Assembly: GCA_944378225.1 (NCBI GenBank)
Contig: CALWGE010000119.1
Coordinates: 1-41,238, forward strand
Length of the DNA: 41,238 nucleotides
Reading direction: 5' to 3'
Source: an uncultured Merdimonas sp.
GTDB lineage: Bacteria; Bacillota; Clostridia; Lachnospirales; Lachnospiraceae
Under the pieces are notes generated by a model that did not search any database, was not told the origin of the DNA, and worked only from the letters and a program-made list of their open reading frames with translations. Shown here one piece after another: positions 1 through 41,238 of the stretch (within the stretch, counting starts at the first letter, position 1; each line of letters begins with the position of its first letter). A program made the position numbers and the translations under genes.

Positions 1-813
1 GAGGCTGAGCACCCGGATGTCCCTGGGCACCCGCAGGCCCCGGTCCTTGAGGGCGCGCAGCGCGCCGATACCCTGCACATCCACCGCCGCCATGATGGCA
101 TCCAGCGCGGGGGCCTGGTCCAGCAGCGACTCGGTGCAGAAATAGCCGTATTCAAAGGTGTTCACGGGTTTGTCCACCGAGACGGTGATCTCCTCCAGGC
201 CGAACTCCTTCAGCGCCCGGCAGTAGCCCAGATACCGCTCCCGGTAGGGGGCCAGGCCGCCATCGCCGTTGATGAGCCCGATGTGGCGGCAGCCGCGGCG
301 GACCAGATACTTTACCGCCTCATAACCGCAGGCTTCAAAGTCCGCCACCACGCTGCTGAGGCGGGGTTCCTGGCGGCGCACCACCTGGATGACCGGCAGC
401 CCGCTGCTGTGCAGGTCCCGCAGCAGCCGGGAATCCCCCGAGGTCCCGGCGATGAGGATGCCGTCCACAAAGCCGTTGCGCAGGCGGCCCAGGGCTTCCC
501 GCTCGATCTTGGGGTCGTCCTCGGTGCTGCAGACCAGGGTGGCGTAGCCCCGCTCCCGGGCATGGCGCTCCACCGCCTGCACAATATCGGCAAAGGCGGT
601 CAGGTTCAGCCGGGGCACCACCACCCCGATGGTATGCCGCTTGCCCTGCCGCAGCCCCTGGGCCAGCACGTTAGGCCGGTAGCTCAGCTCCTTTACCGCC
701 GCGTAGATGCGGGCCTTGGTATCGGGGTGGACATACCCGCTGTTGTTCAGCGCCCGGGAGACCGTGCTCACGTCCACACAGGCCCGCTTCGCCACATCCT
801 TGAGTGTCGCCAT
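1..813 (-). CDS. LacI-family transcriptional regulator (C-terminus beyond window)
   Basis: A DNA-binding repressor or activator of the LacI/GalR family. The reading frame starts with ATG at 813 and stays open to base 1, so 271 codons are present and the end is missing. The N-terminus MATLKDVAKRACVDVSTVSR is the classical LacI helix-turn-helix, followed by the hinge-helix region (YRPNVLAQGLRQGKR) and a periplasmic-binding-protein-like sensor domain. The last visible residues (LKDRGLRVPRDIRVLSL) match the conserved segment late in the family. It is transcribed away from the DapA-family gene at 1168, which it probably regulates. An AAACGTTT palindrome lies between its promoter and start codon, suggesting autoregulation. 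The family call is secure; the effector is unknown. Confidence 0.93.
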   Translation of the reverse strand, partial: MATLKDVAKRACVDVSTVSRALNNSGYVHPDTKARIYAAVKELSYRPNVLAQGLRQGKRHTIGVVVPRLNLTAFADIVQAVERHARERGYATLVCSTEDDPKIEREALGRLRNGFVDGILIAGTSGDSRLLRDLHSSGLPVIQVVRRQEPRLSSVVADFEACGYEAVKYLVRRGCRHIGLINGDGGLAPYRERYLGYCRALKEFGLEEITVSVDKPVNTFEYGYFCTESLLDQAPALDAIMAAVDVQGIGALRALKDRGLRVPRDIRVLSL

Positions 814-827
814 GCAAACCACCCTCC

Positions 828-835
828 AAACGTTT
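828..835. promoter_or_regulatory. LacI-type operator half-palindrome AAACGTTT
   Basis: A CG-centred palindrome, typical of LacI-family operators, lies 15 bp upstream of the LacI start codon and downstream of its -10 box. Autorepression is an inference from its position. Confidence 0.4.
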
Positions 836-849
836 TCCTATTTGGTATC

Positions 850-878
850 AGTATAGCCCGGCCGGGCGCCGGGTGCAA
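850..878 (-). promoter_or_regulatory. Promoter of the leftward LacI gene
   Basis: On the minus strand, TTGCAC (873-878) and TATACT (850-855) are separated by 17 bp, close to the housekeeping sigma consensus. The box lies about 40 bp before the LacI start codon. Confidence 0.6.
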
Positions 879-945
879 GCCAAAAGAGCCGGTGTCGGCA
901 ATCTGCACAAGGAAAAGCTGGCAAAGTATACAAAAAACACAAGTT

Positions 946-982
946 CTGCAACAAATTGTAGGGGATATGCAACAAATTGCAG
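946..982. promoter_or_regulatory. Tandem 21-bp-spaced palindromic sites upstream of the aldolase gene
   Basis: TGCAACAAATTG occurs at 947-958 and again at 968-979. Each copy forms an interrupted palindrome (CTGCAA-caaa-TTGTAG and ATGCAA-caaa-TTGCAG). The 21-bp offset puts both on the same DNA face, just upstream of the -35 at 998. This suggests a binding site for a dimeric regulator, possibly the adjacent LacI protein, but no CG centre is present, so the binding protein is uncertain. Confidence 0.5.
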
Positions 983-997
983 AGAAGGCCAAATTCG

Positions 998-1027
998 TTG
1001 ACGGGGATATTTCCGGTGTGGTATAAA
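998..1027 (+). promoter_or_regulatory. Promoter of the DapA-family gene
   Basis: TTGACG (998-1003) and TATAAA (1022-1027) with an 18-bp spacer precede the DapA-family gene by about 140 bp of untranslated leader. Confidence 0.55.
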
Positions 1028-1167
1028 AGAACCAGAGGATATACAAACGATTGCACAGGCCCGAAGGCATCCGCGGCGCGCGACACGGAACACAAGATGG
1101 CCGGCGATCCCATCCAAGAAAAAACCATCTACCTACGATCAAAATAGACAAAAAAGGAGAAACCATC

Positions 1168-2139
1168 ATGGCTAAGCAGAAAACTTTCAAGACCATTTTC
1201 CCCGCCGTTTCCGTTCCCCTGAACGAGGACTACTCCATCAACGAGACCGAGTTCCGCGCTTACCTGCGCTGGATCAAGAGCTTCTACGGCAAAGGCATCG
1301 AGGGCCTGGTCTGCAACGGCCACACCGGTGAGATCACCGGCCTGACCCGTGCCGAGCGCAAGCGCGTGGTGGAGATCTGCGCCGAGGAATGCGGCGACGT
1401 GATGACCATCATCTCCGGCGTCAACTGCGAGAACACCATCGAGTCCATCGAGATGGCCAAGGAAGCCAAAGAGGCCGGCGCCGACGGCATTCTGCTGATG
1501 CCCCCGCACATGTGGCTGCGCTTCGGCATGAACCCCAACGCCCCCTTTGAGTATGTGAAGGACGTGGCCGAGGGTGCCGACATCGACATCATCATCCACC
1601 TGTACCCCGCCACCAGCAAGGCCTTCTACCCCGTGGAGACCCTGATCAAGATGTGCAAGGAGATCGACCACGTGAAGTGCATCAAGATGGGCACCCGCGT
1701 GACCTCCATCTACGAGCATGACGTCCGCCTGCTGCGGGAAGAGTGCCCCGACATCAGCCTGATCACCTGCCACGACGAGACCCTGTGCGTGAGCTGGTTC
1801 CCCGGCATGGACGGCGCCCTGATCGGCTTTGCCGGCTGCGTGCCCGAGCTGATCTGCCCGGCGTGGGACGTCTTCAAGCATCCCGATCAGCACACCCTGA
1901 AAGAGGCCCAGGACTGGTCCAACCGCATCTACCACATCTCCCAGGCCATCTACGGCGGCGGCCAGCCCTCCGGCGAAGCCCATGCCCGCCTGAAGGAAGC
2001 CCTCTACCAGCGCGGCGTCTTCTCCAACGCCCTCATGCGCAAACCCGTCCTGCCCCTGAACCAGGAGGAAAAGGACTGGGTCGCCCTGGGCCTGAAGCGC
2101 AGCGAACTGCCCGCCGTGGATATGGAGCAGTACAAGTAA
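1168..2139 (+). CDS. Dihydrodipicolinate synthase/N-acetylneuraminate lyase family aldolase
   Basis: A class I (Schiff-base) aldolase of the DapA/NanA family, 323 aa, a usual length for the family. The start at 1168 is chosen because AAAAAGGAGA sits just upstream and the protein then begins MAKQKTFKTIFPAVSVPL, the normal first strand. Tyr146 (HLYPATSK) and Lys173 (KCIKMG) fit the conserved tyrosine and Schiff-base lysine. The usual GTTGE phosphate/carboxylate loop reads GHTGE (51-55). It is probably not lysine biosynthetic DapA: it sits alone opposite a LacI regulator, which suggests catabolism of a keto-sugar acid or similar 2-keto acid. Substrate unknown. Confidence 0.88.
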   Translation: MAKQKTFKTIFPAVSVPLNEDYSINETEFRAYLRWIKSFYGKGIEGLVCNGHTGEITGLTRAERKRVVEICAEECGDVMTIISGVNCENTIESIEMAKEAKEAGADGILLMPPHMWLRFGMNPNAPFEYVKDVAEGADIDIIIHLYPATSKAFYPVETLIKMCKEIDHVKCIKMGTRVTSIYEHDVRLLREECPDISLITCHDETLCVSWFPGMDGALIGFAGCVPELICPAWDVFKHPDQHTLKEAQDWSNRIYHISQAIYGGGQPSGEAHARLKEALYQRGVFSNALMRKPVLPLNQEEKDWVALGLKRSELPAVDMEQYK

Positions 2140-2177
2140 TTTTCACAGCCAGAAATACGGAGTAAAGTCTCTCCTCA

Positions 2178-2229
2178 ACAAGGGGGCGTATCAGACGGCC
2201 CGGGGGCCTTCCGATACGCCCCTTTTGTT
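2178..2229 (+). terminator. Rho-independent terminator after the aldolase gene
   Basis: GGGGCGTATC pairs with GATACGCCCC around an inner GGCCC-GGGCC hairpin, followed by TTTTG. Confidence 0.75.
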
Positions 2230-2280
2230 TCCGCCTCCCCCATGCGCAACGCCATCCTATCCAGTAGGAGGAGAAAAACC

Positions 2281-3118
2281 ATGAGTCAAACCGAACATGA
2301 GGCTGCATCCACTGCGCGGCCTTTTGATCCCAAATCCGTCAAGAAACTGTCCTTTATGGACATCGTCAAGCGGGTGGGGCCCGGCCTGATCCTGACCGGC
2401 GTCGTCATCGGCCCCGGCAACATCACCACCTCTGCCATGCTGGGCGCCGACTACGGCTATTCCATGGTCTGGCTGGTCATTCCCATCGCGTTTATGGGCA
2501 TCACCTTCATGCTGGCCACCTACCGCATCTCGATGCTGTGCGGCATGCCGATGATCGATGCCATCCGCCATTATTACGGCAACGTGGCCGCCGGTTTTGT
2601 GGGCCTGGCCACCTTCCTTTCCTGCTTTTTCTTCACCATGGGCAACGTTACCGGCACCGGCCCAGCTGGCCGAACTGCTGGTGCCGGTGCCGGGCGGCGC
2701 CGCCAAGTACGTGATGGGCATTGCCCTGCTGGGCGCGGGCTTCAGCTCGCTGCTGGGCAACACCCAGCGCGGCATGGTACTGCTGGGCGCCGGGTTCCGC
2801 AAGCCCGTTGCCCTGGAAAGCCGCTTCATCCGCGTGGGCTGCCTGCTCTGCCTGGCCCTGGCCTGCGTGATCTGCTTCAGCTACGGCGGCTCCCCCACCC
2901 AGCTGATCTACATCGCCAACGTGCTCACCGCCATCTCCACCCCTGTGGGCGGCCTCTTCATCTGCCTGCTGCTGGGCCGCAAGGATGTGAGCTGCGATGT
3001 GCCGGTGTCCCGCCCGCTGCAGGTCTGCATGATCATCAGCTACATTTTCTGTGTGGTCATGACGATCTCGGCCCTGGCCACCAACCTGCCCAAAATGCTT
3101 TCGTCCTTCGGGCTGTGA
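2281..3118 (+). pseudogene. Nramp-family divalent metal transporter, internal deletion and frameshift
   Basis: The first part (2281 to about 2663, good ribosome site AGGAGGAG) encodes the N-terminal Nramp membrane segments, with the hallmark GPGNITTS loop and GNVTGTG at the end of the third segment. The reading frame then shifts by +1 near 2664. The second frame, to the stop at 3118, encodes a late transmembrane block (LAELLVPVPGG, GAGFSSLLGNTQRG, YGGSPTQLIYIANVLTA). About 277 codons remain where family members have roughly 400, so some 130 residues around the middle helices are gone. A perfect 9-bp inverted repeat flanks the break (2653-2661, 2683-2691). The product cannot be a working transporter. 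The gene sits downstream of the aldolase but behind its terminator. Confidence 0.8.
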
Positions 3119-3166
3119 TCTGCGGTTTCTCCCCGCAAAACAGCGATTCCTCTTACCCTATACCAG

Positions 3167-3204
3167 CCAAAGCCCCGACCAGCCGGTCGGGGCTTTGGTT
3201 GTTG
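3167..3204 (+). terminator. Rho-independent terminator after the Nramp remnant
   Basis: A perfect 14-bp stem (CCAAAGCCCCGACC/GGTCGGGGCTTTGG) with a four-base loop is followed by TTGTTGT. Confidence 0.8.
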
Positions 3205-3300
3205 TACAGCATCGGGCGGGAGTTCCCTGAAAAAGCAGCTTCGCCCTACGGAAACAGGGGCACATCACCGTCGGCTGGGTTTTGACCCCCGCCCGCGGGT

Positions 3301-4077
3301 TCAGTGCTCGCCGCAGTGGCCGCCGCAGCCGTGCTGGCCGCAGCTGTGGCCCTGCCCGTGGGCATGGTCGTGATGGTCGCAGTGGGCGTTGGGGTCAAAG
3401 GTCAGCGTGCCTTCGGCCAGGGCCTGGGCGGCAGCATCGGCGCTGCCGCTCACGCCGCCGTAGAGCTTGATGTTGGCCGCCGCCAGCGCCATCTGGGCGC
3501 CGCCGCCGATGCCGCCGCAGATCAGCGCATCCACGTTGAGGGCGGTGATCACCCCCGCCAGCGCGCCGTGGCCGCTGCCGTTGGTATCCACCACCTGGGC
3601 GGAAAGGATCTTGCCGTCCTGCACATCGTAGATCTTGAACTGGGCGGTATGGCCGAAATGCTGGAAGATCTGGCCGTTTTCATAGGTGACTGCAATTCTC
3701 ATGATAGAATCTCCTTCCGGTTTGCGGTATTGCTGGTGATAACTCTGTTTGAAACACGCGGAGACCCCGCACCCGGTGCCCTGCCCGTCGCAGAGGCGGA
3801 ACTCGCCGCCCTCGATGCGCAAAGGCCGCCCGCTGACCAGCATATCGGCCAGTTTCCGGCGGGCGCTTTCGTAGATTTTCTGCACGGTGGTGCGGGCGAT
3901 CTGCATGGATGCGCCGCACTGCTCCTGGGACAGGCCCTCCCCGTCGATGAGGCGGATGGTCTCGTATTCATCCACCGTGAGCAGGATGGGCTGCCGGTTT
4001 TCGGGCGTGCCCTGGGGGCGGAACTCCACCATCCGGGGATAGTGGCAGACCCGCCGGCATTTGGTCGGTCTTGGCAT
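3301..4077 (-). CDS. DUF134-NifX/NifB-like fusion protein with metal-rich tail
   Basis: 258 aa. Residues 1 to about 120 are a DUF134 domain: a winged/HTH DNA-binding fold with basic, Cys-containing N-terminus and the stretch ETIRLIDGEGLSQEQCGASM. Residues 126-258 form a dinitrogenase iron-molybdenum cofactor (NifX/NifB C-terminal) domain beginning MRIAVTYENGQIFQHFGHT, with the conserved CGGIGGGAQ loop. The last 30 residues are packed with His and Cys (HCDHHDHAHGQGHSCGQHGC), suggesting metal binding. The two domains are often separate neighbouring genes. Here they are in one frame, yet GGAAGGAGA lies 7 bases before the internal ATG at 3702, so a 133-aa NifX product could also be made. Likely a metal/Fe-S handling regulator; no nitrogenase genes are nearby. 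Confidence 0.85.
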   Translation of the reverse strand: MPRPTKCRRVCHYPRMVEFRPQGTPENRQPILLTVDEYETIRLIDGEGLSQEQCGASMQIARTTVQKIYESARRKLADMLVSGRPLRIEGGEFRLCDGQGTGCGVSACFKQSYHQQYRKPEGDSIMRIAVTYENGQIFQHFGHTAQFKIYDVQDGKILSAQVVDTNGSGHGALAGVITALNVDALICGGIGGGAQMALAAANIKLYGGVSGSADAAAQALAEGTLTFDPNAHCDHHDHAHGQGHSCGQHGCGGHCGEH

Positions 4078-4106
4078 GGGTTTCTCCTTTGTGTGTTCTG
4101 GCGTTC

Positions 4107-4135
4107 AGTATAGCCCTATTTGTGGCATATGTCAA
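4107..4135 (-). promoter_or_regulatory. Promoter of the DUF134-NifX gene
   Basis: On the minus strand, TTGACA (4130-4135) and TATACT (4107-4112) have a 17-bp spacer, a near-consensus housekeeping promoter about 30 bp before the start codon. Confidence 0.75.
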
Positions 4136-4160
4136 TTATCCACCCTCAAAAACCAACGGC

Positions 4161-4187
4161 AAAAAGCCCGCAGCCAAAGCTGCGGGC
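4161..4187 (-). terminator. Terminator of the ECF-PHP-RpiR operon
   Basis: GCCCGCAG-loop-CTGCGGGC (4166-4187), followed on the minus strand by TTTTT (4161-4165), lies about 20 bp past the RpiR stop. Confidence 0.8.
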
Positions 4188-4205
4188 CTGTTTTGGTTTT
4201 GGGTT

Positions 4206-5030
4206 TCAGCGGCCGAACTGCTGTTTCATCCGGTGCAGTTCCTTTAACCGGGCGGCCCCTTCGGCCCCCAGCCGCTGGGAGGCCGCCACCACCAGGGTAT
4301 CCACCAGGGCGGCGGCCGCCGTCATGGAGTGGTACTCCTTCTCGGTGCCGCGGTAGACATACAGGTTCACGTCGGCCCTTTCCTCGGCGGGCGGGTGGAG
4401 CCGCCCGGTGAAACAGAGGGTGCGGTAGCCCGCCGCCGGCTGGCGGCGCAGGATCATCCGCCCTTCCGCCGAGACCTTGGAGAAGCCGAAAAACACCACC
4501 AGGTCCCCTGCCCCGGCCTGGACCAGACCTTCCAGCAGTTCGGTACCGCTGCCGGGCAGCAGTTCCACCGGCAGGCCCAGCCGCCGCAGCCGGAAAAACA
4601 GCAGCTGCCCCATGGACGCCGAGGCACTTTTGGCCTGGATGAAGATGCGCCGGGCGGAAAGCAGGGCTTCCAGCGCCTGCTCAAAGGCGGCGGGGTCCAG
4701 GGCTTCCATGGTTTTTTGCAGGCAGGTCTGCTGCTGTTGCAGGTAGCGGCGGGGGTCAAATTCCCCTTCCGCCAGCACCGTGCGGGCCAGCTTGCCCGCC
4801 GGGCCTTCCAGATGGTTCTGGGCCAGCACATGGTTTTTCAGCTGCTTGAAATCCTGGCAGCCCAGGTGCCGGGCAAACCGGGAGATGGTCGCTTCCGACA
4901 CCCCCAGATCCGCCGAGAGCTGGCCGATGGTCATAAAGAGAAATTCTTCCCGGTGACTCTCGATAAATTCCAGCAGGCGGCGCTCGGCGGGGGTGAGTTT
5001 TTCGGGGCTTTGGGGAAATTGCAGCGGCAT
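4206..5030 (-). CDS. MurR/RpiR-family transcriptional regulator
   Basis: 274 aa. The N-terminal part (about 1-80) is an RpiR-type helix-turn-helix (LSADLGVSEATISRFARHLG). The C-terminal part (about 110-260) is a SIS phosphosugar-binding domain, with IFIQAKSASASMGQLLFFRL and DLVVFFGFSK. Such proteins sense phosphosugars and control sugar or amino-sugar genes. It follows the PHP gene by 33 bp on the same strand with no terminator between, so it is probably the last gene of the ECF operon and may regulate it. The ligand is unknown. Confidence 0.9.
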   Translation of the reverse strand: MPLQFPQSPEKLTPAERRLLEFIESHREEFLFMTIGQLSADLGVSEATISRFARHLGCQDFKQLKNHVLAQNHLEGPAGKLARTVLAEGEFDPRRYLQQQQTCLQKTMEALDPAAFEQALEALLSARRIFIQAKSASASMGQLLFFRLRRLGLPVELLPGSGTELLEGLVQAGAGDLVVFFGFSKVSAEGRMILRRQPAAGYRTLCFTGRLHPPAEERADVNLYVYRGTEKEYHSMTAAAALVDTLVVAASQRLGAEGAARLKELHRMKQQFGR

Positions 5031-5063
5031 GGGGTACCCTCCCTGGGAAAGATGATAGGGCTA

Positions 5064-5888
5064 TTATACCACAGCCGGGGCGTATTGGGCAGCCCAGGCC
5101 GGTTCTTTGCCCAGCAGCACCGAAACATAGTCCCCGCCCAGGGCGTGGATCTCCTTGAGGGAGCGCTTGAGCAGCGCCGCCGTGGCCACCTGGCGGGCGG
5201 CGTTGTCGGAAACACAAATCTCGTACGCGCCGCCGTTCACCGCCCGGCGCAGGGCTTCCACTGTGTTGAAGCTTTCGGCAAAGCGGGTGCGCACGCAGCC
5301 GTACTGCACGGCCTGGTGGGTATCGCTGCCGCTGACCACCGGCAAGCCCAGGGCCTTGCCCAGCCCCGTGGTCAGCCGCTGGGTGCGGTCCCGGTCCTCG
5401 GCCAGGTCCTTGCCGTTCATGTCCAGAAAATCCAGCCGGGTAAGCTGGTCGGTGGGCAGTTCGGGGATATGCCCCCCCGCCCGGAAGGGATGGGCCCCGC
5501 CCACAAAGACGGGGTATTCCGCAAACAGGTCCATCAGTTGGGCAAAGGGCAGGAAGTTCCCCTTGGCCTTGTAGGGTTCCAGGCGGCGGTTCAGTTCGAG
5601 AATGGCTTCCATCGGCCCTACCGACAGGATATGCCCGCCCTCGGCGATGTCGGTTTCCATGCCGGGGAAGATGGGCAGCCCGTCAAAGACCAGGGTATCC
5701 CCCTCCCGGTCGGACTGGGACGCAATATAGCGGTAGAGTTCGGCAAAGCCCCAGGTGTTGAAATGCTCGGTCAGGCAGAGGGCGTCCAGCCCGGCAGACC
5801 GGGCTTCGCCAAAGAGCCAGTGGGTGTATTCCTGAGAAAAGGGCAGCTTTTTGGCCAGCTTGCCGTGGGTATGAAAATCCAGATACAT
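5064..5888 (-). CDS. PHP-domain metal-dependent phosphoesterase
   Basis: 274 aa. The start MYLDFHTHGK at 5888 is chosen because AGGAGGAAGAAG sits right before it. PHP metal ligands are visible: HTH at residues 6-8, a following TEHFN, the GMETDIAEGGH glutamate, GGAHPFR, and the late SGSDTHQ motif. Family members hydrolyse phosphate esters (for example histidinol phosphate or nucleoside/sugar phosphates) with a trinuclear metal site. It lies 13 bp after EcfT in the same operon, suggesting it processes the imported compound or its phosphorylated form; that link is inference. The protein is cytoplasmic, with no signal peptide. Confidence 0.85.
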   Translation of the reverse strand: MYLDFHTHGKLAKKLPFSQEYTHWLFGEARSAGLDALCLTEHFNTWGFAELYRYIASQSDREGDTLVFDGLPIFPGMETDIAEGGHILSVGPMEAILELNRRLEPYKAKGNFLPFAQLMDLFAEYPVFVGGAHPFRAGGHIPELPTDQLTRLDFLDMNGKDLAEDRDRTQRLTTGLGKALGLPVVSGSDTHQAVQYGCVRTRFAESFNTVEALRRAVNGGAYEICVSDNAARQVATAALLKRSLKEIHALGGDYVSVLLGKEPAWAAQYAPAVV

Positions 5889-5901
5889 CTTCTTCCTCCT
5901 G

Positions 5902-6729
5902 TTATACAAGGCCGGCCAGCAGTACGGTGACTGCCACCCACAGCACCGACACGGCGGCAAAGATGCCGTCGTCCCAGCTCAGGTGCAGCCCGGCCAGCCT
6001 GATGCGCCGCACCGTCTTGTTCTGGGCGGCATAGCGGTAGCCGCGCAGTTCCAGCGCTTCCACCGTGGTGCGGCTGCGCTTGGCGGTGTTGAGCATGAGC
6101 GGATAGAAGGCGGCCATGATGATCCTGACCTGGTAAGCCAGGTATTTGACTTTGCCGGTAAAGGTATCGTGGGCGGGCGGGTTGCCCCGCAGCCGGTAGC
6201 TGAGCAGCACGTTCTGGAATTCCTCCATGAGCATGGGCAGGATGCGGTAGGCATAGGAGATGGAGAAGGAGAGCTGTTCCGGGCAGCCGAACCACATAAG
6301 GCCGTTGGCCAGCCGGTCGGGGTCCAGGCCCGAGAACACCGTCACCGACGCCAGCGAGATGGTGGCCACTTTCAGGGTGAGCACCAGCAGCGGCGCCACG
6401 GCGGAGGCATCGCCCCCGAAGAGCCAGGTGGCGATCAGCAGGTAGCCGGTCTGGGAAAAGACGCCCACCGCAAAGAGCAGCAGCACCAGCCCCGCCACCC
6501 GGGCCAGCAGGGTGGTGATCATGACCAGCACAAAGCAGCCCAGCAGAAAGGTGGTATCCTGCACGAACCAGGGCACCAGCCCGAAAAAGAGATACCACAC
6601 CAGCAGCACCCGGGGGTCCCGGGCGGCAATGACGGTATCGTTGTTGCCGTAGGCGTTTTTGAGCACCTGATTGCGCAAAAAATCCATGGAGAATTTGTCC
6701 AGGATGTTTTCAGACAGTTTCTGCATCAT
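5902..6729 (-). CDS. ECF transporter transmembrane component (EcfT-type)
   Basis: 275 aa integral membrane protein. Several hydrophobic segments lie in residues 40-150 and at the C-terminal end. The coupling helix region carries the EcfT signature around TTVEALELRGYRYAAQ (compare the A-R-G family motif) and AYRILPMLMEEFQNVLLSYRLRG. It couples the ATPases to the substrate-binding S component. Its ATG overlaps the TGA of the ATPase gene (ATGA), showing translational coupling. Confidence 0.87.
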   Translation of the reverse strand: MMQKLSENILDKFSMDFLRNQVLKNAYGNNDTVIAARDPRVLLVWYLFFGLVPWFVQDTTFLLGCFVLVMITTLLARVAGLVLLLFAVGVFSQTGYLLIATWLFGGDASAVAPLLVLTLKVATISLASVTVFSGLDPDRLANGLMWFGCPEQLSFSISYAYRILPMLMEEFQNVLLSYRLRGNPPAHDTFTGKVKYLAYQVRIIMAAFYPLMLNTAKRSRTTVEALELRGYRYAAQNKTVRRIRLAGLHLSWDDGIFAAVSVLWVAVTVLLAGLV

Positions 6730-8429
6730 ACCGCATTCTCTCCTTCAAACTGCCGCAGAAATTCCGGCACCGTGTAGCACAGGGCCTGTTCGTCCAGGGC
6801 GCGGCCCATGGCGAAGATCTCCGGCGGGCGGATGCCCACCCGGGCCGCCAGGGCGGCATCCCCGAAAATTTCGTCCCGGGTGCCGTCCGCCACCACCTTG
6901 CCGCCGCAGAGCACGATGATGCGCTGGGCCCATTCGCAGACCAACTGCATATCGTGGGTGGCGATGACCACCGTCTCGGTGATCGCTTTCATATCGCTGA
7001 GGGTGCGCAGGATCTCCCGCCGGGTGGCGATATCCAGGTTGGCGGTGGGTTCGTCCAGCAGCAGAATGCCGGGGTTGAGCGCCACGCCGATGGCCAGGCT
7101 GGCCCGGCGCATCTGCCCGCCGGAGAGCAGCCGTCCGTCCCGCTGGGCCAGTTCGGTCAGGCGGAACCGTTCCAGCAGGGCTTTGGTTTTTTCCTGCCAG
7201 TGTTCCACGCCCCGCACCTGCATGGCGTAGGCGATGTCGGCCTCGATGCTGTCCTTGATGAACATCTCCTCGGGGTTCTGGTACACCAGCGAGATGCGGC
7301 GGGAAAGGTCCTCGGGTTTTGTCTCCCGCAGCTGCCTGCCTTCCAGCGAGACGCTGCCCGCATTGGGTTTGAGCAGCCCCACCAGCAGCTTCATCAGGGT
7401 GGATTTGCCCGCGCCGTTGGAACCGATGAGGGCAATTTTTTCCCCCTTGCGGAAGGTCAGGTCCAGCCCGTCAAAGACCACCCGGGGTTCCCCCTTGACG
7501 CTGCGGTAGGAAACCGTCACCCCGTGCAGGGCGGCGGCTTCGGGCCCCGGCTGGGGGCGGGGCGGGTTTTCCCGGGCAATGGAGGTGCGCGCCAGCGGGG
7601 CGAAGGCGGTTTTGCCTTCCGCCACCGTGGTGGGCAGCGCCTGGGCGGGGTCCAGCAGCCCCTGCTGCTGCAGGGCGTAGCCCGCCTGGGTCACCTGGGG
7701 CGGGAAGATGTTGCTTTGCCGCAGTTCCTCCACCCGGGCCAGGGCCTGGCGGGTGGGCAGCATCCAGCGGACGCAGCCGTCTTTGAGGAGCAGCACGTGT
7801 TTGCAGTAGTCGGCAATGTACTCGGTGTGGTGCTCGATGACGAGGATGGTCTTGCCCCATTTTTCATTCAGTTCCCGCAGCACGCCGTAGATGCGGTCGG
7901 CGTGGCCGGGGTCCAGCTGGGCGATGGGCTCGTCCAGAATGAGGATATCGGGGCCCAGGGCCACCGCCCCCGCCAACGCCAGCAGGTGGGTCTGCCCGCC
8001 GGAAAGCTGCCAGACGTATTCCTCCTCCCGCCCCTGCAGGCCGCACCGGGCCAGCGCCTGCCGGCCCTGGGCCTGGTAGTCCGTCATGCCGTAGTTCAGG
8101 CAGGCGTAGGAGGCGTCGTCCAGCACCGTGGGGCGGACGATCTGGTTCTCAAAGTCCTGGTAGACATAGCCCACCTTGCGGGCCAGGTCCCCCACATCGC
8201 TTTGCAGGGTATCCTGCCCGGCCACCTTCACCGAGCCGGTAAAGGTGCCGGTGATGAAGTGGGGGATCAGCCCGTTGAGCACCTTGCACAGGGTGGATTT
8301 GCCGCAGCCGTTGTTGCCCACAATGGCCAGGAAATCCCCCGGTTCCACCGTCAGGTCAAGATGGTCCAGCGTGGGCTGCGCCGCGCCGGGATAGGTATAA
8401 CAAAGGTCCTGGATCTCGATGATGGCCAT
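6726..8429 (-). CDS. ECF-type double ATP-binding protein (fused EcfA-EcfA-prime)
   Basis: 567 aa with two complete ABC ATPase domains. Domain 1 (about 1-240) has Walker A GNNGCGKST, the Q-loop VYQDFENQ, signature LSGGQ and Walker B ILILDEP. Domain 2 (about 300-560) has GSNGAGKST, VYQNPEEMF, LSGGQMRRASLAIGVAL and LLLDEPTANLD, then a switch His (ATHDMQL). The two ATPases that are usually separate EcfA1/EcfA2 are one chain, as in many group I-like clostridial cobalt/vitamin importers. It powers uptake with the neighbouring EcfT and S component; the gap to the S-component gene is only 6 bp. Confidence 0.93.
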   Translation of the reverse strand: MAIIEIQDLCYTYPGAAQPTLDHLDLTVEPGDFLAIVGNNGCGKSTLCKVLNGLIPHFITGTFTGSVKVAGQDTLQSDVGDLARKVGYVYQDFENQIVRPTVLDDASYACLNYGMTDYQAQGRQALARCGLQGREEEYVWQLSGGQTHLLALAGAVALGPDILILDEPIAQLDPGHADRIYGVLRELNEKWGKTILVIEHHTEYIADYCKHVLLLKDGCVRWMLPTRQALARVEELRQSNIFPPQVTQAGYALQQQGLLDPAQALPTTVAEGKTAFAPLARTSIARENPPRPQPGPEAAALHGVTVSYRSVKGEPRVVFDGLDLTFRKGEKIALIGSNGAGKSTLMKLLVGLLKPNAGSVSLEGRQLRETKPEDLSRRISLVYQNPEEMFIKDSIEADIAYAMQVRGVEHWQEKTKALLERFRLTELAQRDGRLLSGGQMRRASLAIGVALNPGILLLDEPTANLDIATRREILRTLSDMKAITETVVIATHDMQLVCEWAQRIIVLCGGKVVADGTRDEIFGDAALAARVGIRPPEIFAMGRALDEQALCYTVPEFLRQFEGENAV

Positions 8430-8435
8430 GGTATC

Positions 8436-9269
8436 TTACTTCGCCTCAGCCTTTTTCTTCATAACAACCAGCACCGCCAGCGCCAGCACGGCGGCCACGA
8501 TGATGCCCACGGCAAAGGAGGTGCCGCTCTCGGCCCAGGAAGCCTCCCAGTCGATGAGTTCCAGGCCGCTGGTGGCCAGCATCTCGGCCACAACAGCGCA
8601 CACAAAGGCCACGGCGCAGCCCGCCAGCGTCTTGCCGCTGAGGGCGGGGGCGGCGGTTTCCGGCGTGCGGGGGCTCATGCCCAGCAGCGGCTCGATCTTG
8701 CCGTAAAGACGGGGCACCAGGTAGAGCGTGGGCAGCAGGCAGAAGAAGATGCCGGAGAACAGCAGGTCGTTGAGGAAGGCAAAGCCCTCGGTGGCAAAAA
8801 CGCTTTCCGGCAGACCGGCCACAGCCTCGAAATCCTCCACGGCGAACTGCACCTTGCAGATATCCACGATGGTGCCCATGAGCAGCTGGGCGCCGGTGCC
8901 CAGGAAGGCCGCAATGCCCACCATGCGGGTGTTGCGGGGGTCACGCACCAGACGGCCCGCCAGGTAAACGCCGATGGTGACGGTGATGAACTTTTCCAGC
9001 TCGCCCAGGCCGCCGAACTGGCCCAGCATGATCTCGCTGAAGACCAGCTCGCCGGTGGCCGCGCCCAGCGCCGCCGACAGGGGATCAAACAGCATGGCCA
9101 GCACCAGCGGGATGAACAGGAAATACTCTACAGAAAATTCCACCAGGCCGACCTGGAATTTCGGGATCAGCTCGGTAAACAGTGTGGCCAGGCCGTACAG
9201 CGACATGGTCAGCACAAAGACCATCAGTTTCTGGGACTGATTCATCGTCTTGGTTTGCGTCGGATTCAT
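8436..9269 (-). CDS. Predicted ECF transporter S component, substrate unknown
   Basis: 277 aa membrane protein, first gene of the operon. The start MNPTQTKTMNQS at 9269 follows GGGGAGG by about ten bases. There are around six or seven hydrophobic segments (LMVFVLTMSLYGLATLF, FLFIPLVLAMLF, GIAAFLGTGAQLLMG, a last one ending in KKKAEAK). The AALGAATGELVFSEIMLGQFGG region resembles S-component substrate loops. It carries no signature that I can tie to riboflavin, thiamine, folate, biotin or cobalt binders. The call rests on hydrophobicity and on immediate coupling to EcfA/EcfT. PHP and RpiR partners hint at a phosphorylated or sugar-like substrate; this is inference. Confidence 0.7.
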   Translation of the reverse strand: MNPTQTKTMNQSQKLMVFVLTMSLYGLATLFTELIPKFQVGLVEFSVEYFLFIPLVLAMLFDPLSAALGAATGELVFSEIMLGQFGGLGELEKFITVTIGVYLAGRLVRDPRNTRMVGIAAFLGTGAQLLMGTIVDICKVQFAVEDFEAVAGLPESVFATEGFAFLNDLLFSGIFFCLLPTLYLVPRLYGKIEPLLGMSPRTPETAAPALSGKTLAGCAVAFVCAVVAEMLATSGLELIDWEASWAESGTSFAVGIIVAAVLALAVLVVMKKKAEAK

Positions 9270-9330
9270 AACGGATTGCCTCCCCAATTTTCGTTTGCTC
9301 TGTTTCGTCCCCTTTGCGGGGTACGGTTTC

Positions 9331-9383
9331 ATTGTAGGCCGGTTATGAAAGTTTCTCCACCATGAAGCGGTAAAATGAAAGTT
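9331..9383 (-). promoter_or_regulatory. ECF operon promoter with two AraC-type direct repeats
   Basis: On the minus strand a TACAAT -10 (9331-9336) lacks a recognisable -35. Instead the direct repeat ATGAAAGTT (plus-strand reading) occurs at 9345-9353 and 9375-9383, exactly 30 bp apart. The nearer copy lies where RNA polymerase would contact the -35. This is the geometry of an AraC-activated promoter; the AraC gene is immediately upstream. Confidence 0.5.
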
Positions 9384-9433
9384 AATTTTCAGTAAAATAG
9401 CCCCAGGGTAGCCCGGCACGGCCCAAAACCGCA

Positions 9434-9469
9434 GCAATCCCCGGCGCCCAGGCGCCGGGGATTGCTTTC
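9434..9469. terminator. Strong hairpin between AraC and ECF operon
   Basis: A perfect 15-bp inverted repeat (9434-9448, 9451-9465) with a two-base loop sits just past the AraC stop codon. The T-rich tract is better on the plus side (TTTCT) than on the minus side (TTTTGG after five bases), so minus-strand efficiency is uncertain. Confidence 0.55.
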
Positions 9470-9478
9470 TCCATGATT

Positions 9479-10306
9479 TTACGGGGCGGGCGGGGTCTCC
9501 CCCTGCCGCCCCTGCTGCCGGAACGCCTGGGGCGAAAGGCCGTACACCGCCCGGAACATCCGCCAGAAGTACCCGTAATTGTGGAAGCCCACCTCCAGCA
9601 TGATGGTTTCCAGCGGGTCCCGGGTGGACAGCATCCGCTTTTTGGCCTGTTCCAGCCGGTGGCGCACCACATATTGCAGGGGGCTGAGCCCGGTGACCTT
9701 TTTGAACCGTTTGCAGAAATACCCGCTGCTGTACCCCGCTGCCGCGGCCAGCTGTTCCAGGGTGACGGGTTCCCGGTAATGGCGGTGGATGTAGGCCAGC
9801 GCCTGCCGCACCGGGGCATCGTCCCCGGGGCTGCGCCCGCCCCCCGCCGCGGCCTGCCGCAGCAGCCCCGCCAGCAGCCACAGCATCCGGCTTTTCCAGG
9901 CCAGCAGCTGCCAGGGTTCGGGCCGGGGCGGCAGCGCCAGGGAGAGAAAGAAATCCTCCCCAAAGGTCGGTTCCTCCGTCTGGAAGATCACCGGCGGCAG
10001 CTCGTCCAGCGCCGCCAGCGGGCGGGCGGCTTCGTCCGGGTCAAACTCCACAAACACCGACCGGTAGACCCCCACGCCCTCCACCGCCATGCCGGGGCGG
10101 CGCACGAACACCGTGTGGGGGATGGTCTGCAGGGGCAGCCCGTCGGTGAGGATATACCCGCTGCGGGAAAAGACAATATACTCTATCTCATAGTGGCGCA
10201 CCACACGGCGGCCATAGCTCTGGCTGGGGCGGGTATGCAGCACCTGCCCGCAGTCGTGCCAGCCCACAAACACCGGCGAAACGCCCTGCAGCCCTGCTTC
10301 TTCCAT
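9479..10306 (-). CDS. AraC-family transcriptional regulator
   Basis: 275 aa. The start MEEAGLQGVSPVF at 10306 is the first ATG with an upstream AAGGCGGG. The N-terminal half is a cupin-like sensor region (HYEIEYIVFSRSGYILTDG). The C-terminal 100 residues hold the double helix-turn-helix: LEQLAAAAGYSSGYFCKRFKKVTGLSPLQYV and IMLEVGFHNYGYFWRMFRAVYGLSP. It is divergent from the beta-helix enzyme and upstream of the ECF operon, so it may control both. The ligand is unknown, probably a sugar. Confidence 0.92.
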   Translation of the reverse strand: MEEAGLQGVSPVFVGWHDCGQVLHTRPSQSYGRRVVRHYEIEYIVFSRSGYILTDGLPLQTIPHTVFVRRPGMAVEGVGVYRSVFVEFDPDEAARPLAALDELPPVIFQTEEPTFGEDFFLSLALPPRPEPWQLLAWKSRMLWLLAGLLRQAAAGGGRSPGDDAPVRQALAYIHRHYREPVTLEQLAAAAGYSSGYFCKRFKKVTGLSPLQYVVRHRLEQAKKRMLSTRDPLETIMLEVGFHNYGYFWRMFRAVYGLSPQAFRQQGRQGETPPAP

Positions 10307-10349
10307 GCCGGTCCCGCCTTTCCCGCCCCGGGGCGTGTACTTTGCCGCC

Positions 10350-10358
10350 ATTATAGCA
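10350..10358 (-). promoter_or_regulatory. Extended -10 promoter of the AraC gene
   Basis: TGCTATAAT on the minus strand is a perfect extended -10, about 45 bp upstream of the AraC start codon. The -35 match is poor. Confidence 0.55.
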
Positions 10359-10467
10359 CGAGAGGACAAAATTGTGTAGGTTTGCCGCAAAATCGGGCAT
10401 GGGAAATCCCCCCGGGGTGTGGTACGCTGGGGGCAGAACCCACAATCCATGCAGGAGGAACAGCACG

Positions 10468-12324
10468 ATGATCTACCATGTGGCACAGCAGGCCGCACCG
10501 GCGGGGGATGGTTCCGCCGCCCGGCCGTTTTCCACCATCGGGGCGGCGGCAGCCGCCGCACAGCCGGGGGATACCGTCCTCATCCACGGCGGCATCTACC
10601 GGGAATGGGTATCGCCGCCCCGGGGCGGTACCTCCGACGAAGCGCGCATCTGTTACCGGGGCGCCGAAGGGGAATGGCCGGTGATCTCCGCCGCCGAACC
10701 GCTGACCGGCTGGCAGCCCTGGGGCAGCGGCGTCTGGCGGGCCGAAGCAGACAACGCCCTTTTTGGGGATTGCAACCCTTACAGGGAGGTGCTGGCCGGG
10801 GACTGGTTCGACGGCCTGGGCCAGACCCACCACACCGGGGAGGTATTTGCCGACGGCCAGGCCCTGGCGGAAGCGGCCTCCCTGGACGACCTGATGGCAG
10901 GCACTTCGGGCCGGGATGGGGAATGGTTTGCCGAAGTGCAGCCTGACCGCACCGTGTTCTACGCCCGGTTCCGCGGGCAGGACCCCAACACCCTGGCCGT
11001 GGAGATCAGTGTGCGGCCCTTCTGCTTCTTCCCCCGGGAGGAAGGCATCCCCTACATCACCCTTTCCGGGGTGGAGTGCTGCTGCGCCGCCACCCAGTGG
11101 GCCCCGCCCACCGCCTTCCAGCCCGGGGCGGTCGGCCCCCACTGGAGCAAAGGCTGGGTGATCGAAAACTGCCGCATCCACGACGCCAAGTGCTGCGGCA
11201 TCAGCCTGGGCAAGAACCGGGACCCCCAGGACAACCGCTGGAGCCGAGACCCCGCCAAGGGCGGCGCCCAGACCTACACCGAGATGATCTTTTCCGCCCT
11301 GGGGAAGGGCTGGTGCCGCGAAAGCATCGGCGGGCACCTTGTCCGCGGCAACGAGATCTGGAACTGCGGTCAGGCCGGGATCGTGGGCTGCATGGGCGGC
11401 GCGTTCTGCCGCATCACCGGCAACCACATCCACCACATCGCCCTGGGACAGCGGTTCACCGGGGCGGAGGTCGCCGGCATCAAGCTCCACGCCGCCATCG
11501 ACACCCTGATCCAGGGCAACGCCATCCACCACTGTTTCCGGGGGCTCTGGCTGGACTGGCAGGCCCAGGGGGCGGTGGTGCGCGGCAACGCCTTGTTCCG
11601 CAACGGGCCGGAGGAGGACCTGTTCCTGGAAGTGTGCCACGGGCCCTGCCTGGTGGAAAACAATCTGCTGCTGTCCGCTTCCAGTTTCCTGGATGTATCC
11701 CAGGGCACGGCCTGCCTGCACAACCTGTTTGCAGGCAAACTGTTTGCCACCCCCGATACCAACCGCTTTACCCCCTATCACCAGCCCCATTCCACCCGGG
11801 TGGCGGGCGTGATGCTGGTGTACGGCGGGGACGACCGGTTTTTGAACAACATCTTTTTGCGGGGAGAGGGCACCGACGCGGTGCGGGGCGAATACGGCAC
11901 CAAAGCCTATGAAGCCTACAGTGCCGAAGCCCCCGCGCGCAGCACCCGGGACGACACCCCCGCCGCCGACCTGGGCCGCACCCTGCCCATGACGGTGCGC
12001 AGCAACCTGTACCTGAACGGCGCGGCCCCCTGGTCCCACGAGAAGGACGCCCGGGTGATGACCCACCGGCCGGTGCGGCTGGCGGTGGTAAAGGACCAGG
12101 GGCATTACTGGCTGGAAACCGACCTGGCCGAACACACCGCCCGCCAGTGGGGCGAGCCTGTGACCACCGCCGACCTGGGCCTGGCCTTTGAGCCGGAACA
12201 GCCCTACACCAACCCCGACGGCTCCCCGCTGGAACCGGGCCGGGATTTTGCGGGCACCGTGCGCAGCAACCCGCCGCGCATCGGCCCGCTGGAACAGTGG
12301 CCCGCCCGCCTGCTTCTGGTATGA
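10468..12324 (+). CDS. Cytosolic right-handed parallel beta-helix carbohydrate-active enzyme (GH141-like)
   Basis: 618 aa, with no signal peptide, so cytoplasmic. The start at 10468 follows GCAGGAGG. The N-terminus (GSAARPFSTIGAAAAAAQPGDTVLIHGGIYREWV) is the DUF1565/Pel-type opening of a beta-helix. The middle contains repeated coils: WVIENCRIHDAKCCGISLG, LVRGNEIWNCGQAGIVG, RITGNHIHHIALG, LIQGNAIHHCFRGLWLDWQAQG. The layout resembles proteins I recall annotated as GH141-like intracellular beta-helix glycosidases of clostridia, which act on imported plant oligosaccharides. That subfamily assignment is from memory; the fold call is firm. Divergent from an AraC regulator. It has a terminator of its own. 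Confidence 0.8.
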   Translation: MIYHVAQQAAPAGDGSAARPFSTIGAAAAAAQPGDTVLIHGGIYREWVSPPRGGTSDEARICYRGAEGEWPVISAAEPLTGWQPWGSGVWRAEADNALFGDCNPYREVLAGDWFDGLGQTHHTGEVFADGQALAEAASLDDLMAGTSGRDGEWFAEVQPDRTVFYARFRGQDPNTLAVEISVRPFCFFPREEGIPYITLSGVECCCAATQWAPPTAFQPGAVGPHWSKGWVIENCRIHDAKCCGISLGKNRDPQDNRWSRDPAKGGAQTYTEMIFSALGKGWCRESIGGHLVRGNEIWNCGQAGIVGCMGGAFCRITGNHIHHIALGQRFTGAEVAGIKLHAAIDTLIQGNAIHHCFRGLWLDWQAQGAVVRGNALFRNGPEEDLFLEVCHGPCLVENNLLLSASSFLDVSQGTACLHNLFAGKLFATPDTNRFTPYHQPHSTRVAGVMLVYGGDDRFLNNIFLRGEGTDAVRGEYGTKAYEAYSAEAPARSTRDDTPAADLGRTLPMTVRSNLYLNGAAPWSHEKDARVMTHRPVRLAVVKDQGHYWLETDLAEHTARQWGEPVTTADLGLAFEPEQPYTNPDGSPLEPGRDFAGTVRSNPPRIGPLEQWPARLLLV

Positions 12325-12398
12325 TTTGCCCCCAAACGGCCTCACCCCTGCCCCGAGGCACCGGCGTAAGACACTTCTGCAATGCCCCATCCCCCTCT

Positions 12399-12458
12399 GC
12401 GGTCCGGCCGCGGCGAACCGATCTTCGGTCCTGCCCGGCCGGGCCGCTTTCTTTTTTG
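12399..12458 (+). terminator. Rho-independent terminator after the beta-helix gene
   Basis: A 12-bp stem with one G-T pair (12399-12410 with 12436-12447) is followed by TTTCTTTTTT. Confidence 0.75.
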
Positions 12459-12468
12459 CAAAAGGCGA

Positions 12469-12497
12469 TTGACGGCGCCGCCGGGCGGGGCTACAAT
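12469..12497 (+). promoter_or_regulatory. Promoter of the two-gene ABC exporter
   Basis: TTGACG (12469-12474), a 17-bp spacer and TACAAT (12492-12497) lie 60 bp before the ATPase start codon. Confidence 0.75.
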
Positions 12498-12557
12498 AGG
12501 GCCAACACCGAAATGGGGTGCGCGCAGGCTGCCGCCCCCATAGAAGGAGGAGGAACC

Positions 12558-13391
12558 ATGCGTGTCATCGACATTGAAAAGTTGACGCGGGATTACGGCA
12601 GCGGCAAAGGCATCTTTGACGTATCCTTCCAGGTCAACGAGGGGGAGGTGTTCGGGTTTCTGGGGCCCAACGGCGCGGGCAAAACCACGACCATCCGGCA
12701 CCTGATGGGCTTTATCAAGGCCAAAAGCGGCCGCTGCACCATCCGGGGTATGGACTGCTGGCAGGAACGCTGCAAGATTCAGGAACATCTGGGGTATATT
12801 CCCGGCGAGATCAGCTTTTTTGACGATATGACCGGCACGGAATACCTGAAATTTCTGGCGGGGTACCGGCGGCTGAAAACCGCCAACCGCATGGCCGAAA
12901 TGATGGACCGCTTTGAGCTGGACCCCAAAAGCAAGATCAAAAAGATGAGCAAGGGCACCAAGCAGAAGCTGGGCATTGTGGCGGCCTTTATGCACGACCC
13001 CGAGATCCTGATCCTGGACGAGCCCACCACCGGCCTGGACCCCCTGATGCAGAGCCGCTTTGTGGAACTGCTGGCCGAAGAAAAAAGCAAAGGCAAAACG
13101 ATCCTGCTTTCCAGCCATATTTTTGAAGAGGTGGAACGCACCTGCAGCCGCGTGGGCATCATCCGCCAGGGCAAAATCGTGACGCTGGATTCGGTGGAGG
13201 CCCTGCGCAAACGGCATGTGCGCGCCTACCAGGTCACGCTGGAATCCGAGGCGCTGGCCCGCTCCTTTGCGGCGGATTTCGGCGGCAGCTGCCAGGGCCG
13301 GACGGTGACGGTAGCGGCCCGGCAAAGCCTGGAGGATATCTTTATGCACTATTACGGAGGGGGTGACCACGATGAACGGGACCCTGTATAA
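12558..13391 (+). CDS. ABC exporter ATP-binding protein
   Basis: 277 aa single-domain ATPase of the antibiotic/multidrug export (CcmA/NatA-like) type. The start follows GAAGGAGGAGG. Walker A GPNGAGKTTT (about 37-46), the Q-loop IPGEISFFDDM, signature MSKGTKQKLGIVAAFM (the S-K-G-T variant common in exporters), Walker B ILILDEPTTGLDP and SSHIFEEVERTC are present. The last 50 residues are a short regulatory tail. It overlaps the permease gene by 20 bp. Exporters of this type expel peptides or toxic compounds; nothing here shows which. Confidence 0.93.
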   Translation: MRVIDIEKLTRDYGSGKGIFDVSFQVNEGEVFGFLGPNGAGKTTTIRHLMGFIKAKSGRCTIRGMDCWQERCKIQEHLGYIPGEISFFDDMTGTEYLKFLAGYRRLKTANRMAEMMDRFELDPKSKIKKMSKGTKQKLGIVAAFMHDPEILILDEPTTGLDPLMQSRFVELLAEEKSKGKTILLSSHIFEEVERTCSRVGIIRQGKIVTLDSVEALRKRHVRAYQVTLESEALARSFAADFGGSCQGRTVTVAARQSLEDIFMHYYGGGDHDERDPV

Positions 13392-14169
13392 GCGCGAAAT
13401 GAAAGGCAGCGTAAAACTGCTTTTGATCTTTGGCGCCGTGATCACGCTGTATGTGACCATCATCACCACCATGTACGAGCCGGAAATGATGGCCACCCTG
13501 GACAGCTTTTACGAGGTCATGCCCGAAATGATGGCCGCCGTGGGCATGAAAGCCGGCGCCACCTCCCTCATCGGGTTCATGATCTCCTACCTGTACGGTT
13601 TTATCCTGCTGGTGTTCCCCATGGTGTTCTGCATCCTGCGCGGCAACGGCCTCATCGGCCGCTATGTGGACCGGGGGTCCATGGCGGCGCTGGTCGCCGC
13701 CCCGGTGCGCCGCAGCACCATCGCCTGCACCCAGATGTCCGTGCTGGTCAGCGGCATTGTGCTGCTGGCAGGCTATACCACCGCGCTGGAATACGCGGTG
13801 GCGGAAAGCAGCTTCCCCGGAGAGCTGCCCCTGGACCAGCTGCTGACGGTAAACACCGGGCTGCTCTGCCTGCACCTGTTCCTGGGGGGCATCTGCTTCC
13901 TGGCCTCCTGCCTTTTCTCCGACGCCAAATACAGCGTGGGGTTCGGCGCGGGCATCCCCGCCCTGATGTACGTATTGCAGATGCTGGCCAACTCCGGCGG
14001 CAAAGCCGAGAACGCCAAGTATTTCACCGCCTTTACCCTGTTTGACGCCAACGGCCTTGCGGCCGGGGAAACCGCCGCCCTGGGCGGTGCTTTTGCCCTG
14101 CTGGCCGGGGCCGTGGTGTTGTATGCCGTCGGCATCACGGTGTTCTGCCGCAAGGACCTGCACATCTGA
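13372..14169 (+). CDS. ABC exporter permease
   Basis: 265 aa, with about six hydrophobic segments (LLLIFGAVITLYVTIITT, SLIGFMISYLYGFILLVFPM, MSVLVSGIVLLAGYTT, the C-terminal FALLAGAVVLYAVGITVF). The start ATG at 13372 is preferred over GTG at 13363 because GGAGGGGG lies 8 bases upstream. It resembles ABC-2 type permeases partnered with CcmA-like ATPases. Translationally coupled to the ATPase. Confidence 0.85.
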   Translation: MNGTLYKREMKGSVKLLLIFGAVITLYVTIITTMYEPEMMATLDSFYEVMPEMMAAVGMKAGATSLIGFMISYLYGFILLVFPMVFCILRGNGLIGRYVDRGSMAALVAAPVRRSTIACTQMSVLVSGIVLLAGYTTALEYAVAESSFPGELPLDQLLTVNTGLLCLHLFLGGICFLASCLFSDAKYSVGFGAGIPALMYVLQMLANSGGKAENAKYFTAFTLFDANGLAAGETAALGGAFALLAGAVVLYAVGITVFCRKDLHI

Positions 14170-14194
14170 CGGCGGCACCCCGGCGAAAACAGGA

Positions 14195-14223
14195 TTGCCA
14201 TTTTCCCCGTGCCACCGTATAAT
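14195..14223 (+). promoter_or_regulatory. Promoter of the coiled-coil protein gene
   Basis: TTGCCA (14195-14200), a 17-bp spacer and consensus TATAAT (14218-14223) lie 77 bp before the start codon. Confidence 0.75.
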
Positions 14224-14300
14224 GAAAGCAGGAACACCCCGGGGCAAAGGGGCGCGCCTGCGCCCGCCCCTTGCGGCACAACAAAAAGGAAGGGAACGCC

Positions 14301-15236
14301 ATGACATGCTATGATGAACCCCTGCGCCAGCTGCAGGCCCAGTGTGCAAGAAAGAAAAAGCTGGAAGCCGCCGCTGCGGAACTGCGCGCCCAGCGGGACG
14401 CCTACGCCCGCCGGGCCGAGGAATGCAGACGGCGGTTGTCCGACGAAGAGGCGGATGTGACGCGGCTGGAACAGCCGAGCCTGACGGCCTTTTTCTACAA
14501 CGTCCTGGGGAAAATGGAGGAGAAACTTTCCAAGGAACAGCGGGAAGTCTATGCTGCCCAGCTGCAGTACGATGCCGCCGCCCGGGAATTGCAGGGCGCT
14601 GAGGAAGAATTGCAGCGGTGCGAAGCGGAACTGCGCCCCCTGCAGGGATGCGAGGCGCGCTATGCCGCCCTTCTGCAGGAAAAGACCCGGGCCGTGAAAG
14701 CGGCGGGCGGTGCGGTTGCGGAACAGATTTTGCAGCGGGAGGAGCGGGCTGGATACCTGACAGACCAGAAGCAGGAACTGCTGGAAGCACAGCAGGCCGG
14801 CGACGCCGCCCTGGCCTGTGCCGACCGGATCCTTGCCGAACTGAGCAGCGCGGAAGGCTGGGGCACCTGGGACCTGATGGGCGGCGGTATGCTCAGCGAC
14901 CTGGCCAAGCACAGCCACCTGGACGACGCCCAGGCCGCCGTGGGCGAACTGCAAACCCACCTGCGCCATTTCAAAACCGAGCTGGCCGACGTCACCATCG
15001 ACGCCAACCTGCAGGTGAACATTGAGGGATTCCTGCGGGTAGCCGACTATTTCTTCGACGGCCTTCTGGCCGACTGGGCGGTGCTGGACCAGATCCGCAC
15101 CTCCCGGGAACAGGTGCAGCACACCCGCAGCCAGATCTGCGAGGTATTGGGCCAGCTGCGGGCGCTGCAAGCCCGGGCCGAGGAGGAGCAGGCCCGCATT
15201 GCCCGGGAGATCGAGCAGCTGGTGGCCGGCGCGTGA
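14301..15236 (+). CDS. Coiled-coil protein of unknown function
   Basis: 311 aa, soluble. Residues 10-185 are almost continuous charged/Ala/Leu heptad-like sequence (RKKKLEAAAAELRAQRDAY, QREVYAAQLQYDAAARELQG). The middle carries a non-coiled block, WGTWDLMGGGMLSDLAKHSHLDDA, which looks like the conserved core of a widespread uncharacterised coiled-coil family. A second coil (QALRALQAR region) closes the protein. No catalytic motif or signal peptide is seen. Single-gene unit with its own promoter and terminator. Function not known. Confidence 0.75.
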   Translation: MTCYDEPLRQLQAQCARKKKLEAAAAELRAQRDAYARRAEECRRRLSDEEADVTRLEQPSLTAFFYNVLGKMEEKLSKEQREVYAAQLQYDAAARELQGAEEELQRCEAELRPLQGCEARYAALLQEKTRAVKAAGGAVAEQILQREERAGYLTDQKQELLEAQQAGDAALACADRILAELSSAEGWGTWDLMGGGMLSDLAKHSHLDDAQAAVGELQTHLRHFKTELADVTIDANLQVNIEGFLRVADYFFDGLLADWAVLDQIRTSREQVQHTRSQICEVLGQLRALQARAEEEQARIAREIEQLVAGA

Positions 15237-15323
15237 GGGAGGCTTCGCCGTCCCCCGCCGCAAGGCCCCGGGCCGGGTACCGCCCACAAACCCGGACGTG
15301 TTGCCCAATCTGGCACAACCAAA

Positions 15324-15361
15324 GAAAAGGCCGCTGCAGAGCCCTGCAGCGGCCTTAATTT
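15324..15361. terminator. Bidirectional terminator between convergent genes
   Basis: AAGGCCGCTGCAG (15327-15339) and CTGCAGCGGCCTT (15344-15356) form a 13-bp stem with a four-base loop. It is followed by AATTTTT on the plus strand and TTCTTT on the minus strand, so it serves both the coiled-coil gene and the anti-sigma gene. Confidence 0.85.
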
Positions 15362-16444
15362 TTAGGGGATCGGTATCTCGATGCCGCTCACGATTACCGA
15401 GGCAACCGAGGCGGGGGCAAGTATGGTGCCGAATTCACAGCGCACGGCATAGCAGGGGCCGTCAAAGTCCGGTAAACCGGTACCGGAGCCTTCGGCGGTG
15501 CGGTGGCCCGCCCCCTCCCATCCTTCGGGAAGGGTGCAAGTGGTGCCATCCTGCATGGTAAGGGAAATCGGGACCCGGCTGAGGATATCCCGTACCTGAG
15601 AATCCGCCGGGTGTTCTGCGAAGATGACCTCTACCTGCAGCGGCGTAAGCCGCACCTGGGCGATGGGGACACCGGTCTGGGGTTCTATGGCATCCGCCGG
15701 GGCCTGCACGGTGATGGCGGGCCGGGATTCCGGCAGCATAAAGGAGAAGGTCATGTTCCCTTCCCACTCCCAGGCGGTGCTGGTGGAGCCGTCGGCAGCC
15801 TCGGTATTGCCGTAGAGAGCCAAAATCTCCAACCGGACCGTATCCCCCGCCTGCAACCCCTCATGGTCTGCTGTCAGCATGAGGGGCACCGTGGTGTCAG
15901 TGGGGTCCGGGTCTTCCAACGCGCGGCTGCCGACGCTGCCGCTCCCGTTTTGCAGCGGGTTGGTCGGCTTCAGGGTAGCGAACGGATGGTAGTTCAGGGC
16001 CGGGTCATACCGTCCTTCCTCAAAGGTGATCTGCGCGGGGATATAGGCCACCGAGCCGTCGTCCAGGATGCCTTCCAGGGTGATTGTCACCCCGTCTTTC
16101 GTCTGGGAAAGGCTCATCCCTTCCCCCGGCATGCCCAGGCTTTCGGCCTGCTGCCGGCCATCGGCCCCGAAGAAAGCCCCCACCGAAAACCAGGGGAACG
16201 CACCGGAAGCCATTGCCCCCGTTCCCAGGCAGACCGCCAGCACCGCAGCCGCCACCAGCCCCCACAGCCGCCGCGGGCGTACAGCCCGGCGCACCGGTAT
16301 CTGCCGGGTGAGCGGGGGTGCCTCTTCCAGCCCGGTCTTGCGGCGCACCAGCGCCAGAATCCGTTCCGTTTCCCCCGGGTGCGGGGCCTCCTGCTGCGGC
16401 TGGGGAAGGTAATATTCTTCCATCCAATCAAACCACGTCTTCAC
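15362..16444 (-). CDS. Anti-sigma factor, DUF4179-like single-pass membrane protein
   Basis: 360 aa. The start is GTG at 16444, preceded by AAAGGGG and overlapping the sigma gene by 17 bp. An N-terminal cytoplasmic part of about 58 residues is followed by one membrane helix (LWGLVAAAVLAVCLGTGAMA) and a large outside domain resembling DUF4179 proteins (VTITLEGILDDGSVAYIPAQITFEEG). Such proteins hold the partner ECF sigma factor inactive until a surface signal arrives. The pairing with the sigma gene is clear from overlap; the signal is unknown. Confidence 0.8.
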   Translation of the reverse strand: MKTWFDWMEEYYLPQPQQEAPHPGETERILALVRRKTGLEEAPPLTRQIPVRRAVRPRRLWGLVAAAVLAVCLGTGAMASGAFPWFSVGAFFGADGRQQAESLGMPGEGMSLSQTKDGVTITLEGILDDGSVAYIPAQITFEEGRYDPALNYHPFATLKPTNPLQNGSGSVGSRALEDPDPTDTTVPLMLTADHEGLQAGDTVRLEILALYGNTEAADGSTSTAWEWEGNMTFSFMLPESRPAITVQAPADAIEPQTGVPIAQVRLTPLQVEVIFAEHPADSQVRDILSRVPISLTMQDGTTCTLPEGWEGAGHRTAEGSGTGLPDFDGPCYAVRCEFGTILAPASVASVIVSGIEIPIP

Positions 16445-17015
16445 GCGTAACGCCCCTTTCCTGTAAAATGCCCCGCAGTTTTTCCCGGCCGCGGGCCAGC
16501 CGTGTCTTGACAGTGGACAGATTCAGGCCCATATTCCGGGCAATCTGCGCAGTCTTTTCCCTTCGATAATAGTATCGCAGAAAGATTTCCCGGGTCAGCT
16601 CGTCCAGGCTGTCTACCGCCGCACGGGTCAGCTGCTCCAGTTCCCGACGCTCCAGGTTCTGCATCTCCTGCTCCCCAGGCCCCAGAACATCCTCTTCCAG
16701 CGGTTCCATGGGTCGTAGAGCCCGCAAACGGCTGCGGGCCTCGTTGCGGCACACAGCGGCCAGGTAGCTTTTCAGCGTGCCCCTGGAACCATCCAGACGA
16801 TCGGCTGCCTGCCACAGCTTTACAAAGGCTTCGGCGGCGGCTTCCTCTACATCCTGGGCCGAAAGTCCCTGCCCCGCCGCCCGCACCACCGCCGCGGCGT
16901 AGGCGCCGTACTGCCGCACGCAGTCTGCCAGCGCCTGCTCCTCTTTTTGCCGCAGGCCAAGCAGCAGTTTTTCGTCTTCCACAGCTTCACCTTCCTTCTC
17001 TTTTCTCTGAAACAT
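16428..17015 (-). CDS. ECF RNA polymerase sigma factor
   Basis: 195 aa. Region 2 lies at about 25-100 (AQDVEEAAAEAFVKLWQAAD, SYLAAVCRNEARSRLR). Region 4 lies at about 130-185 (LDELTREIFLRYYYRREKTAQIARNMGLNLSTVKTRLARGREKLR). The start ATG at 17015 gives a normal length; a GTG at 16982 is possible. Regulated by the overlapping anti-sigma gene. The upstream promoter would have to lie within the MATE/ABC remnant. Confidence 0.92.
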   Translation of the reverse strand: MFQRKEKEGEAVEDEKLLLGLRQKEEQALADCVRQYGAYAAAVVRAAGQGLSAQDVEEAAAEAFVKLWQAADRLDGSRGTLKSYLAAVCRNEARSRLRALRPMEPLEEDVLGPGEQEMQNLERRELEQLTRAAVDSLDELTREIFLRYYYRREKTAQIARNMGLNLSTVKTRLARGREKLRGILQERGVTREDVV

Positions 17016-17063
17016 GTTTCACTCTTCTATACGCGGCTCGACCGCTTTTGGTTGCAAAAACGC

Positions 17064-17094
17064 AAAAAAGAGCAGCACTCACCAGGAGTGCTGC
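17064..17094 (-). terminator. Terminator inside the MATE/ABC remnant
   Basis: GCAGCACT-loop-AGTGCTGC (17072-17094), followed on the minus strand by TCTTTTTT. It probably once ended the ABC transporter gene whose tail lies just upstream. Confidence 0.8.
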
Positions 17095-17331
17095 CCGCTG
17101 CGGCCGGGATTCCGGCACCAGGATGACATTGGCGTTCTGCACCGTGGACAGCCGGTGAGAGATAACAAAGGTCTGCTCGTTGACGGTACCGCCAAACAGT
17201 GGGATAAGGGGCGTCTGAAACAGCAGGTACAAGGCCGTCAGCACCGGCAGCGAGATGATGCAGGGCACCGCATACCGGCCCATCAGCTTGCCCACGGGCC
17301 GGGTGCCCAGAAACTGGTTTGAAGATTCCAT
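17095..17331 (-). pseudogene. Chimeric remnant: MATE efflux protein pieces joined to an ABC exporter C-terminus
   Basis: From ATG at 17331 the peptide starts like a MATE family transporter (NQFLGTRPVGKLMGRYAVPCI). It then jumps to a later MATE piece (LLFQTPLIPLFGGTVNEQTF), then directly to the H-loop region of an ABC exporter ATPase (VISHRLSTVQNANVILVPE). So at least two deletions fused the ends of two neighbouring efflux genes. The native stop is lost; the frame runs past a terminator to 16987, overlapping the sigma gene start. It is not expected to work. Confidence 0.75.
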
Positions 17332-17479
17332 AAAAAACGGTTCCGCCTTTCTTGCAAAAAAATAACGTGCGGCCCTGCTACGCAACCGGAATTACGCAGC
17401 AAGGCCACACGTTGGCAGTTACAGTATACCGGATTTTGTCCCGGGTTGCAAAGGCAGTTTTGAACAAAAAAGGCCGGGA

Positions 17480-18166
17480 TTACGGGATGACGAAACGGTA
17501 CCCCAGGCCGCGCACCGTCTGGATATACCGCGGGCGGGAGGGGTCATCCTCGATTTTGGCGCGCAGGCGGTTGATGTACACCATGATGGCGTTTTCATCA
17601 ATGATGGCCGAACCCCACACCAGGTCATAGATCATATCCTTGGAGAAGATATGGTTCACATTGTCCATAAACAGCTTGATGATGGCGTTTTCCTTGGAGG
17701 AGAGGACGATCTCCTGCCCGTTTTTGTAAAAGCGGAGGGTGCTGGTATTGTACTGGAAGGGACCGGCGGTGATCACCTGGTCCGACCCGGGCAGGCTGCC
17801 CCGGCTGCGGCGGATGAGGGCTTTTGCCTTGGCCGCCAGGGTGACGGGGTTGAGGGGCTTGGTGATGTAGTCATCCGCCCCGATGTCCAGGCCATAGAGG
17901 GTGTCGTAGTCCTCCTTGCGGCCGCTGACGATGATGATGGGAATTTTGCTGCCGTTCTGCCGGATCTGCTGGATGACCTGGAAACCGTCCATGCCGGACA
18001 GGTTGATATCCAGCAAAATCAGGTCGTATTGTTTCTGTTTGAGCATGGCAAGGCACGCTTCGCCGGAATCGGCGGTTTCGGCCTGCATGCCGTTGCTGCC
18101 GATCACCTTATATAACATGGTCGAAACGGCTTTATCGTCATCCACGATGAGTACAAGATCCGCCAC
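17480..18166 (-). CDS. OmpR/PhoB-family response regulator
   Basis: 228 aa. The start is GTG at 18166, seven bases after AAGGGGG. The receiver domain (1-120) has acidic DDD near residues 9-11, phosphoacceptor Asp53 (LILLDINLSG) and Lys103 (DDYITKPL). The C-terminal winged helix (about 135-228) has SSKENAIIKLFMDN and the recognition region ENAIMVYINRLRAKIEDDPSRPRYIQTVRGLGYRF. It diverges from the histidine kinase at 18255; they are almost certainly partners although on opposite strands. Confidence 0.92.
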   Translation of the reverse strand: MADLVLIVDDDKAVSTMLYKVIGSNGMQAETADSGEACLAMLKQKQYDLILLDINLSGMDGFQVIQQIRQNGSKIPIIIVSGRKEDYDTLYGLDIGADDYITKPLNPVTLAAKAKALIRRSRGSLPGSDQVITAGPFQYNTSTLRFYKNGQEIVLSSKENAIIKLFMDNVNHIFSKDMIYDLVWGSAIIDENAIMVYINRLRAKIEDDPSRPRYIQTVRGLGYRFVIP

Positions 18167-18254
18167 CGTGCATCCCCCTTTACATGGTATGGTTCTTACA
18201 GTATGATATCCAGTATAAAGATGCGCGCAGCCTTTGGCAAGGGGGAGATTCTGA
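18167..18254. promoter_or_regulatory. Divergent promoter region of the two-component pair
   Basis: 88 bp separate the two start codons. It holds a TATAAA-like -10 on the plus strand near 18215-18220 and several TAT-rich stretches, with no clear -35 on either strand, as expected for a regulated promoter. Confidence 0.35.
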
Positions 18255-20009
18255 TTGAAGCAATTCATCCGGCAGGAGCGTAAATTTCTGGCGGCCATGG
18301 TGCTGACGCTGCTGCTGATTTTTGCCGGGATCTTTATGGTGTTCCGCGTTTTTCAGCAGTACGAAAGCCTTATCATTGAAAACGAGGACCGCCAGCTTCT
18401 GGGGCTGGCCCGCTCGGTGGACCGCAGCATCACCAGCTATCTGCAGCAGATCTCCCGGGATCTGCAGCACACCCTGCAGCGCGACGGCATGGAGGATGCG
18501 GAAGAAACCTGCCGCCGGACCGGGGACCCCGACGCCCTTGCCCGCCAGCTGGAGGGGACCATTCTGACGCAGCACCCCCTGGCCTACGATGTGCTTTGCC
18601 TGGAGGGCGAGAGCATCCTGTATTCCGCGCGGGGAAAAACCGACTACACCTTCCCCGCCGACGCCGGGCTGGCGGGGGACGTTGCCATCCGCCCCTGCCT
18701 GGACGCCGACGGGACCATCTATCTTTCCTTTGTAAAGGAAACCGAATCCCGGCCGCAGTACGCCGTGCTGGTGGAACTGACCGCCTTTTACGACACGGTG
18801 GCGGGGAACCTCATCGCCGGTACCCAGGACCGTATTCTGCTGCTGGACGCCGGGGGACGGACCGTGGTGTACCAGACGGCGGAGGGCGTCACGGCGGAAC
18901 GCATCGGCAGCGATGCCCGGGCCGCCATCCAGCAGGAGGAACTGGATGCGCTGCTGGGCTGCCGGGACGGCGGCGAGCCGATGACCCTGTTCTACCAGGC
19001 CCGGGCCGCCGGGGGCGCCAAAGCCTACACCGCGCGGATGGCCGCCCTGCCGGCCGAGGGGAACAACGGCGTCTTTGTGGTGGGGGCCTCCCTGAATTTC
19101 GAGACCATCAAGCGGCCCATCCAGATGTCCACCATACGCCTGACCGCCTACAGCAGCATGATCGTGGTGGGCATTCTGCTGCTGGCCGGGTCCATCGTGC
19201 TGGCGACCCGCCGCAGCGCCCGGGCCCAGCAGGAGGTGCTCACCCTGCGGGAGCAGAACCTGGCCCTGGAGGAAGTGACCAAAAAGACCCAGGCGCTGGC
19301 CCACCACCAACGGCTGGAGATCATCGGCACCCTGACGTCCAGCATCGCCCATGAATTCAACAATCTGCTGACCCCCATCATGGGGTATTCCATCATGGTG
19401 CTGGAAAAACTGCCCCCGGAGGACGAAGAGACCTGCGACAACGTGCTGGAAATCTACGAGGCATCCCGGAAGGCCAAAACCATCATCTCCCGCCTTTCGG
19501 ACCTTTCCCGGAAAAACACCGCCCTTACCTTCCAGTATCTTTCGCCGGATGATCTGGCCCAGCGGGCGCTGGATATCGCCTCCCCCGCCAGGCCCCCCAA
19601 AGTGCAGGCACAAAGCCGCCTGCAATGCCGCCACCTGTGGCTGTACGGCAACGAGATCCAGCTTTCCCAGATGCTGCTGAACCTGATTTTGAACGCCTAC
19701 CAGGCCATGGAGGCAGAGGGCGGCGCCCTGACCGTCACCACCGGGGCGGAGGGGGACGAGATCTGCTTCCGCATTGCCGACACCGGCCCCGGCATCGACC
19801 CCGCGGTGCGGAAGGATATCTTTGAGCCCTTCTTTACCACCAAGGAACGGGGCAAAGGCACCGGTCTGGGGCTGGCCATTGTGCAGCAGGTGGCCCAGGA
19901 GCACCACGGCAAGGTCTGTGTGGACAGCGAACCGGGCCGGGGCACCACCATGACCGTGCGCCTGCCCATGCCCGCCCGGGAGGACGAACCTGAACCCGAT
20001 TCTTTATAA
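18255..20009 (+). CDS. Membrane-bound sensor histidine kinase
   Basis: 584 aa. It starts with TTG at 18255 after GGGGGAG; no upstream ATG fits. Membrane helix 1 spans about 12-31 and helix 2 about 297-317, enclosing a roughly 260-aa extracellular sensor of dCache-like size. The dimerisation/phosphoacceptor block is GTLTSSIAHEFNNLLTPI with His366. The ATPase domain shows the N box (MLLNLILNAYQAM), G1 (DTGPGIDP), F box and G2 (GTGLGLAIVQQV). The HEFNN type of acceptor is NtrB/hybrid-like, whereas its partner is OmpR-like. There is no HAMP or PAS between helix 2 and the acceptor. The signal is unknown. Confidence 0.92.
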   Translation: MKQFIRQERKFLAAMVLTLLLIFAGIFMVFRVFQQYESLIIENEDRQLLGLARSVDRSITSYLQQISRDLQHTLQRDGMEDAEETCRRTGDPDALARQLEGTILTQHPLAYDVLCLEGESILYSARGKTDYTFPADAGLAGDVAIRPCLDADGTIYLSFVKETESRPQYAVLVELTAFYDTVAGNLIAGTQDRILLLDAGGRTVVYQTAEGVTAERIGSDARAAIQQEELDALLGCRDGGEPMTLFYQARAAGGAKAYTARMAALPAEGNNGVFVVGASLNFETIKRPIQMSTIRLTAYSSMIVVGILLLAGSIVLATRRSARAQQEVLTLREQNLALEEVTKKTQALAHHQRLEIIGTLTSSIAHEFNNLLTPIMGYSIMVLEKLPPEDEETCDNVLEIYEASRKAKTIISRLSDLSRKNTALTFQYLSPDDLAQRALDIASPARPPKVQAQSRLQCRHLWLYGNEIQLSQMLLNLILNAYQAMEAEGGALTVTTGAEGDEICFRIADTGPGIDPAVRKDIFEPFFTTKERGKGTGLGLAIVQQVAQEHHGKVCVDSEPGRGTTMTVRLPMPAREDEPEPDSL

Positions 20010-20017
20010 CCCCCCGC

Positions 20018-20064
20018 AAGGCCGGATACTTTTCCGCAAGGAGAGGTATCCGGCCTTGTTTCTT
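20018..20064 (+). terminator. Terminator of the histidine kinase gene
   Basis: AAGGCCGGATAC (20018-20029) pairs with GTATCCGGCCTT (20046-20057), followed by GTTTCTT. Confidence 0.8.
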
Positions 20065-20087
20065 AACAAATATTAAGGGTAGGGTAA

Positions 20088-20115
20088 TTTTGCATTAAGC
20101 CGCGCTCGTTATAAT
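20088..20115 (+). promoter_or_regulatory. Candidate promoter of the EET-like operon
   Basis: A consensus TATAAT (20110-20115) lies 44 bp before the first gene. The -35 is weak (TTTTGC at 20088, 16-bp spacer). Confidence 0.5.
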
Positions 20116-20158
20116 TTTGGCAAATCGTTTTTTTCTGGGAATAGAACGGAGCCGGCGG

Positions 20159-20656
20159 ATGATTATAACCATTGCACGGAAATACGGCAGCGGCGGGCGG
20201 GAGATCGGCCGCCGCCTGGCCCGGGAACTGGACATTCCCTTTTACCATGTGGACGCCCTGCCCACCGGCGGCGGCGACGGCTGGCAGGAACAGATTTTGC
20301 AGCTGGCCGCCAAAGGCCCCTGTGTGATGGTGGGCTTTTGCGCCGACCACCTGCTGGCCGGGCGCGAGGGCGTCATGCGGGTGTTCATCCACTGCGATAT
20401 GGCCCAGCGCCTGCGGCGCATCATGGAGGAAAACGGCCTTACCCGGGAGGAAGCCCAGCGGGAGGCCCTGTTCCAGGACCGGGAGCGGTCCCGGCTGTAC
20501 GGGTATTATACCGGGGAAAAGTGGACCGGCCTGGACCGCTACGACCTGACCATCAACTGCAGCCTTTTGGGCACGGCGGGCACCGTGGACCTGCTGCGCC
20601 AGTTTGTGGCGCTGAACGTGATGCGCAAACGCAGAGGCTTGTATGAGGAACGATAA
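20159..20656 (+). CDS. Cytidylate-kinase-like family protein
   Basis: 165 aa P-loop kinase-like protein. The start MIITIARKYGSGGREIG at 20159 is the standard opening of the cytidylate kinase-like family, whose Walker A is the altered YGSGGREIGRRLA. The middle has a lid-like Arg-rich stretch (MEENGLTREEAQREALFQDRERSRLYGYYTGEKW), then YDLTINCSLLG. Family members of this class occur next to EetA/EetB-type genes in clostridia and are of uncertain substrate. Its last 14 bases overlap the NusG_II gene. Confidence 0.8.
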   Translation: MIITIARKYGSGGREIGRRLARELDIPFYHVDALPTGGGDGWQEQILQLAAKGPCVMVGFCADHLLAGREGVMRVFIHCDMAQRLRRIMEENGLTREEAQREALFQDRERSRLYGYYTGEKWTGLDRYDLTINCSLLGTAGTVDLLRQFVALNVMRKRRGLYEER

Positions 20657-21044
20657 ACACACCCAGCCCCGGCTGACCCTGTGCCGGGGGGATATTCTGG
20701 CCGCGGCCCTGATCTTTCTGGCCGCCGTGGCCCTGCTGGTGTATTTCGGCACAGGCGCCCGCGGCAACGCCGCCACCGTCCAGGTATGGCAGGACGGCAC
20801 CCTGCAGGGGGAGTACCCCCTGGCGGTGGACCGGGAATTTGTGGTGGCGGGCCGTTACCACAACACCGTGCAGATCCAGAACGGCCGGGTCTGCATCCTG
20901 GACGCCGACTGCCCGGGGCAGGACTGCGTCAAGAGCGGCTGGCACAAGGACACCGGGCGCAGCATCGTCTGCCTGCCCAACCGGCTGGAACTGCGGCTGG
21001 TGGGCGGGGCGGCTGAACCCGAGATCGACGGCGTTACCGGATAG
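20643..21044 (+). CDS. eetA: NusG domain II membrane protein (EetA-like)
   Basis: 133 aa. One membrane helix (about 18-38) is followed by an extracellular NusG_II domain. The conserved cysteines are Cys84, Cys90, Cys95 and Cys110 in CILDADCPGQDCVKSGW and IVCLPNRLEL. In Listeria and Lactiplantibacillus EET loci, EetA is a NusG_II protein of this form acting with EetB to pass electrons from the quinone pool to flavin carriers. The domain call is firm; the EET role is inferred from the neighbours. It overlaps the upstream gene by 14 bp. Confidence 0.8.
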   Translation: MRNDKHTQPRLTLCRGDILAAALIFLAAVALLVYFGTGARGNAATVQVWQDGTLQGEYPLAVDREFVVAGRYHNTVQIQNGRVCILDADCPGQDCVKSGWHKDTGRSIVCLPNRLELRLVGGAAEPEIDGVTG

Positions 21045-21055
21045 GAGGCTGCACC

Positions 21056-21604
21056 ATGGACAAAACCCGACGCCTGGCCCGGGGCGCACTGCTGACCGCC
21101 CTGGCCCTGGGCTTATCCTATATGGAACGGTTCATCCCCCTGCAATTGCTGATTCCCCTGCCGGGCATCAAGCTGGGGCTGGCCAATGTTGTAACGCTGT
21201 TTGCCGTGTACTTTCTGGGCAGCCGGGCCGCTTTGCAGATCCTTTGCGTGCGGTGCCTGCTGGGGTCCCTGTTCGGGGGCGGCGTTACCGCGTTTTTCTT
21301 TTCCATCACCGGGGGGCTGCTGGCGCTGGCCGCCATGGTGCTTGCACGGCGGCTGCCCTTTCTTTCCATCTACGGGGTCAGCGTCTGCGGCGCGGCGGCC
21401 CACCATGTGGGGCAGATTTTGGTGGCGGTGGCGCTGCTGCGCTCCGGCTATGTGTTTGCGTACCTGCCCTTTCTGCTGCTGGTCGCCATCGCCACCGGCT
21501 TTTTGACCGGCGCCGTCTCGGCGGCCTGTTTCCGGGCCATGATCGCGGCGGACCTGCCCTTTACATCGAATATGGAGGCAACGTATGTTGGTAAAATTCA
21601 TTGA
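21056..21604 (+). CDS. eetB: Gx transporter family membrane protein (EetB-like; HepI annotation)
   Basis: 182 aa with about five membrane helices. The start follows ATAGGAGG. The family signature IPLQLLIPLPGIKLGLANVVTLFAVYFLG is unmistakable; databases often call it heptaprenyl diphosphate synthase component I. EetB of the flavin EET systems belongs here. It is 11 bp from eetA and overlaps the DUF1622 gene by 20 bp. Confidence 0.85.
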   Translation: MDKTRRLARGALLTALALGLSYMERFIPLQLLIPLPGIKLGLANVVTLFAVYFLGSRAALQILCVRCLLGSLFGGGVTAFFFSITGGLLALAAMVLARRLPFLSIYGVSVCGAAAHHVGQILVAVALLRSGYVFAYLPFLLLVAIATGFLTGAVSAACFRAMIAADLPFTSNMEATYVGKIH

Positions 21605-21914
21605 AATGATCCTGCCTACCCTGATTGCAATTCTGGAACTGATGGGCATTTTTGTGGTGGCCGTTTCTTCGGCGGCCGCCTTTGTGCGGTACCTGAAAGG
21701 GCTTGTGTCCCACACCAACGCGGACGTAAAGTTTGCCCTGGCCAACGGCCTGGCCACCAGCCTGGAATTCAAAATGGCGGCGGAGATTTTAAAGACGGTC
21801 CTGGTGCGCGAGATGAACGAGCTGATGGTCCTGGGCGCCGTCATCCTTTTACGGGCACTGTTGTCATTTCTGATCCACTTTGAAATGAAGCAGATAGATC
21901 ACACCGAATCATAA
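21585..21914 (+). CDS. DUF1622 small membrane protein
   Basis: 109 aa, three hydrophobic stretches (MILPTLIAILELMGIFVVAVSS, LEFKMAAEILKTVL, MVLGAVILLRALLSFLIHFE). The pattern of an N-terminal helix, LANGLATSLEFKMAAEIL, then VILLRALLSF fits DUF1622. Function is unknown; its place inside the EET-like operon suggests a membrane accessory role. The start follows TGGAGGC and lies inside the previous gene. Confidence 0.75.
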   Translation: MLVKFIEMILPTLIAILELMGIFVVAVSSAAAFVRYLKGLVSHTNADVKFALANGLATSLEFKMAAEILKTVLVREMNELMVLGAVILLRALLSFLIHFEMKQIDHTES

Positions 21915-21931
21915 TGCAGGAGGCATCACCC

Positions 21932-23005
21932 ATGAAAAAACTGTTTGCACTGATCCTGGCCGGCGCGCTGGCAGCAAGCTCCCTGACGGCCTGCGGCAGC
22001 ACCGCCGTGGTGGCGGTACCCCAGCCGGAGGCTACCACGCCCCCCGCCGCCGAACCGGCCCGGGAATCCACCCCGGAAACCTCCGGCGCTGCGGTCAAGA
22101 CCGGCTTTTACCTGGGCACCGATATTTCGGGCAGCAAAAGCGCCGCCGCCGAAGAGGAGGGCGTGGCCCAGGCCAACCTGGAACTGGTGGCCGTGACCCT
22201 CACCGACGAAGGGGTCATCGACGAATGCGTCATCGACGCCATCCAGTCCAAAATCAACTTTGACGCCACCGGCGCCATCACCACCGACCTGACCGCCCCC
22301 GTGCTCTCCAAAAATGAGCTGGGCGACGGCTACGGCATGAAAAAGGCCAGCGCCATCGGCAAGGAATGGTACGAGCAGGTCCAGGCCCTGGCCGACTATG
22401 TGGAAGGCAAGACGCTGGAGGAGATCCGCGGCATTGCGGTGACCGAGGAAGGCAAGGCGGGCGAGGCCGACCTGGCAGCTTCGGTGACCATCTCCATCGC
22501 CGGATACCTGGACGCCATCGAGCAGGCCGCCGCCAACGCCACCCACCTGGGCGCGCAGCAGGGCGACACCCTGGTGCTCACCACCGCCACCGACATAGCG
22601 GGCAGCAAGGACGCCGGGCCGGAGGGCGACGGTACCGCCCAGACCTACGCCACGGTGGCCGCCATCACCCTGAACGGCGATGTGATCACCAGCTGCATCA
22701 TCGACGCGGTGCAGGCCGATGTGAACTTTGACGCCACCGGCACCATCACCACCGACCTGACCGCCCCCGTGCTCTCCAAGAACGCGCTGGGCGACGACTA
22801 CGGCATGAAGAAGGCCAGCGCCATCGGCAAGGAATGGTACGAGCAGGCCGCCGCCTTCTCCGCCTACATGGTGGGCAAGACCCCCGAAGAGGTTTCCGGC
22901 ATCGCCGTCAACGAAAAGGGCGGCGCCGCCGACGCGGACCTGGCCGCCTCGGTGACCATCTCCATCGGGCAGTTCCAGGCCCTGGTAGCCAAGGCCGGGG
23001 CGTGA
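21932..23005 (+). CDS. Tandem-repeat lipoprotein, candidate flavin carrier (PplA-like)
   Basis: 357 aa. Lipobox LTAC gives lipidated Cys21; a Pro/Ala/Thr-rich linker follows to about residue 52. Two repeats about 156 aa apart each contain INFDATG or VNFDATG, DLTAPVLSKN, YGMKKASAIGKEWYEQ and a closing DLAASVTIS. The T of this last motif (Thr186, Thr342) sits six residues after Asp, as in the ApbE flavinylation consensus DxxSGAT. Listeria PplA is an FMN-carrying lipoprotein with two such domains. An ApbE gene follows directly. The flavinylation is inferred. Each repeat contains a near-identical 126-bp DNA block (22255-22380, 22723-22848), pointing to recent duplication or gene conversion. Confidence 0.8.
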   Translation: MKKLFALILAGALAASSLTACGSTAVVAVPQPEATTPPAAEPARESTPETSGAAVKTGFYLGTDISGSKSAAAEEEGVAQANLELVAVTLTDEGVIDECVIDAIQSKINFDATGAITTDLTAPVLSKNELGDGYGMKKASAIGKEWYEQVQALADYVEGKTLEEIRGIAVTEEGKAGEADLAASVTISIAGYLDAIEQAAANATHLGAQQGDTLVLTTATDIAGSKDAGPEGDGTAQTYATVAAITLNGDVITSCIIDAVQADVNFDATGTITTDLTAPVLSKNALGDDYGMKKASAIGKEWYEQAAAFSAYMVGKTPEEVSGIAVNEKGGAADADLAASVTISIGQFQALVAKAGA

Positions 23006-23033
23006 GTTTCTCCGCCCAAGTTCCCAGAACCCG

Positions 23034-23061
23034 GGGCGGTCCCCCTTCTGACCGCCCTTTT
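23034..23061 (+). terminator. Intra-operon terminator between lipoprotein and ApbE
   Basis: GGGCGGTC (23034-23041) pairs with GACCGCCC (23050-23057), followed by TTTT. It would lower ApbE transcription relative to the abundant carrier lipoprotein. Confidence 0.6.
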
Positions 23062-23081
23062 ATCCGGAAAGTAGAGATTGT

Positions 23082-24116
23082 ATGAAGCGATTGTTCCCCT
23101 TGTTCCTGGCGCTGGTCCTGCTTTGCGGGTGCACAGCCCCGCCGGCCAAAACGGAGGAGGCTGCGTCCAGGCGCTACGAAGCCACCTTTCTGACCCTGTT
23201 CGACACGGTGACCACCATCGTGGGCTATGCAGAAACAGAGGCGGATTTTTCCGCCACGGCCCAGGCCCTGCACGACGAGCTGCTGGAATACCACCAGCTG
23301 TACGACATTTACAACGAGTACGAGGGCATGAACAACCTCAAGACCGTCAACGACCACGCCGGGCAGGCCCCGGTACCCGTGGACCGGAAGATCATCGACC
23401 TGCTGCTCTTCAGCAAGGAGCTGTATGCCCGGACCGGGGGCAAGGTGAACATCGCCATGGGCAGCGTACTGAGCCTGTGGCACGACGCCCGGGAGCTGGG
23501 CATTGAATTCCCCGACCAGGCGGCGCTGCCCGACCGGGACGCCCTGGAACAGGCCGCCGCCCATACCGGCATCGACAGCATCCAGATCGACGAGGAAAAC
23601 GGCACGGTGTTTTTCACCGACCCGGAAGTGCGGCTGGATGTGGGCGCCATTGCCAAGGGCTACGCCGTGCAGCAGGTGTGCGGCAGCGCCCCCGCCGGGC
23701 TGCTCATCAGCGTAGGCGGCAACGTCTGCGCCACCGGCCCCAAGCCGGAAAGCGGCCAGCCCTGGGTGGTGGGCATCCAGAGCCCCGCCGCCCCGGAAGA
23801 ATATCTCCACACCATCTATGTAGAGAATTTCTCGGTGGTGACCAGCGGGGACTACCAGCGGTATTTTACGGTGGACGGCGTGGCCTACCACCACATCATC
23901 GATCCCGACACCCTCTACCCCGCAGACTACTGGCGTTCCGTCACCATCCTGTGCCCCGATTCCGGCCTGGCGGACGCCCTTTCCACCGCCCTGTTCACCC
24001 TGCCCCGGCAGGAGGGACAGGCCCTGCTGGACGCCTTTGGGGCACAGGCCATGTGGGTGCAGCCCGACGGCAGCATCCTCTACAGCCCCGGCTTCCGGGA
24101 GTATATCCGCACATAA
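23082..24116 (+). CDS. apbE: ApbE/FmnB-type FAD:protein FMN transferase lipoprotein
   Basis: 344 aa. The signal peptide ends in a lipobox (LLCGC, Cys at about 17), so it is anchored outside the membrane. ApbE features: FDTVTTIVGYAE at the start, the FMN/FAD pocket (KVNIAMGSVLSLWHDAR), LDVGAIAKGYAVQQV, SVGGNVCATGPK, SVVTSGDYQRYF and the metal-binding HHIIDPDTLYPA. It moves FMN from FAD to Thr or Ser of carrier proteins; the tandem-repeat lipoprotein just upstream is the natural substrate. It lies last in the EET-like operon. Confidence 0.93.
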   Translation: MKRLFPLFLALVLLCGCTAPPAKTEEAASRRYEATFLTLFDTVTTIVGYAETEADFSATAQALHDELLEYHQLYDIYNEYEGMNNLKTVNDHAGQAPVPVDRKIIDLLLFSKELYARTGGKVNIAMGSVLSLWHDARELGIEFPDQAALPDRDALEQAAAHTGIDSIQIDEENGTVFFTDPEVRLDVGAIAKGYAVQQVCGSAPAGLLISVGGNVCATGPKPESGQPWVVGIQSPAAPEEYLHTIYVENFSVVTSGDYQRYFTVDGVAYHHIIDPDTLYPADYWRSVTILCPDSGLADALSTALFTLPRQEGQALLDAFGAQAMWVQPDGSILYSPGFREYIRT

Positions 24117-24149
24117 GTTCCTACCACTCATAAGATTGAGGTGTAAGCA

Positions 24150-24842
24150 ATGAGAAAACTGTTTTGGGGCGGCATCCACCCGGAGGGGCACAAGGACCTC
24201 TCCCGCGGCGGCGCCCCCGTTCCCGCCCCCCTACCGGTGCAGGTGAGCATCCGCCAGGGCATCGACTACCTGGGCGCCATCGCCCGCAGCCTGCTGCGCC
24301 AGGGCTTCAAGCGCCAGGTGTACATCAGCTTCCACGGCCCGGCCCACATGACCTGCAGCCCCATGGTGCGGGATTTCTTTGACGAGACCGGCGTGCCCAT
24401 CCTGTACATGGACCTGACGATGCAGATGATGCGCAACGCCCGGGACCTGTTCAAATCCATGGACAGCTTCCACGCCATCACGGTGGGCGCCTACGACATC
24501 ATGGGCCGCCTGCAGGATGTGCCCCTGAACACCGAATACCACCACACCGATCCCCAGAGCTGTGCCCCCTTTGACGATATCTTCGGCATGGCGTACCAGA
24601 GCGCCGCCATCGGCTACTGCTTCGCCGAGCACAAGGACCACATGAGCACCCCCGCCATCCCCGACGAAGCCACCCGCAGTGCGCTGGCCGCCGAGGGCCG
24701 CGAGCTCATTGAGGCGCTGGTGGCCCGGATGGATATGCCCCATGTGGTGGCCCAGATGCGCAGCCTGGAAGCCTACAACACCGAGGTTGCCAGGAAATAC
24801 CCCTGGGTGCCCTACGCCGGGGCGCTGGATTACAAAGCCTGA
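24150..24842 (+). CDS. Creatininase-superfamily-like protein, possibly N-terminally short
   Basis: 230 aa. The start follows GAGGT. The block YLGAIARSLLRQGFKRQVYISFHGPAHMT resembles the creatininase core (Gly-Phe then a NGHGGN-like loop, here SFHGPAHM). The classical N-terminal metal motif GSTEQHGPH is not seen; only WGGIHPEGHKDLS opens the chain. It may be a divergent or shortened member. The relation to the EET genes is unclear: it follows ApbE by 33 bp on the same strand, so co-transcription is possible. Moderate to low confidence. Confidence 0.5.
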   Translation: MRKLFWGGIHPEGHKDLSRGGAPVPAPLPVQVSIRQGIDYLGAIARSLLRQGFKRQVYISFHGPAHMTCSPMVRDFFDETGVPILYMDLTMQMMRNARDLFKSMDSFHAITVGAYDIMGRLQDVPLNTEYHHTDPQSCAPFDDIFGMAYQSAAIGYCFAEHKDHMSTPAIPDEATRSALAAEGRELIEALVARMDMPHVVAQMRSLEAYNTEVARKYPWVPYAGALDYKA

Positions 24843-24868
24843 TTTTCCCCCTTTTCTTCCATAGAGAA

Positions 24869-24905
24869 ATCCCCGCTGCCCGAAAAAGGCAGCGGGGATT
24901 TTTGT
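24869..24905 (+). terminator. Rho-independent terminator ending the EET-like operon
   Basis: ATCCCCGCTGCC (24869-24880) and GGCAGCGGGGAT (24888-24899) form a perfect stem followed by TTTTTG. Confidence 0.9.
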
Positions 24906-25007
24906 TGCTTGCGAAAGATTGCTTTCGCAGCTGGCCAGTGAGCGACAGCGGGGCCGTTATTGTTTCCTGCCCACAAGCAGCGGTCGCAAAAATATTGCCA
25001 AAAAGTC

Positions 25008-25036
25008 TTGTCAAACATTCTAGAATTTTATACAAT
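25008..25036 (+). promoter_or_regulatory. Promoter of the MBL-fold gene
   Basis: TTGTCA (25008-25013), a 17-bp spacer and TACAAT (25031-25036) lie in an AT-rich 270-bp intergenic stretch that holds nothing else recognisable. Confidence 0.75.
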
Positions 25037-25116
25037 AAAGCAAAACTCGATATTTTCTTGTCCCTTTCCCCATTCTCCTGGTTTTCAAAAGTTCGTTTAC
25101 AAGGAGGTATTTGTCC

Positions 25117-26397
25117 ATGCCCTGTTTTCCTGCCTGCCAACCCGCCCGAAGCGGCGAAAAGATTCTGCTGTATGTAGAAAAATTTTCTCCTTATGGGAAC
25201 CATTTACTCCTCGATTTCGTCTATCAGGAACAATTTGACAGATTCCGGCAGTTACCCCTCTTTGAAGGTTTTGACTCCAATTCCGACAGTGGCAGTGCAC
25301 TGCTGCTGGAAAACGTAACCTTCGGTGACAGCACCCTGCCGCAAGAGGGTTCTGTATACAAGGTACCCCTGGAAGCTTTGCTGCAGGGAAACTGGGTATC
25401 CCCCTATACGACGAACGGCAGCCCACTCAACGAAGAGTTTTTCTTTGCCTACCAGCGTCGCTGCCATCTGCCTGCCGGCACCTTCGCAGAAAAAATCCCC
25501 CTGCGCAAGGTGCGTAACCCCCATCCGGATATTCCGGAAGCTTCCGCACAGACGCTTTATTCCTTGCTTCCCCAGCAGGGACCGACGGAAAAGATAACGG
25601 TTATCGTGAAAAAGGTTGGTCAGGGCAGCTGGAATGAAATCCTCGTAGACAATCATCTGCAGCTTGTATTCGACTTTGGCTGTTCGGTGTATTTTTCCAG
25701 CCACCAGTGTAATACGCTGCTGACCGGCAGCTCTTTTGATGATCACCCCTGTCTGATCATCAGTCACTGGGATATGGATCACTACAACCTTCTCAAATTT
25801 CTCAAGGAGGAGAAACTTTCCAATTTCCGTGCCGCCTGTATTCCTCCCGAATTTATTTCGCTGACCAGCCAAAAGATGGTGGAAAAGCTGATTCGGTGCC
25901 ATGTTCCCTTGTATCTCATCAGCCCGGCAGCGGCAACGCCCGGGGCCCGCTATGAAATGGATCTTAAGGCCGACACATCAAATTTTGCGCTGTTCTGCGG
26001 CAAAAAATCCCGGAGCCTAAACAATTCCGGTCTGGCCTTGTCCGTGCGAAACAAAGCACAGTTTGCCTTTCTCTGCGCCGACCATGCCTATCCCCAGCTT
26101 CAAAGTATGATCCAGAATCGCCTCAACGTGGGAATGCTGCAAAGGATCTCCCTATCGGGCTTGTCCGGCCGCTACCATATCGTTGTACCGCATCATGGCG
26201 GGAAAGCCGGCAGAATGCCCCATAATCTTTTTAGCAACCCGTCTTATCCTGCCGGAAAAGCCCTTGTTTCCACGGGATACAATCACTATCACCACCCCTT
26301 GCCCGCGGTTCAGAAAGCCTTCACGTCCCACCACTTCGACTGGATTTCTACAGACGATCCGCTGTACGATGAAGATGCAGACAGTATCCAGTTGTAA
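25117..26397 (+). CDS. Metallo-beta-lactamase-fold hydrolase, ComEC/Rec2-like, function unknown
   Basis: 426 aa. AAGGAGGT eight bases before ATG 25117 fixes the start. The first 155 residues match nothing I know. Residues 160-420 form an MBL fold: VGQGSWNEILVDNHLQLVFDFG, the metal motif HWDMDH (217-222), a FAFLCADHAYPQ ligand region (about 316-327) and VVPHHGG (358-362). It resembles the MBL domain of ComEC but has no membrane part. Codon use is clearly less GC-biased than its neighbours, and it stands alone with its own promoter and terminator, suggesting horizontal arrival. MBL proteins of this build are seen in defence islands; that role here is only a hypothesis. Confidence 0.8.
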   Translation: MPCFPACQPARSGEKILLYVEKFSPYGNHLLLDFVYQEQFDRFRQLPLFEGFDSNSDSGSALLLENVTFGDSTLPQEGSVYKVPLEALLQGNWVSPYTTNGSPLNEEFFFAYQRRCHLPAGTFAEKIPLRKVRNPHPDIPEASAQTLYSLLPQQGPTEKITVIVKKVGQGSWNEILVDNHLQLVFDFGCSVYFSSHQCNTLLTGSSFDDHPCLIISHWDMDHYNLLKFLKEEKLSNFRAACIPPEFISLTSQKMVEKLIRCHVPLYLISPAAATPGARYEMDLKADTSNFALFCGKKSRSLNNSGLALSVRNKAQFAFLCADHAYPQLQSMIQNRLNVGMLQRISLSGLSGRYHIVVPHHGGKAGRMPHNLFSNPSYPAGKALVSTGYNHYHHPLPAVQKAFTSHHFDWISTDDPLYDEDADSIQL

Positions 26398-26456
26398 CAG
26401 AGCGCCCGTCACCTGCCCCGCCTCTGCTCCTTCCACACAGCCCAATACACAAAGAC

Positions 26457-26488
26457 AAAAAGGCATCCCTTTCGGGATGCCTTTTTTC
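26457..26488. terminator. Bidirectional terminator between convergent genes
   Basis: AAAAGGCATCCC-tttc-GGGATGCCTTTTTT (26457-26487) works for the MBL gene on plus and, through its A-tract, for the fructokinase gene on minus. Confidence 0.85.
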
Positions 26489-26522
26489 TGATAAAACTCC
26501 GGCAGCGACGCGCCCGTCTTCC

Positions 26523-27473
26523 TTACAGGATGGCGCGGACGGCTTCCTCGGGCACCACGCTGGTGATGCCGCCGTGGGTCTGGGTGGAAAGGCTGGCGGC
26601 GCAGCAGGCAAACCGGGTGACGGCGGTCATTTCCTCTACCGTCAGGGCCTCCGGGGCTTTGCCCAGCCGCAGGAACTGGCTCATGGCGCTGCCGCCGAAG
26701 ATATCCCCGGCGCCGGTGGTATCCACCACATGGATGCCGCCGGAGGAAGCCACTTCGGCGCTGCCGTTGGCATTGGCCACATGGCAGCCCTTGGGACCCA
26801 AGGTCGCGTAGACCAGCTTGACGCCGTATTCGGTCAGCAGTTTTTGGGCGCCTTCCTCGGGGGAGAGGCCCCACAAAAACTCGATCTCCTCATCGCTGAT
26901 CTTGACGATATCCGCCTGGTGCAGGCCCCATTCCATCTGCTCTTTGGCAGCGTCCTCGCTGTCCCACAGGGGTTTACGCAGGTTGGGGTCGAAGCTGATG
27001 AGTTTTTCATGGGCTTTGGCGTAGGCCACCGCAGCCCGGGTGGCGGCGCGGGCAGGCTCGCCCGTCAGGCTCAACGTGCCGAAGTGGAACACCTTGCAGT
27101 CGTCCAGCAGGGCGGTGTCCACTTCCTCGCTGCGCAGGCAGGTATCGGCGCCGGGCTTGCGGGCAAAGCTGAAAGACCGGTTGCCGGTGGCGTCCAGCGT
27201 GACGAAAGCCAGCGTGGTGAACACCGCCGGGTCCTTTACAATGCCCTGGGTGGAAATGCCCAGGGTATCCAGGGTATGAACCAGCAGATGGCCGAAGGCG
27301 TCCTCCCCCACCTTGCCGATGAGGGCGGTGGTGCAGCCGTACTTTTGCAGCGCGGCCAAAAAGTTGCCCGGTGCCCCGCCGGGCTGGGCTTTCAGGGTGG
27401 GGTAGCCCGCTTCGTTAGTGGAAACGGGGGCAAAATCAATGAGCAGTTCGCCCAGTGCCACAACATCTATCAT
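26523..27473 (-). CDS. PfkB-family carbohydrate kinase, probable fructokinase
   Basis: 316 aa. Substrate-end motif GGAPGNFLAAL (about 32-42) and the catalytic anion hole DTTGAGDIFGG. N-terminal GELLIDFAP is typical of bacterial fructokinases. It phosphorylates fructose released by the GH32 enzyme, whose gene ends 21 bp upstream in the same operon. A role on fructose is inferred from that pairing. Confidence 0.9.
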   Translation of the reverse strand: MIDVVALGELLIDFAPVSTNEAGYPTLKAQPGGAPGNFLAALQKYGCTTALIGKVGEDAFGHLLVHTLDTLGISTQGIVKDPAVFTTLAFVTLDATGNRSFSFARKPGADTCLRSEEVDTALLDDCKVFHFGTLSLTGEPARAATRAAVAYAKAHEKLISFDPNLRKPLWDSEDAAKEQMEWGLHQADIVKISDEEIEFLWGLSPEEGAQKLLTEYGVKLVYATLGPKGCHVANANGSAEVASSGGIHVVDTTGAGDIFGGSAMSQFLRLGKAPEALTVEEMTAVTRFACCAASLSTQTHGGITSVVPEEAVRAIL

Positions 27474-27494
27474 AACGCACCTCCTGTGCGCTGC

Positions 27495-28964
27495 TTACAG
27501 CGCCAGATCATACAGCCGCAGGTCCATGCAGGCCCGGCCGCTGGCAAAGAACCGGATACCGTCGGCGTCGGCGGGGGCGTCGTAGAGGGTCATGCTGGCC
27601 ACCTGCTGCCCGTCCTGCAGGAAAAATTCTGCCGAGTACCGGTCCAGCACCATCCGCAGCCGCAGGGTGTCCCCCATCGGAGCCAGCAGCGGGGTCTCCC
27701 GCAGTTCCAGTGCGTCCCGGAACCCGCCGGCGTGGCGGCGGTCCAGGCGAAGCAGCCCGTCCTCCAGATCGAAACGCACCTCGGCCCAGCGGTCCCTGCC
27801 GCAGGCAATGCGCACCCCGAACCGCCGGGCCTGGCGCACATCCACCTGCAAGTCGCAGTCCAGCACCCGGCCCTGCACGCCTTCCAGCGTGAGCGGCCCG
27901 TTTTCCACTTCCACGCCGCGGTATTCCACCCGCAGCCGCCGGGCTGCATTCAGTTCCCGCACCGGCCGCTGGCAGAGGACCTCCCCCTGCCAGAACAGTT
28001 CCCGGGGCAGGCTCATCTGGCCGTACCAGGGGGCGTCTTGCGGCGGGTAGCAATGATCCCAGTTCTGCATCCAGCCAAGGAGCACCCGGCGCCCGTCGGG
28101 GGTTTCCAGCGTCTGGGGCGCATAGAAATCCAGGCCGCTGTCCAGGGGCTGGTCGGCCTGCCGCACAAAGGGGGCTCCGGGGCCGCCCCACCGGCCGATG
28201 AGGGCCGCCGTATCGTTGCCGCAGTGGTACCGGTCATCGGCAGCCTGGTGCACGAACTGGGGCGAAATGATGAGCACCGTCCGGCCTTCCAGGGTGAAAA
28301 GGCCGGGGCATTCCCACATACTGCCCAGGCTGCCGTCGTTTTCGGCCAGCACCTGCACAAACTCCCACCGGGAAGCGGCATCTTCGGGGCGGGGATTGCG
28401 GTAGAGCAGCAGCCGCCCATGGCCGTTGAACCCGCGGCCGCCCACCAGCATATACACCATGCCGTCCTGTGCAAAAAGGAAGGGGTCCCGGAAATCCTTG
28501 CGGGAAGCCCCCGCGGGCTGCTCATCACAGGTCAGCACCGGGGCGGAGGCTTTCTCATAAGTTTCGCCGTCGCCCAGGGCCAGGCACTGCTGCTGGATCT
28601 CGCCCTCCCCTTCCGGCATGACGCCGGTGTACAGGATCAGCTGCTTGCCCTTCCAGTCCATGGCGCCGCCGGAAAAACACCCGTTTTGGTCAAAGGGCGC
28701 GTCGGGGGCCAGGGCACAGGGGCGGTCCTGCCAGTGGAGGAAATCCTTTGTGACGGCGTGGCCCCAGTGCATGGGGCCCCAGTTGGTACCGTAGGGATGG
28801 TACTGGTAAAACAGGTGATACTGCCCGCCAAAGCAGGACCAGCCGTTGGGGTCGTTGCACCAGCCCACCGGGGGCACGGCGTGAAAGGCCGGGCGTTTTT
28901 CGGCGGGGGTACGGTGCTGTTCTTCATAGCGGCGGGCGCGGGCCAGAGTGTTGGTTTGTTCCAT
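27495..28964 (-). CDS. Glycoside hydrolase family 32 (beta-fructosidase/sucrose-6-phosphate hydrolase type)
   Basis: 489 aa, no signal peptide, so intracellular. Nucleophile motif WCNDPNGW with Asp38, the transition-state stabiliser FRDPF and acid/base Glu in WECPGLF are all present, followed by the beta-sandwich domain (about 340-489). It cleaves imported sucrose or short fructo-oligosaccharides. Uptake is by the ABC system (no PTS gene), so the substrate is probably not phosphorylated. Third function in the operon. Confidence 0.93.
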   Translation of the reverse strand: MEQTNTLARARRYEEQHRTPAEKRPAFHAVPPVGWCNDPNGWSCFGGQYHLFYQYHPYGTNWGPMHWGHAVTKDFLHWQDRPCALAPDAPFDQNGCFSGGAMDWKGKQLILYTGVMPEGEGEIQQQCLALGDGETYEKASAPVLTCDEQPAGASRKDFRDPFLFAQDGMVYMLVGGRGFNGHGRLLLYRNPRPEDAASRWEFVQVLAENDGSLGSMWECPGLFTLEGRTVLIISPQFVHQAADDRYHCGNDTAALIGRWGGPGAPFVRQADQPLDSGLDFYAPQTLETPDGRRVLLGWMQNWDHCYPPQDAPWYGQMSLPRELFWQGEVLCQRPVRELNAARRLRVEYRGVEVENGPLTLEGVQGRVLDCDLQVDVRQARRFGVRIACGRDRWAEVRFDLEDGLLRLDRRHAGGFRDALELRETPLLAPMGDTLRLRMVLDRYSAEFFLQDGQQVASMTLYDAPADADGIRFFASGRACMDLRLYDLAL

Positions 28965-28981
28965 GGTCGTTTCTCCGTAGC

Positions 28982-29017
28982 AAAAGCTGCCCGTCGTGCC
29001 AAAGCACGGCAGGCAGC
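28982..29017 (-). terminator. Intra-operon hairpin after the binding-protein gene
   Basis: GCTGCC and GCCGTGC pair across a TTTGG loop with one bulge, followed on the minus strand by TTTTG. Likely an attenuator or RNA stabiliser that favours the binding protein over GH32. Confidence 0.55.
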
Positions 29018-29024
29018 CATTTTT

Positions 29025-30632
29025 TTAGCCGTTCATGCTGGCAAAGTAGTTGTCCAGTCCGGTCTGTTTGAGCTGCAGCAGTTCCTGCAGGTTCATCTCG
29101 TTGAGTTTGGCGATATAGGCATCCCATTCTTCGGCCGCGCCGCCGTTCATGATCCAGGCCGCCTTCTGGCTTTCGGCATAGGGTTTCAGGTCGGTCTCGA
29201 TCTGGGTGATGCGGTCGGTGGTATCGATGTCAAAGAAGATGGGCGGATAGTTGTAATCACATTCCATGGCGGGGGCGAACTGGCTCTGGATCACATCCAG
29301 GCGCAACTTGGCATCGTCGGGCATGGTGGTGTAGGTACCGTAGTAGCTGTCCAGCACGGCCAGAGGGCCGCCCAGATTGGTCTTCATGCGCAGCTCGTAG
29401 GGGACCACGCCCTCGGGGATGGGCAGGTGCTGCAGGGTGCCGTCGTCCTTCATCTCAAAGATGTTGTCCTGGGTGGTATCGCCGTAGGTGCCCCAGTTGT
29501 CCTGCACCGACTGGATGGGATCATACAGCTGGTCGATCCACTTGGCGGTCAGGGCCGGGTTGGGGTTGGTGCCGGTGATGACACAGCGGCCGATCTCAAA
29601 GCCCATGGCGTTCTGGCGGGTGACGGCAGGCTGGCCGTCGGCGTTTTTCAGCGGGGGCAGGGCCACGTAGTTGTCGGGGGTGCCGGCGCTGGTGTTGTCC
29701 CAGGCCAGGAACAGACCGTACCGGTCGCTGGCGGCTTTGGAAACATAGGTGTTATAGTCCTGGGTAAAGACCTCGGGGTCGATGAGGCCCTCGGCGTAGA
29801 GGGTGTGCAGCCATTCCAGGCCGGGGACGATGCCTTCATCGGCCAGGGTGTAGACCACCTGCTTGTCGTTGTTCACCACATAGTGGTCGGCGTTGTCGCC
29901 GTAGCCGAAGGCGCTGAGCAGCACGCCCACGTCCTCATTGCCGCCGTTCATGACGAAGGACAGGGGCAGGCTGTCCGGGTGGGCCTGCTTGAAGGCCCGC
30001 AGCACTTCGGTCAGTTCCTCGGGGGTGGTGGGCATGGCCAGGCCAAGCTCATCCAGCCATGCCTTGTTGATCCAGGGAATACCGCCGATGGACTGGATGG
30101 CTTCCTTGTCGCTGCCCAGTTCCTCGATCCAGGGGAAGGAGTAGATGTGGCCGTCCGGCGCCGTGATGAGGGCGCGGTATTCGGGGTTTTCGTCCAGGAC
30201 CTTTTTCAGGTTGGGCATGTACTGGTCGATGAGTTCGTCCACCGCGATGATGGTGCCGTCCTTGGCGTAGCGCAGCAGGTCGTACTGGCTCATCTGGGCG
30301 TCAAAGACCATATCGGGCAGGTCCTTCTTGGCCAGGGCCAGCTGCTTTTTCTCGCCGAACTGGTCGTCCACGTAGACGGTCCAGTCGATGTGCACGTTGG
30401 TGGCTTCCTCCAGACGCTGGACGATGAGGCGGTCGTTGAGTTCCTGCCCGGCAAAGGACGGTTCGTGGGTCAGCGCCGTGAAGGTGACGGTCTCGGTCAG
30501 GGGGAAGGATGCCGAGGCGGCATCCACCGTGGCCGCGGCATTGTTCTGCTGGGAACCGCAGCCCGCCAGGCTGGTGAGCGCCAGCGCCGCGGCACCGGCC
30601 AGCGCCAGGGCACGTTTGGACATGGTTTTCAT
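29025..30632 (-). CDS. ABC sugar transporter extracellular binding lipoprotein
   Basis: 535 aa, size and sequence of the LplA/CUT1 large binding proteins. The lipobox LAGC places a lipidated Cys near residue 25. The mature part begins FPLTETVTFTALTHEPSFAG, with DLPDMVFDAQMSQYDLLRYAKDGTIIAVDELID typical of the family. It captures the oligosaccharide, probably a fructan, for the two permeases upstream. No ATPase gene is in the operon; a shared MsmX-like ATPase elsewhere is expected. Confidence 0.92.
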   Translation of the reverse strand: MKTMSKRALALAGAAALALTSLAGCGSQQNNAAATVDAASASFPLTETVTFTALTHEPSFAGQELNDRLIVQRLEEATNVHIDWTVYVDDQFGEKKQLALAKKDLPDMVFDAQMSQYDLLRYAKDGTIIAVDELIDQYMPNLKKVLDENPEYRALITAPDGHIYSFPWIEELGSDKEAIQSIGGIPWINKAWLDELGLAMPTTPEELTEVLRAFKQAHPDSLPLSFVMNGGNEDVGVLLSAFGYGDNADHYVVNNDKQVVYTLADEGIVPGLEWLHTLYAEGLIDPEVFTQDYNTYVSKAASDRYGLFLAWDNTSAGTPDNYVALPPLKNADGQPAVTRQNAMGFEIGRCVITGTNPNPALTAKWIDQLYDPIQSVQDNWGTYGDTTQDNIFEMKDDGTLQHLPIPEGVVPYELRMKTNLGGPLAVLDSYYGTYTTMPDDAKLRLDVIQSQFAPAMECDYNYPPIFFDIDTTDRITQIETDLKPYAESQKAAWIMNGGAAEEWDAYIAKLNEMNLQELLQLKQTGLDNYFASMNG

Positions 30633-30693
30633 CTTGTTTTCTCCTTTTCTTGATGGTTGTATGGTGAATTTTTTAAGTAGCGGAAAGTTTTCC

Positions 30694-30903
30694 CTCTTGC
30701 GGTGCCCGAATCGTGCGGCGCGCCTTGGGGCGGCGCTTGCACTCTTCGACCGCTGCGCCTAAAATTCCTCCCTGTTTCCGCCGCAGGCGGCATTGGGATA
30801 AGGAACTCTCTTGCGGTCCCCGAATCGTGCGGCGCGCCTTGGGGCGGCGCTTGCACTCTTCGACCGCTGCGCCTAACATTTTCCCTGCATCCGCCGCAGG
30901 CGG
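30694..30903. repeat. Two near-identical 97-bp direct repeats between permease and binding-protein genes
   Basis: Copy 1 is 30694-30790 and copy 2 is 30808-30903, offset 114 bp. Both run from CTCTTGCGGTNCCCGAATCG through GCGGCGCGCCTTGGGGCGG and CACTCTTCGACCGCTGCGCC to a hairpin CCGCCGCAGGCGG. The first 70 bases differ at only one place; the segment before the hairpin has diverged. In copy 2 the flanks CTAACATTTTCCC and GGGAAAATGTTAG make a further stem that includes the permease stop codon. Confidence 0.85.
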
Positions 30904-30914
30904 CGGGGAAAATG

Positions 30915-31805
30915 TTAGCCCTTTACGGATCCCAGCATGACGCCCTTCTCGAAATACTTCTGGAAGAAGGGATACATCACCAGCAGCGGCAGGCTGGAAA
31001 CCACGATGGTGGAGTATTTCAGCTGCTCGGCGATCTTGGCCATCATGGCGGCGTTCTGGGCGTCGGCCACCATGCCGGGGCGCGGGGTGTTCTGCACCAG
31101 GATGGACCGGATGACCAGCTGCAGCGGCTGGAGCGACTGATCCTCCAGGTAGATCATGGCGTCGAAGTAGCTGTTCCACATGCCCACGAACTGGTAGAGC
31201 ACCAGCACCGCGATGATGGGCTTGCAGACGGGGATCAGGATGCGGAAGAAGTATTGCAGTTCCGAAGCGCCGTCCAGGGCGGCGGCCTCGTGCAGTTCCA
31301 GGGGGATGGACTTATAATAAGTACGGGCCAGAATGATGTTCCACACATTCACCGCGCCGGGCAGGATCAGCGCCAGCGGGCTGTTGATGAGGTTGAGGTT
31401 GGACACCAGCAAGTAGGTGGGCATCAGGCCGCCGCCAAAGAACATGGTGATGAGGAAAAAGGTGTTGATGGCCTTGCGCCCCACAAACTGGGGCAGGCTC
31501 AGGGGATAGGCCGCCAGCAGGCAGATGATGGTGGAAAACACCGCGAAGGTGGTGGAGTACAGGAAGGAATTGAGGAAGCCCCGGCCGATCATATCGTCCT
31601 GAAAGACACGGCGGTAGCCTTCCAGGGTCCAGTCCTCGGGCAGAAAGCTGATGCCCTGGTTGGTGAGCACCACCGGGTCGATGAAGGAGGCCAACACCAC
31701 ATAAATCAGCGGGATCAGCACCGCCAGCGAGAACAGCCCCAGCAGGGCATACCCGCACCAGAGGACGACTTTATCCTTGCGGGTGTAAAACTGTCTGGAT
31801 TCCAT
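30915..31805 (-). CDS. Carbohydrate ABC transporter permease (MalG/CUT1 type)
   Basis: 296 aa, six membrane helices. The conserved EAA loop is ELHEAAALDGASELQYFFRILIPVCKP. Together with the next permease it forms the membrane channel for the binding lipoprotein. It starts 18 bp after the preceding permease gene's stop. Confidence 0.95.
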   Translation of the reverse strand: MESRQFYTRKDKVVLWCGYALLGLFSLAVLIPLIYVVLASFIDPVVLTNQGISFLPEDWTLEGYRRVFQDDMIGRGFLNSFLYSTTFAVFSTIICLLAAYPLSLPQFVGRKAINTFFLITMFFGGGLMPTYLLVSNLNLINSPLALILPGAVNVWNIILARTYYKSIPLELHEAAALDGASELQYFFRILIPVCKPIIAVLVLYQFVGMWNSYFDAMIYLEDQSLQPLQLVIRSILVQNTPRPGMVADAQNAAMMAKIAEQLKYSTIVVSSLPLLVMYPFFQKYFEKGVMLGSVKG

Positions 31806-31822
31806 GGTTTTCGCTCCTTTCG

Positions 31823-32749
31823 TTACAGGCCCTCGCCGTCGTTGAGCTTGCTGACGATGGCATTGACCGTCAGCAGCAGCACCACGTTGATCACCGCGTT
31901 GAACAGGCCCACCGCCGTGGAGTACCCGTAGTCGCCGATTTCCAGGCCCAGGCGGTACACATAGGTGGGGATGATCTCGGACGCGGCACGGTTCAGGTCG
32001 GTCTGCAGGGCCAGGGCCTTTTCAAAGCCGATGTTCATGATCTGCCCGGCCGAGAGGATGAACTGGATGACCATGATGGGTTTGAGGGTGGGCAGGTCCA
32101 CATGGCGGATCTGCTGCAAAAGACTGGCGCCGTCGATGTTGCAGGCATCCACCAGGTCACCGCTGACGCCGGACAGCGCCGCCGTGTAGATGATGGAAGC
32201 CCAGCCTGCCCCCTGCCAGATACCGCTGATGATGTAGATGGGGCGGAAGGCGTTGGGATCGGTCATCAGGTTGGACTGGGTGCCCAGCGCCGCATTGATG
32301 GGCCCCACCGGGGAAAGAAAGGCGATGATCATACCGGCCAGTACGATGACCGAGATGAAGTTGGGGGCGTAGATCAGCAGCTGGATCTTTTTGCGGATGC
32401 CCAACCGCCGCACACGGGAGAGCAGGATTGCCAGAATGATGGGCGGGAAGAATCCCCACAGCAGGCCGTAGACACTGAGTTTGAGGGTGTTGGCCATCAG
32501 GCGGGGGAACTCGGTGGAGGAGAGGAACCGCTGGAAGTTTTCGAACCAGATCCACTCACTGCCGAAGATGCCCAGGCGGTTGTTGTAATCCTCAAAGGCA
32601 ATGGCCAGGCCGCCCATGGGGATGTATTTGAAGATAAAGGTAAGCAATACGGCGGGCAGCGCAAAGAATACATAGAGCTGCCAGTTGTTTTTGATGTAGA
32701 CCAGCTTTTTGTGGCGGGTCTCGGCATCCGGGAGTTTGGGTAGGCTCAT
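31823..32749 (-). CDS. Carbohydrate ABC transporter permease (LplB/CUT1 type)
   Basis: 308 aa, first gene of the fructan operon. The start MSLPKLPDAE at 32749 follows GGAGATGAGATC. Six helices, the EAA loop region VDACNIDGASLLQQIRHVDLPTLKPI, and the YIPMGGLAIAFEDYN opening typical of LplB-type permeases. Confidence 0.95.
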   Translation of the reverse strand: MSLPKLPDAETRHKKLVYIKNNWQLYVFFALPAVLLTFIFKYIPMGGLAIAFEDYNNRLGIFGSEWIWFENFQRFLSSTEFPRLMANTLKLSVYGLLWGFFPPIILAILLSRVRRLGIRKKIQLLIYAPNFISVIVLAGMIIAFLSPVGPINAALGTQSNLMTDPNAFRPIYIISGIWQGAGWASIIYTAALSGVSGDLVDACNIDGASLLQQIRHVDLPTLKPIMVIQFILSAGQIMNIGFEKALALQTDLNRAASEIIPTYVYRLGLEIGDYGYSTAVGLFNAVINVVLLLTVNAIVSKLNDGEGL

Positions 32750-32767
32750 GATCTCATCTCCTAGTTT

Positions 32768-32910
32768 ACATTTGCACACCAGATATTTACGTTTTGTAAC
32801 TTTCTGTGTTTACTATACGCCAACTTTTCTCCCTTGTCAATGGCTTTTTCCCCTTTGCTCCGGGATTTGTAGGCTTATACAATGGGGCTTCCACCAGGTT
32901 GTGCAAATGT
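32768..32910. promoter_or_regulatory. Divergent control region: operon promoter with inverted operator pair
   Basis: The leftward operon has a near-perfect promoter on the minus strand: TTGACA (32835-32840), 17 bp, TATAGT (32812-32817). ACATTTGCACA (32768-32778) and its exact inverse TGTGCAAATGT (32900-32910) flank it, 132 bp apart. One lies in the 5-prime leader and one upstream, suitable for DNA looping by the tetrameric LacI protein encoded next door. Direct proof of binding is absent. Confidence 0.65.
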
Positions 32911-32940
32911 GAAAATCTGATTTTACAAAAGTTTACACTA

Positions 32941-32968
32941 TTGCACTTTTGCCGCTTTGCTGTATAAT
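32941..32968 (+). promoter_or_regulatory. Promoter of the fructan-operon LacI gene
   Basis: TTGCAC (32941-32946), a 16-bp spacer and TATAAT (32963-32968) lie 34 bp before the LacI start. A TTTTACAAAAGTTTACA stretch just upstream may be an extra operator. Confidence 0.65.
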
Positions 32969-33001
32969 AAAGAAAAACCCTTTACGAGGAGTGACCTACC
33001 G

Positions 33002-34039
33002 ATGGCCGCCAAAAAAATCACCATGCAGGACATCGCCGATGCCTGCGGTCTTTCCCGCAATACGGTGTCCAAGGTATTCAACGGCCGGGGCAGCGTGCCC
33101 GAAGCCACCCGCCAGCAAGTGCTGGAAAAAGCCCGCCAGATGGGCTACCGCCAGCTGCCCGCCGCAGAGGACCGGCCCGCCGTCCATGGCCGCAGCATTG
33201 CGCTGCTGACCCTGTGCATGCCGGGGCGCAACCACTACGGTTCCAACTTTATTTCCAGCTTTGCCAACCGCATGAGCCGGGCGGGCTATACCCTGATGAT
33301 CTACGAGATCCAGCCCGACGAACACCGGGACTGCCGCCTGCCCGCCAACTTTGTGCTGGAAAACACCGCCGGTATCCTTTGCATCGAGATGTTCGACCGG
33401 CGCTACACCGATTTTATCTGCCGGCTGGGGCTGCCGGTGATCTTCTCGGACACCTACGCCCGGGCGGATTTTTCCGCCATGGCCGGGGATTTCATCTCGA
33501 TGGAAAACACCACCAGCTCCATGGCTGTGACCAGCCGCCTGATCGAACGGGGCGCCCGCAAGCTGGGCTTTGTGGGGGACCACACCCACTGCAACAGTTT
33601 TTATGAGCGGTTCAACGGGTTCCGCACGGCCGTGGCCCGGGGCGGGCTGACCCTGGACCCCAATCTTTGCATTGTGGAGCCCAACAGCGCCCCCTACGGG
33701 GAGGCCGCCTGGCTGGTGGAACGGCTGCGGGCCATGCCCTGCCTGCCGGACGCTTTTGTCTGCGCCAACGACTACCTGGCCGTCCACCTGATGAAAGCCC
33801 TGAAATGCCTGGACCTGCGCATCCCCGAGGATGTGATGGTGGCGGGCTTTGACGATTCCCCCGAGGCCACCGTGGCCGAACCGCCCCTTTCCACCGTGCG
33901 CATCCCCAGCGGCGAGATGGGCTTTATCGCGGCAGGCATCTTGCTGGACCGCATCCAGCGCCCCACCCTGCCCTACCGCTGCTGCTACGTCCAGACCACG
34001 CCCGTCTGGCGGGAGAGTAGCCGCAGCCCAGTGAAATAA
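33002..34039 (+). CDS. LacI-family regulator of the fructan/sucrose operon
   Basis: 345 aa. The start follows GAGGAG. The HTH is ITMQDIADACGLSRNTVSKV (residues 6-25), then the sensor domain (GRSIALLTLCMPGR, the DAFVCANDYLAVHLMKAL and VAGFDDSPEA segments of the type I fold). Divergent from and adjacent to the ABC/GH32/fructokinase operon, whose repression it most likely controls. Confidence 0.93.
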   Translation: MAAKKITMQDIADACGLSRNTVSKVFNGRGSVPEATRQQVLEKARQMGYRQLPAAEDRPAVHGRSIALLTLCMPGRNHYGSNFISSFANRMSRAGYTLMIYEIQPDEHRDCRLPANFVLENTAGILCIEMFDRRYTDFICRLGLPVIFSDTYARADFSAMAGDFISMENTTSSMAVTSRLIERGARKLGFVGDHTHCNSFYERFNGFRTAVARGGLTLDPNLCIVEPNSAPYGEAAWLVERLRAMPCLPDAFVCANDYLAVHLMKALKCLDLRIPEDVMVAGFDDSPEATVAEPPLSTVRIPSGEMGFIAAGILLDRIQRPTLPYRCCYVQTTPVWRESSRSPVK

Positions 34040-34092
34040 CAAAAAGCAAGGGAGCATCTTCACAACAGGAAGCTGCTCCCTTGCTTTTTTCT
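34040..34092 (+). terminator. Terminator of the LacI gene
   Basis: AAAAGCAAGGGAGCA pairs with TGCTCCCTTGCTTTT over a 17-base loop, followed by more T residues. Confidence 0.85.
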
Positions 34093-34402
34093 TTTACAAA
34101 ATCGCTGTGTTCACAAAGTACGCCCGGTTAGAGCGGATCTGTTTGCTATTTTTCGCGCCGCCAGCCGGATGCCTTTCCCTCACCACTTCAGATACGCTCC
34201 CTGCATGGGGCTGGCGGCGGCACAGCACAAAACGCCTATGGTTTGTGCGGCTTCCTTGTGCGCAAAACAGTCAAATTTCCTATATAGGTTTTTTGCATTG
34301 TTTTTGCGCCGCCCTGCATGCTACAATCAAAACCAAAAAGGGGGTCCCTGCGCGCCCGTGTGCGCAGAGGGCTGATCCTGACACTGTATAGGAGGAATCG
34401 CC
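34093..34402 (+). promoter_or_regulatory. 310-bp gene-free leader with a candidate promoter
   Basis: TTGTTT (34298-34303), 18 bp and TACAAT (34322-34327) would drive the truncated dehydrogenase at 34403. I see no gene or RNA in the remainder. Confidence 0.4.
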
Positions 34403-34579
34403 GTGAAACTTCGACTGGGGATCATCGGGGCGGGAAACATCGCCACTTCCCACATTCAAAACGTGCTGGACGGGAAATGTTATTTCCCCCGATGGTTCAT
34501 GAATGCTTTCACTGCTTTGGAGATGAACTTCGTCAAAGAGAACTCCGAAAAAGTCATATGGCTTACTTTTTGTCGATGA
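34403..34579 (+). pseudogene. Truncated Gfo/Idh/MocA-family dehydrogenase (N-terminal 24 codons only)
   Basis: GTG at 34403 follows TATAGGAGG, a good ribosome site. The first 24 codons read VKLRLGIIGAGNIATSHIQN and on, the Rossmann opening (GxGxxA) of Gfo/Idh/MocA oxidoreductases. At about 34475 the high-GC gene ends abruptly in AT-rich DNA; the frame then runs through unrelated sequence to TGA at 34577. A palindrome GGGAAAT-gtt-ATTTCCC (34472-34488) marks the junction. The rest of the gene is not in the window. Confidence 0.8.
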
Positions 34580-35499
34580 CCGTTATAACATTACTTGGAT
34601 TCTCTGGAGATTCCTATAATACACTACTGGATTCCTTCGCCAAATTTCTATGTATAAATACTTCAGATCGCAGTGAGCCATATTTATCAGAAACCATTAC
34701 GCATCTGGAAAAAAGGATTTATAGCCTTTTCTCTGAGAAAGAGGCTTTGGATGATCTTTTTACAAAGACAAACAACACAGCTTATTGCCTCTATACTAGT
34801 GCCACCGCATCTAAGTTTCATAACATTCTATGTAATTTTTATGGCAACAATGAAAGCACAACTTGCATGATCACCGTTATTAATGCTTGTAAATACTATT
34901 TCAAGGAATGTTATGCCGATGCCATGACAATTGCCTTACTAGGGTTAACGCCATTCGAATATTTAAGTCTATTGAATGATGAATTGAAATTTTTAGACCA
35001 TCCGGAATTTTACGGAGATGAAGTAGAAGAATCCGTTCAACTTGCACAACGGGTAGCAATCGTTTTTACAGCATGTAGTGAGTCCAACGTGTTTACAACG
35101 GGAGCGCATGCAAATAGTCACGACATTATCAATTCCATTAATTTATTAAAGTCCAGACACCCCTTAAAAAGTGACGCATTCTTTGAGTTCTTAACAAAAT
35201 ACTATAATGCCTTAGCTTTAGAAGAAGTTTCAATTTCTTTCGGTGCAAGTTTAAAATCTGCTTTTCCTCCAGCGGCATTACGATATGTTGTTGACTATCT
35301 TAAGGCAACGATCTGCAGTCTTTATAAAAATAGTCTTACTAAAGCACCCTATTCAATAAACGATTTGCGAAATGATTTCAATGATATCATTCGTAATGGA
35401 AATATGTTTGGTCGTCGATTTTATCAATTAATTTATGATCAGCATGAAGAAATCCGAGCCTATATCAATCAAAATAAGGATCTAGCGTCTTCTTATTAA
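34477..35499 (+). CDS. AT-rich unknown protein inserted after the truncated dehydrogenase
   Basis: About 340 aa from ATG 34477, or 335 from ATG 34492; neither start has a clear ribosome site, so the native 5-prime end may be lost. The base composition (AT-rich third positions) contrasts sharply with all surrounding genes, showing recent acquisition. The protein is soluble and mostly helical-looking (ITHLEKRIYSLFSEKEALDD, AVRYVVDYL-like stretches). I recognise no family or catalytic motif. It ends 22 bp before the tRNA terminator hairpin. Confidence 0.6.
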   Translation: MLFPPMVHECFHCFGDELRQRELRKSHMAYFLSMTVITLLGFSGDSYNTLLDSFAKFLCINTSDRSEPYLSETITHLEKRIYSLFSEKEALDDLFTKTNNTAYCLYTSATASKFHNILCNFYGNNESTTCMITVINACKYYFKECYADAMTIALLGLTPFEYLSLLNDELKFLDHPEFYGDEVEESVQLAQRVAIVFTACSESNVFTTGAHANSHDIINSINLLKSRHPLKSDAFFEFLTKYYNALALEEVSISFGASLKSAFPPAALRYVVDYLKATICSLYKNSLTKAPYSINDLRNDFNDIIRNGNMFGRRFYQLIYDQHEEIRAYINQNKDLASSY

Positions 35500-35512
35500 C
35501 ACTTAATCCATA

Positions 35513-35561
35513 TAAAAAACAAATCCGAACGCACCTTCATAAAGAAGTACGTTCGGATTTA
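35513..35561 (-). terminator. Terminator of the former tRNA-Arg gene
   Basis: AAATCCGAACG and CGTTCGGATTT with an extended imperfect inner stem. On the minus strand it is followed by TTTGTTTTTT, so it ends transcripts coming through the tRNA. Confidence 0.8.
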
Positions 35562-35568
35562 TTTGGTA

Positions 35569-35613
35569 TGGTGCGCCCGACTGGATTCGAACCAGCGGCC
35601 TTCCGGGTCGGAG
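35569..35613 (-). tRNA. tRNA-Arg(CCG), 3-prime half only (attachment site)
   Basis: On the minus strand the sequence gives, in order: anticodon loop CTCCGAC (anticodon CCG, 35607-35613), 3-prime anticodon strand CCGGA, a five-base variable region, T stem GCTGG, T loop TTCGAAT, CCAGT, acceptor strand CGGGCGC, discriminator A and encoded CCA (35569-35571). The expected 5-prime partner (TCCGG before the loop) is missing; instead comes foreign sequence. So only positions about 32-76 remain here, the usual footprint left by integration into a tRNA anticodon loop. An intact copy should lie beyond the right edge. Confidence 0.8.
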
Positions 35614-35772
35614 AACTGTGGCATCCGGCAAATAACAATGATACAGCGCGGGAATTTGTGCGGGTTGCACAACTTCCCGCGCTGGTTTGCGTGTGGAATA
35701 AACAATGCTGGATCGTAAAATTCACTCATCAAAACAGTTGGAAAAAGAAAAGTGGTCAAATGGTGGTCAGCC
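35606..35772. repeat. Left islet-end repeat with hairpin (att-like)
   Basis: Begins with the 15-bp core GGTCGGAGAACTGTG (35606-35620). A long hairpin follows: CAGCGCGGGAA (35644-35654) with TTCCCGCGCTG (35674-35684), inner stem TTGTGC/GCACAA, five-base loop. The copy ends near GTGGTCAAATGGTGGTCA. It matches 41073-41238 along its length. The stretch 35773-35927 holds nothing I can identify. Confidence 0.75.
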
Positions 35773-35927
35773 AACCGTCACGCGTTGCAAGCTTACAGAC
35801 TCGCCTTAAGCGGTTGATTCAGAAAGGTGGCCACACAGTAAAATGCTTGGCTTGCGGGGGGGGATGACTTGCTCACTGGGCAGAGCAAAGGCTCCAACGT
35901 GGGTTTGAAAGTCACGGGAAATGGGGA

Positions 35928-36980
35928 TCAGGATTCTTCATTGTTGTGCCGCTCCGCTTCTTTCTCCAAGGTAAGGAAGCGGTCAAAGTCGCTTTCAAAC
36001 AGCCTGTCCTGCACGACTCGGTACTTCTCGAACTCGCTCTCCGCAAACGCCTTGGCGATTTCATGGGTCACGCGGCCGGTATCGTGGAGGATCTCGTGTT
36101 CATTGAACTCCAGAAAACGGTTGAGTCTTTGAGACCAATCCTGCATGGTCATGGGGATATGGCGGCTGGCCTGATATTCCGCGTAGTCCAAATACATGGT
36201 GACGATACGTTCCAGCGCCTGCAACTCCTCTTTGGAGAGGTAGTTTTTGGCAATGGACACATCATACTTCTGAATCTTCCCATCCGGATACTGCTCCCAG
36301 GAGGTCAGACCCATATGGGGTTTTTCTGCATTGGCCCGTTCCATGATCAGTTCCGCCGCTGTGTGGCGGTGGATGGCCCAATGCAGTTTGTTTTGTACCT
36401 CTGCGAAAAACAGGCGCGTGGTCTTAGCTGACTTGTCATAATCCAAGGCGGTGGCATAGATGTCTGTGATCTTCTGGTAGAACCTGCGCTCAGACATCCG
36501 AATCTCCCGGATCTGCTCCAGCAGGTGGTCGAAATATTCCCTGGTGAGAACACTGCCGCCGCTTTTCAGTCGGTCGCTGTCTATGGCCCAGCCCTGGATC
36601 GTATAGTCCTTGACAATCCCGTTGGCCCACTTGCGGAACTGGACCGCCCGGTCATTGTTGACTTTGAAGCCTACCGCGATGATGGCCTGCAGATTGTAGT
36701 GGTTTGTGTTGTACTGCTTTCCGTCTGAGGCAGTTATTAAGTATTTCTTAATAACCGCCTTCTTATCCAGTTCGCCATCTTCAAAAATGTTTTTTAGGTG
36801 CTGATTGATGGCCGAGACAGAGACATCATAAAGAGTGGCCATCATCTTCTGTGTCAACCAGATATTTTCGTCTTCATAGCGCATCTCTATGCTATCTGCG
36901 CCATCGCCGGTTGCAGCAACGAAGGTCAGGTATTCCGCCGCACTGGAGCGGATCGGATGCTTCGATTCATGGTTTTGCAT
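35928..36980 (-). CDS. RhuM-family protein
   Basis: 350 aa from ATG 36980. RhuM (virulence RhuM, first noted on a Salmonella island) signature segments are MRYEDENIWLTQKMMATLYDVSVSAINQHLKNIFEDGEL and VGFKVNNDRAVQFRKWANGIVKDYTIQGW near the N-terminal half. The C-terminal half has AEVQNKLHWAIHRHTAAELI, a Fic-like helix often present in the family. The biochemical role is not established; genes are common in restriction/defence islands. The start overlaps the DUF6429 gene by 14 bp. Confidence 0.88.
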   Translation of the reverse strand: MQNHESKHPIRSSAAEYLTFVAATGDGADSIEMRYEDENIWLTQKMMATLYDVSVSAINQHLKNIFEDGELDKKAVIKKYLITASDGKQYNTNHYNLQAIIAVGFKVNNDRAVQFRKWANGIVKDYTIQGWAIDSDRLKSGGSVLTREYFDHLLEQIREIRMSERRFYQKITDIYATALDYDKSAKTTRLFFAEVQNKLHWAIHRHTAAELIMERANAEKPHMGLTSWEQYPDGKIQKYDVSIAKNYLSKEELQALERIVTMYLDYAEYQASRHIPMTMQDWSQRLNRFLEFNEHEILHDTGRVTHEIAKAFAESEFEKYRVVQDRLFESDFDRFLTLEKEAERHNNEES

Positions 36981-37284
36981 TGTCGTACCTGCATTCTCCC
37001 AATTTGATGCCATACTGTGCCAACAGTTTTTTTGCCTCAGACTCACCCTCCGAAGTGATTTGAGCGGGCCGGGTACGTCCGCTGTCACAAATCAGCCCTT
37101 CCTCTACCAGGTCCTTCAGGAGGCGGAAGTCATACCCTTTCCAGCACCGGCGGACAAGGGGATAGCTCCCCAGTTCTTTCTTTTTTACTGCCCTGAGTCC
37201 CGGCGCATCATGATCTTCCCAGGAAGTCAGATACATCAGCATGAGGGTGAGCTCCCGAATCTGTTTTAATCGCTCATCTACCAA
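36967..37284 (-). CDS. DUF6429-like small protein, coupled to RhuM
   Basis: 105 aa from TTG 37284, the codon best placed after AAGGAG; ATG 37305 would add seven residues. Sequence LTLMLMYLTSWEDHDAPGL and CWKGYDFRLLKDLVEEGLI followed by an ITSEGESEAKKLL winged-helix ending matches DUF6429, a small protein commonly found alone. Its end overlaps the RhuM start by 14 bp, so the two are co-translated, perhaps as a regulatory pair. Confidence 0.7.
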   Translation of the reverse strand: MVDERLKQIRELTLMLMYLTSWEDHDAPGLRAVKKKELGSYPLVRRCWKGYDFRLLKDLVEEGLICDSGRTRPAQITSEGESEAKKLLAQYGIKLGECRYDNAKP

Positions 37285-37470
37285 CTTGTGCACTCCTTGT
37301 ACCATTGATATTGCAGTATCATGGAATAAGTATAAGGCAGTAATGTGGAAAATACAAGCATCAGAATCGGTTGCTAAGCAGGGGCGCGGCGGCTGGATTG
37401 AGAAACCGGACGTAGAGCTGCAAGGCAAATTGGCTGCCGGGTCCTACTGCTGGATCTGCTGCCGGAAAGC

Positions 37471-37582
37471 TCATAACAGGCAGGACTTGCCGCAGCAGCG
37501 GATGCCGGTGATGAGCTTGAGGTCTGGGGGGCTGCGATCCCAACAAGCGCTGGAGATACTGCGGGCGGTCAATCTGTTTCAT
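37471..37582 (-). pseudogene. AAA-family (AAA_14/DUF4143-type) ATPase fragment, frameshifted
   Basis: ATG 37582 reads MKQIDRPQYLQRLLG, the classical start of the AAA_14/DUF4143 ATPases. After a -1-type frame change the next block reads DLKLITGIRCCGKSCLL, the Walker A region (normally GIRRCGKSTLL), then TGA. A second stop follows soon after. Only about 37 codons remain of a gene that is usually near 400 codons. The rest of 37306-37696 shows nothing else. Confidence 0.65.
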
Positions 37583-37696
37583 AAGGTGGGCCTCCGATTT
37601 CAAAAGTGTAGAAATTGGGAAGTTTTGAAACGGAAGCCGGTATGGAATAAAACAGCAGAAAAAGCAAGAGAATTTTCTAACGCGCCGTATTGGCCA

Positions 37697-40600
37697 TCAT
37701 CCGCTTGGCATTATACCTCGCAAAAACTCCATCAACTCCGCCGCCACATCCGGCGCGTCCATCCGCAAGCAGCTCTCGCCGTCCGGCATCCGGCCCAATG
37801 GGTTGAGGCCGCCGTACCAAACGAGCCGCTGGTCGAGTATACAAAAGTTGGGCAGGCGGTCGGGGCAAAACATAACCGGGATGCCCGCCCGCTGCAAAGC
37901 GGCTGCGCTGGCGGTGATTTTGGGCTGAATGTCTGGCCGGAACTGCGCGGGCTCCGGCAGGTAAACCTGCACATCCCCGCCCTTGTGTTGCAAGCGCTGT
38001 AACAGGGGGAGCATGCGCTGTACAGATCGCGCCGACAGCGACGGAACACAGAGCAGTACCTCCCGGGTGGCTCCTTCCAAATCCGCGGCAAACCGCTGAG
38101 GAAACTGTTCACAGCTCACAAAAACAGCTGCTTCGCGTTGTGCAGTCTGCTCGCTCGATTCGGGCTTCTCAGCTGTGCCCCGCACCGTATACGCCAGCGC
38201 CGCATAGCTGCGCAGCCGCCTGCGGTACTGCTGTTCCAACATCGGGACGCGAAGATCCACATAATCGTACAGCAAAACTTCCCGCTTGCCGGGCGCGGCA
38301 CGGTGCAGGCGGCCGGTGTACTGGGTCAGCGTGCCTTTCCAAACGACAGGCATCGTTAGGAGCAGGGCATCCAGCCGGGGCAGATCAAAGCCTTCCCCGG
38401 CATATTTGCCGATGGCGACAACGGCCAGCGGCTGCCCGACGGGTACGGCGGCCAGCGCATCCAGCAGCGCGCGTTTCTCTTTGGCGGTTCCGCGGCCGGA
38501 GAGCAAAAACACATGCGGGCAGCAGGGCCGCAGCGCAGCAGCCAGTGTTTTGGCGTGATCCAGCCGCTCGGTCAGCAGCAACGGCGTGCGCCCCTGCGCC
38601 AGCAGGTCACAGGCGTCATGGACGATTCGGTCATTGCGCAGCATGTCCCGCGCCAGCGCCTCGCAGATTTTCCCGTAGGTCGCCTTTTCGGTGGTCAGCG
38701 GCAGCGCAAAGCGGGTAAAGCGCGGCACCACGACACGCGCAAAGCCCTGCCGCTCGGCCTGCTCTTTGGCGCTGACTTGGTAACGGATCGGCCCGCACTG
38801 CATCGTGATGATTGGCCCGTGCCCGTCGGCGCGCGCCGGGGTGGCAGTCAGGCCGTACACATACCGGGCGGGCACGGCTCGCAGCACCTGCTCGAACCCG
38901 GCGGCCGATACATGGTGGCATTCGTCCACAATGACCACCCCGTATTCCCGCACCCGCGGATCGATCTCGCCGCCGTGGACCAACGATTGCAGCATCGCTA
39001 TATCCACAAATCCCGCAGCTGTGTGTTTGCCGCCGCCGATCTGCCCGATCAGGCAGCGTTTGCGCTGCCGGCCTCGGCGCTTGGGCTGCGGCGGCAGCTG
39101 TTCGTCGATCTGCAAGAACTGTGAGAGCGCCGCCTGCCACTGGTTGAGCAATGCCTGCGTGTGGACCAAAATCAGCGTGTTGACACCGCGTTGTGCGATC
39201 AGCCAGGCCGCGACCACCGTCTTGCCGAAGGCTGTCGTAGCGCTGAGAACTCCATTACGGTGCGCCAGCAGAGCGTCCACCGCGGGCTGCTGGTCGGGGC
39301 GCAGCGTGCTGGTAAAGGCGATGTGCAACGGGCGGCCTAGGCAGGTTTCGTCTTGGATGGCGCAGGCAGCCCCGACACCTTCTAAAAGTGCGCAAAGAGG
39401 TTCTTCGCAGCCGCGTGGCAACACTAAATATCCATCTGTCTCCACCGCTGTCGAAATAATGCGCGGGACGTTGTGGGTGGAAAAGTGCATGGCCTGTTTT
39501 TTGTAAAAGTCAGGGTTGCGAAAGGCCGCCAACCGAATTAGCCGGTTGCGGGCCACCGGTGTCAGATGCTCCAGAAGAATATACAACCCGTTGGCGCGAA
39601 CGATGGGCAGCGGTAGTTGTTTGAAATCCTGGGCGGACAAGGCAGGTGAAGGTTGGGGCTTCCAGGGGGTGTGGGAGTTGGTCGCTGTCTGGGTGATATC
39701 TGCGCGTGAAGCGTGGGTGCCTGCCATTTCCGCCGGTTCGGTCAGTACCCCAAGCGGCGGATGGCCGGGGCTCAATGCTGCCAGCAAATCGTCGGCCTGG
39801 CCGGGCAGCAGCGTGCGCACAGTAGAAAGAAACGCCCACGGGTCCGGGTAGGGCGTGAGCGAATCGTTCAGAAATATACTGTTGCCCTGCCGTCGGGCCT
39901 GACCTTGCAACGGCAAGGCAATCAGGTTGCCGAACCCGCCCGCGGGCAGTGTGTCCTGGTTGGGAAACATCCGGTCGTAGGCGGTGAAGGAAATACCACC
40001 GCAAGTGTCCATAGCGGCAGTCAGCAGCGCATCGCCAAGCCGGCGCGCCTTAGCGCAGGGAATGGCCTCGGCAAAAAACAGCCAAACATGCGCGCCTTGA
40101 CCGGAGCGAGACCGCTCCAGTGCGAACGGGATACTGTGTGCGCGGCAGACGTCCGCGATGGCGCGAGCGCAGTCTTGCCAGTTGGCGTCGTCGAAGTCCA
40201 GCGCCAGCAGATAGCAGGTCTCGTCCGACAGCATCGGGTACAAGCCGACGACGTCGCGCCCCTGCGCGTCCCGCCCGGCCAGGTGACGGTAGATGGCTGC
40301 GTCGTCCAGCGGGCGCAGCACGCGGTTCGGACATTTTGCGCAGGGAACGCGCCCTTTTTCGCACAGGCCGGGCCGCCATTCATTCGCGCAAACGGGACTG
40401 TAACCGCTCTTCTGTGCCTTTTCGCTGTGCCAGCGCAGGGCGTAAACATCGGTGCGGCCGCGAAACAGGGAACGAAAGAGACGGATCTTTTCGGCGGGAG
40501 AACTGGTGCAGGCGACAGACAATGGGGCGGATTGGGCAGGCAGTATACTTTGACGGTTGTGAGAGGGTGTGACCGTATTGGGGGCGGGCGCGTCCAGTGT

Positions 40601-40771
40601 AGCCGCCGTGTTAGAGGGCATTTGTGCCGCAGAAAGAACGGTATCTCCAGCCTTGCCCTGCGCAGAACTGCTCAAACCAAACGCCGCCAGCTGTGCCCGC
40701 AATTCAGCATTTTCTTGTTCGAGCTCTTGTACTCTGCGCTGTAGGCGTCGGATCTCCAACTCTGCATCCAT
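37697..40771 (-). CDS. TOTE-type conflict protein: primase-polymerase, SF2 helicase and PLD-like module
   Basis: 1,024 aa. Start ATG 40771 after AGGGAGG. Residues 1-30 are a coiled coil. A zinc-binding element (Cys128, Cys137, Cys144, Cys147) lies before the archaeo-eukaryotic primase core, with LALDFDD (Asp192, Asp194) and SRSGQGAHVWLFF, then MFPNQDTLPAGGFGNLIALPLQ (268-289). The helicase has motif I SATTAFGKT (510-518), DECH (616-619), GLTATP and GEGFDLPRLD-QYTGRLHR. A C-terminal PLD-like segment reads NFCILDQRLVWYGGLNPLG, where the HxK of the motif appears to be LPN. TOTE systems are proposed to counter foreign nucleic acids; the exact role is not settled. Confidence 0.9.
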   Translation of the reverse strand: MDAELEIRRLQRRVQELEQENAELRAQLAAFGLSSSAQGKAGDTVLSAAQMPSNTAATLDAPAPNTVTPSHNRQSILPAQSAPLSVACTSSPAEKIRLFRSLFRGRTDVYALRWHSEKAQKSGYSPVCANEWRPGLCEKGRVPCAKCPNRVLRPLDDAAIYRHLAGRDAQGRDVVGLYPMLSDETCYLLALDFDDANWQDCARAIADVCRAHSIPFALERSRSGQGAHVWLFFAEAIPCAKARRLGDALLTAAMDTCGGISFTAYDRMFPNQDTLPAGGFGNLIALPLQGQARRQGNSIFLNDSLTPYPDPWAFLSTVRTLLPGQADDLLAALSPGHPPLGVLTEPAEMAGTHASRADITQTATNSHTPWKPQPSPALSAQDFKQLPLPIVRANGLYILLEHLTPVARNRLIRLAAFRNPDFYKKQAMHFSTHNVPRIISTAVETDGYLVLPRGCEEPLCALLEGVGAACAIQDETCLGRPLHIAFTSTLRPDQQPAVDALLAHRNGVLSATTAFGKTVVAAWLIAQRGVNTLILVHTQALLNQWQAALSQFLQIDEQLPPQPKRRGRQRKRCLIGQIGGGKHTAAGFVDIAMLQSLVHGGEIDPRVREYGVVIVDECHHVSAAGFEQVLRAVPARYVYGLTATPARADGHGPIITMQCGPIRYQVSAKEQAERQGFARVVVPRFTRFALPLTTEKATYGKICEALARDMLRNDRIVHDACDLLAQGRTPLLLTERLDHAKTLAAALRPCCPHVFLLSGRGTAKEKRALLDALAAVPVGQPLAVVAIGKYAGEGFDLPRLDALLLTMPVVWKGTLTQYTGRLHRAAPGKREVLLYDYVDLRVPMLEQQYRRRLRSYAALAYTVRGTAEKPESSEQTAQREAAVFVSCEQFPQRFAADLEGATREVLLCVPSLSARSVQRMLPLLQRLQHKGGDVQVYLPEPAQFRPDIQPKITASAAALQRAGIPVMFCPDRLPNFCILDQRLVWYGGLNPLGRMPDGESCLRMDAPDVAAELMEFLRGIMPSG

Positions 40772-40844
40772 ACAAACGACCTCCCTATCGCAAATGAGCA
40801 ATCAAATCATGTGAGGCAACGATTCGGGATTCCTTATTTCTTTT

Positions 40845-40873
40845 AGAATAGCACATGAATAAAAGGCAAGCAA
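40845..40873 (-). promoter_or_regulatory. Promoter of the TOTE gene
   Basis: On the minus strand TTGCTT (40868-40873), 17 bp and TATTCT (40845-40850), 75 bp before the start codon. The remainder of 40772-41072 is AT-rich and has no gene I can support. Confidence 0.55.
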
Positions 40874-41072
40874 GAATAGAAGGATATGCGTCGGCGGCAA
40901 TGTCAGAATTTACGGGAAAGAACCAAAAAGCACAGAGGTCGTTTATCAAGAGTGGTTTGGAATCGTGTAATATGATTGAAAAAAATAAATGAAATATCGA
41001 TATATATTTGGCTCGAAAGAATATGGTCACACCAAGCGCTTTAGGTAATAGCGTGGTTGGACGTAGTAGTCA

Positions 41073-41238
41073 GGTCGGAGAACTGTGACGCACAGGCAAA
41101 ATACAAAGATACAGCGCCGGAAATTGTGTGGTGTGCACAACTTCCGGCGCTGTTTGTGGTGGTTATAAAAGAATGTTGGGACGTAAAAAACGATATACGG
41201 AACCGGCCGGGAAGAAGGAGTGGTCAGATGGTGGTCAA
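41073..41238. repeat. Right islet-end repeat with covarying hairpin (runs to window edge)
   Basis: Core GGTCGGAGAACTGTG (41073-41087) and a hairpin CAGCGCCGGAA (41112-41122) with TTCCGGCGCTG (41142-41152). Compared with the left copy, one stem pair changed from G-C to C-G on both arms together. The end GTGGTCAGATGGTGGTCA also matches. The tRNA half is not repeated here. Confidence 0.75.

Follow-up and report, generated by a model that had tools for sequence, protein, structure and literature searches.

The window, by which we mean the whole 41,238-nt stretch of contig CALWGE010000119.1 that was analysed, holds one unit in a stack of mobile segments, many of them integrase-less, at one arginine tRNA gene. 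Judging from sequence comparison, positions 35607-41073 are probably an integrative unit of 5.5 kb that is not autonomous, belongs to a tandem accretion array at tRNA-Arg(CCG), and would use the recombinases of a neighbour. The hosts of the stacked units are relatives of the gut bacterium Gemmiger, and the cargo of the units consists of defence or metabolic genes. The features of the window unit and its borders are as follows.

35517-35564, minus strand: inverted repeat resembling a terminator, immediately downstream of the tRNA
35569-35613, minus strand: 3' half of tRNA-Arg(CCG), from the anticodon loop (CTCCGAC) to CCA
35607-35613, plus strand: overlap GTCGGAG, the 7-nt anticodon loop, at the left junction of the window unit
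35614-35620, plus strand: AACTGTG, the conserved left-end arm adjoining the overlap (alignment of 21 left ends)
35644-35684, plus strand: left-end hairpin of 11 + 6 pairs with a loop of 5
35751-35769, plus strand: paired direct repeats AGTGGTCA-AAT-GGTGGTCA, putative arm-type sites, at the same place in other left ends
35928-37088, minus strand: RhuM family gene, 386-aa ORF (PF13310, E 8e-108; PADLOC candidate PDC-S05, E 1e-151)
36967-37428, minus strand: DUF6429 ORF (PF20008, E 1e-17)
37697-40801, minus strand: AEP-TOTE primase plus helicase, 1034 aa, open (PF22548, E 3e-92; ResIII; DEAD)
41057-41073, plus strand: satellite-type right end TTGGACGTAGTAGTCAG, with 10 copies in the arrays examined
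41074-41080, plus strand: overlap GTCGGAG between the window unit and the next
41081-41238, plus strand: truncated left end of the following unit (the contig stops here), with AACTGTG, a hairpin (41112-41152) and repeats (41219-41237)

As the first-pass annotation had stated, the tRNA-Arg(CCG) 3' half at 35569-35613 passes into foreign DNA at its 7-nt anticodon loop. Its loop-to-CCA sequence recurs unchanged in G188 and in the intact G335 tRNA, and an inverted repeat lies at the place corresponding to 35517-35564 in most of the other tRNA-type right ends displayed. With the window as the query, identity to a copy of the unit in genome G281 starts at 35607; on the G281 side, it extends 20 bp further across similar tRNA halves. 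In G335, TTAGGAG stands at the overlap position, and the join TTA-GGAG-AACTGTG is found in a tRNA half that by its loop is tRNA-Arg(CCT), which places the exchange within the loop. Only three genes (RhuM, DUF6429, and AEP-TOTE/helicase) lie between the two junctions. They include no integrase, as noted earlier, and no relaxase or conjugation gene, and the unit gave no recombinase match in tblastn. The true start of the RhuM gene is probably further in than that of the 386-aa ORF, and about 611 bp of the AEP-TOTE/helicase gene is absent from the G281 copy. ARAGORN detected no complete tRNA in the window, and since the contig stops at 41238, the tRNA 5' half lies beyond it; when the assembly was searched for a pattern of this half, the one match, with 3 mismatches, was within a tRNA-Arg(tct). 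The contig also stops before any recombinase, so a helper of the window copy would lie outside it.

The 15-bp sequence GGTCGGAGAACTGTG is found at 35606-35620 and again 5,467 bp further on, at 41073-41087. The 2.85-Mb assembly has no other exact copy; allowing 2 mismatches added one further copy, and the reversed control gave 1 + 1. The approximately 165 bp from this sequence onward show a 75% match between the two copies (77% over 94 bp ungapped), confirming the recurrence that had been described. The description of the 15 bp as one core does not hold, because they comprise the 7-bp overlap GTCGGAG, a preceding G, and AACTGTG after it, and the tRNA side shares only GGTCGGAG. The common plan of the left ends is the overlap GTCGGAG, the arm AACTGTG, the hairpin, and the paired GTGGTCA repeats. 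The 21-row alignment of left ends omits two that are cut by contig ends (G115:C22 and G188:C59) and three variants (G335 at ~34.0 and ~117.4 kb, and G188 at ~36.9 kb).

Both hairpins in the window fold far better than shuffled sequence (z -6.2 and -6.7). The single stem-pair change between them, G-C to C-G, is real, but one pair in two copies is not proof of the selection on structure that the first-pass annotation had read from it. Over 21 copies, the structure is kept in 96.5% of the cells, and seven two-sided pair changes are seen, six of them at one pair. The hairpin, which is conserved, probably acts as a terminator and not as a recombination signal, since similar hairpins without the core are present in two genomes, G069 and G086. 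It is very improbable that the hairpin is the recombination substrate, folded from single-stranded DNA like the attC sites of integrons. Its long paired structure and some compensatory change would suit that role; however, the exchange point, in the tRNA loop, is ~30 bp from the hairpin, a different hairpin by eye occupies this position in three other left ends (G335 at ~34.0 and ~117.3-117.4 kb, and G188 at ~36.8-36.9 kb), and the coreless hairpins just mentioned also argue against it, as does the terminator-like score of the second copy on the cargo-gene strand. Integron cassettes are defined by a folded attC strand that the IntI integrase recognises; here a hairpin is present away from the exchange point, and the recombinases of the helper units match general phage-integrase models.

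Searched against 396 genomes, the left-end model gave 20 strong copies, located in 8 of them, each carrying the core, a near copy, or, in one case at a contig start, a remnant. Two outcomes named beforehand as contrary to the initial reading were an intact tRNA on the left and the hairpin repeat spread through the genome without linkage to tRNA-Arg, and neither was encountered. In four genomes, the strong left ends number two to five per locus, all on one strand, and tandem arrays in four genomes run to an intact tRNA-Arg(CCG). The far-end tRNA and recombinases that had been anticipated were found in these four arrays, which are those traceable in other genomes, and in 4 of 4 the unit beside the intact tRNA is recombinase-bearing.

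The right ends are of two kinds: a tRNA 3' half, or a conserved GTAGTAGTCWG-GTCGGAG, which marks the units called satellites here, including the window unit. The sequence CGTAGTAGTC-GGTCGGAG is the same in all 10 satellite right ends but for one A/T position. A tyrosine-recombinase pair, both members matching PF00589, is present in 8 of the 10 units with a tRNA-type right end (one of the eight is cut by a contig end), whereas tblastn gave no recombinase match in any of the 10 satellites (Fisher p 0.0007; the units are not independent, three pairs being homologous). In the arrays examined, all 10 satellite right ends abut another left end and none abuts the tRNA 5' half; tandem integrase-less units, as had been suspected from the window, are thus observed. 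For satellite G379_S0, no left end could be located. The count of right ends leaves out the seven tRNA 3' halves that stand leftmost (window, G061:C82, G281, G212, G335 at 130 kb, G171, and G188 at 36.9 kb), as the DNA beyond them may be chromosome. Two recombinase-bearing units with the right end off the contig (G188 and G115) were excluded from the counts, and L009, L063, and weak matches were removed before counting. The L063 match (Micrarchaeota) resembles the window only within the pattern. A match to the end in G016 is a chance one, inside an apparent uvrB gene by eye, and a 36-bit model match, G061:C43, is an unrelated hairpin. The four matches below 52 bits that were inspected in the family and order searches (L079, L080, L155, and L156; 50 to 36 bits) are coreless hairpins with no recombinase match and no tRNA.

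In streptococcal ICEs and IMEs, CIMEs and microCIMEs are described as integrase-less att-flanked segments that stand in tandem with integrase-bearing elements at one gene (PMC7563491, PMC5704250). It is possible, though somewhat doubtful, that the window unit is an ordinary CIME, that is, a decayed recombinase-bearing island whose recombinases were deleted, whose ends were kept, and which moves only in cis with its neighbours. Decay of this sort is seen in G281_S0, which retains sequence from either side of the recombinase module together with a right end of the tRNA type, and tandem CIMEs are reported as common in streptococci (PMC7563491) and proposed in Dehalococcoides (PMC3146451). However, a CIME formed by decay should retain the tRNA-type right end, whereas ten units, several with unrelated cargo, have another right end in common, and this end is on none of the eight recombinase-bearing units with a visible right end. 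CIMEs arise by deletion from an ICE or IME; the right end of the window unit is unlike that of these eight. The common right end of the satellites is probably not the outcome of simple decay.

The same units are present in genomes of different species. The window unit also occurs in G281, with 99.5% identity over 4.85 kb, behind a different tRNA half. Positions 38953-41238 are 98.9% identical to G281, and this identity crosses the junction into the left end of the next unit, suggesting that more than one unit, perhaps two, may have moved together. Two further pairs of units are common to genomes in which their neighbours differ, with identities of 93.8% over the full 13 kb and 92.7% over 10.2 kb. 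The continuation into the next left end would also be expected if homologous recombination between arrays, by way of common ends and neighbours, spread the units in place of site-specific recombination. We regard this as unlikely, because the high identity ends on the left at the tRNA half, and because G335_S1 matches G379_S3 from end to end although both flanks differ.

For the integrative unit that we favour, the junctions suggest the following course. The 7-nt anticodon loop is where a unit joins the tRNA or a neighbouring unit. The tyrosine-recombinase pair would act on this overlap; AACTGTG and its inverted counterpart would serve as core arms, and the arm sites would be the GTGGTCA repeats. 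On entering the tRNA, a unit that carries the pair would make the gene whole again with the 3' half that it brings. Units lacking an integrase would borrow that pair and enter the junction between the displaced 3' half and the left end, leaving the tRNA unbroken, so that their cargo would move as a module (RhuM plus TOTE in the window unit, Wadjet or sugar-use genes elsewhere), and the hairpin would stop transcription between units. Mobilisation in trans is plausible from such a map; mobilisation in cis with a neighbour, or homologous exchange, would give much the same map. More tentatively, with what we consider not quite an even chance, the satellites may be a dedicated integrase-less family with 5-17 kb of interchangeable cargo that parasitises the recombinase pair. 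The satellite right end cannot rebuild the tRNA, and such a unit would therefore settle only where a helper unit had left a spare junction, the occupied tRNA locus growing like a large-cassette integron. If this right-end rule is true, integrase-less DNA uses a tRNA gene without destroying it by landing only in an occupied site.

The SCC elements of staphylococci resemble these arrays in their recombinase pair, tandem composite islands, recombinase-less members, and mixed cargo, and differ in having serine recombinases and a protein gene as the target. The accretion array would work like CIMEs and the Dehalococcoides ssrA islands, and the window unit, flanked by putative att sites and devoid of recombination or transfer genes, is composed as a CIME is. 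The ~200-bp pieces beside the tRNA resemble the gene-less microCIMEs of 130-220 bp described in streptococci (PMC7563491, PMC5704250). CIMEs are by definition decayed ICEs or IMEs, whereas the integrase-less units here have a common right end of their own. In addition, in contrast to ICE/IME-linked CIMEs, no relaxase or conjugation gene was seen among the 29 non-recombinase proteins scanned from three helper units. The ssrA islands are described as lying in tandem at one RNA gene, each marked by a gene-end repeat, with 15 lacking an integration module; unlike the units here, they use serine recombinases and a tmRNA T-loop target, and the account given of them mentions no second kind of right end (PMC3146451). 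The helper units, but not the window unit, have two tandem tyrosine recombinases, as in the Tyr-duo IMEs MTnPi1-3 of Prevotella, in which two distantly related ones are encoded in tandem; those elements are described as having low site specificity and scattered copies, whereas the present units lie at one tRNA locus (PMC5704250).

The anticodon-loop (subsite A) tRNA islands of Islander show a tyrosine integrase, an anticodon-loop crossover, and a displaced 3' fragment, as here (PMC4383910). The window unit shares with tRNA-gene islands the tRNA 3' half at one end and the anticodon-loop crossover; its right end is GTAGTAGTCAG, with no tRNA half to restore the gene. As described, Islander requires an integrase in every member before it accepts an array (PMC4383910), so it would miss or merge arrays of this kind, among them the 10 satellites and another 2 units that gave no recombinase match. 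The cargo of the units so overlooked includes defence systems (Wadjet II, RhuM/TOTE) and genes for sugar use, and the exact ends can serve as probes for finding more such units.

The contig is probably misbinned. The GC content of window positions 1-34000 is 62.4%, compared with 41-51% at the other tRNA-bearing loci longer than 1.4 kb (C120 excepted), and two Gemmiger-family genomes, one of them G281, are 86-90% identical to the flank of the window unit. An intact tRNA-Arg(CCG) exists on C7 of the same MAG (G000); it was rejected as the host target on this GC mismatch, and it probably belongs to another organism and is uninformative for this locus. The misfit in GC could also suggest that the tRNA junction is an assembly chimera, which we consider scarcely credible, since it is contradicted by the same type of junction in several other, independent assemblies and by the same unit inside a 2.99-Mb single contig of G281.

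The first-pass annotation knew of no named element with this end, and no description of it was met in the literature searched. The viral_contigs set gave nothing with two strict patterns or a recombinase search, and no recombinase of at least 60% identity was found in phage or plasmid records (713 and 200 records matched, respectively). In a fecal record, such recombinases, the first one 48% identical, are paired with a tRNA-Arg(CCG) 3' half.

In the window, the core GGTCGGAGAACTGTG that had been proposed to bound a tRNA-Arg(CCG) islet was indeed found twice, with no further exact copy in the whole assembly, and the ~165 bp from the core onward are 75% alike in the two copies. The features are as follows.

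34318-35499: 393-aa ORF (38% GC) directly left of the tRNA half, without a match to Pfam or NCBIfam; perhaps part of a further unit
35569-35613, minus strand: 3' half of tRNA-Arg(CCG), fused to the left core copy as the first-pass annotation had described
35606: left core copy
35607-41073: the 5.5-kb window unit, with genes for RhuM (also matching PADLOC candidate family PDC-S05), DUF6429, and an AEP-TOTE primase-helicase
41073: right core copy

The expected absence of a recombinase among the genes between the core copies was borne out. No intact tRNA was found within the window, and no Rfam family scored over threshold anywhere in it.

The window is the entire contig C119 in an assembly of 138 contigs. 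Bases 1-34000 have a GC content of 62.4%, against 41-51% for the tRNA-bearing loci of other contigs (fetched loci >1.4 kb), C120 excepted at 59%. G379 matches two blocks within 26574-34013 at 86 and 90% identity, and G281 matches blocks within 27495-34024 at 87 and 89%; both genomes belong to the family of Candidatus Gemmiger faecigallinarum, and the similar blocks span about 7.3 kb. The first array junction detected lies to the right of this matching stretch, at a distance of ~24 kb in G379 and ~42 kb in G281. The deviating GC content and the 86-90% identity indicate that the contig was probably misbinned, and searches of its own assembly would be uninformative on its host.

The left end of a unit comprises the overlap GTCGGAG (the 7-nt anticodon loop), AACTGTG, the hairpin, and paired GTGGTCA repeats. 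A pattern scan of genome_contigs returned two matches, one of them genuine, on a Gemmiger contig (locus L064). A covariance model built from three copies of the left end matched three places in the genome of L064 (G061), two of them also on the opposite strand; one of the three, on contig C43, was rejected. Among 396 genomes sampled from the family of the Gemmiger genome, the model gave 20 matches >70 bits in eight genomes, and among 394 sampled from the order, G061 alone exceeded 50 bits, as before; the stricter filters applied may miss weak matches. G281, G379, G335, and G212 each held 2-5 matches >70 bits, on one strand of one locus.

Twenty-one left ends were aligned. The overlap is preceded by a tRNA 3' half in 11 (by eye, degenerate in G171 and tRNA-Arg(CCT), with the loop CTCCTAA, in another), by the satellite right end in nine, and by other sequence in one (L064). 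Three left ends with other hairpins were excluded from the alignment: one, in G335 at 117.4 kb, is preceded by a satellite right end, and two, in G335 at 34.0 kb and G188 at 36.9 kb, by a tRNA 3' half. The satellite right end occurs in 10 copies in the arrays examined, which agree across CGTAGTAGTC-GGTCGGAG except at one A/T position and in every case precede a left end. An intact tRNA-Arg(CCG) stands at the far side of all four arrays that could be followed. A second left-end type, GTCGGAGTTCCCAGACGG, was seen at L132:13840-14005 and L140:11690-11860; it has the same paired repeats and a hairpin that looks like a terminator. The left end of a satellite at L111:15344-15357 (G335:C55, around 130350) is joined to a 3' half that is tRNA-Arg(CCT)-like by its loop. 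This second isoacceptor may also be used.

The tRNA 5' half with its loop is duplicated in six of the eight genomes searched (for example, L131:1395-1847 and L122:19078-19340): at 203 bp spacing in G281, G379, G212, and G061, at 216 bp in G115, and as three copies in G335, with no match in G188 and G171. In the four arrays read, the ~200-bp pieces between the duplicates contain two GTGGTCA-like repeats and have the terminus GTT-GTCGGAG. They resemble microCIMEs that supply a fresh 5' half. The working tRNA-Arg seems to be a mosaic of mobile pieces.

Recombinase-bearing (helper) units carry two tyrosine recombinases near each other, both matching PF00589 and ~27% identical to one another. The pair was found in 8 of 10 units with a tRNA-type right end and in none of 10 with the satellite type (Fisher p 0.0007, with three unit pairs homologous and G379_S0 lacking a visible left end). 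Among the eight, the first recombinase is split over two frames in G335_A2 and truncated by the contig end in G115. The two tRNA-type units without a match are G335_A3 and G281_S0, which retains stretches from both sides of the recombinase module. G281_S3, a satellite by its right end, and G335_A3 both lack a recombinase match; they have 12.7 kb of cargo in common, 95% identical but inverted (L102 and L109). The cargoes are listed below.

Satellite: RhuM/TOTE
Satellite: Schlafen/AlbA-type gene; Wadjet II JetB, C, D
Satellite: kinase/VWA/PP2C; SNF2; radical-SAM
Satellite: glycosyl hydrolase 3; ABC permease
Satellite: genes for dynamin-like GTPase, GHH-nuclease-type protein, HipA-like protein, glycosyltransferase
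Satellite: peptidase M16; serine dehydratase; ABC transporter
Recombinase-bearing units: type I restriction-modification, GmrSD, C5 methylase, Vsr, Z1, DUF4420 and AIPR abortive infection, aminotransferases, PTS permease

No relaxase or conjugation genes were found among 29 non-recombinase proteins scanned in three helper units (16 of G281_A4, 9 of G379_A4, and 4 of G212_A2, a subset of their ORFs).

The window unit is 99.5% identical to G281_S1, in which ~611 bp of the TOTE gene are missing. When the window is the query, identity starts at 35607, where the overlap begins; when G281 is the query, it extends for another 20 bp across the tRNA halves, which are similar without being identical, and goes no further. 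On the right, the match crosses the junction and enters the following unit (98.9%), and the two units may therefore have travelled together. G335_S1 and G379_S3 are 93.8% identical across the full 13 kb, and G281_S2 and G379_S1 92.7% across 10.2 kb, with different neighbours in each case. Sequence comparison shows the units to be modules, a sharing that does not itself tell the type of recombination that moved them.

Both window hairpins fold with z scores of -6.2 and -6.7 against shuffles. Pairing holds in 96.5% of cells across the 21 left ends (20 distinct). The pairing percentage, the number of two-sided cells (seven), and the covariation score lie above 500/500 shuffles and every slid version; relatedness among sequences inflates scores of this type. 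The counts of pairs changed on both sides (87 of 500) and of pair types (121 of 500) did not surpass the shuffles, and six of the seven two-sided cells fall at a single pair. By eye, the variant left ends carry different hairpins at the same place. Hairpins like the aligned ones occur in G069 and G086, where no core accompanies them. The second window copy has a terminator score on the strand that encodes the leftward cargo; terminator-like sites in the region are no commoner than in shuffles (7 vs 6.6). The simplest reading is that the hairpin is a terminator between units.

One G335 left end reads TTAGGAG-AACTGTG, against GTCGGAG-AACTGTG at CCG sites; the loop of the target thus seems to be kept, with exchange inside it. 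In L064, TACAGTT-GTCGGAG-AACTGTG forms an inverted pair around 7 bp, which by analogy with known tyrosine integrases would be the recombinase core site. The ends, array order, modularity, and association of right end with recombinase are established from sequence. We propose that the recombinase pair integrates all units, helper and satellite, that helper units rebuild the tRNA, and that satellites would survive only in a spare 3'-half/left-end junction. Functionally, the arrays amount to accretion of the type reported for CIMEs (PMC5704250, PMC7563491) and for the Dehalococcoides ssrA islands (PMC3146451). Searches by site, host, or satellite, in a coverage outside which most subscription journals and bioRxiv fall, found no published account of such arrays.

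The G335 query and the first G281 recombinase share 64% identity. The pair also occurs in MT836674.1, a human fecal record from a phage collection, with a first member 48% identical. This record (L148:1-9188), labelled Bacteriophage, also has a tRNA-Arg(CCG) 3' half, and may represent an integrative island, not a phage.
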